Below the pieces are notes generated by a model. It saw only the letters and a program-made list of their open reading frames with translations, was not told where the DNA came from and did no database searches. DNA of 64,000 bases, from NCBI RefSeq assembly GCF_900104475.1, contig NZ_FNJR01000018.1, positions 1-64,000 of the forward strand. The letters are read 5' to 3'. The DNA comes from Actinopolyspora xinjiangensis (lineage in GTDB: Bacteria > Actinomycetota > Actinomycetes > Mycobacteriales > Pseudonocardiaceae). Position 1 is the stretch's first letter. Each line of letters opens with the position of its first letter. Below are positions 1-64,000 of this stretch, in pieces. The translations under genes were made by a program, and so were the position numbers.

Positions 1-2
1 GA

Positions 3-89
3 CAACGCCGCACCGACCTCCACCACGACTTCCACACCCTGCCCACCAGCCTCACCCGCCGGCGCCGACTCCCCAACCAAATACGTTAG
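3..89 (+). CDS. Possible C-terminal tail of a gene truncated by the window edge
   Basis: Frame 3 is open from the first base of the window to a TAG at 87-89. It reads a basic 28-residue tail that includes DLHHDFHTLPTSL and ends RRRRLPNQIR. Codon use is GC-rich, unlike the AT-richer bases that follow, which suggests a real coding end. The basic ending resembles transposase tails, but I do not recognise the family. The start and most of the protein lie outside the window. Confidence 0.2.
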   Translation, partial: QRRTDLHHDFHTLPTSLTRRRRLPNQIR

Positions 90-559
90 GGGCTCCAAGA
101 TGGCATTCTTGCAGTTCATTGAGTGCTCATGTATCGATCGTGCCAACACGAGCCCGTCGCAGCGGTGATCGTTGCACGGCCCGATTGGTCCGTAACCATC
201 CGCAGGATTCGGTTTCCAGTCGATCCATGCAGGTACAGGATATCTCCGATGAGGTCGTATGCGGTAGGGAGCACGATTGGTTGGTGGTCAGTGGTAACAA
301 CGGAGTGGTACACGAACGTCGAACCGGTTATTTACAGGAAGTCGGACAACTGGGGTCGGCTGCGTTCAGGATTTCGGCGAACTCGAGTTTGTTCGGTTGA
401 CGGCAGGTGGTGGTTTGTTGTGGTCACCGCAATTCCTTTCGGTTTGAAGCGAGTTGCTGTCCGGTCGATTACTGACCTCTATTTGAGAGGGGCAACTATG
501 CAAGCCACGCTGGTCACGTTCCCGAGTCGCACTGCTGGGACGAGCACAAAGAGCGATGC
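90..559. other. Intergenic stretch with no recognisable gene
   Basis: This stretch lies between the truncated left-edge frame and the stop of the minus-strand MFS gene. Open frames exist on both strands but none has a convincing ribosome binding site or recognisable motif. It has lower GC than the flanks and probably holds the 3' untranslated region of the MFS gene and cluster-boundary debris. Confidence 0.4.
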
Positions 560-1813
560 TCAGCTGACTTCTGCAGGGTCCGACTGGCCAGGACTCTCAT
601 TTTCGGCGCGCCGGCTGAGGCGTGTGCCAATGCCTAGCTGTGCCCCTGCCGCTACCAGGCCGACTGTCAGACAGCCGATCCAGAGTGGATCGACCCCCCA
701 GGAGTGGATCACCCATCCACCCAGCAGGGGTGCCACCACCAAAGATCCCGTCCATGCCAGTTGATAAGCACCTTGATAACGACCGCGCAGGTGTTCTGGC
801 GAGATGCGGGCCACGATTGCGAAGCTTGTCGGTGTGTTGCCGATCTCGCCGAGGGTCCACACTATGACAGAGAGTCCGTAGATCCAAGCGGAGTCGCCCA
901 ACGGGAGGATGGAGTAGCCGATCCCGATCAGTGCTGAGGAACCGGCGAGCACCCACGACTCCGGAAACCGTGTGTAGATCCGGGTGAGTGGAAGCTGCAA
1001 GACGGCGATTACGATTCCGTTGAGCGCGGCCACCTGTCCGAACGTATTAGGAGAAAACCCGTCCTGAACCATTGCGATCGGCAAGCCGCTTTCGTTCTGG
1101 AAAAGGATCGTGAGTACCAGAAATTCTGCGACGACGAACGCTATGAAGGATCGATCGCGAAGGACTACGCTGAATCCTTCACTCTTCTCGGAGGGATTTT
1201 GCGATCCTGTCGGGCGGCGTCCTGGGACTCCGATGCCGATTAATATGGCACTGATCATGATCGTAGCAGCGTTGAGCCAGAAAAGTGCGGTGTATCCGGT
1301 GTAAGAAACGATACCGACCGAGAGCATGGCCACGGAGTATCCGATGTTAATTGCCCAGAAGTTCAGCGCGTAGGCTCTGCTCTGGTTGGCTGAGGGAACC
1401 GTATCCGAGATGAGTGCGTTATGCGCGGGTCGTGTGGCGTTGTTGGCTAGGCCGACAGCGAAAGCTCCGAGCAACAGGGCCCACGGCGAGTAAGCGTAGG
1501 CGAGCACAGTCATGCTTACACCGGTAGCGACCTGCGCACCGACAAGCGTTGGCTTGTGGCCGTATCGGTCGGCCAGAATTCCGCCGAGTGGCCCCGCTGC
1601 GAGCGACCCGATGCCAGTCGCGGCTACGACGGTGCCTGCGAAGGCCGCATCGAGGTGTAGTTCATCGGTGACGTAGAACGCGAGTAGTGGCATCACAAAG
1701 CCGCACGCGCGGTTGATCAGCTGAGCGGCCCAGAGCCACCAGAAGCCGCTCGGCAAGCCTCCGAAAGTCGCGACCAGAGACGCCTGCGCCCTAGTCAGTG
1801 GCCTGAAACACAT
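560..1813 (-). CDS. MFS transporter, likely product exporter
   Basis: This is a 417-residue membrane protein with about twelve hydrophobic segments. After the second segment comes the MFS signature loop GGILADRYGHKP (residues about 78-89), the usual G-x-x-x-D-R-x-G-R/H-K pattern between TM2 and TM3. The start at 1813 is preceded by a GAGGGG ribosome binding site. It is divergent from the hydrazine cluster that begins at 2346, so it is a plausible efflux and self-protection gene for that product. Substrate cannot be read from sequence. The family call is secure; the assignment to the cluster is an inference from position. Confidence 0.85.
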   Translation of the reverse strand: MCFRPLTRAQASLVATFGGLPSGFWWLWAAQLINRACGFVMPLLAFYVTDELHLDAAFAGTVVAATGIGSLAAGPLGGILADRYGHKPTLVGAQVATGVSMTVLAYAYSPWALLLGAFAVGLANNATRPAHNALISDTVPSANQSRAYALNFWAINIGYSVAMLSVGIVSYTGYTALFWLNAATIMISAILIGIGVPGRRPTGSQNPSEKSEGFSVVLRDRSFIAFVVAEFLVLTILFQNESGLPIAMVQDGFSPNTFGQVAALNGIVIAVLQLPLTRIYTRFPESWVLAGSSALIGIGYSILPLGDSAWIYGLSVIVWTLGEIGNTPTSFAIVARISPEHLRGRYQGAYQLAWTGSLVVAPLLGGWVIHSWGVDPLWIGCLTVGLVAAGAQLGIGTRLSRRAENESPGQSDPAEVS

Positions 1814-2345
1814 GCATGCCCCTCAGTCGTAACGATGTTGATCAAGAAGGATGCTACGGCACCTGTCTCCTGGTGACCAGATGGAGGTGGGGAGACAACA
1901 CTGGGAAAATGTGAATTTCTATACTTTTGTCGTTTTTACTGTAGTGGGGTTGCCCCGGGAAGATCTGTTCAGAATGCTCCGAATGGTGGTGCGATGTACG
2001 GCCGGTAGGACGGTGGATTTGCGTTGACCTGTGGATTCTTGGATTCGCTCGTTTGTAGGTATATTTGTGATCGAGAACACTTTTGCGGGGTTGACTCTGC
2101 CTGATGGTTGCGTATGGCTACGGCCCGTGCTTCCATGATCACGAGAGCTTTCTCCGGGGTGTCGATGTGACTGCCAGAAATTGAGTCTGGTTGATGTCAT
2201 TGAATGCAGCTGGTGAAGGCGACTGGGGGCTAGTCGATGGTTCCTGGACCGTTGAAGGCCCTACCTGGTAGTCGCGATCTGAGGGCGGAGACGAAGTGCG
2301 CATGACAACGACGGCACACGGTCTGCAGATGGGGAGCACCGTCGG
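1814..2345. promoter_or_regulatory. Divergent intergenic region with probable promoters for the MFS gene and the hydrazine operon
   Basis: These 532 bases separate the minus-strand exporter from the plus-strand operon. They are AT-richer than both flanks, especially at 1905-2070. Several TTGACC/TTGACT-like hexamers occur (near 2033 and 2089), but none pairs convincingly with a -10 box at 17-18 bases. No gene is recognisable. The arrangement implies promoters in both directions and possibly an operator, but no regulator gene is present in the cluster. Confidence 0.4.
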
Positions 2346-2825
2346 ATGAACCCGTTGACTTACTCACCGCGCCTGGTGAGAACGCTCTCGCCGGTGGAGG
2401 TGCGTGGTCGTGTATGGAAGACGTACACGATGTTCGCGAATCCGCATGATTCCGCGGTCCTGCCGGATATGGAATGGCTCCGAGAGAGCGTGGCCTCGGT
2501 GTTGAGTGAGTTGCCCCCACATGGGAGGGACCACGAAGTTGGCTTTCTGATCCTGCACTACGGGATGGAGGATGCCTACCTGTTGCTGAGCCAGTGGTAT
2601 GACGCCGACATGCTCAAGCACTGGGTGCGTGGCTCGGTGATCGACGCCGACGGGAATACAACGTTCGTCCCGTTGGCCCAGCAAGATTTGATCGCCTGTG
2701 TCTGGGAGCTCGAGGTCATCAAGTTCGAGCGCGATGCCTGGGTCAACACCGTGCTGACACATGGTCAGCTCGACAAGACGTCACTCGACGCGTACCTGGA
2801 TACGACCTTCTCGGGGTGGGTGTGA
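2346..2825 (+). CDS. Hypothetical protein at the head of the hydrazine cluster
   Basis: This is a soluble protein of 159 residues with no signal peptide or membrane segment. I do not recognise the family. The centre has an aromatic-rich segment (GFLILHYGMEDAYLLLSQWY, about residues 67-86), and several acidic and Trp-containing stretches follow. A GGGGAG sequence lies about nine bases before the ATG. Its stop overlaps the GTG of the following acetyltransferase gene, so the two are probably translationally coupled and functionally linked. It is the first gene of the operon. Function unknown. Confidence 0.75.
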   Translation: MNPLTYSPRLVRTLSPVEVRGRVWKTYTMFANPHDSAVLPDMEWLRESVASVLSELPPHGRDHEVGFLILHYGMEDAYLLLSQWYDADMLKHWVRGSVIDADGNTTFVPLAQQDLIACVWELEVIKFERDAWVNTVLTHGQLDKTSLDAYLDTTFSGWV

Positions 2826-3295
2826 GTCACGAAATCAAGGTCCAACCGATCGAACCGGGTCAGCTGGACGGGCTGCTGGAATTGTGTCGTGAGCACGCGG
2901 CGTACGAGGGGGCGGAATTCCATGAGAACGGGCAGGTCGAGCGGTGGCGTTCGGCACTGTTCGAGGGAAGACCGTCACTACATGGATGGATGGCGCTGGA
3001 CTGCGGGAAGCCGTGTGGCTTCATGACCGTAACGACTGATTTCGCCACGTGGAGCGCTGAACGGTTCGCTTATATGGACTGTCTTTTTCTTCGAGACGGG
3101 TACCGCGGTATGGGGATCGGGCGTATGTTTCTCGACCGATTGCGGGAGTTTTCGGCTGCCGAAGGATGTGGATGGGCCGAGTGGCAAACACCCACAGATA
3201 ACGAACTCGGCATCGGCTTCTACCGACGTATGGGCGCCGAAGCCAAACACAAGATCCGCTTCCACTACGATGTTGGGATGCGTGGCGTTTCGTGA
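2822..3295 (+). CDS. GNAT-family N-acyltransferase
   Basis: The protein has about 157 residues and a GNAT fold. The acetyl-CoA pyrophosphate loop is visible as RDGYRGMGIGRMFL (around residues 92-105, the R/Q-x-x-G-x-G/A motif), followed by a C-terminal GFYRRMGAE, typical of family members acting on small amines. I prefer the GTG at 2822, which overlaps the TGA of the upstream gene; another GTG lies six bases upstream. From memory, triacsin biosynthesis uses a GNAT enzyme to acylate a hydrazine nitrogen. A matching role here, or self-resistance by N-acylation of the product, is an inference. Other amine substrates remain possible. Confidence 0.8.
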   Translation: MSHEIKVQPIEPGQLDGLLELCREHAAYEGAEFHENGQVERWRSALFEGRPSLHGWMALDCGKPCGFMTVTTDFATWSAERFAYMDCLFLRDGYRGMGIGRMFLDRLREFSAAEGCGWAEWQTPTDNELGIGFYRRMGAEAKHKIRFHYDVGMRGVS

Positions 3296-4941
3296 CGAAG
3301 CATTCGGTACGGACAGGCTCACCGACTCCACTGCCGCCGTGGTCGATCGACCCGGTCGACCAGTCCGGCCCAGCTCCGGCGCTCGGGGACCTTGTCCATG
3401 CGGCGGCGAGCAATTGGCCGGATCGACTGGCGCTCCACGACGGACGAGGTGGACTCACTTTTGACGAATTGGAGCAGCAGGCGCGGACACTGGCGGGCTG
3501 GCTGATCGAGAAAGGGGTCGCTCCGGGGGATCGTGTTGCGATTCTAGCTGAAAAAAGTACGATCATGCCCGCCCTGGCAATCGGCATATGGAAATGCGGT
3601 GCCGTCTACGTGCCGCTCGATGGTACGCAGCCCGGCACGCGTTTACGTGGTCTACTCAGTCGATTGCGGGCGCGTGTAGTGGTCGCGCTGGACAACCGAG
3701 ACCCATTGCTCGACGATGCTTATTGGGTTGACCGGATGCAACTGGACAATATTCTGTCGGGTTCAGCTCCGGACCAGCGGACAGTGGCACACCGGCCCGA
3801 TGACACCGCCTACATTATCTTCACGTCAGGATCTACCGGAGAGCCCAAGGGAGTCGAGATCACCGCCGCCAACCTGGTGGCATATTTCGGAAACCACAAT
3901 AGGGTACTTCGGTTCACGCCGGAATCGCGCGTATTCAGTTTGTCGCCGTTTCACTTCGATGTATCGATTGAGGATACGTTGCTGCCCTTGTCTCTTGGGG
4001 CCTTCGTGCACCAGTTTCGGGGTGTGCATGCCGGTGCCATCATGCGTGCTGTCATCATGCGCGAGCGAATTACGCACCTGATCGCGGTGTCGACATTACT
4101 CACGCTGATCACAGAGGATGGGAAACAGATCAATAGAGAGAACTTCCCGGAACTGGAGATGGTGATGACGGGCGCGGAGGTTTGCGATCCGGACGTCATC
4201 AATGCCTGGAAGAATAGCCTCCCCGAGGTTCGCGTCATCAATGTCTACGGACCGACCGAAGCGACGATCGTCTGTGTCGCCCATGAAATCGAGCGAGTCC
4301 ACTCTGAGCGGTTGAGCTCGTACCCGATCGGTCGCCCCCTGCGGGGTGTAGCAGCACGAATAGTGGAGGACGATACCGAGGTCCACACACAGGGTCAGAT
4401 CGGTGAGCTCTGGATTGGTGGCGAGCAGGTGATGCGCGGCTACTTCGACCAACCAGAGGAAACCGCCCGCCGTGTGGTCGAGGTGAATGGCGTCCGCTAC
4501 TACCGCACGGGCGACATGTGCAGCTATGACGAGGACGGCAACATCGTTTTCCATGGCCGGAACGACGACGAGGTAAAGCTGGCCGGCCGCCGCATCCACC
4601 TGGGCGAGGTTCAGCAGGCCGCACTGGGTTGTCCGGGCGTGGAACGGGCAGCCGCCGGGATCGTCCCGCGGCGCGATCACGACGTGATCGCGCTCGTGGT
4701 GGTGGCTCGAGACAGGATGGTAGTGGCGGGTGTCGAGAAGCGGTTAGTGGAAGTGCTGCCCGAGTACATGCGCCCGACCGTCGTCGCCTGGTCACCCGAA
4801 CTCACTGTGTCGTCGACGGGCAAGACGAACGAGAAACTGCTACTGCAGCGGCTCTCTGAAGTGACACGAGAGGCGAGTGCGACCCACTTCGCATTCACAT
4901 CAGACGGTGACATTGAGACCGTCGAGGAGAGCCATGCCTGA
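3292..4941 (+). CDS. Stand-alone NRPS-type adenylation protein (A1, intact motifs)
   Basis: This 549-residue ANL-superfamily enzyme should activate an amino or carboxylic acid as an acyl-AMP and load it on a carrier protein. Core motifs are intact: A3 TSGSTGEPKG (about 178-187, with K186), A4 FHFDVSIEDT (about 221), A5 VYGPTEAT (about 318), A7 YRTGD (about 404), an A8-like GRNDDEVKLAGRRIHLGEV and A10 STGKTNEK with K511. It has no carrier, condensation or MbtH region. The GTG start overlaps the TGA of the GNAT gene. The likely acceptor is the carrier domain encoded at 7485. Given the hydrazine cassette, hydrazinoacetate or an amino acid such as serine are candidate substrates; the specificity pocket was not decoded. 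It is a clear paralogue of the protein at 5848. Confidence 0.92.
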   Translation: MTKHSVRTGSPTPLPPWSIDPVDQSGPAPALGDLVHAAASNWPDRLALHDGRGGLTFDELEQQARTLAGWLIEKGVAPGDRVAILAEKSTIMPALAIGIWKCGAVYVPLDGTQPGTRLRGLLSRLRARVVVALDNRDPLLDDAYWVDRMQLDNILSGSAPDQRTVAHRPDDTAYIIFTSGSTGEPKGVEITAANLVAYFGNHNRVLRFTPESRVFSLSPFHFDVSIEDTLLPLSLGAFVHQFRGVHAGAIMRAVIMRERITHLIAVSTLLTLITEDGKQINRENFPELEMVMTGAEVCDPDVINAWKNSLPEVRVINVYGPTEATIVCVAHEIERVHSERLSSYPIGRPLRGVAARIVEDDTEVHTQGQIGELWIGGEQVMRGYFDQPEETARRVVEVNGVRYYRTGDMCSYDEDGNIVFHGRNDDEVKLAGRRIHLGEVQQAALGCPGVERAAAGIVPRRDHDVIALVVVARDRMVVAGVEKRLVEVLPEYMRPTVVAWSPELTVSSTGKTNEKLLLQRLSEVTREASATHFAFTSDGDIETVEESHA

Positions 4942-5845
4942 CATGGAAACGTGGGGCCTGAACGAGGAGTTCGGCCGTCTGGCCATGGCTCGAAAGATCA
5001 TGGCGGTGCCAACGTCCACTGGTTCATATGTGGAAGATCGCGACAACGCTGCACGCTGGATCGCTCGCTTCGGAAGTGGGGCCGAGGCAGACGCTGGCAC
5101 GTGGGTCGACAGCGGCGAGCACTCGGTCGTCATCCGACCGACACAGGAGTCCGTGGACAGCCCTTGCGTCCTATACATCCACGGCGGTGGGATGGTCTAC
5201 TATTCGACTGCGGTCTTCCGACCATTCCTGTGTATGCTGGCCGAGGCTCTCCAAGCGCCCGTGGACGCTTTCGATTACCTAAAAGCCCCGGAGCACACTG
5301 TCGAGCAGTCGGTTGAGCAGTTGGCCCAACATATCACGGCACGGTGTCGCGGCTGGACGGATCGTCAGTTGGTCCTCGCCGGGGACAGCGTTGGCGGATT
5401 GCTCGCGCTCTACATCAGCCTGCGGATCTTACCCGAGATCTTCTCACGTATAGTGTTGATTTATCCGGTACTGGACCTGCGGACGGAGCGTGAATCCTAC
5501 CGTACTTACGGAGAGGGCCACTTTCTCGACCGCGACAGCATGCGATTCTTCAAGTCGATAATAACCCCTTTCTTCTTGGCCCGCGACTTCGATCCGATGG
5601 CCCTTCAGGGGAGCGATCTGTCCAGGCTTCCGGACTGCTCGATCGTAACGGCTGGCTGCGATGTGCTCCGTGATGAGGGACTCGTATGGGCGGAGCACAT
5701 GGCCGATCGGTCGATCGACTTGCGGCACCAGCACTTCCCGGATCTTCCACATGACTTCTGCCTGTATGCCGGACAACTGAATTCGGCTAGGAGGGCCGTG
5801 GCAGAAATCGTCAGGACTGCGTTTCCGATGAAAGGACAGAGTTAA
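4934..5845 (+). CDS. Alpha/beta hydrolase, HSL/esterase type
   Basis: The protein has 303 residues. It shows the HSL-family oxyanion motif HGGGMVYYS, the nucleophile elbow GDSVGG, and a C-terminal PHDFCLY segment that supplies the catalytic His. The ATG at 4934 follows GAGGAG and overlaps the end of the adenylation gene by eight bases; an upstream in-frame ATG at 4877 is less likely. It sits between the two paralogous adenylation genes, so it may release a carrier-bound intermediate, hydrolyse a protecting acyl group or act as an acyltransferase. The family is sure; the role is an inference. Confidence 0.85.
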   Translation: MPDMETWGLNEEFGRLAMARKIMAVPTSTGSYVEDRDNAARWIARFGSGAEADAGTWVDSGEHSVVIRPTQESVDSPCVLYIHGGGMVYYSTAVFRPFLCMLAEALQAPVDAFDYLKAPEHTVEQSVEQLAQHITARCRGWTDRQLVLAGDSVGGLLALYISLRILPEIFSRIVLIYPVLDLRTERESYRTYGEGHFLDRDSMRFFKSIITPFFLARDFDPMALQGSDLSRLPDCSIVTAGCDVLRDEGLVWAEHMADRSIDLRHQHFPDLPHDFCLYAGQLNSARRAVAEIVRTAFPMKGQS

Positions 5846-5847
5846 GC

Positions 5848-7482
5848 ATGGCCGCTGATGCCGATCCTGTAGCACTACCACCGTGGTCGATCGATCCTGC
5901 CGCCAAGAGCAGCACGCCACCTGCTCTTGGCGACCTGTTGGCGGCTCCGTCGCTCAAATGGCCGGACTGCCTCGCGATCGATGACGGAGAGGTCAACTAC
6001 ACGTTCGCCCAGCTCGAGCAGAGCGCTCAGACTGTTGCAGCCTGGTTGACCGAGCAGGGGGTCGGTGCGGGGGATCGCGTAGCGGTCCTGGCAGAGAAGC
6101 GCGCTGTCATGCCCGTGCTCGCCGTCGCAATCTGGAAATGCGGTGCCGTCTACGTCCCTCTTGATTCGACAGAGCCGAATAACCGGCTTCTGGGACTGCT
6201 CAAACGGCTTCAGCCGATGGTAGTCATCACGCTGGGCGACCAGGAGCTCGGCTCTCCCGTCGGCCGTCGGTTGGGCAAGGAGCAACTGGCTGAGATTCTG
6301 TCCGGACCGGCGGTAAGCCATGCCACTGTGGCGCGTCGGCCGGATGAGGCCGCCTACATCGTTTTTGCCTCTGGCGCGACTGGTGAGCCGCAGGGAGCTG
6401 AGATCAGCGTCGCCAACCTACTCGCCTACTTCGGCAACCACAACGAGATACTCAGGATCACCCCGGAGTCACGCGTACTGAGCATGACTCCGTTCCATTT
6501 CGACGTTTCGCTCGAGGACACCCTGCTCCCATTGTCACTGGGAGCCTTCGTCTATCAGTTCCGTAGTCTCTCGGCTGGCGCCGTGATACGATCCGTGATC
6601 GCCCGTAAGGAAATCACGCATCTGATCGCGGTCACGATGCTCCTGAACATGATTACAGGCGACGGGCGGCAGATCAGCCGGACAAAGTTGCCCAGTCTGG
6701 AGCTCGTGATGACGGGCGCCCAGGTCTGTGATCCGGGCGTATTGCAAGTCTGGACCCGGGGAATGCCGGATACCAGAATTGTCCAGGCGTTCGGCCCGCC
6801 AGAGGCGACGATCTTCAGTTTTACTTACGAGATCGAGCGCGAGGAAGCGGAACGCATGGCGGCTTGTCCTGTCGGCCGGCCACTGCGGGGAATGCAGGCG
6901 AAGATCATCCGAAATGGAGTTGAAATTCACGATTCCGGTGCGCAGGGTGAGCTCTGGGTGGGCGGAGTACAAGTAATGCGCGGCTATTTTGACCAGCCCG
7001 AGGAAACTGCCCGGCTTGTTGTCGAGATGGATGGAACCCGCTTCTTCAGGACTGGGGACATCTGCAGTTACGATGGTGATGGCAACATTGTGTTTCATCA
7101 GCACGACGACGAGTGCATCGCCTGGCTGGCCGGACGTCGTACTCACCTGAGTGAGGTTTACCGGGCCGCCTCGAACTGTTCCGGCGTTGACCGGATCCTG
7201 ACGTCCGTGGTTCAGCGTGACAATCGTGACCTGGTCGCCCTGGTAGTCGAGTCGGCGAAGCGGCAGGTCGTTACTAATGTGGCGGACCACCTGCGCGGAA
7301 TACTGCCCGAGTACATGTGCCCGACCCTGATGGTCTGGTCGCCCGCGACATCGGATAAATCCACCGAAAAACGCGACGACCGAAAAGTGCTTCAACAGCT
7401 CACAAAAGTAGCTCAGCAATCGAACTCAAACTATTTCGTAGTGTCGTCCGATGGTTCCCTAGAGATCATTGATGAGGTGTAA
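5848..7482 (+). CDS. Stand-alone adenylation-like protein (A2) with degenerate catalytic motifs
   Basis: This 544-residue paralogue of A1 aligns along its whole length, from PPWSIDP at the N-terminus to the C-terminal SSDG. Several conserved catalytic positions differ: the A3 loop is SGATGEPQG, so the Lys of SGSTGxPKG is Gln182; A5 is FGPPEAT, losing the Thr of YGPTE; the hinge GRxD is QHDDE; and A10 is STEKRDD, keeping a Lys (508) but losing the Gly. A7 (RTGD) is intact. An impaired or non-adenylating partner, or an enzyme with altered chemistry, is likely. The ATG follows AAAGGA, three bases after the hydrolase stop. Its position next to the carrier gene suggests it still contacts the carrier. 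Confidence 0.88.
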   Translation: MAADADPVALPPWSIDPAAKSSTPPALGDLLAAPSLKWPDCLAIDDGEVNYTFAQLEQSAQTVAAWLTEQGVGAGDRVAVLAEKRAVMPVLAVAIWKCGAVYVPLDSTEPNNRLLGLLKRLQPMVVITLGDQELGSPVGRRLGKEQLAEILSGPAVSHATVARRPDEAAYIVFASGATGEPQGAEISVANLLAYFGNHNEILRITPESRVLSMTPFHFDVSLEDTLLPLSLGAFVYQFRSLSAGAVIRSVIARKEITHLIAVTMLLNMITGDGRQISRTKLPSLELVMTGAQVCDPGVLQVWTRGMPDTRIVQAFGPPEATIFSFTYEIEREEAERMAACPVGRPLRGMQAKIIRNGVEIHDSGAQGELWVGGVQVMRGYFDQPEETARLVVEMDGTRFFRTGDICSYDGDGNIVFHQHDDECIAWLAGRRTHLSEVYRAASNCSGVDRILTSVVQRDNRDLVALVVESAKRQVVTNVADHLRGILPEYMCPTLMVWSPATSDKSTEKRDDRKVLQQLTKVAQQSNSNYFVVSSDGSLEIIDEV

Positions 7483-7484
7483 GA

Positions 7485-8204
7485 ATGCGTGTAGTTGTTA
7501 AGGACAAGGTCGCCGGGTACCTGGAGGAAGCGCTGGGTAAGTCGGTGGAGCTTTCTTCGCTGTCCGACGATACGGAGCTGAACACCCTCGGTCTGGACTC
7601 CCTCTTGACTGTCAATGTCCTGGTTACACTCCTGGAGGACTGCGGCGTCGACCTGGGCCAGCACGCGGACTCGCTGGTAACTCCGAGTACCCTCGGCGAC
7701 CTGTACGCCATCGCCGATCGGTTCGTGGGGGAGCCGGACGCGTCATCGGGAGAGACTGACCGGTCCGGCGAGTCCTCGAGGGCGAGTGACCAGTCCGAGG
7801 GACAGAGTGACCAGCTCGCCTACTACCAGGCGAAGCTTGCCTATGAGACTGATTCCGCGGATCTGAGGGATGCCCTGGCGGAGGGCCGGGATGTGGTCGT
7901 TATTGATGGCCGCAGCAGCGAGTCCTACGAGGCCGAACATATCCCCGGTGCGGTCAGCATCCCACACCGCTCGATCTCCCAGGAATCGTTGGCTGCTCTC
8001 TCCAAAACACCGTTGTATGTCGCCTATTGCGATGGAATTGGGTGCAATGCCTCCACCAAGACTGCCGTCAAGCTAGCGACCGCAGGATTCCGGGTCAAGG
8101 AACTTATCGGCGGGCTTGACTGGTGGAAACGAGACGGACATCCAACCGAAGGCAAAGCCGTTCAGGAGCATGTCCACAACGCCGAATGCGGATGCGCCGG
8201 TTAG
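7485..8204 (+). CDS. Carrier protein-rhodanese fusion
   Basis: This is a 239-residue two-domain protein. Residues 1-80 form an acyl/peptidyl carrier domain with LGLDSLLTVN, whose Ser39 should carry phosphopantetheine. A Ser/Glu-rich linker (about 84-110) follows. Residues about 112-230 form a rhodanese domain with the HIPGAVSIPH motif and an active-site loop around Cys182 (AYCDGIGCNAS), with Cys187 five residues later; the tail ends in a small Cys cluster (ECGCAG). GAGGTG precedes the ATG. It is the only carrier in this cluster and so the likely acceptor for A1. A rhodanese on a carrier suggests sulfur or redox chemistry on the bound acyl group, but many such loops do not catalyse sulfur transfer. 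I do not recall this fusion as standard. Confidence 0.88.
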   Translation: MRVVVKDKVAGYLEEALGKSVELSSLSDDTELNTLGLDSLLTVNVLVTLLEDCGVDLGQHADSLVTPSTLGDLYAIADRFVGEPDASSGETDRSGESSRASDQSEGQSDQLAYYQAKLAYETDSADLRDALAEGRDVVVIDGRSSESYEAEHIPGAVSIPHRSISQESLAALSKTPLYVAYCDGIGCNASTKTAVKLATAGFRVKELIGGLDWWKRDGHPTEGKAVQEHVHNAECGCAG

Positions 8205-8252
8205 TCGACGCGACGTGAGTGCGGAAGTAATGCAGAGAGTTAGCCCAAGAAA

Positions 8253-9527
8253 ATGGATGGTAGTCACTCTGTGAACACTCAGAAGTATGATGATTCGTCG
8301 GTCGACGTCGCGGTGGTGGGGGGAAGTCTCGCCGGCTGCGCCATTGCGATTCACCTCAGCAAAATGGGGTATAGAGTCGCGGTCTTCGAGAAGAAGGTCA
8401 TGGCCGAGCAGTCTTACAAAAAGCTGTGCACTCACTTCGTGCAGCCCCATACGGTGCCGCTCTTGGCTGGACTGGGACTGGACCACCTTTGTGAGCCCGC
8501 CTGGTCGGTGGCCACCAAGGCAGTTTTCATCACGCCAGGAGGCGTGGTCGAGACGCCGGGCAGTGACTACGACCCCGAACAGCCGGGTTCTTATGCGCTC
8601 AATCTGGAACGGCGGATTCTGGACCCTGCCATACGCGCCGCCGCCCAGCGGCAGGGCGTCGAGTATATCGAGGGCACCAGTGTGGAGAGCCTCGAGGAAG
8701 ACGATTCGGGCTGGACTCTCGACACCCGCAGCCGGAACGGATCCCAACTTTACCGTGCCCGGATGGTGGTGGGTGCGGATGGACACCGGTCACGGTTGGC
8801 CCGGTTGCTGGGAAATCCAACCGAAAGCCGTCCGAATGAGCGAGCGGCTCTCTTTGGGTATTTCACGGGTATCGAGGCTCCTGAGGGGAACCGATCGATA
8901 TTTGTCATGAATGACAGGGACCTGGCCTGCACGTATCCGCTCATCGACGGCAGAACAGAGCTCGTCCTTTTCGCTGAGAAATCCCGGGTCGAATCCTGGC
9001 ATGGCCCGGAAGGTCGGCTCCAGGAGTTCCTGAAGTACTTCGACGGCCTGGACCAGGCGCCGTCAGTGGCCAACGCGGTCCCGGAGTCACCTCTGTTGGG
9101 GTACAGCGATTACCCGAGCCAGCTTCGCCAGCCGGTGCTGGGGTCCGTCCCATTCGTCGGTGATGCTGCTCTGTCCCTGGACCCCATGAGCGGTGTCGGG
9201 TGTGGATTTGCGTTGCTTTCTGCGGATCTGCTGGCTCGCTCGCTGGCCGACCGATCTCTGGGCGGGGCCAGTTTCCGCGAGGCAATGGATGACTATCGTC
9301 AGCGGTTCGAATCCACTGTCCTACCGCATGTCGAGGGAATCTGTGGAGACTCCCTCGTCGATAAGGATCAGGCGTCCCGTAAACGAATGTTCGAGACTAT
9401 CTGTGAAAGTCAAGAACTGAGTCAGAAGTACCTGGCTCTGACTGGCCGTATGGTACTTCCCGAAGAATTTCAGCGGGCTTTTATGCGTGGTCTTATGACT
9501 CGAGGTGTGGGTGCCGTGCGGAAATAG
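8253..9527 (+). CDS. FAD-dependent oxidoreductase, group A (PHBH-like) flavoprotein
   Basis: The protein has 424 residues. The N-terminal FAD-binding motif is VVGGSLAGCAIAIHL (about residues 20-34), the DG motif is GADGHRSRLA (about 172-181) and the GD motif is GDAALSLDPMSGVGC (about 303-317). This is the fold of flavin monooxygenases, halogenases and geranylgeranyl reductases; the Trp-containing halogenase motif is not evident. It directly follows the carrier gene, so oxidation of a carrier-bound substrate is plausible. In azaserine biosynthesis a carrier-bound hydrazinoacetyl group is oxidised to a hydrazone (recalled, not checked), which offers a model. The ribosome binding site before 8253 is weak; GTG at 8271 is an alternative start. 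Confidence 0.88.
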   Translation: MDGSHSVNTQKYDDSSVDVAVVGGSLAGCAIAIHLSKMGYRVAVFEKKVMAEQSYKKLCTHFVQPHTVPLLAGLGLDHLCEPAWSVATKAVFITPGGVVETPGSDYDPEQPGSYALNLERRILDPAIRAAAQRQGVEYIEGTSVESLEEDDSGWTLDTRSRNGSQLYRARMVVGADGHRSRLARLLGNPTESRPNERAALFGYFTGIEAPEGNRSIFVMNDRDLACTYPLIDGRTELVLFAEKSRVESWHGPEGRLQEFLKYFDGLDQAPSVANAVPESPLLGYSDYPSQLRQPVLGSVPFVGDAALSLDPMSGVGCGFALLSADLLARSLADRSLGGASFREAMDDYRQRFESTVLPHVEGICGDSLVDKDQASRKRMFETICESQELSQKYLALTGRMVLPEEFQRAFMRGLMTRGVGAVRK

Positions 9528-9598
9528 GTACGATCTGTCCGAGGAAAAACAGGGGAAGTCTGGGCGGCCAAATCAACGAAACAGGGAAGAAAATACCT

Positions 9599-10138
9599 AT
9601 GTCACGCGTCGCGTTCACAACTTTCGCGATATTGAAGAAACCGTACGGGAACCCTGAGGTTCAGGAGTTTGACGATCTTACACCGCCCACGTTCGAGGAG
9701 GCGGAGCGAAGCCCGGGATTCATTGCTCGGGCGAAAGAGATACCTGGTCAGGAGCACCTGACCAACTTCGAGCGAGACTGGGGGGACTGGGGGAAGTTCG
9801 ACGTCCCACGCTTCTACACGGGTGGTCGAACCAACGAGACCGACAGCCGGGCCTCTACCCTGTCACTGTGGGTCGACCTGGACTCCGTTGTTTCTTTTGT
9901 CTATAGTGGACTACATCGGTCGACTCTGAGGAGGCGGCACGAGTGGTTCCTGAAACCCGAGTGGCCGACTTACGCGGCTTGGTGGGTCTCCGACGACACT
10001 ATCCCCACTTGGTCGGACGCCTGCAGACGACTGGAGTATCTGCATGACCACGGCCCGACTCCATTTGCGTTCTCGTTTCGTAAACCCTTCGCTGCTGACG
10101 GCACTCCGACTCGGCTGCGCGGGAAGTCCGAGAATTGA
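9599..10138 (+). CDS. DUF3291-like protein
   Basis: The protein has 179 residues. It shows hallmarks I associate with DUF3291: an LSLWVDLDSVVSFVYSG segment, then HRSTLRRRHEWF, then a Trp-rich WPTYAAWWV and a C-terminal RRLEYLHDHGPTPFAFSF. Some members occur in natural-product clusters; the reaction is not known to me. AGGGAAGA precedes the ATG by about eight bases. It lies between the FAD enzyme and the hydrazine cassette on the same strand, so it probably belongs to the pathway. An alternative is a ligand-binding or scavenging protein of the dimeric alpha/beta-barrel type. Confidence 0.75.
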   Translation: MSRVAFTTFAILKKPYGNPEVQEFDDLTPPTFEEAERSPGFIARAKEIPGQEHLTNFERDWGDWGKFDVPRFYTGGRTNETDSRASTLSLWVDLDSVVSFVYSGLHRSTLRRRHEWFLKPEWPTYAAWWVSDDTIPTWSDACRRLEYLHDHGPTPFAFSFRKPFAADGTPTRLRGKSEN

Positions 10139-10196
10139 GTGATCGATGACTGACGACAGGTCATCTCGTCCATTTCACACTATCTAGGGGATCGCT

Positions 10197-12170
10197 TTGA
10201 TCACGCGTGCCTTTGACCGGTCGGCGATGAACTGGTCATACGATATGTACCTGCAGTCCATGCTTTCTGCGGCTGACATCGAGGGGCTTCCGTTCGGTTC
10301 CGTCTTTGGCAGCGTTCCGGCGCACACCGTCTCGAAGAGACACGCCCACCAGGACGGTGAGATGTTCATCGTCCTGGCCGGTAGAGCCGTCGTTGTGCTC
10401 GAAGACGACGAACGCGAGCTAGGACCGGGCGAGGTCGTCCACCTGTCGCCCTTCGGCTTCCATGAGATCCGCAACGAATCCGACGATTCGTTCGACATCG
10501 TTTCTATCTATTGGGAGCACATTCCCAGCGCAGTCGCCGCGCTCGACCAAGCTCCCCCGCGCAACCAACTGGCTGAGCGAACACTGGTGTTCTGCCCTCC
10601 GCCGACGCCCAATGGTGGGCTGCACTTGGGTCACCTTGCGGGCCCGTACGTCAGGGCCGATATGTTGGTGCGTGCGCTACGCAGCATGGGCCGAGACGCC
10701 CGCTTTGTCACCGGTACCGACGACCACCAGTCTCATATTGCCGCTGCCGCTCGACTGCGCAGTACGAACGCGGCTGAGTTGGCAACGGCCGAAGGTGACG
10801 CCATCGTGACGACCCTGCGCGCGGCCAGCGTCGGTTGCGACCTGCTTACCCGTCCGGTCGGCGATCCGGAGCACACCGACCGTATTCGTGAACTGTTCGC
10901 CCGCGTGGCCTCTTCACCCGCGGTGAAGGAAGAGGAGCGCGAGACGGCTTATTGCCCGACGTGTGACCTGTCGCTGCACCAAGCCTTCGCCCACGGGTAC
11001 TGCCCGCATTGCAGCGAGTCCAGTGATGGCGAGATCTGTGAGTCCTGCGGCCGCCCCAATGAGGCGCGGGAGCTCGATGACTTGCGGTGTCGGATCTGCG
11101 GGACCTCGGCGGAGACCCGTTCGGAGCGGGCGCTGTGGCTGGATCTCAATGCCTATGCGGAGCAGCTTCGGAATTACCTGCAGGACTCCTACACCTCACC
11201 CGATTTGCAGACCCTGGTCGAGCGGCTGTTGGATGAGGGGCTACCATCGTACAGGCTCGCCCGATCCACCGACTGGGGCGTTTCCCTGGGGGAGGGCCAG
11301 AGTGTCGACGCGTGGGTGGACCTCGCGCTCACTTTCCTGAACGCCGCCCACAACGAGTCCGAGCACAATGGACCCGCGAAGATCACGCTCTTTCTCGGCT
11401 GGGACAACAGCTTCTATTATGCGGTTCTTCTCCCGGTCTTGGCCTTCGCCGTAGGACTCGCCGAGCAGTTGCCGGCCGCGTTCGTCACCAACCAGTTCCT
11501 GCACTTGGACGATGAGAAGTTCTCCACCAGCCGGGGCCACGTGGTCTGGGCCGACGGGGTTCTCGACGCGGTAGGGGCTGATGTTGTACGCCTGGCCCTG
11601 CTGCGCAACGCCCCGGAGGGGCGAGTCACTCGAATCACTCAGGAGCGTGCCGACCAGCTCACGGAGGATCCGCTCTATCGGAATTCGCGGGAGTGGCTGA
11701 GCGGCTTCTCGGAGCTGACCGAACGAACCGATGGCTTGGTGCCCGGTACCGGTGCCTGGACAGACGCACACCGTGAGTTCTACCGGTACCTCAACATGGC
11801 CACTCGTCAGTTCGACGGTCTGCTGTTGCCGGAGTCGTTCAGTGCACGCGGCTACATCGACTTGCTGGAATGTTTTGTGACCCGCTGCACCGAGTTCCGA
11901 GCTACTGAGGAAGTGATGCGCAAGGTTCCGTCACTGGCGGAGGAGACGCGAACAAGTCTGGCGCTGGAGTATCTGGCTGCCAAGGTTTTCGCTGCACTGG
12001 CCTGGCCGGTCACGCCTGAGCTGTCCCAGCGGGTCTGGGACTGGTTGGGTCTTCCGGCACAGCCAGTTCGCGAGGCCGACTGGGCCTTCCTGCCTTCGGG
12101 GACCCAGTGTATGTCGCCCGCACCCAGCTTCGCGCCAGTGGCTGTCGGCGATGAGAGCGGGCGGTCGTGA
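10197..12170 (+). CDS. Cupin/methionyl-tRNA-synthetase-like hydrazine synthetase (Spb40 type)
   Basis: This is a 657-residue fusion. Residues 1-115 form a cupin with metal ligands visible as H49, H51, E55 and H89 (KRHAHQDGEMF and PFGFHEI). Residues about 128-650 form a class I MetRS-like domain with HLGH at 143-146, GTDDHQ, a KFSTS signature at 441-445 and a zinc region with four CxxC knuckles (253/256, 269/272, 281/284, 298/301). The same architecture in Spb40 (s56-p1) and Tri28 (triacsin) joins N6-hydroxylysine to glycine through an N-N bond. The TTG start has an AGGGG ribosome binding site; an ATG at 10227 is an alternative. Its stop overlaps the next gene, as expected for a coupled pathway. 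It is not a housekeeping MetRS, because the cupin replaces the anticodon-reading role. Confidence 0.93.
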   Translation: MITRAFDRSAMNWSYDMYLQSMLSAADIEGLPFGSVFGSVPAHTVSKRHAHQDGEMFIVLAGRAVVVLEDDERELGPGEVVHLSPFGFHEIRNESDDSFDIVSIYWEHIPSAVAALDQAPPRNQLAERTLVFCPPPTPNGGLHLGHLAGPYVRADMLVRALRSMGRDARFVTGTDDHQSHIAAAARLRSTNAAELATAEGDAIVTTLRAASVGCDLLTRPVGDPEHTDRIRELFARVASSPAVKEEERETAYCPTCDLSLHQAFAHGYCPHCSESSDGEICESCGRPNEARELDDLRCRICGTSAETRSERALWLDLNAYAEQLRNYLQDSYTSPDLQTLVERLLDEGLPSYRLARSTDWGVSLGEGQSVDAWVDLALTFLNAAHNESEHNGPAKITLFLGWDNSFYYAVLLPVLAFAVGLAEQLPAAFVTNQFLHLDDEKFSTSRGHVVWADGVLDAVGADVVRLALLRNAPEGRVTRITQERADQLTEDPLYRNSREWLSGFSELTERTDGLVPGTGAWTDAHREFYRYLNMATRQFDGLLLPESFSARGYIDLLECFVTRCTEFRATEEVMRKVPSLAEETRTSLALEYLAAKVFAALAWPVTPELSQRVWDWLGLPAQPVREADWAFLPSGTQCMSPAPSFAPVAVGDESGRS

Positions 12171-13291
12171 GCCAGATTGGTACGGGAGCGTCCTGGCGCG
12201 GTGGGGACATACCCACCCGTGTGGACGTGGTGGTGGTGGGCGCCGGCATCACCGGCGCCGCCGTCGCGCACCATCTCGCACACTGGGGTGTGTCTGTCCT
12301 CGTGCTGGAGCAGGCGTCGCAGCCGAGCGCCGGAGCCACCGGCCGCTCCGGCGGTATGGTTCGGGCCTACGATCCCGACCCCGCGATCGCAGAGTTGGCA
12401 CAGTTGAGCCTAGCCGCATATCGGGACGCCGGACGATGGACGTCGGGGCGGGCTCCGCTGCACTCGGTCGGCGCGGTGACCGTGGCCGACCCCGCCGAGG
12501 AAGCTGCCCTGCGAGAAGCCGCCGAACGGATCAACGGTGCGCTTCGCACCTCGGCACACGTGGTGGCGGGGCATGCCGAAATGGCGGGCGCGCGACTGGC
12601 CGGCGGCGTCGCGCTGGTCGAGCCGGCTGCAGGCTGGGTGGCGCCGACGGAGGTCACGGCGGATTGGCTGGAACAAGCGGTCGCCGACGGTGCTGTTATC
12701 GGCTGCGGAATGCGCGTACAGGGGGTGGAGGAACGCGGTGGACGTCCGGAGGTGCTGACGGACAGGGGTGTCGTCCAAGCCGGAGCCGTCGTTTCGGCGG
12801 TGGGGCCCTGGGCAGCGCATCCGGTGCCCGGCTTGCGCCCAGCTTCGCCAGTGCGGTCGCGGTCGATCCAGGTGAGCATCGTCGAGCGTCGCCCGCCTGC
12901 ATCGCCCCACTCGACATTCGTCGACCTGCGCACCGGTCTATACGCCAAACCTGTTGGGCTGGACCGGACGCTTATCGGCATGCCACACCTCGTCTGGGAC
13001 GCTCCGTTCGACTCGCAACCGGACCCCGCGCACGCGCAGGCCACCGTTTCCGCGCTCACCGCTCATTTCCCATGGCTCGCGACGGCTCCGTACGTCAGTA
13101 CGGTCCGCGCCGCGGACGCCTACGGCACACCGAAGGAAGTAGAACCGGTGTCCGGTCTGCTGGAGGCCACTGACGTGCCGCACGTGTGGTCCGTCCGGAG
13201 TTGGAACGGTGGGGGTGTCAAGACGGCGCCGGCGGCGGGCCACCGCATCGCCGCCGCGGTCGTGGCTGACGTCTGTTCCGATATCCGCTGA
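12167..13291 (+). CDS. FAD-dependent D-amino-acid-oxidase-type oxidoreductase (Spb39 type)
   Basis: The protein has 374 residues. The N-terminal Rossmann motif VVVVGAGITGAAVAHHL (about residues 20-36), a GRSGGMVR loop and the C-terminal WNGGGVKTAPAAGHRIA are typical of the DAO/GlyOx family. In the s56-p1 pathway the homologue oxidatively cleaves the lysine-glycine hydrazine, giving hydrazinoacetic acid and 2-aminoadipate 6-semialdehyde. The GTG start overlaps the TGA of the synthetase gene, so the two are made together. Assignment rests on the family and the neighbouring cupin-MetRS gene; sequence alone would allow other amine or amino-acid substrates. Confidence 0.9.
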   Translation: MSQIGTGASWRGGDIPTRVDVVVVGAGITGAAVAHHLAHWGVSVLVLEQASQPSAGATGRSGGMVRAYDPDPAIAELAQLSLAAYRDAGRWTSGRAPLHSVGAVTVADPAEEAALREAAERINGALRTSAHVVAGHAEMAGARLAGGVALVEPAAGWVAPTEVTADWLEQAVADGAVIGCGMRVQGVEERGGRPEVLTDRGVVQAGAVVSAVGPWAAHPVPGLRPASPVRSRSIQVSIVERRPPASPHSTFVDLRTGLYAKPVGLDRTLIGMPHLVWDAPFDSQPDPAHAQATVSALTAHFPWLATAPYVSTVRAADAYGTPKEVEPVSGLLEATDVPHVWSVRSWNGGGVKTAPAAGHRIAAAVVADVCSDIR

Positions 13292-13451
13292 CAGTCGTCG
13301 ACCCGGCAACGGAAGGCCGTGGTCTTCCCACTTGTCTGGAAAGACCGTACTCAACAACCGAACGTACGACGTTTTCTGCACGAGGCCGCAGATCCTAGGC
13401 GCCTTCAACTGGATTCGACTATTCATGCTCGCCTTCCATCTAGGGAGAACT
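13292..13451 (+). promoter_or_regulatory. Gap inside the hydrazine cassette with an imperfect inverted repeat
   Basis: This 160-base gap breaks an otherwise tightly packed operon. It contains GTCTTCC at 13321-13327 facing GGAAAGAC at about 13337-13344, an imperfect hairpin that could attenuate transcription or mark an internal promoter region for the lysine hydroxylase gene. No gene is seen on either strand. Confidence 0.35.
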
Positions 13452-14753
13452 ATGACCCGCTGCCACGACGTTCTGGGTATTGGATTTGGTCCGGCCAATC
13501 TGGCTCTGGCAATCGCCCTCGAGGAAGAGGGATACGATCTCGACGTGCGCTTCCTGGAAGCCAGGCCGGGACCCTCCTGGCAGAGTGCGATGATGCTCGA
13601 TGGGTCGGACATTCAGAACCATCCTGTGCGCGACCTGGTGTCGCTGCGCAATCCGCGCAGTCGTTACAGCTTCATCAATTACCTCTTTGAAAACGGATGG
13701 TTGATCGAGCACCTTAATGTCCCGATGGAGTTCCCATTACGAAAGGAGTACGCACAGTACGTCACTTGGGCGGCCGATCATTTCAGTCGACTGGTGGACT
13801 ACGGCGTGGAAGTTATCGGCATAGCTCTAGACCGAGATACTGATGGCAGGCCACAATACACTGTCACCACCTCAACTGGCGAAACTCTCTTGGCCCGCTC
13901 TCTCGTGATGGGCACCGGGCGTACCCCCTTCATCCCGGAGCCGTTCAACGCGGTGGACTCGCCCCGCGTCTTTCATCTGACACGGTATCTGCCGGCCCTT
14001 CAACAGCTGGAGGAATCGGGCGTGGTCCGACAGGACGAACGGTCACCGCGTGCGGTGACGGTCATCGGAGGTAGTCAGAGCGCGGTCGAGCTCACACTCG
14101 ACCTCGCGCGGCGCTTCCCTCGAGCCAAGGTGAACACTCTGGTGCGGTCGCTGACACTCCGTGAGAAGGATGCCAGTCCATTCAGCGAGGAAGGGTACTT
14201 TCCTGGATTCACCGACTACTATTATCACGCTCCCCGTGAGCGAAAAGAAGTCATCGATTCGTTCACACGGCTGACGAATTATTCGTCAGCCGACGGCGAT
14301 GTACTTCGTGAACTGTACCGGCTCATCTACGAACAGCGTTTGGACGGTGACCAAAGAGTGTTCGTCAGGGGCAGTCGTCAGGTCCGCGGCCTCGATGTCC
14401 GTGAAACCGGTGTTCGGCTCAGTGTCGAGGAGCTGAATACCGGGGAGTTCGAGGAGTATGAGTCCGACTTCGTCGTCCTGGCTACAGGATTCCGCGATCT
14501 CGGGCCAGCCGCTCATCAGGAGCATGTCCCCGCCCTCATGCGCGAAATCGCCGATGACTTTGCCTTCGACAGCCATGGCCATTTGGCCGTCGGGCCGGAC
14601 TACGAAGTTCAATCGAAGCATCCTGATACGCCCGCGCTCTTCCTGAACGGTCTGTGCGAATCGAGCCATGGCATTGGCGATGCCGGCTCATTCAGCTTGT
14701 TGTCACTCCGAGCCGGGACCATCGCGGACAGTCTCAGGAAGCGACTTCCGTGA
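13452..14753 (+). CDS. Lysine/ornithine N-monooxygenase family, predicted lysine N6-hydroxylase (Spb38 type)
   Basis: This 433-residue flavin N-hydroxylase belongs to the siderophore/IucD/SidA family. The FAD-binding motif is GIGFGPANLALA at the N-terminus, the NADPH motif is VIGGSQSAVE in the middle, and the C-terminal ATGF plus HGIGDAGSFSLLSLR blocks are family signatures. The start at 13452 follows AGGGAG. Next to a cupin-MetRS and a DAO enzyme it is expected to make N6-hydroxylysine, the first substrate of hydrazine formation. No siderophore synthetase or receptor lies nearby, which argues against a siderophore role. The stop overlaps the ATG of the permease gene. Confidence 0.92.
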   Translation: MTRCHDVLGIGFGPANLALAIALEEEGYDLDVRFLEARPGPSWQSAMMLDGSDIQNHPVRDLVSLRNPRSRYSFINYLFENGWLIEHLNVPMEFPLRKEYAQYVTWAADHFSRLVDYGVEVIGIALDRDTDGRPQYTVTTSTGETLLARSLVMGTGRTPFIPEPFNAVDSPRVFHLTRYLPALQQLEESGVVRQDERSPRAVTVIGGSQSAVELTLDLARRFPRAKVNTLVRSLTLREKDASPFSEEGYFPGFTDYYYHAPRERKEVIDSFTRLTNYSSADGDVLRELYRLIYEQRLDGDQRVFVRGSRQVRGLDVRETGVRLSVEELNTGEFEEYESDFVVLATGFRDLGPAAHQEHVPALMREIADDFAFDSHGHLAVGPDYEVQSKHPDTPALFLNGLCESSHGIGDAGSFSLLSLRAGTIADSLRKRLP

Positions 14754-15976
14754 TGGATGGAGTGGAAAACTCTGCTTCTGGCCGGATTCTCGCGCCGGGT
14801 GGGCAGGGAACAGATACCGGGGGCCGAACGGCGCGGAAGCCGGAGCTGGAGATCGGTTCCCATGTATCTCGGGCTGTCCTGGGCGCCGGGATGGTGCTCA
14901 TGCCTCCTGTTGTTGAGGCGCTGACGGGTCAGCACAGCATCCTCGTCTGGTCGGCCCACATCCTACTTGGTGGATTGGTTTGCTTCATGCTAGCCGGCCT
15001 GGTTCGTGCGAGGGGTCGATCGAACTCATTGGCGGGTGCCGTTGGGGCCCTGCTGGGTCCGTGGGCGGAGCGGGTGGTGGACGGTGCCTTTACCATCGCC
15101 TTCGCGGCCGGGCAGGCGGCGATAGCCTGGTTCGTCTCCGCTTGCCTGCTCACGGCTTCCACCGGTTCGTTGCCGCGGCCGGGGACAGCGGCTTTGCTGC
15201 TCGCGCTCGGCGTGCTCGCGGTGGCTGTGCTGGCGGCGCTCAGTCCGATCAAGCCATCGGACACGGTGCTCCGAATGCGTCGCTGGGGCACCGGAGTCCT
15301 AGCGCTGGCCTGCGTTATATCGGGCTGGCCTGCTGTACCGGCGATGGGATCACCAACACCCCTGGCGCCATCGGGGCTCTCTCCCGATGCTGCTCAGTGG
15401 TTGGCGCTCGCGGCGTTGTTTTTCGCCGGTGTCGGTTGGGAATCGGTCACCAACGTTGTTCCAGCTGGCGTTACCAATCTGCGGCGCATCACCATAGGTG
15501 TCGCTCTAGGAGTGACCTGCGTGGCTGTCGTCTATCTAGGGTTGGCGTCTCTCTTGCGGCTAAGTGCCGGAGCGGCGGTCGTACCTGAGCAGCTCTCGGC
15601 GCCGCTGAACTGGGGGCTTGCCGGAGTGACGGCTATCGTACTGACCTCCTACTGCTGGACCAACCTTCGCACCGCCGCACGGATCGCGCAGCGGCTGTAC
15701 GGCAGTGGGCGGCGCTCGGCTGAACGAGGGCCTGCCAAGGCAGTCGTGGCGGTCGTCGGTGCCGCTTGCTGTGCGTTCGTCTGGGTGGGGGCTCGCGATG
15801 GCGCCGTCCCCCTGCTGCTGCTTGGGCCAGCCGCTGCCGCGCTGATCGGCTACGGCCTGGCCGCTCTCGCCGCCGTGCGCTGTGGCGGGCCGTTCCTTCG
15901 GTGCTTCGCGGCGGTGATCCTATCGGTGCTTGTGTTCCTGGCGGCCCCCGCCGTGCCGTTTCTGTTCGGTGTCTGA
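14753..15976 (+). CDS. APC-superfamily amino-acid permease/exporter
   Basis: The protein has about 407 residues and eleven to twelve hydrophobic segments. An APC-type start of the membrane domain is visible (SRAVLGAGMVLMPPV, about residues 40-54, with the helix-breaking GAGM). The ATG overlaps the TGA of the hydroxylase gene, so it is coupled to the cassette. Members of this family linked to natural-product clusters often export amino-acid-like products or import precursors; direction cannot be told from sequence. A related but more typical permease occurs in the second cluster at 35285. Confidence 0.85.
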   Translation: MDGVENSASGRILAPGGQGTDTGGRTARKPELEIGSHVSRAVLGAGMVLMPPVVEALTGQHSILVWSAHILLGGLVCFMLAGLVRARGRSNSLAGAVGALLGPWAERVVDGAFTIAFAAGQAAIAWFVSACLLTASTGSLPRPGTAALLLALGVLAVAVLAALSPIKPSDTVLRMRRWGTGVLALACVISGWPAVPAMGSPTPLAPSGLSPDAAQWLALAALFFAGVGWESVTNVVPAGVTNLRRITIGVALGVTCVAVVYLGLASLLRLSAGAAVVPEQLSAPLNWGLAGVTAIVLTSYCWTNLRTAARIAQRLYGSGRRSAERGPAKAVVAVVGAACCAFVWVGARDGAVPLLLLGPAAAALIGYGLAALAAVRCGGPFLRCFAAVILSVLVFLAAPAVPFLFGV

Positions 15977-16059
15977 GTAGTGGAAGCTGTTCCCACACCG
16001 ATGACCTCTGATTGTCCTTACTGATTTACTGTTCCAGCTCATCTCTGAGGAGAATACTC

Positions 16060-17310
16060 ATGAGTTTGTCCGCCATCGAATCCGAAGTGCGCAGCTATTG
16101 CAGGAACTGGCCCGTTGTCTTTGAGGGGGCGCGCGGCAGCCATATATTCGACCGCGACGGGCGTGCGTACCTGGATTTCTTTGCGGGCGCAAGCGCGCTG
16201 AACTACGGTCACAACCACCCCGTGCTCAAGCGGGCGCTGCTCGACTACATCGAGCAGGACGGCGTCACCCATGGCCTCGACATGTCGACTAACGCTAAGG
16301 AAGACTTTCTCACCGAGTTCTCGGCGCGGGTGCTCGACCCTCGCGGACTGGATTACCGAGTCCAGTTCCCCGGTCCCACCGGCACCAATAGTGTTGAGGC
16401 CGCGCTCAAGCTGGCTCGTAAGGTGACTGGGCGTCAGACAGTCGTCGCTTTCACCGGTGGCTTCCACGGGATGTCGTTAGGAGCCCTTGCTGTTACCGGT
16501 AACCGTGCCAAGCGTGCGAGCGCCGGTGTGCCACTTGAACACACCTGGTCCATCCCCTACGACGGGTTCGCTGAAGATCGGATGTCCGGGCTGAAGTTGT
16601 TGGACAGCATGCTTTCCGATAGCAGCAGCGGATTGAATCTCCCAGCAGCCGTCATCGTGGAGACGGTGCAAGGTGAGGGAGGTGTGAACCCGGCCAGCCC
16701 GAGCTGGCTCGCTGATCTCGCGGAGTTGTGCCGTCGTCGAGGCATCCTCTTGATCATCGACGATGTACAAATGGGATGCGGTCGGACAGGCCCATTCTTT
16801 AGCTTCGAAGTTGCCGGGATCACCCCAGACATTGTCTGCTTGTCCAAGTCGATCAGCGGCTATGGTTTGCCGATGTCCCTTACACTGTTCCGGACTGAAC
16901 TGGACGTCTGGCAGCCTGGAGAGCACAACGGTACGTTCCGCGGCAACAACCCAGCCTTTGCTACGGCGGCCGCCACCCTGCGGGAATTCTGGGCGGACAG
17001 CGCCCTGGAGAAACAGACAGAGGAACGGGGCCACTTGTTTGAGCAGCGCCTTGGCGAACTCGCCGACCGGCACGCGGCGCACGTAGCTGCCTTGCGCGGT
17101 CGCGGCCTGGTATGGGGTCTGGCTTTCCGGGATCCGCACATGGCCAGGAAGGTCGCTGACATGGCATTTACCCGAGGGCTCCTTGTGGAGACGGCCGGTT
17201 CCAGTGACGAGGTGGTTAAGCTTATGCCACCCCTGACCACCACAGACGAAAACTTGGCCGAGGGGATTTCTGTTCTGCAGGAGTCGATGAGCTCAGCCGT
17301 CGCCGATTGA
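16060..17310 (+). CDS. Class III PLP aminotransferase, EctB/diaminobutyrate type
   Basis: The 416-residue protein resembles L-2,4-diaminobutyrate:2-oxoglutarate aminotransferases. Features are the FPGPTGTNSVEAALKLAR block (about 103-120), GGFHGMSLGAL, the PLP aspartate in IIDDVQMGCGRTG (about 232-244), Lys263 in SKSISGYG as the Schiff-base lysine, and GTFRGNNPAF. The family transaminates the aldehyde end of amino-acid semialdehydes. It could make 2,4-diaminobutyrate, or reaminate 2-aminoadipate semialdehyde released by the DAO enzyme to lysine; the second idea is an inference that fits the cluster. The ATG at 16060 follows GAGGAG. An 83-base gap separates it from the permease. Confidence 0.9.
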   Translation: MSLSAIESEVRSYCRNWPVVFEGARGSHIFDRDGRAYLDFFAGASALNYGHNHPVLKRALLDYIEQDGVTHGLDMSTNAKEDFLTEFSARVLDPRGLDYRVQFPGPTGTNSVEAALKLARKVTGRQTVVAFTGGFHGMSLGALAVTGNRAKRASAGVPLEHTWSIPYDGFAEDRMSGLKLLDSMLSDSSSGLNLPAAVIVETVQGEGGVNPASPSWLADLAELCRRRGILLIIDDVQMGCGRTGPFFSFEVAGITPDIVCLSKSISGYGLPMSLTLFRTELDVWQPGEHNGTFRGNNPAFATAAATLREFWADSALEKQTEERGHLFEQRLGELADRHAAHVAALRGRGLVWGLAFRDPHMARKVADMAFTRGLLVETAGSSDEVVKLMPPLTTTDENLAEGISVLQESMSSAVAD

Positions 17311-17760
17311 AGGAGTGCTCTTATCGGTCGGATCCGGTCGAGAACATTTCGACGCATCCTCCGAAGCACGAGAAGGTAATGTATTTCTGGTTTGGTGGCA
17401 GCCCGGTGAGTATTCGATGTCTGCGTGGGAGAGAGTCGGCCGAACGGAATCATGTTCAGGCTGACTGTATGTGCCTATATTGGAAGTGTGGATCGTGGCG
17501 TGCGGACCACTGAATACCGTAATGTTAAGCTGATACTGCACAGTAGGCGCCACGCTACGGGGGGTTAGTAGACATGGAGCGATTCAGAATGGAAACCCAA
17601 TGGTCGGAAAGGTGGGAGGTTCGGTTGGATATTTTTTGATTCGCTCTTGTATTTATTGTGTTGATGTAGGTGTGGCGCTTGAAGCCGATTGGGCATGAGG
17701 TGCGCCACATCCCCACGGCATCGTAGCCGCATCGGGTGGCGTCGAACTGGAGGAATCCTG
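17311..17760. promoter_or_regulatory. Intergenic region before the ATP-grasp gene
   Basis: These 450 bases are AT-richer than the flanking genes, notably at 17620-17670, and have no convincing coding frame. They probably carry the promoter for the ATP-grasp gene. A GGAGGA ribosome binding site lies at 17749-17754. No known operator or riboswitch was recognised. Confidence 0.4.
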
Positions 17761-19071
17761 TTGAATTATTACAGTGACCGCTCATCCGCCGTAATTGTCA
17801 TGAGTGACTTGGCGGCTTTGGCGCGTCAGCACCGTCTGATCACTGACATTGCAGAACGTGGGTTGGCTCCACTTGTCATCGTAGGACCGACCACCGATCT
17901 GGCGAAATTGACCAGCCACATGGAGGACAACACGCACCCGCTGTCCCGGATCGCGGCTGTCCGTCAGCTTCCGGACGCCGGGGTTTCCGGTGTACTGGCA
18001 TCGGTGCAGGATTGGCTCAGGGACTTCGACGTAAGTGGTGTCATCTGCAGCGGCGAAGTCTTCGTTGATCCTGCCGGGGCCTTGTCCGAGGCACTGGGCC
18101 TGCCTGGCCCCGGATCCTGGGCGTCGCGGGTGTGTCGGGACAAGGTAATGCAGCGGGTCATCTTGCGTGACTACGGTCCATCGTGGCGTGCTTTCGCTCC
18201 TCACGAGCGGGACACCGCAGCGTCCAGCGTGTACCCGTGCGTCGTCAAGCCAGCGGGCCGAATGTTCAGCTCAGGGGTCGTCCGGGTCTCGGACGACTCA
18301 CAGCTTCGAGCTGCGCTGACCGCTTACAAGCCAGACGAGACGATTTTGGTGGAGGAGCTAGTTACCGGGCCGGAGTTTTCGGTCGAGGCCCTGGTTCACA
18401 ACGGTGAGCTGCTGTGGAGCGGCGTCACCGCCAAGATGACCAACGAGGCAAGTAGTCGATACTTCACAGAGGTCGGTCATACCAGTCCTGCTGACCTCCC
18501 ACCTTCCCAGCGTGAAGCGCTCGTGGCGGCGAATGCCGCAATTCTGAAGGACTTGAGGTTCGAGAGCGGCATCACACACGCCGAGTTTCGAATGTGTGGC
18601 GGGCAACCGGTGTTGATGGAGGTAGCGGCCCGCCTTCCCGGGGATGCAATTACCATGCTTTGGCACCTTGCCACCGGGCAGCCTCTCGAACCGGCAATCG
18701 TAGACCTCGCTCTCGGGGTGAGGCCGGAGTACCCAGTGCCGACCCGACGAGCTGTGCAGCACTTCATTGAGCACAGCCCGGGGCGTCTAACGGATGTTCG
18801 GTGCGAGGGGCAGACGGTGTCGTGGATAGCCGATGACGGATACTGGCCGACCGTAGCGCCATCCAGCGCCAACGCGCCGGCTCGGTGTGCGTCGGTCATG
18901 GTCGGACTTCCACGGGGAGCGGAGCTTGGTCCTTTGAACGACTCGAGCGGGCGTTCTGCGTCCGTGATCGTCGATCTGCCATGGGATGCGGAGCCTGACA
19001 GCAATGTAAGCGCTTACGCGGATCAGGTCGAGTTGGTGATCGACCGAGAAGCTGAGCTCTTTTCAACTTGA
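17761..19071 (+). CDS. ATP-grasp carboxylate-amine ligase, predicted peptide-bond former
   Basis: The protein has 436 residues. It shows the ATP-grasp order: an N-terminal domain with a Rossmann-like start, the YPCVVKPAG strand with its ATP-binding Lys (about residue 162), ETILVEELVTGPEFSVEA as the hinge and acidic region, and the metal-binding HAEFRMCGGQPVLMEVAARLPGD block. This is the layout of L-amino-acid ligases (BL00235/BacD-like) and biotin-carboxylase-like enzymes. The C-terminal third resembles the extension of natural-product ATP-grasp ligases. I chose TTG 17761, six bases after GGAGGA, over an upstream ATG. No condensation domain exists in the cluster, so this enzyme is the best candidate to make a dipeptide or amide from an acyl phosphate. 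Confidence 0.88.
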   Translation: MNYYSDRSSAVIVMSDLAALARQHRLITDIAERGLAPLVIVGPTTDLAKLTSHMEDNTHPLSRIAAVRQLPDAGVSGVLASVQDWLRDFDVSGVICSGEVFVDPAGALSEALGLPGPGSWASRVCRDKVMQRVILRDYGPSWRAFAPHERDTAASSVYPCVVKPAGRMFSSGVVRVSDDSQLRAALTAYKPDETILVEELVTGPEFSVEALVHNGELLWSGVTAKMTNEASSRYFTEVGHTSPADLPPSQREALVAANAAILKDLRFESGITHAEFRMCGGQPVLMEVAARLPGDAITMLWHLATGQPLEPAIVDLALGVRPEYPVPTRRAVQHFIEHSPGRLTDVRCEGQTVSWIADDGYWPTVAPSSANAPARCASVMVGLPRGAELGPLNDSSGRSASVIVDLPWDAEPDSNVSAYADQVELVIDREAELFST

Positions 19072-19450
19072 TTTCAGCTGGTTCGGTAAGCACGCTGGCG
19101 GCCTTGATCAGGTGAGTTGCCTGTTTTCGTGAACTGTGGATCTCACGGAGGTCCTTCCACGACTCGAGCTGGGTGATCGACCGTTTTTCCCGGGAGCTGC
19201 GGGAGAAGGGGGCATGGGGGCGGGCTCCGTGTGGTCGGGGAGCGGTGGGTTCTCACTGCTGATCGGGGCCGGTTGCGCTGTCGAGGAGAACGTCGAGGGT
19301 GTCGAGCTGTTCGGACATCGGGGGGCAGGGGTGGGAAGGTCACTCATCGGCGGTCTCCTCGCTGGGGGAGTTCTGGGGAGTAGGGAGAACATGACAACGC
19401 GAGAATTTTTCGGAACGAGCGTGACTCGCGGGGTGTGTCTCTGGGGCGGG
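19072..19450. other. Intergenic stretch at the right border of the hydrazine cluster
   Basis: There is no secure gene here. On the minus strand a 21-codon frame beginning MSEQLDTLDVLL (start near 19314) and a longer Pro/Ser-rich frame overlap one another. Neither is backed by a neighbour. The sequence leads directly into an IS110 relic, so this is most likely border debris. Confidence 0.35.
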
Positions 19451-19690
19451 TCAAAGGAGTGTGGGATGGGTGAGTATGGCGTGGAGGAGGTCGCAGCGGC
19501 GCCGGGCGAGGCGGAGTAGGGCTTGGTTGTAGCTTTTTCCCGGGGGATTTTTGGTGTAGTAGAGCGCGTGAGGGTGGGTGATTCGGGGAGGCGAAGGTGG
19601 CGAGGAAGAAGGCGCGTTTGAGCTGTTTGTTGTTTCGTCGGGCGGGGTGTTCGCCGCGGATGCTGCTGCCGGAGTGGCGAGTGGCTGGTG
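19451..19690 (-). pseudogene. IS110-family transposase, C-terminal remnant
   Basis: Read on the minus strand from about 19690, the translation gives SGSSIRGEHPARRNNKQLKR then AFFLATFA, the helix-hairpin region near the end of IS110-type (DEDD) transposases. After a one-base frameshift it continues LYYTKNPPGKSYNQALLRLA then RRRCDLLHAIL to a TGA at 19451-19453. The N-terminal RuvC-like domain is absent. It is a decayed fragment and cannot transpose on its own. It marks the right edge of the hydrazine cluster. Confidence 0.7.
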
Positions 19691-19715
19691 TTTAGGGTCT
19701 GTCTGGTAGGCCTGT

Positions 19716-20600
19716 GGTGTGGTCAGACGGCATGAGTTGACGGATGCGGAGTGCGTTGTTGGCGCCGTTGATGCCGGGTAATCCGGTTCAGAGGCACCAG
19801 CGAAACGATCCGTCGGACGATCAACGGGATTTTGTGGAAGGTTCGCGTCCGGGGCGCTGTGGTGGGATCTGCCGGAGCGTTACGGGAATTGGAGATCCGT
19901 CGGTGATCGGCACCGTCGCTGGTCACTTGATGGGATGTGGGACCGTATCGCTAAGGCGTTGCGCATCGATGCCGACACCGGCGACGCGTTGGACGCGCCC
20001 ACGGTCGAGATCGACTCGGCCAGTGTGCGAGCCGGTCATCACGCTGCCAAAGCTCCGTACGAGCCTCCGGCCGAATCCCTACCAAAAGGGGCTCGTCAGC
20101 CGGAGCGGATCGTGATGGCCGCGAAGCCCCGGGGCGGTCCCAGGACGGGTTGGCCACCACGATCCCTCTGGCCGCCGACCTGCGCTGCCGCTCGATCGTG
20201 ATGTTCATCAGCCCGGGCCGGCGGGACGACTCGCTGATGTTTCCCGCCGTGTCGGGCATGATCCGATCTCCCAAACCGCGGCCAGGCCGGATACGCGCCA
20301 GACCGCGCCGGGGAGCCGACAGGGCCTGCTCCAGTCGCGCTGTCCGCATCGAGTTACGGCGCGGTCATATCACGGCTGTGGCGTCTGAACACCGTGCTCA
20401 CCGCGCCCGCACAGGCTCGCTCGGCGGTTGCCCAGCGAGCTTCGACGCTGCGGATTACCGACAACGCAACACCGACGACTGCTGCTGCAACAAGCTTAAA
20501 CAACACGGCGCCGCGGCCACCCGCTATGACAAATGCGATTCCATCCAGCAGGGCACCCTGACCATAGCCGGCATCCGCACCTGGATCAGACACCGTCTAG
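19716..20600 (+). pseudogene. IS5-family transposase pseudogene with multiple frameshifts
   Basis: Fragments of one IS5-family transposase appear in order across different frames. They are LTDAECALLAPLMPGNPVQ-like residues near 19740-19800, then DRIAKALRIDADTGDALDAP and TVEIDSASVRAGHHA (about 19940-20050), then AADLRCRSIVMFISPGRRDD (about 20170-20230), and a C-terminal FDAADYRQRNTDDCCCNKLK then QHGAAATRYDK (about 20440-20540). At least three frame changes and probable deletions make it inactive. Its 3' end runs into the convergent M48 gene. Shorter pieces of a similar transposase recur at 37.5 and 38.9 kb. Confidence 0.8.
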
Positions 20601-23410
20601 AGACGGTCACGAGAAATCGCGTCTACGGCGGCGCTGACCGAGTTGGCGGCGATCGTTGCCTGGCGGATCTTTTTCAGGGCGGCGACGATCTTGTATATCT
20701 CGTTCCGATCCAATCCACGCAGACAGTCGTGGCTGACTTGATTCTCCAGTGTGATGAATTCCTGCCAGGCTGGCCTGATCTGAGGCGCTGGAGCCGGAAA
20801 GTAGTCGCCGGCCTCCTGGGCGATCCGGCCGAACTCGACGCACACGGGGCGGAGACCTGACAGGATCACGGCATCGCCGTCCGCGGAGCGCTTTGCCTCG
20901 GCCGCGAGCGCACCGAGACGGTTGACCACGTTCCTGTGGCGGGCTAACAGATCCTGTCCACCGTGGCTGTACCAGGCGACTACCTGTGTCGCCTGGATCT
21001 TGGCGGTCAGAGTCGGGTTCTTGACCTCGATGTTCGGGCGCGCTGTGGCTGGCGCTGGGACGCTCAACAGGGCCGTGGTGATTCCCACCGCGCCCGTGCA
21101 CAGCACGCCCACGATCCAGCGGCTGAGGGCCAGCTTGCGATGTGGCGCGGGGATCACGTGTCGTGCGCGGGGACGCCGCGCTGCGGCTACGAGCGCGGCA
21201 GCGATGGTGGCGACAGCGGTGGAAAGAACGAGGATACCCGAGAGGGGGAATTGAAAGGCTCGCCATATCGCAACGGGGCGCCAGCCGCAGGTGGAGCTGA
21301 ATGTGGTCAAGGCCGGAATGCAGCCGTCCGTCGCGGACAACAGGAACAGACCGCTGTAACCTGCCAGGACCGCGAACTGCGCGGCGATGAGGGCGACAAT
21401 GAGCCGGTAGTGCTCGGCCGACATGCTCGCGACGAGCGCTGCCACGGCGGCACCGACCACCACGGTGGCCGACGTCCATCCTTGGAACATGAGGGCAGCA
21501 CTCAGCCCTTGGTGTGAGGGCGAGGGCTGCCACGTGTGCATGTACGCCTTTACGGCCGCGATCGCGATCCAGCTCAGTCCGCCGCCGAGTAACGCGGACA
21601 GCGTCACGCGCCGTAGCCGAGGTAACGATGCTCCGGGGGTGGAAACTCCGTCAGCTTCCAGTGAGACGCTGGGTATCCAGCGGGCGACGCGTAGTCGAGT
21701 CGTCCACGCCAGTAGCGGTACGACCCACAGGACGGTGACCGCGGGCAGCATCAAGGGAACCGCGAGGACATGGCCCATGTTCGCCGACACGACCGTGACA
21801 GCGAACACGGTGGACGAGTGGTGTTCTGCCGGAGCACCCGGAATCCCGGGAGCGGTACCACCGAATGGATCAGCCCACAGCCCGGCAATATGAGCGAGCA
21901 CGATCCCGGAGGTCTGCCACCACCAGAACCATGCGGACAAAGCCAGGAACGCCACGGCGAGTACCAGCAGCGTCGGCGGACGGATCGTCCGCCCCTGCCA
22001 AACGCTGACCCATAGGCGGGCGCACTGCGTGACCCATCCGACGAACACGATGCCCACAAACACGAGCAGCACTACGACGACCGGATCACCAGCGAGCCAT
22101 TGACTGATGGTGATCCTGTTCAAGAACGATTCACCGAGAACCATCCCGGTTCCCAACCACAATCCCGACCGCAGGCTGGAGTGCACTGCCCGCGCGGTCA
22201 GCAGACCGTGAACCACGGCACGTGCCACCGCGCTCCCGGCGATCCCCGTGATCAGTGCGGCAGGTGGGAGTGCCACCACAAGATTCCACAGCGGCTGACC
22301 GACCACACCGTATTCGGGACCGAGGGCCCCCAGGTGCCCGTTGATCAGGATGGCCGCGGCCCCGCTGAGCACCATCGGCAGTGCGGGCACGCCGAACAAC
22401 ACTCCGGAGTTGGTCAGGGCAGCTCGGCGCAGTTCCCACCGCGGGTGTGTGTGCCACAGCTCGGTGAACAGACCCAGTGCTCGTCGTAACCGGCCGGTCG
22501 TGGGGTGGGGTGCGCCGGAGCTCCAGTTGATCGGATCCGCGCCCCACCGAAACGCCGTGACGTCAGCGTGGAGTTCGCGGGTGCGCAGCACGTCGGACCG
22601 TGCGAGATACACGAGCACAACCATGAACAGCGGGAGCAGTAGGTTGCGTGTCGTCGCGGGGACCACGAGTTCAGTGCGTGCCGGATCCTGGAGGAACGTG
22701 CTGACGACCAGCCCCGCGTATCCCACCGCGTAGGGAACCAGCACGACGGCGATGAATGCTCGCCACAGGGCGACTGTGGTGTAGGTGAGGGTGATATCGT
22801 GGTTGTGGATGTGGGCGAACTCGTGCAGCAACACAGTCCGGAAATATTCTGGGGATGTGCTCCTGCGGGCGAGTAGAGCACCATGCAGACATACCGTCGG
22901 ACGTCGGTTGCGGCCGAACACCACCGCCCCTGATGAGACCGCCCCGGGGTCGACGACGAACCGCGGCACCCGCGACAGACCTGCCACCTGTGCCAGATGC
23001 TCCAGTTCCCGCAGGATCTGACCATCGTGGTCCAAGGTCTGCAAGGGGATACCCCGTCCACCTCGTTCCTTCCAGCGGGGCAGACAGAAGAACAGGACGC
23101 CGGCCGTGACCAACAACACGCCTGGCACCGCTAAGGGGAGCCATCCAGACAGCGACATCAGTGTGTAGCGGGCGACACAGGCCTGGTACGCGGTGCTCTG
23201 CGCGAGATCAGCGGGGGGTTGTTGGAAGGGGGAGTTGCCGGAAGCGAGCAGACATCCCTTTCCATCGCTGACCCCGGTGGTGACAAGCGTCGTCAGGCTC
23301 ATCGAGCTGCTGCTGACCAGGATGAGGATCACCAGCGAGGTGAACCGTGTCGTTGTGCCCGCAGGCACGGCCCGTTCATCAAGCCGTATTGGGGAAGACG
23401 CTGCCGTCAT
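20597..23410 (-). CDS. Membrane-anchored M48-family zinc metallopeptidase
   Basis: The protein has 937 residues. One hydrophobic segment precedes, and another follows, a Cys-containing extracytoplasmic loop (about 52-78). The peptidase domain at about 120-340 holds HEFAH at 196-200 followed by IHNHD, the HExxH zinc motif of M48/HtpX/Ste24-like enzymes. The rest (about 350-770) is dominated by many further membrane segments. The C-terminal 160 residues are soluble. The ATG overlaps the TGA of the upstream gene. This long multi-spanning form recurs in actinomycetes next to a small partner. Likely role is membrane-protein quality control or processing of an unknown substrate. Confidence 0.85.
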   Translation of the reverse strand: MTAASSPIRLDERAVPAGTTTRFTSLVILILVSSSSMSLTTLVTTGVSDGKGCLLASGNSPFQQPPADLAQSTAYQACVARYTLMSLSGWLPLAVPGVLLVTAGVLFFCLPRWKERGGRGIPLQTLDHDGQILRELEHLAQVAGLSRVPRFVVDPGAVSSGAVVFGRNRRPTVCLHGALLARRSTSPEYFRTVLLHEFAHIHNHDITLTYTTVALWRAFIAVVLVPYAVGYAGLVVSTFLQDPARTELVVPATTRNLLLPLFMVVLVYLARSDVLRTRELHADVTAFRWGADPINWSSGAPHPTTGRLRRALGLFTELWHTHPRWELRRAALTNSGVLFGVPALPMVLSGAAAILINGHLGALGPEYGVVGQPLWNLVVALPPAALITGIAGSAVARAVVHGLLTARAVHSSLRSGLWLGTGMVLGESFLNRITISQWLAGDPVVVVLLVFVGIVFVGWVTQCARLWVSVWQGRTIRPPTLLVLAVAFLALSAWFWWWQTSGIVLAHIAGLWADPFGGTAPGIPGAPAEHHSSTVFAVTVVSANMGHVLAVPLMLPAVTVLWVVPLLAWTTRLRVARWIPSVSLEADGVSTPGASLPRLRRVTLSALLGGGLSWIAIAAVKAYMHTWQPSPSHQGLSAALMFQGWTSATVVVGAAVAALVASMSAEHYRLIVALIAAQFAVLAGYSGLFLLSATDGCIPALTTFSSTCGWRPVAIWRAFQFPLSGILVLSTAVATIAAALVAAARRPRARHVIPAPHRKLALSRWIVGVLCTGAVGITTALLSVPAPATARPNIEVKNPTLTAKIQATQVVAWYSHGGQDLLARHRNVVNRLGALAAEAKRSADGDAVILSGLRPVCVEFGRIAQEAGDYFPAPAPQIRPAWQEFITLENQVSHDCLRGLDRNEIYKIVAALKKIRQATIAANSVSAAVDAISRDRL

Positions 23411-23955
23411 TCATCGCCCTGATCGGCGGTCAGGGCGCTGCCGTTTCCCGGACCGTCTTCTCTAGTCGTGGCCAGCACCAGCCTGGCCACGACCGCGTCG
23501 GCTACCGTTTCAGCCCGCTCGGGCGACAAACCTCGCTGGATGGCTGTTTCCAGCACCCGCTTCCTTACCTCGTCGAGCTGCCCGGGGGTCAGCGGGGGGA
23601 TGCGCGCAGGCGCGGTCTTCCGACGAAACACCTTGCGCAACGCCGCCTTGGCTCCCTTGACTGATCCATCCACTGTGGATGTGGCGATCCTTTGCGCCAT
23701 CTGGTCCAGCGTTAGCCACACCACCGGAGTCACCGCCACCAGGACGTCGGTCCATCCGAAGCCCAACGGTTCTCGCCTGCCACGGCGACTACGCAACCGT
23801 CGCACCGCGGTGGCGTCGTCAGACTGGGTCAGCCCGTCCACCAAGGGCAGCTCTTCCGGAGCGACCTCGGCCATTACCTCCCGGACCACGTCTCGCACTC
23901 TGAGCTCGGCTGGTGCGTTGGTGTTTCCGGCGGAAGAAGCTTTCCCAGAACTCAC
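23407..23955 (-). CDS. Small partner protein of the M48 peptidase, hypothetical
   Basis: The protein has 182 residues. It is charged at both ends, with a hydrophobic, possibly membrane-associated stretch in the middle (DVLVAVTPVVWLTL, about residues 70-83) and a basic RRLRSRRGRREP segment before it. I recognise no catalytic motif. It shares an ATGA overlap with the downstream metallopeptidase gene, so the pair is translationally coupled. It probably helps the peptidase fold, anchor or choose substrates. Function unproven. Confidence 0.75.
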   Translation of the reverse strand: MSSGKASSAGNTNAPAELRVRDVVREVMAEVAPEELPLVDGLTQSDDATAVRRLRSRRGRREPLGFGWTDVLVAVTPVVWLTLDQMAQRIATSTVDGSVKGAKAALRKVFRRKTAPARIPPLTPGQLDEVRKRVLETAIQRGLSPERAETVADAVVARLVLATTREDGPGNGSALTADQGDE

Positions 23956-24956
23956 TACGACTCCTGCGCTTCATCGTCGACGGCTACACACACGAGTGTT
24001 GCACCACCCCGATTTGTCCAGGAGAGCCTTGGTAAGAAGTCACTCGAATAGACCAACTCCCGCCAAGCTGGGGTCACGCCAGGTGTGCCGTCCGATGTTA
24101 CGGTGAGGCCACCGAGGCGGCGGCGCAGCAGAGACCATACCGAAGTGTCCGCTTGTGTACTCCGCGACGGCGGCGGTGACTTCGTTGGCAGCTTCGAGCC
24201 CGCGTCGAGTTATCGTTGCTCGCAGGGAGGTCGGTGAACCGTGCTGTGGCCTACCAGGGTTTCTCGCGTCTGTGCCCACCGCTGATCGTGACGACTTCTT
24301 CCACAACCGGCGGATGAATCCGCCGGTCAGCTGGGAGCCGTGGTGGCCGAGGAAGGCCTGCGGTTGAGCAACAAGGGCCGCCGTTATGAATGGCAGGTAT
24401 CTACCGGGTTGGCTGCGGCGTCGTAGGACGAGGTCGATCCGAACCGGCGTCGTCGGCGTTGCGTTGTTGTCGACGCCGATCTGCCCGGTATGGTTCGGCG
24501 TGCCCGGCGGATCACCGATGACCGGCGATTCCTTTCATCGATGATCAGCGACGGACCCTTTCACAGGCCAGCGTGACCTTCCTTCACTCCACCACTTCCG
24601 TGGCGAAACTCGCGCGGTGGCCGGCGTCTGCTGTCCCGTAGCCGATCACAAGACGGAAACCCGTATTCGCAGTCTGAAGCTGACGTCGTCGAACATTGGG
24701 TAGCTCGCCGAAATCGTGCGCAAACTTCACCGAGCGGAGCGAGCTGGTCCAGCGTGCGTCGCGGTGACACGTTTCCGACGTCGCTCCGGACACGCGGGCC
24801 GAATGTCGACTGAGGCGTATCGCGAGAGAAGCCTTGGGGGAACACGAATGTCGATAGCCTGGGTAAGTCTACTGTCAATGCCTCCGTTCAGCGGGTATCT
24901 TGATGGGTGAGGTGGAGGCGCTGGCATGGTGATCGCCCGTGGATGATCACTGTGCC
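23956..24956. other. Decayed non-coding stretch
   Basis: About 1 kb without a convincing gene. Short frames exist on both strands (for example 24040-24306 minus and 24155-24367 plus), but none has a ribosome binding site and a recognisable product. Composition stays GC-rich, as expected for degraded coding DNA. It lies between the M48 operon promoter side and an IS relic, at the left border of the low-GC cluster. Confidence 0.4.
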
Positions 24957-25155
24957 ACCGCTCCCAGACCACCCGTCAAGACACCCTCTTGACCCACTCG
25001 CCCCCGTCTGAAATCAGCCGCCTGTTCTAGGATCTACTGGGCATCTCGCCCGAGCGGATTACTCATATTCTGGCCTGTCCCACCCGGCGACGAGGTCACC
25101 GATATCGTAATCGCAGAGCTCACTGCCAGCGGAAATCTACAAACGAACCATGATC
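24957..25155 (+). pseudogene. Transposase C-terminal relic
   Basis: One frame reads THSPPSEISRLF, a stop, DLLGISPERITHILAC and then RRRGHRYRNRRAHCQRK before TGA. The pattern PSEI-x-R-L followed by a basic RRRH-x-R-x-R-x-x-H-x-x-R tail resembles the end of IS701/IS4-type transposases common in actinomycetes. An internal TAG shows that it is dead. The family assignment is tentative. It marks the left edge of the second biosynthetic cluster. Confidence 0.4.
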
Positions 25156-25211
25156 ATCGAGAACTACGGATGCAGTGCTAGTCTAACCGAGTGAACATTG
25201 CTCCTCTTGAG

Positions 25212-25240
25212 TTGACCACGCTTCTCCGGTTCGATAGAAA
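25212..25240 (+). promoter_or_regulatory. Candidate vegetative promoter for the second cluster
   Basis: TTGACC at 25212-25217 is followed after exactly 17 bases by TAGAAA at 25235-25240, close to the actinobacterial sigma-70 pattern TTGACN-N17/18-TANNNT. It lies about 170 bases before the first gene of the operon, in an AT-rich stretch. No other promoter-like pair is as good here. Confidence 0.45.
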
Positions 25241-25411
25241 TATGTATTAGATCCACAAAATTGGAGCGGGTTTGCTTTGTCGAACTGAGAGCGAAAACAT
25301 TTTGGCGCCGTAGAGCTGCTGTACAGGCGGATTGAATCCTGGGGTTCGACGCGAAAAGCAACGGTTTTTCCTGTGTGAGGGTTTTCGGTTTAGATCGAGG
25401 AGTGCTGGAGC

Positions 25412-26482
25412 ATGTACACGATATCCGATCAATTGATAAAAACAGAGAAAATCGAGTTACTCGACTGTACGCTCCGGGATGGCTCGTATTCTGTCGATTT
25501 CCAATTCGAAGAAGATTTTGTCGTCGACCTGCTCGAGCGGATCAATGAAACACCTATCTGCAAGGTTGAAATCGGTCACGGCTTCGGTGTCGAGGCAGAA
25601 AAATCTGGAATCAGGTCATGCAATATTGACCACTACAAGTGGAGTGAAATAGCTTGTTCGGTTCTTACTGAAAAGTCTTGGGGGATGTTCGCGCAGCCAG
25701 AATTCACGCAACTGGATACCGTGGCGAAACTGTGCGATCGCGGCATGTCATTTGTTCGGGTCGGCATGGAACCAGATAGAGTTCCTGAAAACATCGAGTA
25801 TATCCAGCAGGCAACTGACGTTTGCGAACAAGTCTACCTGAACTTGATGAAGTCAAGTGCTACTCCAGTAAACGATCTACTTAGCTTGCTCGATGGAGTC
25901 AGTCCGAGTATTGCTGGATTGTACATTGTAGACTCGTATGGTGCGATGCTTCCAAGAGACGTCCACGAGTACGTCAATGCGGTCAAGAAGCACTTCTCGG
26001 TGATCGGGTTCCACGGTCACAACAATCTTGGTATGGCCAACGTAAACAGCATCGCAGCTATCGAAGCTGGCGCGACAATTGTCGACGGTACGCTCAACGG
26101 TATTGGCCGAGGCGCTGGAAACGCGGAGATCGAGTCACTGGCTGGCCTTCTGACTGTCCTGGACACTGATAGATTCGACTACAAGAAGCTAGCCAAGCTT
26201 GCTGAACTCTGCCGGGTAAACATGGCTGCTATCCCAGAGGATCGAGAAATGCAGGTGCTCGGTAGTGTGATCGGGATCCACTCGGGCTACTTTTCACTGG
26301 TCGAAGAGCTTTCTGCTGAGTACGACACCGACCCCGCTCATATTATGGAAGTCGCGGTCGATATAGCAGCGCAAAGCCCGAGCAAGGCCGATATGCGGGC
26401 CGCGGCACGGCGGATCGCCGACCGTTCTGAAATGCGATCTAACTCTCACTCCGGCCAGCCGACACTAGGAGGAACACGGTGA
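25412..26482 (+). CDS. DRE-TIM superfamily aldolase/lyase, 4-hydroxy-2-oxovalerate-aldolase-like
   Basis: The protein has 356 residues. The DRE-TIM metal site is visible as LLDCTLRDGSYS (about residues 15-26) and the HxH pair in FHGHNNLGMAN, followed by the GTLNGIGRGAGNAEIE active-site loop. These enzymes make or break C-C bonds of 2-oxo acids using a divalent metal. The residue equivalent to the DmpG base His (RDGMH) is Tyr here, as in LPS-associated RDGGY relatives, so true HOA aldolase activity is uncertain. It heads an NRPS-like operon and probably supplies an unusual 2-oxo acid precursor. GGAG precedes the ATG. Confidence 0.85.
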   Translation: MYTISDQLIKTEKIELLDCTLRDGSYSVDFQFEEDFVVDLLERINETPICKVEIGHGFGVEAEKSGIRSCNIDHYKWSEIACSVLTEKSWGMFAQPEFTQLDTVAKLCDRGMSFVRVGMEPDRVPENIEYIQQATDVCEQVYLNLMKSSATPVNDLLSLLDGVSPSIAGLYIVDSYGAMLPRDVHEYVNAVKKHFSVIGFHGHNNLGMANVNSIAAIEAGATIVDGTLNGIGRGAGNAEIESLAGLLTVLDTDRFDYKKLAKLAELCRVNMAAIPEDREMQVLGSVIGIHSGYFSLVEELSAEYDTDPAHIMEVAVDIAAQSPSKADMRAAARRIADRSEMRSNSHSGQPTLGGTR

Positions 26483-27324
26483 AGCTGGCGAAGATCAAAT
26501 CCGATATAAAAGGTAATCAGCTAGTAATAGGACATCATAACAGATGGTTTCCGCTCGGCGATTTCTCAGGCTATGAGAACGTTACTCGTCTCAGTGATAT
26601 CGTAGCCGATCAGCAGCTACGTGAATTGACGAAGCTCGTCGAGTCTCACGGGAGTGAGCTCGATATGACGGACTTCAGCCCGGAACAGGTCGCCACAATC
26701 GCCGACCGCGACGCCAATATTTGGGGAGCCGGACTCAACTACCAGCGTCACTCCGATGATTTGGGATCCGAGCAGCCTGATTCAGGACCGGGATCTTACT
26801 TGAGGCCTGCCAGCTGTCTCATCGACAACGGACAGTATATCGAGTTGCCGAGCCAGTCCGGTCGAGTAACTGCGGAAGCAGAGCTGGGGCTGGTCATCGG
26901 TGCTGTATGCAAGAACGTGAGACGTGAACGCTGGCGATCAGTTATCGCGGGTATCACGGCGGTCCTGGACATGACTGCGGAGGACGTCATACGCGAGAAT
27001 CCGCGTTACATACCTTGGGCGAAAGGTTTTGACACATTCTGTAGTATAGGTCCCGTATTGGTGACTCTGGACGAGTTCGACGAGAAAAGTCTCGACTCTC
27101 TCTGCATAGCCACCGTTCAGAACGGCGAGACCATCGCTTCAGCGGCTCCTTCCGAGATGAAATATGATCTCGGTTATCTCGTTGAATATTTCACTGCAGG
27201 TAGGACGCTTGAGCCGGGAACGGTGATTTGTACCGGAACACCAGGAGCTGCGGTAATCAGTCCCGGAGACTCGATTAATTCAGTTGTCGAACAGGTCGGA
27301 ACTCTCACGCATGCAGTTCGATAA
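26479..27324 (+). CDS. Fumarylacetoacetate-hydrolase (FAH) family enzyme
   Basis: The protein has 281 residues. The metal-binding core shows AEAELGLVIG (about 132-141), the later Asp of VLDMTAEDVI and WAKGFDTFCSIGP, all typical of FAH-fold hydratases, decarboxylases and C-C hydrolases. The C-terminal GTVICTGTPGA is also conserved. The GTG start overlaps the TGA of the aldolase gene, which argues for consecutive steps: aldol product, then hydration/dehydration, decarboxylation or cleavage. Which reaction occurs cannot be read from the sequence. Confidence 0.88.
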   Translation: MKLAKIKSDIKGNQLVIGHHNRWFPLGDFSGYENVTRLSDIVADQQLRELTKLVESHGSELDMTDFSPEQVATIADRDANIWGAGLNYQRHSDDLGSEQPDSGPGSYLRPASCLIDNGQYIELPSQSGRVTAEAELGLVIGAVCKNVRRERWRSVIAGITAVLDMTAEDVIRENPRYIPWAKGFDTFCSIGPVLVTLDEFDEKSLDSLCIATVQNGETIASAAPSEMKYDLGYLVEYFTAGRTLEPGTVICTGTPGAAVISPGDSINSVVEQVGTLTHAVR

Positions 27325-27363
27325 CAAGATTGAATGAACACGAGCAAGAAACTGTAGGTATCA

Positions 27364-28128
27364 ATGTATTGTCTTGATAAAAAACAAGCGCTCGTGTTGT
27401 GCGGCACCAGAGGAATTGGTTTAGGTGTCGCGCGATCGTTGGCGGGGTACGGCTGTGCCGTGACCATTTCTGGCAATGACCGAGCTCGTGCCAAGGAAGT
27501 CGCACAAAGCCTTCCCGGCTCTGATAATAGATCTTTTGCTTGCGATTTCCGAAACTCTGCCAGCGTTGGTGATAAAGTCGCCGACACGGGACCGTATGAT
27601 ATAGTACTGCTCAACTCGCCAGGGTTCGATCCTGGCACGGTCGACGAGCTTTCCAGCTTGCAGATCCAACAAGCGATGGAACTCATGCTGTTCTCGATTC
27701 AGCGTGCTGTCGAAGCAACTTTGCCGGCGATGAAAAAAAACCGGTGGGGTCGTTTCATCGGTATCACCTCAAGTTCTTTGTCTACTCCGGTCGATGGTCT
27801 TGCTGGATCCACGATCGCAAGATCAGCGGTGCAATCTTATCTGAAACTACTGGCAAACAGTGTGAGTCAGTTTGGTGTAACGGTCAATCATGTAATTCCG
27901 GGAAAAATTGATACTGATCGTCTACGTTCGATCGATGTCGTTGCAGCCGAGAAAACCGGTAAAAGTGTTGAATCGATAAAAAATGGAACCCTGGAAGAGA
28001 TACCTTTGAAGCGTTATGGGACTCCGGATGACGTAGGAGAGTTGGTTTCTTTTCTGGCGAGCGATAAGGCGGAGTACATCACCGGTGCCGGCATTCGATG
28101 TGATGGAGGATATATGAAGTCAGTTTGA
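27364..28128 (+). CDS. Divergent short-chain dehydrogenase/reductase
   Basis: The protein has 254 residues with an SDR fold. The cofactor loop GTRGIGLGVARSL starts about residue 14, ITSSS gives the conserved Ser, and PGKIDTDRLRS and the C-terminal GAGIRCDGGY match classical SDRs. The catalytic YxxxK is not present: the aligned segment reads GSTIARSAV, so Tyr is Ser and Lys is Arg. A divergent FabG-like SDR branch shares this change, so it may be family-typical and not recent decay. The gene follows the FAH gene by 40 bases and probably acts on the same keto-acid intermediate. Confidence 0.87.
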   Translation: MYCLDKKQALVLCGTRGIGLGVARSLAGYGCAVTISGNDRARAKEVAQSLPGSDNRSFACDFRNSASVGDKVADTGPYDIVLLNSPGFDPGTVDELSSLQIQQAMELMLFSIQRAVEATLPAMKKNRWGRFIGITSSSLSTPVDGLAGSTIARSAVQSYLKLLANSVSQFGVTVNHVIPGKIDTDRLRSIDVVAAEKTGKSVESIKNGTLEEIPLKRYGTPDDVGELVSFLASDKAEYITGAGIRCDGGYMKSV

Positions 28129-28147
28129 TCGAGAGGTTGATAGCGGC

Positions 28148-29920
28148 ATGTATAACCCAGTGCCGTATCAATACGGCCTTTTTGTTCAGAAAGTAGACGA
28201 GGAAGCGAGAATTCGGCAGATGTCGATCGTGGATCTTATTGACAACTCCGTGAAAAATTATCCAGACAACGATGCGGTGGATACATCCGGAGGGATTATT
28301 AATTATCGGAATTTCGGTGAAAAAATCCAGGATTTCGTGCGTCAACTCGAGGGATGCACCTCGCCCGGAGAGTTTGTCGGAATCGAGGCTGATCGAAAAT
28401 TCGGTGCGATTGTTGCGATGGTCGGTGCGTTAAAAGCCAGACGTCCGTTTGTCTTTATCGATACCCGTGATAGCGAGTCGTCAAACGCGGAGAAAATTTC
28501 CTCTCTTGGTATTAAGTTTATTGCTCGAAATCATACTGGTGAAAACAGGGCGTATCTAACCGGAGTCCCAGCGGGATGGTACCTATCTTCGAGCGACCAG
28601 ACGGTCGGAATCCCGTCTGTCGAAGACGAGATCGGCTACGCGATCCATACGTCAGGTTCCACCGGTGATCCCAAATGTGTTCTGGTTCGCACGGACCCAC
28701 TAACTTCGGTGATCCAATACCACATGGATCGCCTGTCCGTGGGGTCGAAATCCAGGACGCTGCAGTTTGCCCGTCTAACCTTCGACGGATGTATCACCGA
28801 AATTCTCTGGACACTGGCTGCAGGAGCGTGTCTCGTCGTGCTGGACGAGGCTCAGTTGGTCCCGGGAACCGTACTCCAGAACACGTTGGAAAACTTTCGG
28901 ATCACTCACCTCAAAACAACGCCCTTCGCGCTGACCGCGACAGAGCCCAGCAGTGCGATGAGCCTCAGTCATGTGATCAACGGTGGTGGAGTATGTCGAC
29001 CCAGCGTAGTGCAGAAATGGTCCGAGGTGGCGAAATTCCACAACGCTTACGGGACAACTGAGACCACAGTATGCAACTTCCTAAGCGGTGAGCTGACACC
29101 TGGCGAGTGCACTCGAGCTGTACCGCTCGGGGACATCGTGGGAGACTGCGACTACTATATCCAGGGATTGGCACCAGCGGACGAGCAATCTTCCTCGGAG
29201 GAAGTTACGAGTCGAGGTGAACTCGTCATTACAGGAGAGAGCGTCGCAGTAGGCTATTTTACCGCGCAGGGCGTGCAACGGTTTACCGACATAGAAGGAC
29301 GTAAAGTCTACCATACCGGTGACATCGTCGAACGTCGAGAAGATCAGCTCTACTTCGTGGAGCGATTGGATCGGCAAGTGAAAGTGCGAGGTTATCGGCT
29401 CGATCCGGGTGAGATAGAGATCGCGGTGTGCGAGATCGGCTCTATTAAGGATACGGTGGTGACCGTCGAGTCTCACGAGGGTGATAAAACTTTCGAGCCA
29501 GATGCTTTGGTGTGTTACTATCAAGGTGACGTGGAGCCTCGCGCGGTGCGGCACCATCTCGAGGACGTCCTTGATTCGTACAAGATCCCCTCAGTCATCA
29601 AACGGATTGATGCCTTTCCCTACACGCCAAACGGGAAAGTTGATCGCGATGCTCTTCAAACCATTCGCCTTGAGGTCGACTGTGTCGATGAAAAAATGTC
29701 GTCTGCTCAACAGGTTTTGCATCTTGCGCGTCAACTTACCGGGGTGGACGACGCTATGCTGCACGACAATTTCTTCGATCTTGGTGGCGACTCGGCATCG
29801 GCAGTAATCTTGATTAACAAGATAAAAGAACTAGGTTGGGTGGATGCTGGGGTGCGAGACGTGCTTCGAGCTGAAAACCTGAAGGTCCTCGCCGACCAGC
29901 TACAAGAACGGAGCGTGTAA
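28148..29920 (+). CDS. NRPS adenylation-carrier (A-T) didomain protein
   Basis: The protein has 590 residues. Adenylation motifs are A3 HTSGSTGDPK, A4 LTFDGCITEIL (keeping the Asp that binds the substrate amino group), A5 NAYGTTETTV, A7 YHTGD, A8 DRQVKVRGYRLDPGEIE and A10 PNGKVDRDAL. A C-terminal carrier domain has NFFDLGGDSAS with Ser549. There is no condensation or thioesterase domain. The conserved Asp suggests an alpha-amino acid substrate. With a P450 and thioesterases downstream, the layout resembles the NikP1/NikQ/NikP2 logic, in which an amino acid is tethered, hydroxylated and released; that is an inference. Confidence 0.93.
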   Translation: MYNPVPYQYGLFVQKVDEEARIRQMSIVDLIDNSVKNYPDNDAVDTSGGIINYRNFGEKIQDFVRQLEGCTSPGEFVGIEADRKFGAIVAMVGALKARRPFVFIDTRDSESSNAEKISSLGIKFIARNHTGENRAYLTGVPAGWYLSSSDQTVGIPSVEDEIGYAIHTSGSTGDPKCVLVRTDPLTSVIQYHMDRLSVGSKSRTLQFARLTFDGCITEILWTLAAGACLVVLDEAQLVPGTVLQNTLENFRITHLKTTPFALTATEPSSAMSLSHVINGGGVCRPSVVQKWSEVAKFHNAYGTTETTVCNFLSGELTPGECTRAVPLGDIVGDCDYYIQGLAPADEQSSSEEVTSRGELVITGESVAVGYFTAQGVQRFTDIEGRKVYHTGDIVERREDQLYFVERLDRQVKVRGYRLDPGEIEIAVCEIGSIKDTVVTVESHEGDKTFEPDALVCYYQGDVEPRAVRHHLEDVLDSYKIPSVIKRIDAFPYTPNGKVDRDALQTIRLEVDCVDEKMSSAQQVLHLARQLTGVDDAMLHDNFFDLGGDSASAVILINKIKELGWVDAGVRDVLRAENLKVLADQLQERSV

Positions 29921-29924
29921 CTTA

Positions 29925-31700
29925 ATGTGCGGCATTTGCGGGACCTTCGCTCCGGACGGCCGCTTGGACCGCACGGTCGTGACGGATATGAATTCCCGAC
30001 TGCTCCATCGTGGACCTGACGAGACTTATTCTCTGGATACACCGACGCTGTCGATGAAACTCGGACGTCTTAGTATGACCGGGTTGATGGACGGCTGGCA
30101 GCCCGTAGAGGACCGTAGTGGTCGGTTCGTAGCCATGACCAACGGTGAGGTATTCAACTTCGAGGATCTTCGCAGGAGGTTCGGGGACGTCCGATGGGCC
30201 AACGGTGTCGACGTAGCGGTCATCCCGGAACTCGTCGCGCGTCACGGACTCGAAGGTCTCGAGTTGATAGACGGACAGTTCGCAACTGTGATCCACGATC
30301 GTGCGGAGAACTCGCTGTATCTTGCCAGGGATCGTTTCGGAATCTGTCCGATGTACTACACGGTGCTGGATCACCGTGTTCACTTCTGCTCAGAGCTCAA
30401 GTCGTTGGTGCACTGTGTTCCTCACATGTGGCGATTGGATATCGGTGCAGTCGACCAATATTTGGCGTTGGGGAATATAGTCGCGCCGCGGACACTGGTC
30501 GACGAAGTGCAAGCCGTCCCACCAGGATGCGTGGTCCGGTTCAGTGAGAACAGTCAGAAAACCACTCGGTATTGGCGATACGGTGAATTCGTTGCGGTGG
30601 AAGACGCTGTCGAAGCAGGGGACGTACGTGACCGCTTACAGCAGTCTGTCCGCGACCGTTTGTGTGCGGATGTGGAGATCGGTTCTTACTTGAGTGGTGG
30701 TTTCGACTCCACCGCTCTTGTCATGGAAGCGGCTCGTGTCCTGGAGAAACCGGTCAGGACATTCTCTGCGGCATTCGACAATGCCGCATTGAATGAGGGG
30801 CATTTTCAGCATGAGGTTTCGGAAGCTGTCGGAAGTGAACACCGGCGGATCCAGTGCAACCCGGTTGACATCGCCTCGGATTTCGAGAAGATGGTGCGCT
30901 ACTGCTGTTACCCGCAGCGCGAGACGTACAATGTCGCGGCTATGATGTTGTCGCGTGAGGTTCAGCAGACCGGGATCAAGGGTGTCATTTCCGGGGAAGG
31001 TGCTGATGAGCTATTCTTCGGCTATGATTCCTACGCGTTCGATAGTGCGCGCAAGAGGCCGCGGGAGGCTTGCGCTGAGAATGAGCAGGCATGGGGAAGA
31101 GCAGATTTCAGCTGGGAGGTAGACTGGAACAAGGTCGCGCTACGACGAGACCAATGCCTTACTCCCGCCGCCAGGGAAGCTGTTTCGGGTAACGAGTTCT
31201 GGCGGAATCGACTAATTCCTTTTGCTGAACACGAAACCAGGTCGCTGTCGCACATGCAGCTCCGTTCGATCGCTGACGTGTATGTCCAGCTGTCTGGTCA
31301 TCTCCTCGGTGACCATGGCGACGCAATGCTCATGGCCAATTCAGTTGAAGGACGCTATCCGTTCCTGGCGAACTCTGTGGTTTCCCTGGCGCTGCAGGTT
31401 AGAGACAGTGAGAAGGTGTCCGATTTTGAAGGCAAGGCCTGTCTGAAGGCAGCTTACGCAGATATCGTTCCTCAATCGGTTCTGCAACGTGCGAAGCAAG
31501 GATTCACAGCATACGAGTTGTCCACGGTCGTCGACGATTCTATCTGGACAAGTTGGCGAGAACTCGTCGCGACCAGCGGCATCTTTTCGCTGGATTGTCT
31601 GGATGATCTGAATACAAACCGTGCATCGGACAAGTGGGACCCTCGACTGAGTCTAATCAGTATCAGTATGGTGATGGACGAACTGGGGCTGAAAGTATGA
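29925..31700 (+). CDS. Asparagine-synthetase-like glutamine-dependent amidotransferase (AsnB family)
   Basis: The protein has 591 residues. It begins MCGICG, so Cys2 can act as the glutaminase nucleophile, with HRGPDE and the later MTNGEVFNFE loop of the class II glutaminase domain. The synthetase domain has the PP-loop SGGFDST (about 257-263) and GEGADELFFGYD. The family adenylates a carboxylate and attacks it with ammonia or an amine. In clusters it makes primary amides or, as in beta-lactam synthetase, ring amides. It starts five bases after the A-T gene and overlaps the next adenylation gene (ATGA). It may supply the amide bond missing from a condensation-free cluster. Confidence 0.92.
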   Translation: MCGICGTFAPDGRLDRTVVTDMNSRLLHRGPDETYSLDTPTLSMKLGRLSMTGLMDGWQPVEDRSGRFVAMTNGEVFNFEDLRRRFGDVRWANGVDVAVIPELVARHGLEGLELIDGQFATVIHDRAENSLYLARDRFGICPMYYTVLDHRVHFCSELKSLVHCVPHMWRLDIGAVDQYLALGNIVAPRTLVDEVQAVPPGCVVRFSENSQKTTRYWRYGEFVAVEDAVEAGDVRDRLQQSVRDRLCADVEIGSYLSGGFDSTALVMEAARVLEKPVRTFSAAFDNAALNEGHFQHEVSEAVGSEHRRIQCNPVDIASDFEKMVRYCCYPQRETYNVAAMMLSREVQQTGIKGVISGEGADELFFGYDSYAFDSARKRPREACAENEQAWGRADFSWEVDWNKVALRRDQCLTPAAREAVSGNEFWRNRLIPFAEHETRSLSHMQLRSIADVYVQLSGHLLGDHGDAMLMANSVEGRYPFLANSVVSLALQVRDSEKVSDFEGKACLKAAYADIVPQSVLQRAKQGFTAYELSTVVDDSIWTSWRELVATSGIFSLDCLDDLNTNRASDKWDPRLSLISISMVMDELGLKV

Positions 31701-33115
31701 ATTATAACTGGAGCGACGTGATTCACGGTGACCGTTGGAACTCCCTGGAAACACTGTGGATCGAGAGCGGTACCGAGTACAGCTGGAAGCAGGTTGACGA
31801 ACTGGCCCAGTCGATCGAGGAAGTCATTGACGGTCAGGACGAGATCCGGGTCGTGCTGGTCCGATCTCCCTCGAAACTGGGATGTTTTGCGGGACAGTTG
31901 GCCTCATGGCGAGCCGGTTGTGTCGCAGTGGCAGACGATGGTGATCTCGGACAGGGCGAGCTCGAGCATGTTCGTCCAGATCTCATTGTGTCTGTTGACG
32001 GTGACCGACCGAACGGGGTTGAACGCGAAACGCATGCAGCGGAACGTTCCCCCAGAAGTCGATTACCCGACGAAATTGTGGCTGTAAACTTCACTTCCGG
32101 AAGCACCGGTAGCCGGAAGGCTGTCGGAGTAACCCGGGGTAACCTGCAGGCGCTCTTTAGATGCCGTGATCTGGAAGTACCGACGAGCGGTGGACCGGTT
32201 TCCGGGAGCTTCGCGACGCCCACTTACGACGGCTGGTGGTTCGATACCTGGAAAGCAGTGGCAGCGGAAGGTGCCGTCGTTTGCATGCCGAACGTGAACG
32301 AAGACGTCTTCGACTGGCCAGAACTGTCGAAAAAGTACGGTATCGATCGTATGCTGCTTCCCGCCGCCGTGCTCGCCACTGTTGTCGAGTCTCTGCCTGG
32401 ATGCATCTCGGATATTCCTTGGTTGTACAGCGGTGGTGAGCGGTTCCGAGTGTCAACCTATCAGCAGGCTCGCCGTGCCAGACTGACGAATCAGTTCATC
32501 AACCTCTACGGCCCAGCCGAAGCCACGTTCGCCACACACAAGTACGAGTTGTCCGACGACATTACTACCGGTCCCGTTCCGATCGGGAGGCCGTTGGAAG
32601 AGTGCAAGCAGATACTGGCAGACCCTGGAGATCGTGCGGATGGCTATCACGAACTCGTCATCGGCGGGCCGTTGCTCTGTCTGGGATACATCGAGCGCGG
32701 CAGTCTCGGCACCCGATTCAGTGCGGGCGACGGAGAAGCGTCTTTCCGAACGGGCGATGTTGTACAAGTCGACAACGACGGAAGTCTCGTGTTCGCTGGC
32801 CGGTTGGACAGCCAGATCAAGGTGAACGGGATGCGAGTCGACTCGGCTGCCTTGGAGCGCGATGTGGCGGCTCTCCCAGAGGTTTCCGACTGTCGAGTCG
32901 TCCAGAACGAGAAGCACACCTTCGCTTTCGTGCGAGTTGACCAGGACCAGCTAGCCGATTCCTCCGTCAGATCTCGGATCGAATCTGTTGTCAAACAGTT
33001 CTCTAATGCTGTCAAGGTAGAGCTGATGGACCGGTTTCCGGTCAAACCTGGCGGAAAGATTGACACCACTGCCCTGGTGAGTGCGAGTTTGGTGAAAAAT
33101 AAGGAGCAGGAATAG
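31697..33115 (+). CDS. Stand-alone NRPS adenylation domain
   Basis: The protein has 472 residues. Motifs: A3 NFTSGSTGSRKAV, A4 TYDGWWFDTW, A5 LYGPAEATFA, A7 FRTGD, A8 GRLDSQIKVNGMRVDSAALE and A10 KPGGKIDTTAL. It has no fused carrier; the next gene encodes one. I chose the ATG at 31697, which overlaps the AsnB stop (ATGA), over an upstream ATG. The second A-domain implies a second building block. The unusual WW in A4 hints at a pocket different from that of the A-T protein; substrate not predicted. Confidence 0.9.
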   Translation: MNYNWSDVIHGDRWNSLETLWIESGTEYSWKQVDELAQSIEEVIDGQDEIRVVLVRSPSKLGCFAGQLASWRAGCVAVADDGDLGQGELEHVRPDLIVSVDGDRPNGVERETHAAERSPRSRLPDEIVAVNFTSGSTGSRKAVGVTRGNLQALFRCRDLEVPTSGGPVSGSFATPTYDGWWFDTWKAVAAEGAVVCMPNVNEDVFDWPELSKKYGIDRMLLPAAVLATVVESLPGCISDIPWLYSGGERFRVSTYQQARRARLTNQFINLYGPAEATFATHKYELSDDITTGPVPIGRPLEECKQILADPGDRADGYHELVIGGPLLCLGYIERGSLGTRFSAGDGEASFRTGDVVQVDNDGSLVFAGRLDSQIKVNGMRVDSAALERDVAALPEVSDCRVVQNEKHTFAFVRVDQDQLADSSVRSRIESVVKQFSNAVKVELMDRFPVKPGGKIDTTALVSASLVKNKEQE

Positions 33116-33348
33116 TGGTTGAGATTACGGCCGAAAAAATAATAGAGTGCGTCCAGGAGTTCTCGGAAGCAGAAATCGCAGAAGATACCGACATATTCTC
33201 TGCGGGGGTCGACTCTTTGACGATCTTACGGTGTCGAGCACGTCTAAAAGAGCGGACAGGTGTAAAGATCCCTGGTCATGTCTTCTTCGGAGGGCGCACC
33301 CCGGCAGGTATAGTCGATCTGATTGGAGAAGAAAATGCTGATCGTTGA
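33115..33348 (+). CDS. Stand-alone acyl/peptidyl carrier protein
   Basis: This 77-residue carrier protein has SAGVDSLTILR, giving Ser34 as the phosphopantetheine site, and a C-terminal RTPAGIVDLI helix. The GTG start overlaps the TAG of the adenylation gene by one base. It is the expected partner of that A domain and a likely platform for the P450 encoded next, whose start overlaps its 3' end. No phosphopantetheinyl transferase lies in the window, so one from elsewhere is needed. Confidence 0.9.
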   Translation: MVEITAEKIIECVQEFSEAEIAEDTDIFSAGVDSLTILRCRARLKERTGVKIPGHVFFGGRTPAGIVDLIGEENADR

Positions 33349-34567
33349 GAATAGTCCACTTTACTCGGCGGAATTTTTTGCGAACGACGATCCGTGGAAG
33401 TACCTGTCTGATCTCCGTGAGAACCATCCTGTCTCGATTCATCGTCGATCTGACGGTTATGAGTTCTACGCGCTGACGCGTTACGAAGACGTGTACTCGG
33501 CTTACATCGACTATGCCAGATTGAGTTCCTCGTACGGGACCATGATTGATGGTTCGTACCGGCCAGAGAAAGACTCTGCTTCTGGACGTATGCTGATTGT
33601 GGCGGACCCTCCTTCACACGGTGCGCTCAAGAAGCCGATCAAGTCGGCCGGGTTTAACCGGGCGATGCTCATGAAGATCGGTGACATCGTCCGTAAGAAC
33701 ATTCGTAGTGTACTGAACGATCTTTCGGTCGGTGATCAGATTGACTTCAGTCAGGTGGTAGCCCCGGAGTTGCCGAAGGGGGTTTTGGAGGCACTTTTCG
33801 GGATTGGTACGGACGATGCGCAGAGGCTTTTGGAAGCGACGAGAACAATGATCGGATACAGGGATGAGGTGTATGCTGGAAATTCTCCGCTTGACTCGCT
33901 GGTGGATTCGCAACTTGACGTTCTCGACTTTATGAGTGAACTAATAGATCAACGTATCAGGACAGAATCGTCCGACGACATGATTGGTTTTCTCGCTCAG
34001 TGTGTCGCGACAGGTGAGATGCCGCGTGATGTCGCTCTGCTCAACGGGTTGAATGTCGCGGTCGGTGGAAACGAGACCACGCCCCACACGGCCAGTCTGA
34101 CCGTCGATACCATCAATAATGAACGGAAAGAATGGCGAAAGCTTGTCGACGGTAAGGTTTCTTGTGAAGTTGCTACACAGGAGTTCCTGAGGTGGACTTC
34201 GACTAATAGCTATGTACAGCGTCTGGCGGTGGATGATTTTGTGGTCGGCGATCATGTAATTCCTGCCGGTAGTTTCGTGACTCTGTGGAACATGTCAGCG
34301 AACCGGGATGCTTCAGTGTTCGAGCATCCCTCGTCGTTCTTGATCGATCGAACCAATAATAAGCAAATCGCTTTCGGTGCTGGTATCCACCGTTGTATCG
34401 GTGCTCCTGTAGCGACACTGGAGATTCAAACTTTCATTGAGGAACTGGCCTCTTGGGACAAGGCGTTCGTGGTGGTCGAGCCACCGCAGCGACTTCATTC
34501 CAACTTTATGCTCGGGTTGACAGAGCTGCAGGTCGAGGTAGCCAAAGCAGAGGACCTGAAATCGTGA
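33335..34567 (+). CDS. Cytochrome P450
   Basis: This 410-residue bacterial P450 has an I-helix VGGNETT with Thr248, the ExxR pair E283/R286 in EFLRW, and the haem-binding AFGAGIHRCIG with Cys354. There is no membrane anchor. I chose ATG 33335, preceded by GGAG, and it overlaps the carrier gene by 14 bases. Position directly after a carrier gene suggests hydroxylation of a carrier-bound amino acid, as with NikQ or NovI. Ferredoxin partners are not in the window. The substrate-bound state is an inference. Confidence 0.93.
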   Translation: MLIVENSPLYSAEFFANDDPWKYLSDLRENHPVSIHRRSDGYEFYALTRYEDVYSAYIDYARLSSSYGTMIDGSYRPEKDSASGRMLIVADPPSHGALKKPIKSAGFNRAMLMKIGDIVRKNIRSVLNDLSVGDQIDFSQVVAPELPKGVLEALFGIGTDDAQRLLEATRTMIGYRDEVYAGNSPLDSLVDSQLDVLDFMSELIDQRIRTESSDDMIGFLAQCVATGEMPRDVALLNGLNVAVGGNETTPHTASLTVDTINNERKEWRKLVDGKVSCEVATQEFLRWTSTNSYVQRLAVDDFVVGDHVIPAGSFVTLWNMSANRDASVFEHPSSFLIDRTNNKQIAFGAGIHRCIGAPVATLEIQTFIEELASWDKAFVVVEPPQRLHSNFMLGLTELQVEVAKAEDLKS

Positions 34568-35283
34568 CTGAATTCGGGAAAATCGAGAGCTTGATAGTAT
34601 CCTTCCCGGCCGCTGGAGCTGGCAGCACCACGTTCCAGTGGCTGGAAAGTTGTGCTGCTCGGCGCGGTGCGGTATACGTCAGCATGCTGAATGCGGATTC
34701 AGTTGACGCTCTCGTATCACGAGACTGGCATGAAGGTACTCTTGACGAAATTCAGCAGGTCGTGGATCGAACGCGCCCAGAGCAGGTAGTCCTGGTCGGG
34801 CACAGTATGGGGGGACTGTCGGCATTCTGTCTGTCCCATGACCTCGGTTCGCGGATCGCTAGACCAATCGGGACACTGTTAATAAACACGCCGTGTCCCG
34901 ACGCTGAAGGACGAATACCGACGATGTCTGAATGCTCAGATTCAGAAATCGGGGAAATGCTCGCCGACGATGGATTTCCAGAAGATTTGATCAGTGATAA
35001 AGAAATGCTTTCCGAGGTGTCCGCCGGTCTGCGATCGGATGCCAATGTCGCTGATTTTCTTGCTGTGTCTGTGAGCGAAACCAACACTATTGGAAATCTG
35101 CACGTCCTTGCGACGCGCGATGATAGGTTTATCGGGACGAGTCGGTGCGCCATGTGGCGAGACTGGGCCTCGCACGAATTTCACCTGATAGTGGAGCATG
35201 GAGGTCATATGCTCAATGGTACGCCGTTTGCTACTCTGGAAAGAACTGTCGGTTCGGTGATTGCGTCTGTACGAGGAGCATAG
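34564..35283 (+). CDS. Thioesterase / alpha-beta hydrolase (first of two)
   Basis: The 239-residue protein begins SLIVSFPAAGAGSTTFQWL, the FPxAGAG start of type II thioesterases, with the nucleophile in GHSMGGLSAF and the His in the C-terminal EHGGHML. The GTG at 34564 overlaps the P450 stop. It probably hydrolyses a finished acyl or aminoacyl thioester from a carrier, or edits mis-loaded carriers. A second, distinct thioesterase lies at 36587, so the two may split editing and release. Confidence 0.88.
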   Translation: MTEFGKIESLIVSFPAAGAGSTTFQWLESCAARRGAVYVSMLNADSVDALVSRDWHEGTLDEIQQVVDRTRPEQVVLVGHSMGGLSAFCLSHDLGSRIARPIGTLLINTPCPDAEGRIPTMSECSDSEIGEMLADDGFPEDLISDKEMLSEVSAGLRSDANVADFLAVSVSETNTIGNLHVLATRDDRFIGTSRCAMWRDWASHEFHLIVEHGGHMLNGTPFATLERTVGSVIASVRGA

Positions 35284-35284
35284 C

Positions 35285-36562
35285 GTGGACAAGCTACAAA
35301 AAACTATGGGTGGGACCGTAGGCACATTCGTAGCGTTGTCTACAATTCTGGGCAGTGGGATGATGATCCTTCCTGGGACGAGTTACCACCAGCTTGGTAA
35401 GTCAGCGTGGCTACCCTGGGCAGCTGCTGCGGTTTCTGTTGTTCCGTTGCTTTATTGCTATGCTTGGCTCGGTAGACGCTATCCATCGGCATCGGGTGTT
35501 GCTTATTATTCCGAGGTGGCTCTCGGGGGGACTACCGGACGTACCTCAGGATTGCTCGCGACTTTTGCGCTGACCACCGGAATTCCGGCAACAGCCATAA
35601 CGGGGGGACGTTACGTAGCGGAGTTTTCTGGTATAAGCGCCTTGGCATTGGTCTTCCCAATTATGGTCCTGGTCGGTGCTACTGTGGCCGCGTCCGCCGG
35701 CGCGAACGTGTCGGGAAAGCTGCAGGTAGGTTTGATCCTCGGTTTGTTCGTGATGGTCTCTTGTACGGCGGTGATCGTACTGAGTGTTCACGGGATCGAA
35801 CCACCGAATTCGAGTATGGAGCTGCTCTCATTGAGCAGCTTTGGAAGTGTACTCACCGCTGTCTATGTAGCATTCACCGGTTGGGAGACGGTATCTTTCA
35901 CCTTCGAGGAGCACAAACGTTCCGATCTTATTCCGCGTATTTTCGTGTCCTCTTACGTGATCGTGGTTGCCCTGTACTCGCTTCTGCTGTTGGGGCTGTT
36001 CGCCGCCGCGGACTCCACGGACAGCACGCTGAAATCGGCACCACTTTTGATCATCGCAGAAAAATCACTGGGTGATTTGGCACGTCCCGCAACTCTGTTG
36101 TTGGTGATCGCTTGTATTTCGGCGAATGTGTTCGCTTCGGTGCTGGCACTGTCTCGCTTGGTGTTTGGTCTTTCGCGTAGTGGCTACCTTCCAGCTTTGC
36201 TGAGCAAGGTGCGTGATCGGGATCTTAACCCAGTGACGTCAGTAGTGGTGGTCGGCTCGATATTGGCAATGATCGCGCTTCTCGGATCCAGTGGTCTCTT
36301 TCGGTTCGAGCTGTTGTTCGTCTTGTCTGGCGGAATCTACTTCGTCCTGTACGGTGTTGGTGCTGCATCGTTCGCCAAGCTCGCACGTGGGAGCATGGCG
36401 CGAGTAGTCAGCTTGATGTGTGCTGTGACGGTTCTGCTGGTGACCATCCTTGCGGGGCCGTCTATGTGGTTTCCCTGGATATTGTTCTTTCTGGTCTGGA
36501 TAGGAATCAGCGTCCTTAATCGCTGGACGTCGAACGTTGAGAAGAAAGACGTGCGCGTGTGA
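35285..36562 (+). CDS. APC-family amino-acid permease
   Basis: The protein has 425 residues and about twelve membrane segments. The first helix carries STILGSGMMILPG, the APC substrate-binding helix break. The GTG follows the thioesterase stop by one base, so it is in the same transcript. A SARP- or Lrp-type regulator is not present. Likely it exports or imports the amino-acid-like product or precursor. It is similar in kind to the permease of the hydrazine cluster at 14753. Confidence 0.87.
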   Translation: MDKLQKTMGGTVGTFVALSTILGSGMMILPGTSYHQLGKSAWLPWAAAAVSVVPLLYCYAWLGRRYPSASGVAYYSEVALGGTTGRTSGLLATFALTTGIPATAITGGRYVAEFSGISALALVFPIMVLVGATVAASAGANVSGKLQVGLILGLFVMVSCTAVIVLSVHGIEPPNSSMELLSLSSFGSVLTAVYVAFTGWETVSFTFEEHKRSDLIPRIFVSSYVIVVALYSLLLLGLFAAADSTDSTLKSAPLLIIAEKSLGDLARPATLLLVIACISANVFASVLALSRLVFGLSRSGYLPALLSKVRDRDLNPVTSVVVVGSILAMIALLGSSGLFRFELLFVLSGGIYFVLYGVGAASFAKLARGSMARVVSLMCAVTVLLVTILAGPSMWFPWILFFLVWIGISVLNRWTSNVEKKDVRV

Positions 36563-36586
36563 GCTTTATATTTTTTGGAGGAAACA

Positions 36587-37282
36587 GTGGGTGAGATTTC
36601 TGGAGATACGATTTTCTTTCCGGGTGCAGGTTCGTTCGGTGGCGAGCTTCGGCCAATAATTCGAGAACTTGAACCGATGGCATGGCTCGTCAAGTACCCT
36701 GGCCGTTTTGGCAGTGACTTCGGTACGGTCGCTGAGTCCTTCGAGGAGATCGTGCAATCATGTACCATGCAGGCGAGCTGTCGAGCATCGATGAGTTCAG
36801 TGCTGTTCGGACACAGTTTTGGTGCTTACGTTGCGTATGCTACTGCGGCGAAGCTGGAAGAGCTTGGTATGGAGATCTCCGCGTTGGTGGTCGTCGGTGC
36901 CACAGCACCCATGTGGCTCGAGGTGTCGGAAGCAGTTTCGAGTACATCATCCGGAACGGCTGCGTATCTCGACAGTGTCGATCCCGCTGTGTTGGCCGAT
37001 CTGCCGTCAGATGAGTGGCGAGAGGTCATTATCGATACCGCGATGCATGATCTGCGTCTGCTCAGGCAGTTCACCACCTTGCAGTGCGGGCCGGTGAACT
37101 GCTCCATTTTGGCGGTCCATGGGGATTCGGACCCGTTGACCTCGGATACCGGAGTTGGTGATTGGGAACGCACTACCCACGGCGGGTTTTCCCGACACGT
37201 CTTCTCTGGTGGGCACTCCGACTTTCTTCGATCATCGGACTATGTGTCATGGTTCCGTGCTGTTCGGGCTGATCTGGGCTAG
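36587..37282 (+). CDS. Type II thioesterase (second of two)
   Basis: The 231-residue protein has IFFPGAGSFGGE at the N-terminus, the nucleophile elbow GHSFGAYVAY, the acidic residue in HGDSDPL and a C-terminal SGGHSDFL His. These are canonical type II (RifR/GrsT-like) thioesterase signatures. The GTG at 36587 has GGAGGAA upstream; a TTG at 36575 is in frame but overlaps that site. It is the last intact gene of the operon. Its usual job is clearing stalled or wrongly primed carriers. Confidence 0.9.
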   Translation: MGEISGDTIFFPGAGSFGGELRPIIRELEPMAWLVKYPGRFGSDFGTVAESFEEIVQSCTMQASCRASMSSVLFGHSFGAYVAYATAAKLEELGMEISALVVVGATAPMWLEVSEAVSSTSSGTAAYLDSVDPAVLADLPSDEWREVIIDTAMHDLRLLRQFTTLQCGPVNCSILAVHGDSDPLTSDTGVGDWERTTHGGFSRHVFSGGHSDFLRSSDYVSWFRAVRADLG

Positions 37283-37534
37283 GTAGTTACCGATGGATTT
37301 CATAGTTGTCGGTTGGGTGTGTCATACGAAGGAGGGCGTACCAGGAATTGGACCTGTTGGAATCGTTGTTGCCGCAGGTCACGCCGCTAAGAAAGTGGCT
37401 AAAGGCGCTTCGGTGGTCTCGAGAAGGATTGAGCAGCAGGATTTACCTGCTCGGCGAGGAGGAATGGTCGTCTGAGCCTGCCGGTGGCTCCGGGGTAAGC
37501 TGGTGACACTCCGCAGTTTCTGTCGTTGTTGGTG
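37283..37534. other. Short non-coding stretch after the second cluster
   Basis: Two overlapping plus-strand frames (37293-37475 and 37306-37506) are open, but neither has a recognisable product or good ribosome binding site. The second reads like real protein (LDLLESLLPQVTPLRKWLKA), so it may be the end of a lost gene. The stretch borders an IS5 fragment. Confidence 0.35.
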
Positions 37535-37635
37535 GCCATCCGAGTCCCCCGGTCGTGGAGATCCGCACAGTAGCTCGGTGCGGGGTATCGCCGACAAGGC
37601 TTACTCGTCTCGTGCGATCCGCGCTCACCTACGGC
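37535..37635 (+). pseudogene. IS5-family transposase internal fragment
   Basis: The frame reads ESPGRGDPHSSSVRGIADKA then YSSRAIRAHLR, the DKAYSSRAIRxHLRRR catalytic-region segment of IS5-type transposases. About a hundred bases remain, joined without a gap to a thioesterase tail. It is a dead fragment related to the relics at 19.7 and 38.9 kb. Confidence 0.65.
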
Positions 37636-37639
37636 ATCC

Positions 37640-37860
37640 CTCTGCGGGAAACATTTTACTACGATGGCAGTATCGGAGCTGCTATGCCGTTGCAAATCCT
37701 CTCCCGTGCTGATGTCCAGGTGATCGAGGAGACCGCCTCTGCCCAGTGGCGTGAGTTGACGTTGGAACCGTATCGGCACGATTCCCTGCCTGGCGGTCAC
37801 TTCTACGCATCTGAGATGTGGCGGGCTCTGCCAACCCACATCACCGTGATCGATCGATAG
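37640..37860 (+). pseudogene. C-terminal remnant of a type II thioesterase
   Basis: The frame ending at TAG 37858-37860 reads PLQILSRADVQVIEETASAQ then WRELTLEPYRHDSLPGGHFY. The spacing of the Asp and the PGGHFY His motif match the end of type II thioesterases. The nucleophile half is missing and the 5' side is replaced by IS5 DNA. It suggests that another biosynthetic cluster once extended here. Confidence 0.6.
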
Positions 37861-37898
37861 GCGTGGTTCGACCGGGAAAGTCTCAAGAGAACCTGATC

Positions 37899-38862
37899 AT
37901 GACCGATCATTTCACGGCCAAGGCCACCTATGCTCAGGTCTTCGCGGTCGCTCAGTTCCGCGTCATATTCGCAAGTCGGCTGCTTGGCGTCATGTCGGAT
38001 ACGCTGCGGTCCGTCGCGCTGGCGGCGCTGGTGTTCAACCAGACCGGCTCTCCGTTGTTGACGGCGATGGCGTTCACGATCAACTTCCTTCCTCAAGCCG
38101 CGGGTGGTCTGTTTCTCGCCGCGATGGCGGACCGGTCCTCACCGCGGACCCTCATCACCACGGGCTACGCACTCCAGTGTGCGGTCGGGCTGCTGGGGGG
38201 GGCACCTTCCGGTCGCGGCGAGTCTGTTGCTTGTCGCAGCCGTGGCCTGCCTGACACCGGTCACTACCGGTGCCACCGGCCGCTTCCTGTCCGAGGTGCT
38301 GACCGGGGACGTTTACGTGCTCGGCCGTTCGCTGCACTACCTGGTCGTCGTCGGGGCGCAGCTGGTGGGCATGGCCGTTGGTGGGGTGCTGATCGTGTGG
38401 CTAGGTCCAGAGTGGACGGTGTTGGTCACCGCAGGTGGGCACCTGCTCGCGGCGTTGATCAGCCGCTTGTTCCTGCCGTACACCGAGGTGGTTGGCGCGG
38501 ACGGGTCGATCGTGCGTAAGACCTTGCGAGGTAACGCCGCGCTCGTCGCTACCCCCGAGCTCATCAAACTGATCATGGTTCAGTGCTTGCCCGCCGGGTA
38601 TTTGGCCGCCGCGGGAAGCCTGGTCATCCCGTACGCCGGACAGCGTGCGTTCAGTCCGGCGGAGACCGGCCCTGTGCTGGCGGCCATCTCGGTCGGCATG
38701 CTCATCGGCGACCTCGTGATCGGGCCGGTGTGCACACCTGCCACCCGAGAACGACTCGTCCTGCCGTTGCTGTTGGTCATGGGCGCGCCTTCGATCGCGC
38801 TCGTCCTGGATCCGCCGTATCCGGCGGTCCTCGCGGTGTACGTGATCACCGGTATCGGACCC
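37899..38862 (+). pseudogene. MFS transporter, frameshifted and 3'-truncated
   Basis: The ATG at 37899 opens a frame reading VAQFRVIFASRLLGVMSDT and later membrane segments typical of MFS exporters. At the run of eight G at about 38198-38205 the coding frame shifts by one; deleting one G restores a continuous protein through LLVAAVACLTPVTTG and further helices. Near 38862 the frame runs into an IS5 transposase tail, so the last helices are missing. Either a sequencing slip in the G-run or a real mutation is possible for the frameshift; the truncation is real. Confidence 0.75.
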
Positions 38863-38864
38863 CG

Positions 38865-39024
38865 CCGCACGTTCGGCTGTCACCGATGGGTCATCGAACG
38901 CAGCCCGGCCCGACTGACCGGCTACCGACGATTGACCACCCGCTACGAACGCACAGCCCACCACGTCGCCGCCTTTCTCACCCTCGCCGCAGCCCTCACT
39001 TGCTACAAAAAACACACCACATGA
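38865..39024 (+). pseudogene. IS5-family transposase C-terminal fragment
   Basis: The end of the open frame reads HRWVIERSPARLTGYRRLTT then RYERTAHHVAAFLTLAAALT, closely following the RRWVVERTxAWLxGYRRLxxRYER ending of IS5-family transposases. It is fused in frame to the truncated MFS gene. A stop TGA lies at 39022-39024. Only the last 50 residues or so remain. Confidence 0.75.
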
Positions 39025-39400
39025 GACAATCTCTTAACCTTCTGAAGACTATCGATATAAATATCCTGGAAGAGCTGGATCTGCATCTGGTTTGTGATCG
39101 CTATGTCACCCACGAAACAGCGACCCTCAAGAAACGGCTCTTGCGGCAACCGCGCTTCCACATGCTTTTCACGCCGGCCAGCGCTTCGTGACTCAACCTC
39201 GTGAAACGCTGGTTCGCCGGACTCACTCCCCACGAACTCCGCCGCTCGGCCCACTACGGCGTTGCCGAATTCGGAGCCGACGTACCTGGTCAGAGGCCTG
39301 GAAGGCCGTTCCCGGGCCCTTCGTCCGGACCAAGACCGCCGACGACATCCTCGACACCCTCGCGACCTGCTGCCAACGAATCAACAACGCAGCACACTAG
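39025..39400 (+). pseudogene. IS630-family transposase, 3' remnant
   Basis: The frame reads LDLHLVCDRYVTHETATLKK then RFHMLFTPASAS, a TGA where a Trp is expected, then LNLVKRWFAGLTPHELRRSA, and after a frameshift WKAVPGPFVRTKTADDILDT ending at TAG 39398-39400. This is the DDE end of IS630-type transposases (the LDNYxxH...FTPxxASWLN pattern). A nonsense mutation, a frameshift and the missing 5' half make it dead. Its terminal stop overlaps the stop of the convergent thioester reductase gene. Confidence 0.75.
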
Positions 39401-40401
39401 GACAGGTCCCAGATCTGCCGGGGCAGCCCCGTGAGGTAGTCGACCAGGTGGCGCAGAGCGGTTTCACTCGACTCGATGGTGGGAGCGGGTGGGCCGGCGG
39501 GAATCCGGCCCAGCGAGGTGGGGAACGGCTCGGCGTTGTCGTAGGCGGCCATGAGGTTGGCGGCACGTTCGATGACGCTGGGGGCCGCGGAACTGGAGGA
39601 GCGGGAGAGGACGGCGGTGAGCACCGTGGAGGCCACCGCGGGGTCGATCAGCCGGGTGTGGAAGATCGTCTGGTCGATGTCGCGCAGTTCTTCGTCGTCC
39701 TGGGCACGGGCGGCGACGGCGTCGGTGGCGATCTCGATGACGCGTTCCATCGGTAGGGCGGCCGGACCGGCGGTGAGCCAGTGGTCACCGTGCGCGTCGT
39801 GGTCGTGGGCGAGAGCGGCCAGCGCGGCGGCGACGGTGTCCCGGGAAACGAGGTCGACGCGAGTACCGGGCGTGCAGGGCAGGAAGGGGAGCTGGCCGGA
39901 CAGCGCGAAGCCGAGCAGGTAGTGGAACGCCTGGAGCCGCGGGACGTCGCCGATCACGGTGGAGATACGGGCGATGCAGGCGGGCAGGCCGGATTCGCGG
40001 ACCAGGGTCTCGCCCGCGGATTTGGTGGCGGCATACGCGTCGATGGGGGTGCCGTCACCCGCGCGGGTGATGAACGCCGTGGAGCCGTGCACGAGGCGGG
40101 CTTCGGCGTCCGCGACGAACCGCAGGACGTGGCCGGTGCCGACGACGTTGATCCGGTGCAGGTGCTCGTGCGAGGCCGAGAGGTTCACGGCCGCCGCGCA
40201 GTGCACGACCACGTCCACCTTGGCCGCGAGCTCGCGGTACTCGGCCGGGTGGAGACCGAGCCAGGGCCGGGTCACGTCGCCGCGCACGGAAGCGGTGCCG
40301 ACCGGTTTGTGATGGGTGAGCGCGATGACCTCGTCGGTGCCGTCCAGCTCGCGCAGCAGGGCGGAGCCGACGGCGCCGGAGGCTCCGGTGATCAGGATCA
40401 T
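39397..40401 (-). CDS. Thioester reductase (NAD(P)H-dependent, male-sterility/TR family)
   Basis: The protein has 334 residues. The cofactor loop ITGASGAVGSALL is at the N-terminus, HCAAAVNLS follows, and the catalytic Tyr/Lys are in AYAATKSAGE. This extended-SDR family reduces carrier-bound acyl thioesters to aldehydes or alcohols, as in CAR and HglB termination. It is the last gene of the PUFA-synthase-like operon and its ATG overlaps the dehydratase stop (ATGA), so reductive release of the chain is the natural prediction. An upstream-extended frame to 41229 is a shadow of the previous gene. Confidence 0.88.
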   Translation of the reverse strand: MILITGASGAVGSALLRELDGTDEVIALTHHKPVGTASVRGDVTRPWLGLHPAEYRELAAKVDVVVHCAAAVNLSASHEHLHRINVVGTGHVLRFVADAEARLVHGSTAFITRAGDGTPIDAYAATKSAGETLVRESGLPACIARISTVIGDVPRLQAFHYLLGFALSGQLPFLPCTPGTRVDLVSRDTVAAALAALAHDHDAHGDHWLTAGPAALPMERVIEIATDAVAARAQDDEELRDIDQTIFHTRLIDPAVASTVLTAVLSRSSSSAAPSVIERAANLMAAYDNAEPFPTSLGRIPAGPPAPTIESSETALRHLVDYLTGLPRQIWDLS

Positions 40402-43400
40402 GGGGTCCTCACGGTGGCGGAGTCCTCGTCCCAGCTGACGTCGTCGAGACTGGTCACCTCGACCGTGCTCGGGTGGACACCGGTGGTTCGGGCGACGTGT
40501 TCCTTGAGGGCGATGTGGGGCAGCCATTCCGTGCTGCGGGCGCCTGCGGGCAGGCCGTAGACGGCGTTGGCCGTGCCCGGCAACGTGTCGATCCGCTCCA
40601 CGTCGTGCCGTCGCAGCACTCCGTCCGAGCCGGTCAGCAGGAGGCGGGAGTCGGGCGCGCCGTCGCGCAGGTAGGCGCGTCGTTCCGGACCGGGAACCTC
40701 GGTCAGGGGTCCGGCCGGGATGTGCACGACGACGGTCCGGAACGCGACCAGCACGTGTTCTCCCCGGCACATCTGGATGTCGATCGCGACGAGGTCGTCC
40801 GGCAGCGTGCCGGCGAAGCGGGCCTCGACCTCGATCTCGCCGTGGTCGGGCAGCGGCTCGTGCACGGCGAGGTGGCTGAGCCGGTGCGGGAACGCCAGCC
40901 GGTCGGACCCGATCGCCGGATCCCACCGGTGCAGCGCGTCGTGCGGGATGGTGTGCAGCGCGGCGTCCAGCAATCCTTGGTGCAGCGCGCCGTGGGGTAC
41001 CGATCCGCGTTCGGCGTCGAGGATGCCGCTGGCCCCGGTGGAACCCATCCTCAGCGCCGTCAGGTACTGGAAGCTCGGCCCGTGGAAGAGGTTGGCGTTC
41101 TCGTACGGGTCCGGCACGTCCACGAGGTCCGCCAACGGGGCGAAGCGAGCCGGGCGGGGTGGCGGCTCGAAACCGACCGTGGTGGTGGCCACCGGCACGA
41201 ATCTGGAGAGCGAGCCGGCCTCGTGCCACACCGCGAGCCGCGCCTGCTCGTCGGTGCAGGTGGCACGAAGCCGGACCGGCTCAGCGACGGGCAGCCAGCG
41301 CTGCATGCTCAGGTCGCGCAGCACTCGCGCCGGGCGTCCGGCACGGTCTCCGGCGGACCGGGCGAGGAGTTCGGCGATCGACATCAGCGGCACGGCGGGG
41401 ACCGTCCAGGTGGGGCAGTGGTCCGCCAGCCACGTGTCCGCCCCGGGGTCGAGTACGGTGTCGACCGTGGAAGGCGAGTCCGGTGTGCCGGGCACCACGC
41501 GCACCCGCAGGCGGGGCACGTGGTAGATCTTGCGACCGTCCACCCACAGCCAGGCCTCGGCCTCCGCGTGCCCGCCACCGGGCCCCAGCTCGATGTCCAG
41601 CACGTCCAGTTCGACGGTGACGAGCGAGTCGGAGGGCAGGATCTGGCCGCGATACGTCCACGAGTCGGGCACGACGGGCTCGAAGCGGAACCCGTCGTCG
41701 ACGCCGCGCTGGATCAGGTAGCAGGACAGCAGCTGGCACATCGCCTCGACACCGAGGGAACCGGGCTGCACCGGGTCGTTGAAGAAGTGCGCCTTGAAGT
41801 ACCAGGCCTCGGCCCGCACGTCGCACTCGGCGCGTAGCTGTCCGAGTCCGGCCGGGCCGCCGTCGGGCCAGTAGCCGGTGAGCCGGTCGAGCATCAGCAG
41901 CATCTGGCCGGGCAGGCGGGCGGAGCGCCCGAAGAAGCGGGCGGGGCGGGATCGCAGGTCGACAACGGGGTGCTCGCAGGGGCGGGTGACACGGGAGCGG
42001 TCGTGGTCGGTCACCGGCAGACCGGTCTGGATCGTCAACTGCTCCGCCGAGGTCAGGGCGAAGACCGTGGTGCCCTCCAGGGCGGTGACGCCGTCGGCCT
42101 CGCAGTGGATCCGGAACGTCTCGATCGTCGTGCCGTCCCAGTGCTCGATGTCGGTGAGCTCGACCGTGGTGCGTAACGAGCCGACGTAGGGGGGCACCTC
42201 GCGGACCGTCGAGAGTCGACCGTCGAGGTTGCGGATCCGCGGTTGCCTCTCGGCCGTCCCGTCGTCCATCAGGGCGCTCAGGAAGCCGCAGGGCTGTAGC
42301 GCGATCTCCATTAGCACGGCGACCGGCACCGTCCCGCTCTGCTCGCGGAACCACACCTGCCGGGGCACGTCGTACTCGGCTACCAGGCTGCTGCCGAGGC
42401 GGAACTCCCCATGGGTGACGCACAGCTCGATGACCCGGGTGAGGAACAGGTACGGCGGTCCGGGAAGCCGGAACGCGTCGTCGCTCGCACCGGGGAGGAT
42501 CTCGGCGCGCGGTCCCCAAGCGGCGGTGAGCATCGTGGCGTGGTCGTAGCGGATCCGCCCCATGGTCGCAGCGGCCGGATCATCGTGGCCACGAAGACCG
42601 GCGAGCGCGCTGAGCGGGACCGGATCACCGGTGTGCTGGACCGCGGGGGGACCGAGAAGTTTCCAGTGCGGCAGGGGCGTGTCGGCGACCAGGTGCACGG
42701 CGAGCCCCTCGGCGCAGAGCACCACCCGCTCGTCGATCGTGCCGACCACGTCCGCGTGCGCGGTCGTGCCGGTGACCGACCGTACGGTGAGGTGGTAGCG
42801 GGGCGTGCCGCTCGGAGCGTTGAGCATGATCCGCAGGCGGGTGGACGCATCCGGCAGTGGCTCGAAGCGCCAGCCGTCGTGGTGGATCGTGCGGCCGGTC
42901 GCGGCGAGGTGGAACGCCATCGCTTGGAGGCCACCTTCGAGCAGCGCGGCGGGCGAACGCCACGTGGTCGGCGGGGTGCGGCCGGTCGCGGTGAGCCCGC
43001 GGTCGGGATCGAACGCGGTGACCTCGCGCAGCAGGAGGGTGCGTCGTGAGCCGATTCCGGGGCTTCGGACGTGGGCGCGTGTGATCTCCCACTCGGGACC
43101 GGTGAAGCAGTCGGCCGGGCGGCCCTCGGCGAACGCCGTGACCGCGTCGGTGCCGAACGTGGCACCGGGGCGCTCCGTCGGCAGGGGCACGTCCAAGCCG
43201 TCCGAGAGGCTGCCGTGCAATGACAGGTGGCCGTCGACCTCGCCTCGCAGTGCCGCTCCGGTGACGGTCAGCGAGCTGAGCAGCTGATCTCCCGGTGCGG
43301 GCAGGGCGTGGTGGAAGGTGAGTTCGCCGTCGAGCACGCCGTCGCGCTGCGGCCACAGCGCCAGCAGTTCGTCCAGCACGGCTCCGGCCGTCATCCGGCC

Positions 43401-43673
43401 GGCCCGGTCGAGGTACCAGCCGTCGAGCTCGACGGTGGCGCGGGCCGTGCGGGGCGGTTCGGTGGCGGGCTCGACGGACGTCCCGGTCGCCGTTCCGGTG
43501 GCCCTCCCGGTGGTGGACGGGTGAAGGCTCGCCTGTGTGGCCAGGAAGCGCTCGTGGAGCTCGGTGGCCTGCCGCAACTGTTCGGAGATCAGTGCCGCCG
43601 CGCTCCTAGGGGCCGGTGTCGGCTGGTGGGAGCGCGGAGCGCGAGGCATGACCTCGAAGTCCTGGTCATCCAT
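40398..43673 (-). CDS. Multi-hotdog dehydratase protein of a PUFA-synthase-like system (PfaC-like DH)
   Basis: The protein has 1091 residues made of tandem hotdog-fold regions. A degenerate FabA-like region at about 400-480 contains VAVLMEIALQPCGFLSAL. A canonical FabA-like dehydratase at about 570-720 has HFFNDPVQPGSLGVEAM with His629. A PKS-type dehydratase at about 745-990 has DHCPTWTVPAVP with His752 and DAALH with Asp903. No ketosynthase or chain-length-factor domain is visible, unlike marine PfaC. It dehydrates, and possibly isomerises, 3-hydroxyacyl-ACP intermediates. It overlaps the synthase stop and the reductase start. Confidence 0.88.
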   Translation of the reverse strand: MDDQDFEVMPRAPRSHQPTPAPRSAAALISEQLRQATELHERFLATQASLHPSTTGRATGTATGTSVEPATEPPRTARATVELDGWYLDRAGRMTAGAVLDELLALWPQRDGVLDGELTFHHALPAPGDQLLSSLTVTGAALRGEVDGHLSLHGSLSDGLDVPLPTERPGATFGTDAVTAFAEGRPADCFTGPEWEITRAHVRSPGIGSRRTLLLREVTAFDPDRGLTATGRTPPTTWRSPAALLEGGLQAMAFHLAATGRTIHHDGWRFEPLPDASTRLRIMLNAPSGTPRYHLTVRSVTGTTAHADVVGTIDERVVLCAEGLAVHLVADTPLPHWKLLGPPAVQHTGDPVPLSALAGLRGHDDPAAATMGRIRYDHATMLTAAWGPRAEILPGASDDAFRLPGPPYLFLTRVIELCVTHGEFRLGSSLVAEYDVPRQVWFREQSGTVPVAVLMEIALQPCGFLSALMDDGTAERQPRIRNLDGRLSTVREVPPYVGSLRTTVELTDIEHWDGTTIETFRIHCEADGVTALEGTTVFALTSAEQLTIQTGLPVTDHDRSRVTRPCEHPVVDLRSRPARFFGRSARLPGQMLLMLDRLTGYWPDGGPAGLGQLRAECDVRAEAWYFKAHFFNDPVQPGSLGVEAMCQLLSCYLIQRGVDDGFRFEPVVPDSWTYRGQILPSDSLVTVELDVLDIELGPGGGHAEAEAWLWVDGRKIYHVPRLRVRVVPGTPDSPSTVDTVLDPGADTWLADHCPTWTVPAVPLMSIAELLARSAGDRAGRPARVLRDLSMQRWLPVAEPVRLRATCTDEQARLAVWHEAGSLSRFVPVATTTVGFEPPPRPARFAPLADLVDVPDPYENANLFHGPSFQYLTALRMGSTGASGILDAERGSVPHGALHQGLLDAALHTIPHDALHRWDPAIGSDRLAFPHRLSHLAVHEPLPDHGEIEVEARFAGTLPDDLVAIDIQMCRGEHVLVAFRTVVVHIPAGPLTEVPGPERRAYLRDGAPDSRLLLTGSDGVLRRHDVERIDTLPGTANAVYGLPAGARSTEWLPHIALKEHVARTTGVHPSTVEVTSLDDVSWDEDSATVRTP

Positions 43674-46600
43674 TGGTGGCCTCCCCGAGTCGCGTCAGCG
43701 CGCGGCCGGCGGTGAGCAGCACGCGCGGGTCGCCGGCAGGGGCGCTCAACTCCTGGGCGAAGACGCGCGCTCCGTCTCGCAGGGGGATCAGGTCGACGCC
43801 GCCGAGACGGAACACCTCGGCCAGTTCGGGGGTGACCATGCCGCCTTCCCACGGTCCCCACAGCAGCGAGCGGACCACCGCGTCCGGCCGAGCGTTCTGT
43901 TCGGTGGCGAGTACGTGGTTGAGGGTTTCGTTGGCCATCGCGTAGTCGCACTGTCCGGCGTTGCCGGTCGCGGCGACGACCGAGGAGAACACGCACAGCA
44001 GTCGCAGTGGGTCCTCTCGGGTGGCGTCCAGCAGTGCTCGCAGCCCGTCGACCTTGGTGCTGAACACGGCCTCGAACTGGTCCTCGGTCTTGTCCTCCAC
44101 CCGCTGGTCGTGCAGCACCCCGGCCGCGTGGACGATGCCGGTGATGGGGCCCCACCGCTGCCGGACGTCGGCGAGCGCCGTCCGTACGGCGTTTCCGTCC
44201 CGGACGTCGACGCGCAGGTAGTGGACCTGCTCCAGCCCTTCCACCTCGCGGCCGGAACCGCGGCTGAGCAGGACGAAGCGTGCGCGGTGCCGGGATCCGA
44301 GCTCTCGCAGCGCCGCCGCCGTGACGGCACCGGTCCCGCCGGACACGACGATCACCGGGTCGGTTTCCCATCCACCGGCCCATCCACCGGCCCAGCCATC
44401 GGTTGCGGTCGGTTCAGGGGCCTCCGTGGCGTCGAGCGTCCACCGGGTGCCGTCCGCGCCGAGTGCGACGTCGAGGTTCGGGCCTCCGGTGAGCAGTTCG
44501 TCGACGAGGGCGGTGGCGGTCTCGGTCGCCGAGCGGTTCGCACGCTGGCAGTCGATGGCCTTGACCGTGGCGAGCGGCCATTCCCAGCGGACGGTGCGAG
44601 CGAGCGCGGCGAGGCCGCCGATCCAGGGCCGTCGCGCGTCGCGGTGGCCGAATCCGCCTCCGGTGTCCTGCACGGTGACGAAGACACCGCCAGCGGCGCG
44701 CAGCCGGGGCGCGATCGCCTGTGCGGTTCGGAAGGCGTCCCGTTGGGTGGCCAGGGCCTCGTCCGCGGACGCGGTCTCGGCCAGTCCGCCGAGAAACACC
44801 AGACCGTCGGCCTCCAGCGTGGTGATGTCGGCCGCCGTGCCGACCCGCGCGTGGACGCCGCGCTCGGTGAGCAGTCGTGCGGTCTCCTCGGCGACTCCGG
44901 TTCCGTCCTCGGTGACCAGGACGGTTCCGAGCTCCTGCATGGCGCTGCCCGCTGCGGGCGCGCGCCGCAGCGTCGGCACGTGTCGGCGGATCGTCCCGTC
45001 GGGGGCGGTGGTGACGGGCTGGGCGGGTGCGTTCAGCAGCTCGTGTAAGCGGTCGGCGATCTCGCCGAGGGTTCGCAGCGTCAGCAGCGGGGAGAGCCGT
45101 TCCCGGTCCATTCCTTCCAGCTGCGGGAACATCGGGCGCAGGGCCGAGAAAACCTGGGCGCGGGTGATCGAGTCCAGGCCGAGGTCGGCCTCCAGCTCCA
45201 TGTGCGGTTCCAGGATCTCCACCGGGTAACCGGTCTTCTCGGACACGGCGGCCAGCACTTGGGATTCCAGTTCCTCGAGGCCGCGTGACGGCAGGGGTTC
45301 CGAGGGCGTGGCGGTCACCGGGGCGACGGAGGCGGTGAGCGGTTCGGAGATCGCAGGGGGGTCGGGGGACGCGGGTGGTTCGGCCGATGCGGGTGGTGAG
45401 GTGGTGGTCTGGAAGGTCGGCGAGGGAGCGGCGGTCCGCCCGAGGCCGTGGCCCGAGTCCGGATCCAGCGAGGTCAGCGCGTCGATCGACTTCTCGGCCA
45501 TGCTCAGGTACGCCGCGTGGGCGCGGGCGACCTCCTGCTGGGCTTCGGCGACCGCGCGCAGCGTCTCGTCATCCCGGTTGCCGGATCCGGTTCCGGACAG
45601 CGTCGGGGCCGGTGTGGTCGGCGCGGACTCCGAGCTCGGCGGGTAGGGCCTGCCGTGATTGCCTCCGTTGATCATGATGGGCGTCGCCGGTCGTGCGGGT
45701 TCGGGCTCTTCCGGACCGTGCCACAGCCCGGCGAAGTCGAGCGGGACGCCGAGTGTGGTGAGCTGTCCGAGCGCGTCGAGCAGCCCGGTCACCCCGTTGG
45801 AGCTCGCGCGGTCCAGGGCGATCGCATGGCCGTCGGAGAGGTTCTCCTTGACCAGGCTGGTCAACGCGCCTCCCGGGCCTACTTCCAGGAAGATCCGCAC
45901 TCCGTCGGCGTGCATCGCGTGCACCATGTCCACGAACCGAACCGGTGAGGCGACGTGGTCGGCGATCGCCTGCCGGATCTCGGCCGGCCGCAAGGGGTGC
46001 ACGGCTGCCGTGGCGTTGCCGTACACGTTCAGCAGCGGTGCGCGCACCGTCTCCGTGGACAGGAAGTCCCGTAGCGGTTCGCTCGCGGGAGCGACGAGGG
46101 GACTGTGGAATGCGGCCGAGGTGTCGAGCGTCCGCGCGGTCATTCCGGCCCCGCTGGCGTGCTTGCTCACCAGCGCGCCCGCCTCGGCTGTCGCGGCGAC
46201 CACGACCTGGCGCGGGCCGTTGTGGTTGGCGATCCAGGCTTGACCGAGGTTCTGCCGCTCGAGGAGGTCGGTCACCTCGTCCACGCCCGCGTCCAGGGCG
46301 ATCATGACGCCGGAGCCCTCCCGCATCAGTTCGCCCCGCCGGGCGGCGAGCCGCATCAACGTGTCCTCGTCGAACGCGCGTGCCGCGTGCAGCCCCACCA
46401 GCTCGCCGAAGCTGTGCCCGGCCACGCAGTCCGGCCGCACCCCCACGGTCTCCAGCACGTTCAGCAGCGCGAGGCTGTGCGCGGCGATGGCGGGTTGCGC
46501 GACGCCGGTGTCGGTGAGCGCGTGCTGTTGCGCCTGCCGCTCGGCGTCGGTGAACACCGGTGGCGGGAAGACCAGCGGGGAGACTCCGTGCCGGTCCCAC

Positions 46601-48366
46601 ACCGCGTGGGCCTGGGGGAAGTGCGTCGCCAGGTCGGCCCCCATACCGACGTACTGGGCTCCCTGACCGGGGAAGAGGAACGCTGTCCGACCCGGAGCGC
46701 GCCCGACACCGTAGTGCAGACCGGAGGGCGTCGAGAACGGCTTCGTGCCGACCAGTTCCCGGGCCTGCTCCAGCTTCCGCTCGAGGTCCTCCGTGGACGA
46801 GGCGACCACTGCCAGCCGGTGCTCCCGCGTGTGCTGGAAGGCGTTCTGGGAGCGCCGCGCGACCGCCGTGAGGCTTCCCGACAGGTCGAGCGAGAACAGC
46901 TCCCGCGGCGTCGCGGCGGACAGCACCACCAGTTCTCCCGGTCGTGCTTCGCAGCGCACCGCGGGGCGGGCTCCCACCGTTTCGTCGGTGTATTCCTCCA
47001 GCGTGACGTGGAAGTTCGAGCCGCCGAAGCCGAAGCTGGACACCGAGGCCCGCCTGGGATGCTCGGTCGTGTTGATCCACGGCCGTGCCCGCGTGTTGAG
47101 GTAGAAGGGACTGTTCTCCAGGTTCAGCGCGGGGTTCGGGCGGCCGATCTTGATCGTCGGCGGTAGCACCTTGTGCCGCAGTGCCAGGGCGGCCTTGAGC
47201 AGGCTCGCGGCGCCGGCGGCAGCCTTGGTGTGTCCGATCTGGGATTTGACGGACCCGAGCGCGCACCACTGGCGGTCCGTCCGCCCGCTCGCCTCGAACA
47301 CCGAGTGCAGGGCGGCTGTTTCGGTGGCGTCGCCGACGGCGGTGCCGGTGCCGTGCGCCTCGACCAGACCGACCGTGTCCGGTCCGTAGCCGGCGGTCTC
47401 GTACGCCCGGCGCAGCGCCCGCGCCTGCCCGGTGTCTCGCGGCGCGTACACCGAGGTGCCGCTGCCGTCCGATGAGGAGCCGATGCCGCGGATGACGGCG
47501 TGCACCCGGTCGCCGTCGCGTTCGGCGTCGGCCAGTCGTTTCAGGGCGAACAGGCCCAGGCCCTCGCCCAGCATGGTGCCGTCCGCGTGCTCGTCGAACG
47601 GGCGGCAGTCGCCGGTGGGAGACAGGGCCGGGGTCTTGCTGAAGCACTGGAAGGTCATCGCGTCGTTGAGCGTGTCGACCCCGCCGGTGATCACCATGTC
47701 GGAGCGGCCGAGCAGCAGGTCGTCGACCGAGACCGACAGGGCGGCCAGCGAGCTCGCGCAGGCGGAGTCGACGGTGAAGTTGGTGCCGTGCAGGTCGAAG
47801 CGGTTCGCGATCCGCCCGGCGACCACGTTGCTCAGCATGCCGGGGAACGTCGCTTCCTGCCACGGTGACGAGTACTCGAGGATCCGGTCGCAGACGGCGT
47901 CGGCGTCCGCTTCGGACAGTCCGCTGTCCAGCAGTGTCCGATGCCACTGCGGGCGTCCGGACCGTATCGCCATCTCACCGAGCAGCTGCAGGGAGGCGCA
48001 GCCGAGGAACACGCTGACCCGTTCGCCGTCGATCTGGCCGAGCCCGGCGTCGGAGAGCCCGGCCAGCAGGCGTTCCGCTGCGACCAGGGCCAGCAGTTGG
48101 GCTGTGTCGGTGGCGGGCAGGTTGCGGGGCGGCACCCCCAGGGCCATCGGGTCGAACTCGACCTCGGGCAGGAAGGCCCCGCGGCGGGCGTAGGTCTTGT
48201 CCTGCGCGTCCGGGTCGGGGTCGTAGAAGTCCTCGATCAGCCAGCGGTCGGCCGGCACATCGGTCATGAGGTCGCGTCCTTCGACGACGTTGCGCCAGAA
48301 GGAGTCCACGTCCGGCGCGCCCGGCATGATCGCGCTGACGCCGACGATCGCGATCCGGTGGTCCAT
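43666..48366 (-). CDS. PUFA-synthase-like iterative megasynthase KS-AT-ACP-KR (PfaA-like)
   Basis: The protein has 1566 residues. KS: 1-460, with Cys203 in VDSACASSL and His residues in [11 protein letters not shown] and [10 protein letters not shown]: about 560-870, Ser652 in GHSFGE and AAFHS. A Pro/Ser-rich linker follows, then one ACP at about 1035-1110, Ser1066 in [12 protein letters not shown]: about 1335-1560, GGTGAVTA, the FSSV Ser and YAMAN Tyr/Asn. Bacterial PUFA synthases normally have several tandem ACPs; this has one. The start is the ATG at 48366 (MDHRIAIVG); the frame open to 48585 overlaps the neighbour. A short [10 protein letters not shown] repeat precedes the KR. It builds the carbon chain from malonyl units. 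Confidence 0.93.
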
Positions 48367-48383
48367 GTTCGTTCTGCCGTTTC

Positions 48384-49907
48384 TCAAACCAGTGGGCGGG
48401 GGCGGAAGTCGAAGGCATCGGAGGGGAGGCGGGCCCCGAGCGCGCGCAGCTGGTGCACGCGGGTGAGCACGGCGGCTCCCTGGAGCAGGTTGCGGGCGAG
48501 CTGCGTGACCGTGCGTCCGCCGGGTTCGGCCAGGAAACTGCCCGCGGTCCAGGTGTTGAACGCTCCTGCGGCGGGGCCGCACCACAGCTGGTAGTCGCTG
48601 CGACGGCCGGGCGTGCCGTCGACCGCCCAGGTGACCGAATTACCCAGGTACCAGCGGAAGACCAGCGCCATCCTGTGCTTGGGGTCCGCCTGCGCCCGGG
48701 TGATCTCGCTCGGGCGGCGCTGCGCCCAGTACTCCTCGGTGCGTCGCCACACCTCGTCCAGGCCGGCCCCGAGGACCTCGCGCTCCAACGATTCCCTGGT
48801 CTCGGCGGGGAGCGATTCCAGCGAGGGGTGCTCGAGGTAGAGCTGGTACAGCCGGGCCGCCCGGCCGGCGAACATGGTGCCGCGGCGCAGCACCTGGACC
48901 TTGGCGCCGAGTTCGAACATGTCCCCCGCCGGCGCCATCGCCACGTCCGCCACCCCGGCCTGTGCGAGCATGGTCTTCGCCTCGTCGCTGACCGCGGCCT
49001 CACGCGACATCTGGTTCACCGAGCCGGTGAGCACGTAGGCCGCGCCGAGGGCGAACGCCGCGGACACCGCGGCCGGGTCGCCGAGTCCGCCCGCCGCGCC
49101 CACCCGCACTCCCGGGCTCTTCCGCCGCGCCAGGGACAGGACCGCGGGCAGGATCGACACCAGCGGTCTGCCGTCGGTGTGCCCACCGCTGTCCGCCTCG
49201 ACGGTGATGTCGTCGGCCACCGGTATCCGGCTGACCAGACGGCCCTCCTCCTCGGTGATCTCGCCGGTGTCCACGAGCCGACGAACCAGGCCGGGAGGGG
49301 GCGGCGACATGAACAGCTCGGCCGTCTCCGGGCGTGAGACCTTGGCGAACAGCGCGGTCTTCCGAATGATCCGGCCCGTCGTGTCGGTGCGCAGTCCGGA
49401 GGCCGCGCAGCGCACCACGGCGGGGGTGATGTCCAGGAACGCCGACAGGGAGATCTTCGGTACTCCGGCGCGTAACAGGCGCGCCGCGACCGCGTCCTCC
49501 ATGGCCGCGTCGTCGGGGTGGTGGATGAGGTTGACGCCCCAGTTCCGTCGTCCGGCGAGACGGGTCCGCAGTCGTTCCAGTTCCCGGTCGAGCCGTTCGA
49601 GGCCGAGCCCTGCCGTCCCGAAGAAGGCCAGCATCTCCGCCCGCGCCATGGCCTCGACCAGCTCGACGCCGGTGATACCGTGCGCCATCTCGCCCGCGAC
49701 GTAGGGGAACCGCACGTCGTGCGCCTCGGTGAAGCTCTGGTCGCCCAGCCACTCCGGGTACAAGGCCGGCACCGTGCCCACGGCTCCCGGAATCGGCCGA
49801 TCCGAGAGTCCCAGTGCGCCGTCCCGCTCGTGTGCCACCAAGTGCGCCGGCTTCGTCACCCGCTGGGCGAGCTCGACGAGACCGGCGCCGTCGAACACTC
49901 CTGTCAC
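48384..49907 (-). CDS. PfaD-like enoyl reductase (FMN, nitronate-monooxygenase fold)
   Basis: The 507-residue TIM-barrel flavoprotein contains GVNLIHHPDD, the VEADSGGHTDGRPL FMN loop, GAAGGLGDPAAVSAAFALGA and YVLTGSVNQ, all typical of PfaD/trans-acting enoyl reductases of PUFA and AT-less PKS systems. The C-terminal third holds the PfaD extension (WGxxRRPSEI-like region). The GTG start lies four bases after the EF-hand gene stop, and the synthase gene begins 17 bases downstream. It reduces selected enoyl intermediates and so sets the final degree of saturation. Confidence 0.92.
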   Translation of the reverse strand: MTGVFDGAGLVELAQRVTKPAHLVAHERDGALGLSDRPIPGAVGTVPALYPEWLGDQSFTEAHDVRFPYVAGEMAHGITGVELVEAMARAEMLAFFGTAGLGLERLDRELERLRTRLAGRRNWGVNLIHHPDDAAMEDAVAARLLRAGVPKISLSAFLDITPAVVRCAASGLRTDTTGRIIRKTALFAKVSRPETAELFMSPPPPGLVRRLVDTGEITEEEGRLVSRIPVADDITVEADSGGHTDGRPLVSILPAVLSLARRKSPGVRVGAAGGLGDPAAVSAAFALGAAYVLTGSVNQMSREAAVSDEAKTMLAQAGVADVAMAPAGDMFELGAKVQVLRRGTMFAGRAARLYQLYLEHPSLESLPAETRESLEREVLGAGLDEVWRRTEEYWAQRRPSEITRAQADPKHRMALVFRWYLGNSVTWAVDGTPGRRSDYQLWCGPAAGAFNTWTAGSFLAEPGGRTVTQLARNLLQGAAVLTRVHQLRALGARLPSDAFDFRPRPLV

Positions 49908-49911
49908 GGCG

Positions 49912-50646
49912 TCAGACGCGTCCGAACGCCCGGTTGCCCAGTGCCTGCGGGTCGGTGCTGATGATGAAGTCGGTGACCGCCATCAGGATCTCGGGGTAGC
50001 CGAGGTAGCCGTTCTCGTCGGAGTCCAGTACCGACCACGCGTGCTCGGCGTGCTCCCGCTCCACGCGCAGCACCTCCGTGACGAGCCGGAGTCCGTCGTC
50101 CCGGGCGATCCGTCCGTCGTTGTCCTCGTCGGCCATCGCGAAAGCCAGGTTCGTGACCACGCCGATGTACTGCAGCGTTTTGTCCGGCTTCTCCGCCACG
50201 CTGTTCGCCATCACCGTGACGAACTGCTCCCTGTCCAGTCGTTCCTGGGCAGGTACCCACGCGGGTTTGACCACCAACGAGTGCCAGATCCGGTTCACCG
50301 TGGCTTCCAGCTGCTGTGCCCGCGGTGAGTTCTCGGTGTGGCCGGTCAGCCGTGCGAGGCGGTGCGCGAACCGCATCGTGTCGGCGGGCGTCACCGCGCC
50401 GTCGCCGTCATCGTCCAGCACGTCGAACATCCACAGCTGCTTGCGCCGCAGGTACGGGTCCTGGTTCGCCGCCAGTCGCTCCGCCGCGGCGATGGTGGTC
50501 GCCGCGTCCGGTTTGGACTCGGCGGCTGCCGCGCCCGCCATGGCCATTCCGGACACGGATCCGGCGGCCAGACCCGCCGTGCCGCGCAGTACCGACCTGC
50601 GGGTCACCTCTGCCGTTTCGTCGTCCTTCGGTATTTCCGTCACCAC
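49912..50646 (-). CDS. Tat-exported EF-hand calcium-binding protein
   Basis: The protein has 244 residues. The N-terminus has TRRSVLRGTAGLAAG (about residues 15-29) followed by a hydrophobic stretch and AxA, a twin-arginine signal. Three EF-hand loops are visible: DVLDDDGDGAVT, ADEDNDGRIARDD and DSDENGYLGYPE, as in actinobacterial calerythrin-like proteins. The GTG start is at 50646. It is the first gene of the PUFA-synthase-like operon, four bases before the enoyl-reductase gene. A Ca2+ protein outside the membrane in a lipid operon suggests binding or sensing linked to the product, but the role is unknown. Confidence 0.85.
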   Translation of the reverse strand: MVTEIPKDDETAEVTRRSVLRGTAGLAAGSVSGMAMAGAAAAESKPDAATTIAAAERLAANQDPYLRRKQLWMFDVLDDDGDGAVTPADTMRFAHRLARLTGHTENSPRAQQLEATVNRIWHSLVVKPAWVPAQERLDREQFVTVMANSVAEKPDKTLQYIGVVTNLAFAMADEDNDGRIARDDGLRLVTEVLRVEREHAEHAWSVLDSDENGYLGYPEILMAVTDFIISTDPQALGNRAFGRV

Positions 50647-51340
50647 GAGCCCTTCGAATTCACGACATGATCACTGTCGGAACGTCGTTCGCGATCTTGC
50701 GTGCGGGATATTAGCAACTCTGTGCGCTATTGATCTTAAAAAACACTCGATCCAGCTATATGAGTGAAGATTTTTCCGATAATTCGATGTGTGTTGTAGC
50801 GCGAGGCGCTCGTGGGGTTCGCGTGTACCGGCGTCGCGTCGAAATCGTCGACTCTCGTATTTTCAGACACTGTCGCGCACGGGCGAGCAGCGGGCCGGTG
50901 TGATGCGGTCGATGGCTGCCCGGGTGGTGTGTGGCGGCGGGGTGGAGCGATTCCGAGGGGTGTGCTTCCAGCGCGGAGCACGACGAGGTGAACCCGGCAG
51001 GCCGCGCACCGACGAGGGGTACGGTCACGACGAGTTGCGCGGTGCGCTGTTGACCGGGCAACGGTTGGTGTCGCCTGTGTGGAAGGCATCGGCGAACAAC
51101 ACGAGCACCGCGCCGAAACGAGGGGCGAGCGTGCTGCGAGTCAGCATCTCGCAGCACGCTCGTACGTTCGGAGATCCCGCCCCGGTCGGAACCCGACGAC
51201 ACCAGCCGCGCGTCGAGGTGTCAGAAGGGCATACCGACTGGGCGGTATGCATGTTGGTGTTCGGCGACTAGACTCGGGCGACCTTCGTGCTGCAGCGAGT
51301 GCTGTCGCTACGAAAGTCCGACTACGAAAGGGAGTTGTCG
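50647..51340. promoter_or_regulatory. Divergent intergenic region upstream of the PUFA-like operon
   Basis: No secure gene is seen. An AT-rich block at about 50700-50800 is the likely promoter of the minus-strand lipid operon. A long perfect inverted repeat is at 51126-51162 (listed separately). The stretch between has open frames on both strands without recognisable products, probably decayed DNA. Confidence 0.45.
51126..51162. repeat. Perfect 15-bp inverted repeat with 7-base loop
   Basis: The left arm CGAGCGTGCTGCGAG (51126-51140) and right arm CTCGCAGCACGCTCG (51148-51162) are exact reverse complements around TCAGCAT. As RNA it is a very stable stem-loop, without a U-run on either side. 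It could be an intrinsic-type terminator common in actinomycetes or an operator. Confidence 0.7.
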
Positions 51341-51718
51341 ATGGCAGTCGATCCTACGGGGGACGATCTCGCACGCGTGCTGGAGGAAGTCCCGGACGGG
51401 CCCTTCGTGATGCTCAACCTGCTGCGGTTCGCCCCGGACGGCCGCGCCTCGTACGAGGAGTACTCGCGGCGGGCGAGGCCCTTGCTGCGGCGTTACGGAG
51501 GTGAGGTCCTCTATGCCGGCGATGGAACGACACCCTTGGTTGCCGAGGAAGGGCAGGATTGGGACGCGGTGCTGCTCGTCCGATACCCCGGCCCGGAGGC
51601 GTTCAGTCGTATGGTCGCGGATCCCGACTACCAGGAGATCACCGGTTTGCGCTCCCGTGGCCTCGCCGAGGCCGTGCTCCAGCCGACTCTGCCCTGGGGA
51701 GCGCGTCGCGAATCCTGA
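51341..51718 (+). CDS. DUF1330-family protein (dimeric alpha/beta barrel)
   Basis: The protein has 125 residues. PFVMLNLLRF near residue 23, the EEYSRRARPLLRRYGGEVLY block, DAVLLVRYPGPEAF and MVADPDYQEI are the typical DUF1330/EthD-like pattern. I chose ATG 51341, preceded by GGGAG; an in-frame ATG at 51287 is possible. It stands alone with no obvious operon. Biochemical function unknown; the fold often binds small aromatic or lipid ligands. Confidence 0.85.
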   Translation: MAVDPTGDDLARVLEEVPDGPFVMLNLLRFAPDGRASYEEYSRRARPLLRRYGGEVLYAGDGTTPLVAEEGQDWDAVLLVRYPGPEAFSRMVADPDYQEITGLRSRGLAEAVLQPTLPWGARRES

Positions 51719-51799
51719 CGAGCTCGGTCGGAGAGTGAACGTCGGGCAGACCTCCGGCCAACCACCGGATCGCGAGGCGGATCCCCGGCAGGTGTCAGC

Positions 51800-52060
51800 T
51801 GCACGTCGGGCTGTCGGCCATTCCGGGGCAGCCCGGCGACGCCGCCGACGAGGCGATGTGCTGGGACTTCGGGCACGTCGATGTGGACACGGGCGAGTCC
51901 CTCCGCCGTGTAGGCCACGTGCCCGGCTACCGTGCCCGTTCCGGGGTTCGTCCGCGTGAAATCGTCGTCCTCCCAGCGGATCGCCCAAGAGACGGTGGTT
52001 TCACGTCGGAGGGATCAGACGGTGGAGCGCGACGTGTCGACTCGAGGACACGATTCGCAC
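51800..52060 (-). pseudogene. Possible decayed coding sequence
   Basis: On the minus strand a frame reads ETTVSWAIRWEDDDFTRTN then GTGTVAGHVAYTAEGLARVH and IDVPEVP, which has the look of real protein (a beta-rich segment). It has no start with a ribosome binding site and the frame becomes Arg-rich nonsense afterwards. The family is not recognised. About 310 bases after it, up to 52373, hold nothing clear. Confidence 0.25.
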
Positions 52061-52373
52061 ACCGACGCTCGTGGACACGCTCAGCTCTCGGGCACGTCAT
52101 CGGCCGATCGCCGCAGCCAGGTGATCGTCGCTTCGCATGCCCTGGTTTCGGCACGCTCCGTTCCCACACCTTCCGCGACACCCACTCCGTGTTCCCAAAC
52201 CCCTCGGGAACACCGCGTCTCCGCGGATCGTTGACATGACGAGGCGTAATCGCGGCTGCTCATGAGTGCGGAAGGGGCGGCGGGTTTAACAGGCCCGTGA
52301 TCAGGGTAGAGCGGTGGCAACGTCCGAGGAACTCGAGTGGGCCGTTCACCGACTCGGCGAAGGAGAGATCGAC

Positions 52374-52640
52374 ATGAGCATGATGGACAAGCTGAAGGGG
52401 CTCGCCGGCAAGAGCCCCGACAAGGTCAAGCAGGGGATCGACAAGGCGTCGACGTTCGCCGACGAGAAGACCGGCGGCAAGTACCACGACAAGATCACCA
52501 AGGGGACCGAGCAGGTCCGGAATTTCGTCGACAAGCAGGGATCGCAGTCCCAGGGCGGCCAAGAAGATCGGCAAAATCCCGGACAGCAGGGACCCGATCA
52601 GAGTGGTGACCAGTCCCAAGGTGGCCAATCCCGCCAGTAA
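52374..52640 (+). CDS. Rv0909-like small protein (putative antitoxin family)
   Basis: The protein has 88 residues. The first 55 resemble mycobacterial Rv0909/MT0933 proteins: MDKLKGLAGKSPDKVKQGI then DKASTFADEKTGGKY, a repeated DK-hydrophobic pattern of amphipathic helices. The tail is a Gln/Gly-rich repeat (SQGGQ) and probably disordered. AGGAG precedes ATG 52374; the upstream in-frame ATG at 52314 is less likely. No SRPBCC-type toxin partner (Rv0910-like) is adjacent, so calling it an antitoxin is only by family label. Confidence 0.75.
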   Translation: MSMMDKLKGLAGKSPDKVKQGIDKASTFADEKTGGKYHDKITKGTEQVRNFVDKQGSQSQGGQEDRQNPGQQGPDQSGDQSQGGQSRQ

Positions 52641-52870
52641 CGGTTTTCGCGGAAGAGCCGGGCAGGATCGAACGCCCCGCTGGTCAGGCGGCAGGATCGA
52701 CCGGATTCACGCCGGTCACGCGCTCGTGCCCGATGCCGCGACCAGCAGCGGCACTCGCAAGCGTTCGATTCCTCCCGTGTTCTTCCTTCCGAGCCCGACT
52801 CGTCGGTGTCGAGCTGCTCCAGCGGGATGCGCCGTGAGCTCGACCCGGCGATGACGCTGGTGACGGGCCG
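52641..52870. other. Intergenic stretch with nothing recognisable
   Basis: There are short open frames only, without motifs. It leads into relics of a regulator and a dimethylargininase gene, so it is probably degraded. Confidence 0.35.
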
Positions 52871-53083
52871 GTGCGGTGCGACGTCACACTCGACGACCAC
52901 TCGGTGTCGGTTCTCGTCCGTGTCCGCCGCATGATGGGCGGCGACGAGTGGGCGCCGGTGCTCGACTCGCTCGGGGCCCTGACCGAGAAGTCGCTGTCGG
53001 TCTCCGACAGCGGGGACCGCTACCGGATGATCGACACGACCCGCACGAACGCCTCCGTGATCGTCGTGCTGGTTCTGACCTCC
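52871..53083 (+). pseudogene. Relic of an AfsR/LuxR-type ATPase regulator
   Basis: The frame reads LDSLGALTEKSLSVSDSGDR followed by YRMIDTTRTNAS. This resembles the LDxLxALVEKSLV...RYRMLETIRxYA segment found at the end of the NB-ARC/STAND ATPase part of AfsR, SARP and LuxR-type regulators. Nothing of the ATPase P-loop or the DNA-binding domain remains. It abuts the dimethylargininase relic on the other strand, which suggests a deletion junction near 53080. Confidence 0.4.
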
Positions 53084-53094
53084 GACCACGATGG

Positions 53095-53491
53095 ACCGAC
53101 TACCAGGCCTTGGAGTGGATCCACGCTGCGCTCGGTCAGCAGGGCGCCCGCAAACAGTCCGTCGAGCACCTCCGGGCTATCCGATGAGAACACCACGGGG
53201 AAGTACATGACCTCGCCGTGATCGAGTACGGCCGGTGCTGTGTCCGGAGTGGAAAAATCGCGGATCGACGATTTCCAGGCTGATTACCGGTCTTCCGAGG
53301 AACTGCCGCAGCTCCTCGTGCCTTTCGGGGCTGGAGCGGATCCCGGATCCGCCGAGGACGGTTTCGCCGGAGAAGAGGAAGTCGCCCTCGCTGATGTTCC
53401 AGGCCTGGCGCACGGTCGCCCAACTCTGCTCGGGGAACCAGTCGCGGAGATCACGTGTCGCGTGGTGCGAGTTCCTCAGGTCAATCCCCAT
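53095..53491 (-). pseudogene. Dimethylargininase (DDAH)-like pseudogene
   Basis: From a start at 53491 the minus strand reads RQAWNISEGDFLFSGETVLG, then GRPVISLEIVDPRFFH. After a frameshift near 53250 it continues DTAPAVLDHGEVMYFPVVFS and SPEVLDGLFAGALLTE. This follows the actinobacterial DDAH/arginine-deiminase-fold pattern EGDFLFAGDTVLAG...VSLELVDPRFYHLDTALAVLD...YYPxAFS. The N-terminal part and the C-terminal active-site Cys region are missing, so it cannot be active. Confidence 0.6.
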
Positions 53492-53590
53492 GAAGGTGGT
53501 ACCTCGTCTGGAGCGCTCGTGCGAGCCTGTTGATCATCCGTACGCCCCAGACGGTAGGCATCGACGGCCCGGACCGGGTATTGGAGAAGC

Positions 53591-54808
53591 ATGAACGTTG
53601 CGGTCTCGATGGACAGCCTGTTCACCACTGCGAGTCACGACCGTCTTCGTGATGAGGTGCGTCGCTTCGCCGAGACCGAGGTGCGTCCGCACATTCCGGA
53701 GATGGAGCACTGCCGGTCGGTCCAGTATGAGCTCTCCCGTCTGATCGCCGAACAGGGCTGGATCGGGGTGACGATCGGGCCTGAGTACGGTGGCATGGGC
53801 TTGGGGCATCTGGCGAAATCCATCATCATCGAAGAGCTCTCGCGGGTCAGCGCGGCGATGGGTGCCATGGTGCAGGCCTCCCAGCTGGGGGTGGCCAAGA
53901 TCCTGCACTTCGGGAACACGGATCAGCGGCACCAGTGGCTTCCGGAGATCAGCGCGGGACGCTGCTTGCCGACCATCGCTGTCACCGAGCCCGACTCCGG
54001 CGGCCACGTACTCGGTATGACGGCGACCGCGCGCCGCGAGGGCGACGAGTACGTGCTCAACGGACACAAGGTCTTCGTGGGCAACAGTCACGTGGGCGAC
54101 CTGCACGGTGTGGTGGCTCGCACCGGGGAGGGATCCCGGGGGTTGTCGGCGTTTCTGGTGGAACCGGACCGACCCGGGTTCTCCCTCGGGGAGCACCAGG
54201 CATCGATGGGGTTGCACGGGTTCAGCTACGGCGAACTCGTCTTCGACGAGTGCCGCGTCCCGGCCGAGAACCGACTCGGCGACGAAGGGCAGGGCCTGGC
54301 GGTGGCCTACAGCTCCAGCATCCTCTACGGGCGGCCCAACCTGACCGCCGTCGCGCTGGGAATCCACCGCGCCCTGGTAGAGGAGACCGTCGCCTTCGCG
54401 GCGCGGCAGTACCGTTACGGACAACCGTTGTCCCAGCTGCCGACGGTGCAGCAGAAACTGGGGCAGATGCAGTCCCAGTTGATGACGGCCCAACTGACCG
54501 CGTATCACGCCGCGCACTCGCTGGACAACGCCATGCCGTGTGACGCGGAGCTGATCAATGCCAAACTCGTCAACGTGGAGTACGCGCTCGATTCGGCGCG
54601 GACCGCGATGGAGGTGCACGCCGCGTACGGGCTCGGTACCGACAGCCCGGTGGAACGTTACCTCCGCGACGCGCACCACATCTTCGCCCCCGCCGGCACC
54701 TCCGACATCCAACGGTTGCGGCTGGCCGAAACGGCCCTGGGGACCTCGCATACCCCATGGTCGGAGCGACTGGCCTCCCAGCTCGGTGTTTTTCCACACT
54801 CGGGCTGA
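53591..54808 (+). CDS. Acyl-CoA dehydrogenase family flavoprotein lacking the usual catalytic Glu
   Basis: The 405-residue protein has the full ACAD fold: GVTIGPEYGGMGLG, AVTEPDSGGHVLGMTATARR (FAD and substrate loop), GFSYGELVFDECRVP and VHAAYGLGTDSPVERYLRDA near the C-terminus. The short/medium-chain catalytic Glu normally sits in YEGTxxIQR; here the segment is APAGTSDIQR, so it is Ala. The isovaleryl-type alternative Glu before GRPNL is also not seen (ILYGR). Substrate may therefore be unusual, perhaps carrier-bound. GGAG precedes the ATG. The gene stands alone. Confidence 0.9.
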   Translation: MNVAVSMDSLFTTASHDRLRDEVRRFAETEVRPHIPEMEHCRSVQYELSRLIAEQGWIGVTIGPEYGGMGLGHLAKSIIIEELSRVSAAMGAMVQASQLGVAKILHFGNTDQRHQWLPEISAGRCLPTIAVTEPDSGGHVLGMTATARREGDEYVLNGHKVFVGNSHVGDLHGVVARTGEGSRGLSAFLVEPDRPGFSLGEHQASMGLHGFSYGELVFDECRVPAENRLGDEGQGLAVAYSSSILYGRPNLTAVALGIHRALVEETVAFAARQYRYGQPLSQLPTVQQKLGQMQSQLMTAQLTAYHAAHSLDNAMPCDAELINAKLVNVEYALDSARTAMEVHAAYGLGTDSPVERYLRDAHHIFAPAGTSDIQRLRLAETALGTSHTPWSERLASQLGVFPHSG

Positions 54809-54945
54809 CATGCGCTGCGGAGGGGGTCCGTGCCCGCCAGTATCTACCCACCGCGGCGGACACGGATCCTCAACGGGGCGACGTGTGGACCGGCGTGTCC
54901 TGGAGATGTCCCCGCATGAGCGCTACGCCGTGCGCTCCTCGGACG

Positions 54946-55509
54946 TCACGGGCGCTCGCGGCCGTGCATCAACTCCATCACCTCGGCCGCGAAGCTTTTG
55001 ATCGTCTCCAGTTCGGGGCGGCCCCATGACTGGGTCTCCGGCGCGACGGTGCAGACCGTGCCCAGCGCGAGGCCGGTGTGGTCGATGAGCGGGGCCCCCA
55101 TGTAGGACCGGATCCCGATCTGATCCACTACGGGATTGCTGGTGAACCGCGGATAGGAGCAGACGTCGCCGAGGACGAGTGGCAGCCTGCGGGCCACCAC
55201 GTGCGGGCAGAATCCGTGATCTTTCGGCATCTCCCGCCCCGGCGACACAGCCGTTTGTGCCGCTTCCATCGCGGCGCTGGTTTGGGACTCGGCTCGAGTG
55301 TACAGCCCGGTGAAGTACTGCCGCTGGCCGCTGATGATGTTCACCATCGCGTAGGGGGCGCCCGCGGCCTCGGCGAGTCGGCGCGCGACGGCATCGAACT
55401 GTGGGTCCGGTTCCTCCCGGATGCCGAGTTCTCGTAAACGTTCCATTCGGTGCTGAACGTGCGGATCCGGTGGTGTGCCTACGAGTCGCATATTGGTGGC
55501 GGACATCAT
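54946..55509 (-). CDS. GAF-domain protein of a conservon
   Basis: The protein has 187 residues, mostly one GAF domain: APYAMVNIISGQRQYFTGL, the HGFCPHVVA block, LVLGDVCSYPRF and IRSYMGAPLIDHTGLALGTV. This pattern is common in actinobacterial GAF proteins placed after the CvnD GTPase. AGGAAGGG lies before the start. It follows cvnD by 13 bases on the same strand. It probably senses a small ligand or redox state and feeds into the conservon. An effector P450, present in some conservons, is absent here. Confidence 0.85.
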   Translation of the reverse strand: MMSATNMRLVGTPPDPHVQHRMERLRELGIREEPDPQFDAVARRLAEAAGAPYAMVNIISGQRQYFTGLYTRAESQTSAAMEAAQTAVSPGREMPKDHGFCPHVVARRLPLVLGDVCSYPRFTSNPVVDQIGIRSYMGAPLIDHTGLALGTVCTVAPETQSWGRPELETIKSFAAEVMELMHGRERP

Positions 55510-55522
55510 GCCCTTCCTGGGG

Positions 55523-56110
55523 TTAGCCGATCGGGTGCTGTGACGACGTCGTCGATACGTGTTCGAGTAGTGTGATGAGTGTCCGCGTCGCGGAGTGGGC
55601 GTCGCGGGCGTCGCACATCACCAGCGGAACGCTCAAGTGCAGCGCCAGAGCGTCGCGCACCTCGTCGGGGGTGTAGTACATCGCGTTGTCGAATTCGTTG
55701 ACGGCGACCAGGAAGTAGATCCCGCGTTGCTCGAAGAATTCGATCGCTCCGAAACAGTCCTGAAGTCGGCGCGTGTCGGCCAGCACTATCGCACCGACAG
55801 TGCCGCGGGACAACTCGTCCCACATGAACCAGAACCGCTCCTGGCCCGGTGTGCCGAACAGATACAGCACGACGTTGTCGTCGGGGAAGGTGATGCGGCC
55901 GAAATCCATGGCCACCGTGGTGGTGGACTTGCGTTCCACACCGGCCAGGCTGTCCGTGTCGAGACTGGCCGTGGTGAGGTGTTCCTCGGTGTTCAACGGC
56001 TCGATCTCGCTGGACGCGCCGACGAAGGTGGTCTTTCCGGCGCCGAATCCACCCGCGATGAGAATCTTGAGCTGCCAGGGGAACAGGTCAGAGTCGGCTT
56101 CTAAGCCCAT
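55523..56110 (-). CDS. cvnD: Conservon GTPase CvnD
   Basis: This 195-residue small GTPase-like protein has a P-loop GGFGAGKTTF, the switch II-like LFGTPGQERF and the NEFD specificity motif in VAVNEFDNA. It belongs to the MglA/CvnD group that works with a roadblock protein and a sensor-like kinase in actinobacterial conservons. Its start overlaps the end of the DUF742 gene. In Streptomyces such systems affect differentiation and secondary metabolism. The family call is firm. Confidence 0.93.
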   Translation of the reverse strand: MGLEADSDLFPWQLKILIAGGFGAGKTTFVGASSEIEPLNTEEHLTTASLDTDSLAGVERKSTTTVAMDFGRITFPDDNVVLYLFGTPGQERFWFMWDELSRGTVGAIVLADTRRLQDCFGAIEFFEQRGIYFLVAVNEFDNAMYYTPDEVRDALALHLSVPLVMCDARDAHSATRTLITLLEHVSTTSSQHPIG

Positions 56111-56444
56111 GGAGTACCTTCTCGATCAAGTCCGGGGTGACGTCAGCGGTCGCGGTGGGATCGTGAGTGGTTACCGCACCGGTGCCGATGAGATCGGAAA
56201 GCAGAATCTTGACTACCACGGCGGGCTGCCGCAAGTGTCCTGCTACCTCGGCGACTGTGGTCGGGGAGCGGCACAGACGTAACGTCTGGGAGTGCTCGGG
56301 ACCCAGCACGTCGTGAGGAACCTGCCCTGTGCTGCGGACCATGGACAGCAGGTCCAGTGGCGCGCTGGGGTGGGTGCGTCCGTTGGTGACCAGGTAGGGA
56401 CGTATCCCCTGTTCCCGCTGCGATCGACCGTCGAATGCGTTCAT
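56088..56444 (-). CDS. cvnC: Conservon DUF742 protein CvnC
   Basis: The protein has 118 residues. IRPYLVTNGRTHPSAPLDL at the N-terminus, CRSPTTVAEVAGHLRQPAVV with a winged-helix look, and VLHGLRSRL at the end are the classic DUF742 pattern. The ATG overlaps the roadblock gene stop (ATGA), and its own 3' end overlaps cvnD. It probably bridges the roadblock protein and the GTPase. Confidence 0.93.
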   Translation of the reverse strand: MNAFDGRSQREQGIRPYLVTNGRTHPSAPLDLLSMVRSTGQVPHDVLGPEHSQTLRLCRSPTTVAEVAGHLRQPAVVVKILLSDLIGTGAVTTHDPTATADVTPDLIEKVLHGLRSRL

Positions 56445-56857
56445 ACCGGCCGACTCTCCTCAGTCGGGGAACGTCGGGACGGTGTGGCCAGACTGCTGGG
56501 TACTTTCCTGCCGAGCTGTTGCATCTCGTAGCTGAGAACCCCGGCGTTGACCGTGCTGTCGGCCAGGACGGCGAGAATGCTGCCTGCGCTGGCGGCCGTG
56601 ATCGCCAGGATGCTGCCGTCACCGAGCTCGGCGTTGGCTTGGCGCATCCCGTGTCCACCTCCGAAACACTTGCCCACTTCCTGGACCAACGAGCACAAGG
56701 GACTGGCCAGGGAAGCCAGCCGGTCCGCGTCGTCACGCTCCAGGCCGTAGTAGAACCGCGGGATCGCATCGGTGGACAGTAAGAGGGCGCTTCGGGTGTG
56801 GGGGACCTGGTTGACCAGGTTCGCGAGTAGCCAGGTCAGATCCTGTGGTTGGGTCAC
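56441..56857 (-). CDS. cvnB: Conservon roadblock/LC7-family protein CvnB
   Basis: The protein has 138 residues, starting at GTG 56857 after AAGGAG. DLTWLLANLVNQVPHTRSAL and LLSTDAI open the domain; GSILAITAASAGSILAVLAD gives the central strands of the roadblock fold. It should act as a GTPase-activating or scaffold partner for CvnD. A longer frame to 57223 is a shadow of the kinase gene. Confidence 0.92.
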   Translation of the reverse strand: MTQPQDLTWLLANLVNQVPHTRSALLLSTDAIPRFYYGLERDDADRLASLASPLCSLVQEVGKCFGGGHGMRQANAELGDGSILAITAASAGSILAVLADSTVNAGVLSYEMQQLGRKVPSSLATPSRRSPTEESRPV

Positions 56858-56874
56858 GATCGACTCCTTGGGGG

Positions 56875-58374
56875 TCAGGTGGACGTCGAGGGGTCTTTCC
56901 GATCTTCCGAGGACGCCGACTGATCGGTCTCGGACTGGCCCAAGGCACTCAACAACCCCGTATTGTGGCCGGGGATCGGGGTGACGCTTTCCCGCGGTGT
57001 CCGCAACGGTTCCGGAAGATTGTCCGTGCCGGGCCTGCGTTGCGGAAGCTGTGACGCGTCGCCTCGGCGGCGGTGTTTGCCCGCGGGTGAGCTCATCGTC
57101 TCTGTCGAAGGGGGAGCGGCCGGTGCCGGCTGTGGCGTCGATGCGGGTTCGGAAGTGGGCGGTGCCGACGCGTCTTCTTCGGGCCAAGGTCCGGCGACCG
57201 GCTCCGCTACCTCGCCGGTCCATTGCATACGGCTGGCAGAGTAAGAACGAGAAACCCTCGGTGGTGGTCCGCTGGCCGGCGGTGTGGGCGTCAGATCTTG
57301 GGCGATGTGACCGGGCTGCGCGGGTTCCCGGGGCGAGGTGCTGAGCAAGCTGTCCGGCAGCAGGACGACCGCCTCCATCCCTCCGTAGATGCTGGTCTGC
57401 AGGCGGACCCTGATGTCGTAGCGCTGCGCGAGGACCCGGACCACCGATAGTCCGATCCGTCCGTCCGCGAGAAGTTCGTCGAGGTCGACCCGATCGGCGT
57501 CCTCGAGCAGGCGGTTGTACCGGTGGATCTCCTCGCTCGTCATACCGAGACCGCGGTCTTGGATCTCGATGGCCACGCCGGCCGTGACGGTTTCGGTCCG
57601 CACCACCACAGGAGTGTTGTCACTGGAGAATTGGGTGGCGTTTTCCAGCAGCTCCGCCAACAGGTGAATCACCTCAGCGGTGGCGGGGCCTTTGAGCGTT
57701 CCCCCGACCGCGGTCATCTTCACTCGGGAGTAGTGCTCGATCTCAGCCACGGCTGAACGCAGCACGGTCTGGAGGCTCACATCCTCCTGCGTCTGCCGCT
57801 GCGGTGCTTTGCCGCCGAGTATGGCCAGACTTTCCGCCTGTCGGCGAGACAGGTTGACGAGGTGGTCCACGCGGAACAGGCGTGCGAGAAGATCGGGGTC
57901 TTCTACCTGATGTTCGGCTTCGTCGATCTCGGTGATCGCTCGGTCGGCCATGGCCTCCAGACCCCGCGCCAGCTTGGCGAACGCGGTCTGGAGCGCGTCG
58001 TTGCCGTACGACGGGGAGGGACGCCCATCGGAAGTGGAAGCCGCGTCGGAGGAGGGGACGGCAGTGCCATCCCTGACCGCGTCGTGCCTTCGCAGGAGGC
58101 GCCCGACATCGTTCTTGGTCCGCTTGAAGACGATGAGACCGATCAGCAGGGCCGAGACGATCGCCAGAGCACAAAGCGTGAGCGCTGCTCCCAGAAATGA
58201 ACGATCGGCGATCACGAGCATAGTGGTGACAGTGCCAAGCACGACGAGCAGAGGCACCACCGGCAGCAGAGCAGGCCACAGGATGCGGTCCCGTAGATCC
58301 GTGGCAGCTTGATCCCGACAGCCCTCAGGGTTGTCTGCCTCAAGACAGCCGGCAGTAGGTAACAGTGCAGACAT
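56875..58374 (-). CDS. cvnA: Conservon sensor-histidine-kinase-like protein CvnA
   Basis: The protein has 499 residues. Two membrane helices (about 30-55 and 60-85) are followed by a cytoplasmic region with LFRVDHLVNLSRRQAESLAI, the H-box-like segment of CvnA/nitrate-sensor-type kinases, and an ATPase domain with ELLENATQFS (N box), IEIQDRGLGM (G1) and GRIGLSVVRVLAQRYDI (G2). The C-terminal 130 residues are Pro/Ser-rich and disordered. I chose ATG 58374, preceded by GAGG; an ATG at 58401 is also in frame. It heads the five-gene operon and gives the membrane input. Confidence 0.92.
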   Translation of the reverse strand: MSALLPTAGCLEADNPEGCRDQAATDLRDRILWPALLPVVPLLVVLGTVTTMLVIADRSFLGAALTLCALAIVSALLIGLIVFKRTKNDVGRLLRRHDAVRDGTAVPSSDAASTSDGRPSPSYGNDALQTAFAKLARGLEAMADRAITEIDEAEHQVEDPDLLARLFRVDHLVNLSRRQAESLAILGGKAPQRQTQEDVSLQTVLRSAVAEIEHYSRVKMTAVGGTLKGPATAEVIHLLAELLENATQFSSDNTPVVVRTETVTAGVAIEIQDRGLGMTSEEIHRYNRLLEDADRVDLDELLADGRIGLSVVRVLAQRYDIRVRLQTSIYGGMEAVVLLPDSLLSTSPREPAQPGHIAQDLTPTPPASGPPPRVSRSYSASRMQWTGEVAEPVAGPWPEEDASAPPTSEPASTPQPAPAAPPSTETMSSPAGKHRRRGDASQLPQRRPGTDNLPEPLRTPRESVTPIPGHNTGLLSALGQSETDQSASSEDRKDPSTST

Positions 58375-59566
58375 CAAAGTCCTCAACGCAGTGATGTACA
58401 AAGGACGGGTGGCATGGCGTCACACTCGAATCAACGAACGTGGCATCTCCAGCTCACCCTGTTCCACGCATCCACGGACGGTGCCACCGACCATGCCCGC
58501 CACTCCTCGCAGCTCCATCAGGTGGATTATCCTGTGTGGTCTTGCGGATACAGATCGTACCTCAGCCAGTTGTACGTACTCTGATCCTCCGTGAGGAGCA
58601 ACCCTGAACTCGTGACCGAGCAGGCCAGGGTGCACACCCCGACAGGGGAGATCGGCAAGGCGCCGACCGTGCGGGTACCGGGAGAGGGCTGGCGTGACGT
58701 GCTGTGCGGCGTCGGGCCGCGCGTCGCCGATACCGCGGGCTACGCGGTGTCGGTCATCCACATGAATTGGTCCCTGAAGTCCGGGCGGCCGGCGACCAGC
58801 GGCGAGACGATCGCGGCGATGTGTCTCGCCGCGACGATCGCCCGGGGCGGGCCGACCGACCGAGTCGGATGGCGCCACCTGTGGGGCGCTGTTCGGCGTT
58901 CTCCGGGCGATTCCGATGTTCCTGCTGGCCAAGCGTCGTTGACCGCCATCATGATCATCGTGGGAATCTTCCGAGCGGTGTGTCAGAACGCCCTGGCTGG
59001 GGCGCAGGCCGCGTGGTTTCCCGACCCGCGCCAGGCGCCACCGCTCCGCCGGTGCGTCGCCGATCTTGTTGGATATTGGCGATGATCTCCGGCGCCACGC
59101 CGTTCGTGACCACCCTGATGTCCATGTGGCCGGACCGGTTCGGACCGGCCGTGCTGTGTTCCCGCTCCGCTCCGCATCGGGCCCGTTGTCTGCCCCACTG
59201 GTGCACGAGGCGTGAGGCCACGGGGAACACAGCGCCGCACAGCGCGCCACCGAGTAATCCATCGCCCCGAAGGGGAGTCCAGTAAGTGGAACCAGTGCGA
59301 CTGGCTTGAGTCGCTTTGGGTCGACAAGGGTGACAGCACGTTGCTCGCGGGAGAACGGCTCGGTCGTCGGCCGCCGACGAAAAGCGGTGAACGTGGGTGC
59401 GATCCTCCGCGAGGGCGCGGTGGAACGAACGGTTGCGCCGTAGGGTCCGGTGGTCGACGGAAGCGCGTCCGCTCGAACTCGGCCTCGAGCGCGACGTCGC
59501 TGTTCATGTTGTCCGCGTAGCGGATGAGTCTCGCGGAGCACATTACTCTAACAGAGTCTTTCTTTC
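58375..59566. other. Long stretch without a recognisable gene
   Basis: About 1.2 kb contain many overlapping open frames on both strands (for example 58591-59085 plus), all GC-skewed and Arg/Pro-rich where out of frame. Short pieces such as GLLGGALCGAVFPVASRLVH (minus) look membrane-like, so part may be a decayed transporter. Near 58375-58420 lies the promoter side of the conservon. Nothing firm can be called. Confidence 0.4.
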
Positions 59567-59578
59567 CCTCCGCGGAGG
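59567..59578. promoter_or_regulatory. Perfect 12-bp palindrome upstream of the RiPP-like operon
   Basis: CCTCCGCGGAGG is its own reverse complement. About 20 bases upstream, ACTCT and AGAGT (59544-59556) form another short inverted repeat. Both lie about 100-130 bases before the di-iron gene and could be operators; no regulator gene is adjacent. Confidence 0.35.
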
Positions 59579-59638
59579 TAATCTCGGCGCTCACCTTAGA
59601 CGGTCGTTTTGATTACCAGTAAGCTCTCCTCAGTAGGG

Positions 59639-59654
59639 TGTGATCAAGATCACA
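59639..59654. promoter_or_regulatory. Perfect Crp/GlxR-type operator palindrome
   Basis: The 16 bases TGTGATCAAGATCACA match exactly the TGTGA-N6-TCACA consensus used by Crp of proteobacteria and by actinobacterial Crp/GlxR. It lies 21-36 bases before the TTG at 59675, where binding would block transcription or elongation, or activate if the promoter lies upstream (a weak TTGATT-N19-TAGGGT pair is at 59609-59639). It also argues against starting the first protein at TTG 59609. Confidence 0.6.
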
Positions 59655-59674
59655 AACAGGGGGCCGCTATTTCT

Positions 59675-60412
59675 TTGATCCGACCAGAGGGCCTGTACAC
59701 GGACGAAGTGGTCTACCGGCTCTTTACCAACGGCTTGAACGCCCGCCCCTGGAAGGTGAGCGAACTTCTCAGCAGTCCGGAAACCGAAGATCCACGCACG
59801 GAGGTCGCCTGGAAATTCGCCTCGAGGGGCTACTACGCGGAGCAGGCTGGTCTGGTGACAGCCGCGGCTCTCGCGGCGGAAACCGATGATCTCGCGTATC
59901 GCTTCGACATGGCGACAGCCGCCTCGGACGAGGCAAGGCATGCCGACGCTTTCCTGAGGTTCGCGCAACACCTCGGCGGCGACGCGGAGGAATGCTTCGA
60001 AATGCTGGAGCCGCTCGACGAAGCCCTGACTTCCCTGCCGTACCCCGGCAAAGTGCTGGCGCACACGGTTCTCGAGGGATTCGCGGCCGACGAATTCCAC
60101 CTGTTCACCGAGTATTTCAAGGGCCACCCGGCAGCGCGCATCTACGAACACGTCCGCCACGACGAGAACCGACACGTCGCTATGGGCGTGTCCCACCTGG
60201 CACGTGCCTGCCGGGACCCCGAGTTCAGCGCCGCCCTGCGGGAACACGGCGATGCCTGGCTCGAACGCATTCGCGAGCACGCCGATGTCACGGCCCTGTC
60301 GGCGATGTTTTCCGAACTCACGGGAAAGGATCCCGCTGACTTCGAGCGGTGGTTCACCGCCCGTCATCGCCAGCGAATGGCCTCGGCCCGAGTCGTGATC
60401 GAGGGGAGGTGA
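59675..60412 (+). CDS. Ferritin-like di-iron enzyme of the candidate RiPP cassette
   Basis: The protein has about 245 residues, all helical. Metal-ligand motifs typical of di-iron proteins occur in pairs: AAETDD and ASDEARH in the first half, EGFAADEFH and HDENRHVAMG in the second (two ExxH-type sites). That resembles ferritin-like or AurF-like oxygenases and iron-containing redox enzymes. I chose TTG 59675, eleven bases after AGGGGG and just after a Crp-type site; TTG 59609 is also in frame. A precursor-like peptide gene starts five bases after its stop. It probably oxidises or remodels the peptide, in an unknown way. Confidence 0.82.
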   Translation: MIRPEGLYTDEVVYRLFTNGLNARPWKVSELLSSPETEDPRTEVAWKFASRGYYAEQAGLVTAAALAAETDDLAYRFDMATAASDEARHADAFLRFAQHLGGDAEECFEMLEPLDEALTSLPYPGKVLAHTVLEGFAADEFHLFTEYFKGHPAARIYEHVRHDENRHVAMGVSHLARACRDPEFSAALREHGDAWLERIREHADVTALSAMFSELTGKDPADFERWFTARHRQRMASARVVIEGR

Positions 60413-60417
60413 GCATT

Positions 60418-60513
60418 ATGGCCATCAAGCGAGTCGAGATCAAGAACCGCACCCGCGGTGTGTGCCGGTACGTCATCCGCACCAGCGTCTCGAAGACGAA
60501 GACGTCCAGCTGA
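60418..60513 (+). CDS. 31-residue RiPP precursor-like peptide
   Basis: ATG 60418 opens a 31-codon frame to TGA 60511-60513, with a strong GGGGAGG ribosome binding site overlapping the end of the di-iron gene. The peptide begins MAIKRVEIKNRTRG, has one Cys-Arg-Tyr (residues 16-18), and ends VSKTKTSS. It is basic and lacks a membrane segment. Tight placement between the di-iron gene and a RiPP-maturation radical SAM gene, plus the ribosome binding site, make it the likely substrate. A Cys/Arg/Tyr core near the centre or the Thr/Ser-rich tail could be modified. It could instead be a small regulatory peptide. Confidence 0.65.
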   Translation: MAIKRVEIKNRTRGVCRYVIRTSVSKTKTSS

Positions 60514-60533
60514 CGGAAGACGTCGGATCAGGC

Positions 60534-60567
60534 GCCGGGAGGCCGAGCGAGTAGCCCGGCTCCCGGC
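60534..60567 (+). terminator. GC-rich hairpin between precursor and radical SAM genes
   Basis: GCCGGGAG at 60534-60541 and CTCCCGGC at 60560-60567 are exact reverse complements; with one bulged base the stem extends three more pairs. There is no U-run. Placement 20 bases after the precursor stop fits an attenuator or RNA-stabilising hairpin that raises precursor over enzyme expression, as in many peptide operons. Confidence 0.5.
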
Positions 60568-60619
60568 ACCTGCCGGGGAGCGAGTTGTCCGGAACCGCCA
60601 CGAATCGGAAGGGGTAACC

Positions 60620-62464
60620 ATGCGGATAACGCTTGCGTCCATGCCATGGCAGGCACTCGAGTCACCGTCCTTGCCCATCGCTTTGCTCCGTTCCGCCTGC
60701 CGTCGCGAGGGCCTCGAAGTACCGAGTGGTTATCACGGTGGCATCCACTGGTGCGAGTACCTCATGGAGAGAACCGATGGCGAGTTGGGGGTTCCACAGT
60801 ACACCGATATCGCCGAGAACGGTCTGTTCGACGAGATCGGCGACTGGATCTTCGCCGGAAACCTCTACGGAGCGGACTTCGGGGTCGAAGCGTTCCGGGA
60901 ATACGCGCGAGGACGCACTATCGACCTCGAACTCGCGTTCGAGATGCGAGAGCTCACCGCCGGTTACCTCGAGGAGGCATACAGCGCGGTGATGAACACC
61001 GCCCCGGACATCGTCGGGTTCACGACGACGTTCATGCAGAACGTACCGAGCCTGGCGCTCGCGCGGATGATCAAGGAGCGACACCCCGATGTGACGATCG
61101 TCTTCGGCGGGGGCAACTGCGACGGTGCGATGGGCCCGGCGCTGCATCGGAACTTCGAGTTCATCGATCTCGTGGTCAGCGGCGAGGCGGAGATCGCCTT
61201 CCCCGAGCTCATCCGCCGTCTCCACGCCGGCTCGGATCTCACACCCGTTGCCGGGCTGAGTTGGCGCGACGGGGCCGAGCTCCGTGCGAACCCACCTGCC
61301 AGGGGGCCGGTCCAGCCGGATCAACTGGTGGTCCCGGACTACGACGACTGGTTCGAGCTGCTGGAGACGTCGCCGGTGGCGGAGCACATCGAACCCCAGC
61401 TGATAATCGAGACCTCGCGCGGCTGTTGGTGGGGTGAGAAGCATCAGTGCACCTTCTGCGGCCTCAACGGATCACTGATGAAGTTCCGAGCGAAAACGCC
61501 GGAGCAGGCAATAGACGAGATCTCGACATTGGTCGAGAAACATCAGGTGTTGGACGTGATCACCGTCGACAACATCATCGACAACGGCTACTTCTCCACG
61601 GTTCTTCCCGAGATCGAGAAACTGGGGTGGGACGTCCGAATCCACTACGAGACCAAGTCGAACCTGACCCGCGAGCACATAGCCCGGTTCAAAGGCGCTG
61701 GCGTCGCGCATGTGCAGCCGGGGATCGAGTCGCTGGTCTCTCCGGTGCTGAAGCTCATGGACAAGGGCGTCGCCGGTATCCGTAACGTTCGAACGCTGCG
61801 GGACTGCGAGTCCGCCAGCCTGACGGTCTCATGGAACTGGCTGTACGGCTTCCCCGGAGAACGGCTCTCCGATTACCTGCCCGTCTTGGAACAACTCGAC
61901 CGACTACACCATCTGCAGCCACCCGCGAATGCCGCTCGCATCCTCATAGAGCGGTTCAGCCCGTACTTCAACGACTCGGCACTGGGCTTCAACGAGCTTC
62001 GTCCCGCCCAGCAGTACAAGTACGTGTACAACCTTCCGGAGAAGTCCCTGGAGGACATGGTGTATTTGTTCGATGCCGAACAACGCGGTCTCAGCGAGCA
62101 GGAGATCTCCGGGCTCAAAGAGGCGATCGAGCGCTGGATCGAGCATTACCAGGACAGTTCGCTGGAGGTGAGTGGTGACGACGAGCTGCTGTGGATCTCG
62201 GATCGGCGCGTGGGGCGTGAACCCGCGGATCACGAGATCCGCGGTAGAGAACTCGTGGCGCTGTACGGCGAGCTCGAGCACGGCCGGACCACCGGTGGTC
62301 TACGCAAGATACGCGACAGGGAGGGGTTCGGCATCACCGACGGTGAGCTCGACGCGTGGCTGTCGGAATTGGACGCGCGCGGGCTCGTGTTCGTGGAGCA
62401 CGGTCACTATCTGGCGCTCGCTACCCATTCCGTCCCCGTCAAGCTCGAGACACGGCGTGCCTGA
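60620..62464 (+). CDS. Cobalamin-binding radical SAM enzyme, RiPP-maturation type
   Basis: The protein has 614 residues. The N-terminal part (about 1-230) is a cobalamin-binding-like domain with TIVFGGGNCDG and DLVVSGEAEIAFPELI. The radical SAM cluster is C269-x7-C277-x2-C280 in RGCWWGEKHQCTFCG, the noncanonical spacing and WWGEKHxC wording of RiPP maturation radical SAM protein 1 (C-methyltransferase family). A C-terminal winged-helix-like region ends the protein. I chose ATG 60620, after GGAAGGGG; the frame is open upstream to 60458. It lies 106 bases after the precursor gene. The likely reaction is methylation at an unactivated carbon or another radical change of the peptide. Confidence 0.9.
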   Translation: MRITLASMPWQALESPSLPIALLRSACRREGLEVPSGYHGGIHWCEYLMERTDGELGVPQYTDIAENGLFDEIGDWIFAGNLYGADFGVEAFREYARGRTIDLELAFEMRELTAGYLEEAYSAVMNTAPDIVGFTTTFMQNVPSLALARMIKERHPDVTIVFGGGNCDGAMGPALHRNFEFIDLVVSGEAEIAFPELIRRLHAGSDLTPVAGLSWRDGAELRANPPARGPVQPDQLVVPDYDDWFELLETSPVAEHIEPQLIIETSRGCWWGEKHQCTFCGLNGSLMKFRAKTPEQAIDEISTLVEKHQVLDVITVDNIIDNGYFSTVLPEIEKLGWDVRIHYETKSNLTREHIARFKGAGVAHVQPGIESLVSPVLKLMDKGVAGIRNVRTLRDCESASLTVSWNWLYGFPGERLSDYLPVLEQLDRLHHLQPPANAARILIERFSPYFNDSALGFNELRPAQQYKYVYNLPEKSLEDMVYLFDAEQRGLSEQEISGLKEAIERWIEHYQDSSLEVSGDDELLWISDRRVGREPADHEIRGRELVALYGELEHGRTTGGLRKIRDREGFGITDGELDAWLSELDARGLVFVEHGHYLALATHSVPVKLETRRA

Positions 62465-62491
62465 CCGTCCGCCCGCACGAAGGGAGCCGAC

Positions 62492-63067
62492 TTGACCACC
62501 ACAATCGCAGTCACTGACGACACCAGTGATGTCCGCACCCGTCTCGAGGATTTCGTCTCCTCCGGAGCGCGCGGCTTGGTGATCACCGACCCCGTTGACC
62601 TCACTCTCCCGGATCGAACTTCGGTCGATACGGTGCGCCTGCTTCGGGACGCCGTGGGACACGGGCTGAGGATCGACTGGCGAGCCTCACCGGTGGACGG
62701 CCTCTCCGTCACGGACTTCACGCACTTGCCGCCACCGGCGAACCTCGACGAGCTCAGTTTCCTGCCGGACAGCGACGCGGAATCGTGGTTGGACCTGTAC
62801 TCCTACGGGCAGCTCTTCTATCGGGTGGGCCCCGGATTCGTCTCCATCAAGGACGTTCGTCCGACCGTACCGGCCGCACGGATGACCCTCGAAGAAGAGG
62901 AAGCCAGGATTTTTCTCGAACTCGCTGAGGGGGGCGGTGAAACGGGGAATTCCGAGTCTTTGCGCTCAGAGCTCGTGGAGTACGGCTTGGGTATTGCCGC
63001 TGAGGGCGGGTTTCTGGTGCTGCCGTACCGGATCAGGCAATGGCCGATACCTTTCTCGGCCATCTGA
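62492..63067 (+). CDS. DUF5825-like protein of the candidate RiPP cassette
   Basis: The protein has 191 residues and no membrane segment. The middle holds WRASPVDGLSVTDFTHLPPP and a later LYSYGQLFYRVGPGFVSIKD then EEEEARIFLELAEG. I associate this pattern with DUF5825, which I recall next to B12-dependent radical SAM enzymes in actinobacterial RiPP loci; that label is from memory. The TTG start follows AGGGAG by five bases and the gene begins 27 bases after the radical SAM stop. It may bind the precursor (a partner or leader-recognition role). Function unknown. Confidence 0.7.
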   Translation: MTTTIAVTDDTSDVRTRLEDFVSSGARGLVITDPVDLTLPDRTSVDTVRLLRDAVGHGLRIDWRASPVDGLSVTDFTHLPPPANLDELSFLPDSDAESWLDLYSYGQLFYRVGPGFVSIKDVRPTVPAARMTLEEEEARIFLELAEGGGETGNSESLRSELVEYGLGIAAEGGFLVLPYRIRQWPIPFSAI

Positions 63068-63253
63068 GGGTGTCCGGAGGCTCGCGTCTCAGTGCTGACT
63101 ACGACACCGGTTCGTGGGAGTCGTCCTCGGAACTGGATGCTCACAGTATCCCCCGTGACGCATGCCGAGGTTGTGCTGAGGAACAACGTGGCGCACTGTC
63201 ACCGATATCACCGATTCCAGCAGAACGACCTTGGTCGGCTTCCCGGGGAAATC

Positions 63254-64000
63254 ATGATCATGCCACGTACAGCGCGCCGACCAGGGCGGAGTTTGCCACA
63301 ACGCACAGTTCCGCTGTTGATTACCTCGCGCCTCATCGGACAGACAGGCGACAGGTTCACCTTGCTGGCGTTGCCTATCTTCACTGTGGCGGCGGGAGCG
63401 ACGCCCGCTGAGGCCGGTCTGGTGTTCACCGTCTACGCGGCCCCTGGAATCGGCGCCTTTCTCATCGGCCGCCCGCTCGATCGAACTCACCGCTTACGCG
63501 GCATCTGCGCGTCCGCCGAGCTTCTTCGCGCCGTGCTACTGCTCGGCTTGGTGCTGATCATCCCGCGGATCACCAGCGGGGGATGGTTGCTGGTGCTCGT
63601 CGTGACCTTCGCCTGCGGCTGCTGCTCCGCCGTGTTCGACGTGGGGTTGCAGGGGTATTTGCCTCGCGCCGTGAGCGGGCTGGAGCTGCGGAACGTGAAC
63701 TCGTGGTTCGCTCGTGCGCAAGCGGCCGCTGATGTCGCGGGTCCGCCTGCGGCGGGGGCTGTGGTGGCAGTCGCCGGCAGTGGAACAGCGCTCCTCGTTG
63801 ACGCCGCGAGCTTCCTGCTGTCGGGGTTGTTGCTCTGCGGGGTGAAGAAACAACTGGCCCCCGCCGTCCCGGAGCAGTGCAAGCCGACCATCGGATGGTC
63901 GTCGGGTATGACGAGGCTGCTTAGCGACACGGTCCTGCGCAACGTGGTGCTGACCATGCTCGTACTCAACTTCGGCGGGGCGATGATCGGTTCGCTGTGG
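63254..64000 (+). CDS. MFS exporter, truncated by the window end
   Basis: From ATG 63254 the frame stays open to the last base. It reads ITSRLIGQTGDRFTLLALPI in the first membrane helix and continues through at least six hydrophobic segments, with GRPLDRTHRLRG as the TM2-TM3 loop (an MFS_3/drug-exporter type pattern). GGGG lies five bases before the ATG; another ATG follows at 63260. The gene is 186 bases after the DUF5825 gene. It is the natural exporter for the modified peptide. The C-terminal half is outside the window. Confidence 0.85.
   Translation, partial: MIMPRTARRPGRSLPQRTVPLLITSRLIGQTGDRFTLLALPIFTVAAGATPAEAGLVFTVYAAPGIGAFLIGRPLDRTHRLRGICASAELLRAVLLLGLVLIIPRITSGGWLLVLVVTFACGCCSAVFDVGLQGYLPRAVSGLELRNVNSWFARAQAAADVAGPPAAGAVVAVAGSGTALLVDAASFLLSGLLLCGVKKQLAPAVPEQCKPTIGWSSGMTRLLSDTVLRNVVLTMLVLNFGGAMIGSLW

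Follow-up and report, generated by a model that had tools for sequence, protein, structure and literature searches.

Five co-directional genes lie in the last part of the window, i.e. the whole 64,000-nucleotide stretch of Actinopolyspora xinjiangensis DNA that was analysed (Table 1). The coordinates, the family matches and the sequence GGAGGTGA bear out the first-pass annotation in that the set includes a 31-codon frame with a strong ribosome-binding site. The spacing had been called tight; this holds for the first three intergenic gaps (5, 106 and 27 bp), but not for the last, of about 186 bp, between the DUF5825 and MFS genes. The spacer between the peptide and radical SAM genes may form a hairpin, with a folding z score of -1.16 in the window, which is not significant alone, and of -2.18, -2.47 and -2.95 at three related loci described below.

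Table 1. Coordinates of the genes and other features of the locus
Feature	Position	Strand	Details
Ferritin-like di-iron oxygenase (predicted)	59675..60412	+	245 aa; TTG start inferred
Ribosome-binding site GGAGGTGA	60405..60412	+	Overlaps stop codon of ferritin-like gene
Precursor peptide (candidate)	60418..60513	+	31 aa; G14-V15-C16-R17-Y18 core
Spacer with possible hairpin, precursor to radical SAM gene	60514..60619	+	Folding z score given in the text
B12-type radical SAM enzyme	60620..62464	+	614 aa; TIGR03975 (rSAM_ocin_1); C269-x7-C277-x2-C280
DUF5825 protein	62492..63067	+	191 aa; PF19142; probable radical SAM partner
MFS exporter (predicted)	about 63254..64000	+	PF07690; extends beyond the window, with its stop at contig position 64507

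Recurrence of the gene set

The order ferritin-like gene, peptide frame, radical SAM gene, DUF5825 gene is also present in three other genomes, one of the same family (G259; locus L086) and two of Micromonospora, M. qiuiae and M. phaseoli (L106 and L107), whose radical SAM proteins are 52-57% identical to that of the window. Local alignment of the window peptide with each of the three corresponding peptides gives a score reached by 0/20,000 shuffles and, taken with the shared gene order, this indicates that the arrangement is not due to chance. An MFS gene is present at all four loci, being co-directional in L086 (41% identity) and divergent in L106 and L107 (about 30%).

Twenty of 33 DUF5825 places, and 7 of 9 newly found radical SAM places, were examined; L090, which has a DUF5825 gene but no radical SAM match, was left out of the resulting comparison of 28 radical SAM loci. 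Four of these have both a ferritin-like gene and a G-x-C-[RK]-Y frame; in the remaining 24 no example of either was found. One of the 24 (L131) begins with the radical SAM gene at a contig edge, so that absence upstream is not visible there. The 4/24 split does not represent 28 independent events, since the loci are related by descent; a single origin of the ferritin-containing loci has weak tree support (58/26).

The candidate precursor peptide

A 23-32-residue G-x-C-[RK]-Y frame directly follows the ferritin-like gene at all four ferritin-containing loci (total lengths 31, 32, 23 and 27 residues), in each case with GGAGGTGA upstream. A precursor gene conserved beside modifying enzymes, one of the properties by which a RiPP locus is recognised, is found at 4/4 of these loci. 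The peptides share a basic N-terminal strand, M-[AK]-I-K-[KR]-V-x-[IL]. With respect to the residues earlier singled out for a conservation check, Cys16 and Tyr18 are invariant, whereas position 17 is Arg or Lys, a basic residue being kept but not always Arg. The Ser/Thr tail is not kept, the peptides differing in length, and the proposed importance of its residues was rejected for lack of conservation.

The 31-residue frame matches no Pfam or NCBIfam family, and its assignment to such a family was rejected. When the peptide was used as query against 297 genomes, 22 gave matches at E <= 1, all weak except the self match; the best non-self match (E 0.039, in G251) lies within a 648-aa frame, and that in G259 (E 0.363) is counted only because it directly adjoins the ferritin-like homologue. 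The peptide genes of M. qiuiae and M. phaseoli differ at 5, 1 and 4 sites by codon position, numbers that are uninformative on synonymous bias.

The ferritin-less loci present a different picture, such that the expectation of a conserved peptide frame at homologous radical SAM loci holds for the ferritin-containing loci (4/4), but not for the others, which have other small frames or, in some cases, none that was found. Precursors of 24-54 residues with a short N-x-P leader are present in 12/24; short precursors are therefore common for the radical SAM/DUF5825 pair and, contrary to what had been supposed, there is nothing unusual here in a peptide this short that lacks a long acidic leader. These N-x-P precursors have neither Cys nor Tyr in their shortest frames, though one Tyr would be gained in L092 and L095 if translation began at alternative starts further upstream. 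A further 5/24 loci have a candidate frame only (L089, L091, L102, L103 and L126), and 7/24 are without an accepted precursor (L098, L101, L105, L127, L129, L130 and L131), the small frames of L098 and L101 being poorly placed or unconvincing. Cys does occur in other contexts in the small frames of L089, L102 and L103, and a frame with both Cys and Tyr is present in L101.

The window peptide is not clearly similar to the small-frame candidates of its ferritin-less relatives, as judged by the number of shuffles, of 20,000, that reach the alignment score (740 for L091, 1,719 for L126 and 10,408 for L089). The score of the G259 peptide with the L091 candidate was reached by 9/20,000 shuffles, and that of the M. 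phaseoli peptide with the L126 candidate by 4/3,000.

The putative modifying enzymes

The ferritin-like protein reaches no Pfam or NCBIfam cut-off, including that of the NCBIfam R2lox model NF006200 (20.5 bits, cut-off 194). Its AF2 model (pLDDT 76.2, residues 1-22 below 50) gave two Foldseek matches at E <= 0.001, both to R2-like ligand-binding oxidase (best 5.9e-4), followed by VlmB (1.2e-3), NrdF (1.8e-3) and aldehyde deformylating oxygenase (8.6e-3). At the level of predicted fold it is a ferritin-like di-iron oxygenase, i.e. a helical bundle with four carboxylate and two His candidate ligands. Residues E56, E86, H89, E134 (or E140), E164 and H167, which from their spacing we take to correspond to the ligands of ADO and R2 proteins, are invariant in 4/4 homologues. 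The model thus appears to share both the bundle and the E, E-x2-H, E, E-x2-H pattern of candidate ligands with R2-like ligand-binding oxidase, VlmB and aldehyde deformylating oxygenase, at only about 16-22% identity in most fold matches.

The ferritin-like protein alone as query retrieved nothing from the genome contigs, and a two-sequence alignment retrieved both Micromonospora loci. A class-wide sample of 394 genomes, with at most six candidates scored per genome among the matches listed, gave no further true homologue (own score 423 bits, next 62 bits), nor did a search, run without a positive control, of the 35 genomes in the family of G494. The plasmid and viral collections gave distant relatives only; one is on a Pantoea plasmid, where the surrounding genes carry no peptide-gene annotation.

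The radical SAM protein scores 562 bits against TIGR03975 (cut-off 282), and the C-x7-C-x2-C motif described earlier is indeed present, as C269/C277/C280. On the basis of the cut-off and motif it is assigned to this family, from which a role in C-methylation is inferred. Its Pfam B12-binding match (30.7) is just below the cut-off of 32.1, and a six-sequence profile gave a distant match to the solved structure of TokK (E 1.2e-14). The DUF5825 protein matches PF19142 clearly (86.6, cut-off 25; E 2.3e-24); a recognisable solved fold was rejected for it, since its AF2 model (confident, pLDDT 87.5), considered also for a leader- or precursor-recognition domain, gave no PDB match at E <= 0.001. Two weak DUF5825 matches were present in the plasmid collection. 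The predicted exporter scores 42.8 against MFS_1 (PF07690; cut-off 33.4). The window locus yielded no recognisable protease; a prolyl oligopeptidase, present in L095, L096 and L128, was not found among the neighbours scanned in about 55.5-68.4 kb of the contig, a weak negative that covers part of the ORFs there.

Proposed pathway and its alternatives

We consider it probable that the locus is a RiPP operon in which the radical SAM and DUF5825 proteins C-methylate the peptide and the di-iron enzyme oxidises its Cys and/or Tyr; the counterpoint is that ferritin-containing loci number only four. From the observed gene order, conservation and co-occurrence, and from the predicted fold, the following course is envisaged. 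Translation of the 31-residue precursor would follow directly on that of the ferritin-like enzyme; the basic N-terminal strand of the precursor likely serves in recognition, and the G-x-C-[RK]-Y motif, with the hydrophobic residues that follow, is likely the core. Unactivated carbons of the peptide would be methylated by the B12 radical SAM enzyme together with DUF5825, as described for the clavusporins, and the di-iron enzyme would use dioxygen to oxidise Cys16 and/or Tyr18, with hydroxylation, a Cys-Tyr link and Cys oxidation as candidate outcomes. The MFS protein would then export the product. If correct, two types of metalloenzyme are joined on one very short RiPP precursor. Among the loci examined, the Cys-[Arg/Lys]-Tyr core is confined to those with the di-iron gene, which makes the substrate of the di-iron enzyme testable.

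The substrate of the di-iron enzyme could instead be a building block, a small acyl or keto compound, that is later joined to the C-methylated peptide; we regard this as unlikely, but as the best placed of the alternatives. E1-alpha/beta genes, a possible other source of substrate, flank the set at 3/4 loci (L086, L106 and L107; E1-alpha 49-50% identical between L086 and the Micromonospora loci), and in L086 lie directly upstream of the ferritin-like gene. A class III aminotransferase is present beside L106/L107, and the setting of the Pantoea plasmid relative also fits such a role. Against this, the window's contig has no E1 match, the best E1-alpha elsewhere in the genome being only 35% identical, and the ferritin-like gene, which directly precedes the peptide in 4/4 loci, goes together with the C-[RK]-Y core.

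Somewhat less likely again is a cross-linking and not a methylating role for the radical SAM enzyme, in which the di-iron enzyme hydroxylates Tyr18 and side chains are then joined as by PbsC/PbsB. In the biphenomycin-like pbs pathway, a B12 radical SAM enzyme does cross-link hydroxylated aromatic residues (PMC12257519), and the window peptide, although it has a single Tyr, also has an invariant Cys two residues away. The naming of TIGR03975 as a C-methyltransferase argues in the other direction, as does the citing of the homologous radical SAM/DUF5825 pair as C-methylating clavusporins (PMC12257519).

A product of ordinary clavusporin type, with the ferritin-like gene an accidental or housekeeping neighbour, is very improbable. 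Radical SAM, DUF5825, tiny precursor and MFS genes do occur without the ferritin-like gene, e.g. in L088 and L093, but it occupies the same position across three genera, beside radical SAM proteins as diverged as those above, and the window peptide has no N-x-P leader, while the scanned neighbours included no recognisable prolyl oligopeptidase. Least probable of all is that the 31-codon frame, very short and without a family match, is regulatory or fortuitous with the true precursor elsewhere, given its protein-level conservation in four loci with a ribosome-binding site.

Returning to the oxidised and C-methylated peptide as the preferred product, the closest comparison is with the clavusporins, which are reportedly hydrophobic, multiply C-methylated peptides made by the pair of a DUF5825 protein and a B12 radical SAM enzyme, as said to have been described by Zhang and co-workers in Nat Chem Biol in 2025. 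The window locus has both enzyme families in common with that system and also, if the ferritin-less N-x-P loci are a guide to it, a short upstream precursor. On the same basis the precursors differ: the window peptide lacks the N-x-P leader and has C-R-Y in its core. The window locus adds the ferritin-like di-iron enzyme, and no prolyl oligopeptidase of the MpcP type was recognised there. MpcP is the clavusporin prolyl oligopeptidase (PMC12951456).

The pbs pathway is similar in that one ribosomal peptide is the substrate, in the window's case presumptively, of both an iron oxygenase and a B12 radical SAM enzyme. By contrast its iron enzyme is an MNIO (DUF692, TIM-barrel) with an RRE partner (PMC12257519), whereas that of the window is a ferritin-like helical protein, and none of the window's five genes has a DUF692 Pfam match. 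The biarylitides resemble the proposed system in their very short precursors and use of an oxidative metalloenzyme, the modification in the window being predicted; they are cross-linked by a cytochrome P450, and no B12 radical SAM/DUF5825 pair is named for them in the passages available (PMC12951456).

The description of the whole as an undescribed system needs to be narrowed. The radical SAM/DUF5825 half is of a described kind (clavusporins; PMC12257519), and the novelty lies in the association of a ferritin-like di-iron oxygenase with a Cys-[Arg/Lys]-Tyr core. A search of the literature for ferritin-like or di-iron oxygenases in RiPP pathways found no such pathway. The chances seem to us about even that the loci define a new RiPP class, with 23-32-residue G-x-C-[Arg/Lys]-Y precursors, di-iron dioxygen chemistry at Cys/Tyr and radical SAM/DUF5825 C-methylation of neighbouring residues, and that among ribosomal peptide pathways in the literature searched they are the first to include a ferritin-like di-iron oxygenase. 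More broadly, the comparison suggests that DUF5825 systems form a larger family, whose very short precursors could be overlooked by standard gene calling.

Gene set and proposed pathway

The five co-directional genes that the first-pass annotation had placed at 59675-64000, as a candidate RiPP system, were confirmed at those positions when the sequence and its frames were re-read (table). Against TIGR03975, 'RiPP maturation radical SAM C-methyltransferase', the radical SAM enzyme reaches 562 bits where the cut-off is 282; the ferritin-like protein reaches no cut-off in Pfam or NCBIfam. The ribosome site of the peptide, GGAGGTGA, shares bases with the stop codon that ends the ferritin-like gene. 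Just beyond the window, a few bases downstream of the MFS gene, an SDR-family reductase gene begins; it is perhaps a member of the same operon.

Features of the locus on contig NZ_FNJR01000018.1 (C28; L087 is the compared stretch of this contig that reaches past the window end)
Feature	Position	Strand	Remark
Ferritin-like gene	59675-60412	+	confirmed frame
31-codon frame (peptide)	60418-60513	+	confirmed frame
Radical SAM gene	60620-62464	+	TIGR03975; C-x7-C-x2-C
DUF5825 gene	62492-63067	+	PF19142
MFS gene	from about 63254, past window end	+	stop at contig position 64507 (L087)
SDR-family reductase gene	C28:64513-65268 (L087:6514-7269)		past window end

The best-supported reading is a RiPP pathway in which the radical SAM/DUF5825 pair would C-methylate the peptide and the putative di-iron enzyme would oxidise its core at Cys16 and/or Tyr18, the product then being exported by the MFS protein; the N-terminal strand of the peptide, judging from its conservation, may be the recognition part. 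In the clavusporin paper, a DUF5825 protein and a B12 radical SAM enzyme are said to C-methylate unactivated carbons together. The action of such a pair on a peptide is of a kind known since 2025, and the C-methylating role proposed here is suggested by the family name and by a passage on the clavusporins in PMC12257519; the peptide-oxidising role of the putative di-iron enzyme is suggested by its position, predicted fold and co-occurrence. Searches of the open-licence literature turned up no RiPP pathway that uses a ferritin-like di-iron enzyme, which is a weak absence. A 2026 review contrasts heme-oxygenase-like with ferritin-like enzymes and names the heme-oxygenase-like ones for ribosomal peptide modification.

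Ferritin-type loci and their proteins

A search of 297 genomes from the window's family, one of them being its source, gave a single strong homologue of the ferritin-like protein (E 1e-52, in genome G259), the remaining matches being at E 8e-9 or weaker. The G259 locus also has DUF5825, and its ferritin-like gene is followed immediately by a frame of 32 codons, ranked at only E 0.363 in the peptide search. Loci of Micromonospora qiuiae and M. phaseoli were retrieved with a two-sequence ferritin-like alignment from genome_contigs (described as 84,980 species), a scan that divergent loci would escape because it requires exact short patterns; in both, the frame again lies 3' of the ferritin-like gene and overlaps its stop. 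Within this incomplete sampling, no ferritin-containing locus was found beyond these four.

The four peptides (31, 32, 23 and 27 residues) have M-[AK]-I-K-[KR]-V-x-[IL] and G-x-C-[RK]-Y in common, and the local alignment score of the window peptide with each of the other three was reached by none of 20,000 partner shuffles. MFS genes are present in all four loci; those of the window and G259 point the same way as the other genes, and the Micromonospora ones are divergent. E1-alpha/beta dehydrogenase genes are present in three of the loci, and a class III aminotransferase gene in both Micromonospora loci. The aminotransferase and E1-alpha/beta genes there (L107:1162-4483, L106:1077-4371) are divergent from the candidate RiPP genes, and in the G259 locus E1-alpha/beta lies directly upstream of the ferritin-like gene. 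E1 had no match on the window's contig, the best in its genome being at 35% identity.

Modelled with AlphaFold2 (four sequences; pLDDT 76.2), the ferritin-like protein resembles ferritin-like dimetal proteins, the best match being R2-like ligand-binding oxidase (E 5.9e-4). Just two matches reach E <= 0.001, both to this oxidase; azoxy synthase VlmB, NrdF and aldehyde deformylating oxygenases come next. Residues E56, E86, H89, E134, E164 and H167, and also E140, are invariant in the four proteins, and the spacing of the first six, as candidate ligands, resembles that of aldehyde deformylating oxygenase. The DUF5825 model is confident (20 sequences; pLDDT 87.5), with no PDB match at E <= 0.001. 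On Pantoea agglomerans plasmid NZ_CP134742.1 (L140), the gene for a distant ferritin-like protein adjoins an MFS gene, near a Gfo/Idh/MocA oxidoreductase gene; no peptide gene is annotated at this locus.

Comparison of 28 radical SAM loci

The four loci were compared with 24 others of the same radical SAM type, the sampling covering 20 of 33 DUF5825 places and 7 of 9 new radical SAM places. A profile built from the four ferritin-like sequences detects the ferritin-like gene in 4 of the 28, and a small frame with G-x-C-[RK]-Y (18-60 codons, either strand) occurs in the same four and in none of the 24, one of which (L131) meets a contig edge at the radical SAM gene, leaving its upstream side unseen. 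This split is suggestive and is not a tally of independent events, because the loci are related. The radical SAM tree places all four on the same side of a branch whose support is just 58/26, within a 100/98-supported group that includes L089, L098, L102 and L103.

Half of the ferritin-less loci (12/24) have precursors of 24-54 residues that open with a short, basic leader of the N-x-P kind. Neither Cys nor Tyr occurs in the shortest frames of these precursors, and earlier starts in L092 and L095 would add one Tyr. Speaking against a simple rule, the candidate frames of L089, L102 and L103 have Cys in other contexts; a small frame 5' of the radical SAM gene in L101 holds Cys and Tyr, with G-x-C-[RK]-Y absent. 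Some ferritin-less candidate peptides look related to the ferritin-type ones, the G259-L091 score being reached by 9 of 20,000 shuffles and that of M. phaseoli-L126 by 4 of 3,000. The window peptide has no clear similarity to the ferritin-less candidates of L091, L126 and L089 (740, 1,719 and 10,408 of 20,000 shuffles, respectively).

Possible clavusporin-like loci and other regions of the window

Three loci of the N-x-P kind (L095, L096 and L128) have a prolyl oligopeptidase gene just upstream and may be clavusporin-like, because a prolyl oligopeptidase (MpcP) is also reported for the clavusporins in PMC12951456. In L095 and L096, radical SAM/DUF5825 genes have the prolyl oligopeptidase gene upstream and an MFS gene downstream, with a cytochrome P450 gene between in L095 and an ORF at the corresponding place in L096; the L096 DUF5825 has a search match, though none by tblastn at the limit used. 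The window's own genome has a second radical SAM/DUF5825/MFS locus (L088:7608-11500, contig C19) with a 26-residue N-x-P precursor, and this system is also present in a congener (L092).

Elsewhere in the window, 54946-58401 holds a conservon-like set, with a GTPase-like protein (PF03029), DUF742 and, by eye, a GAF-type protein and a sensor-like protein, the last with no Pfam match at 1e-10. The region 43666-50646 includes a PfaA-like polyunsaturated-fatty-acid/polyketide synthase (TIGR02813, 1076 bits; cut-off 1010), a neighbouring protein that matches the FabD helical-insertion domain only and by eye looks PfaD-like, and an EF-hand protein.
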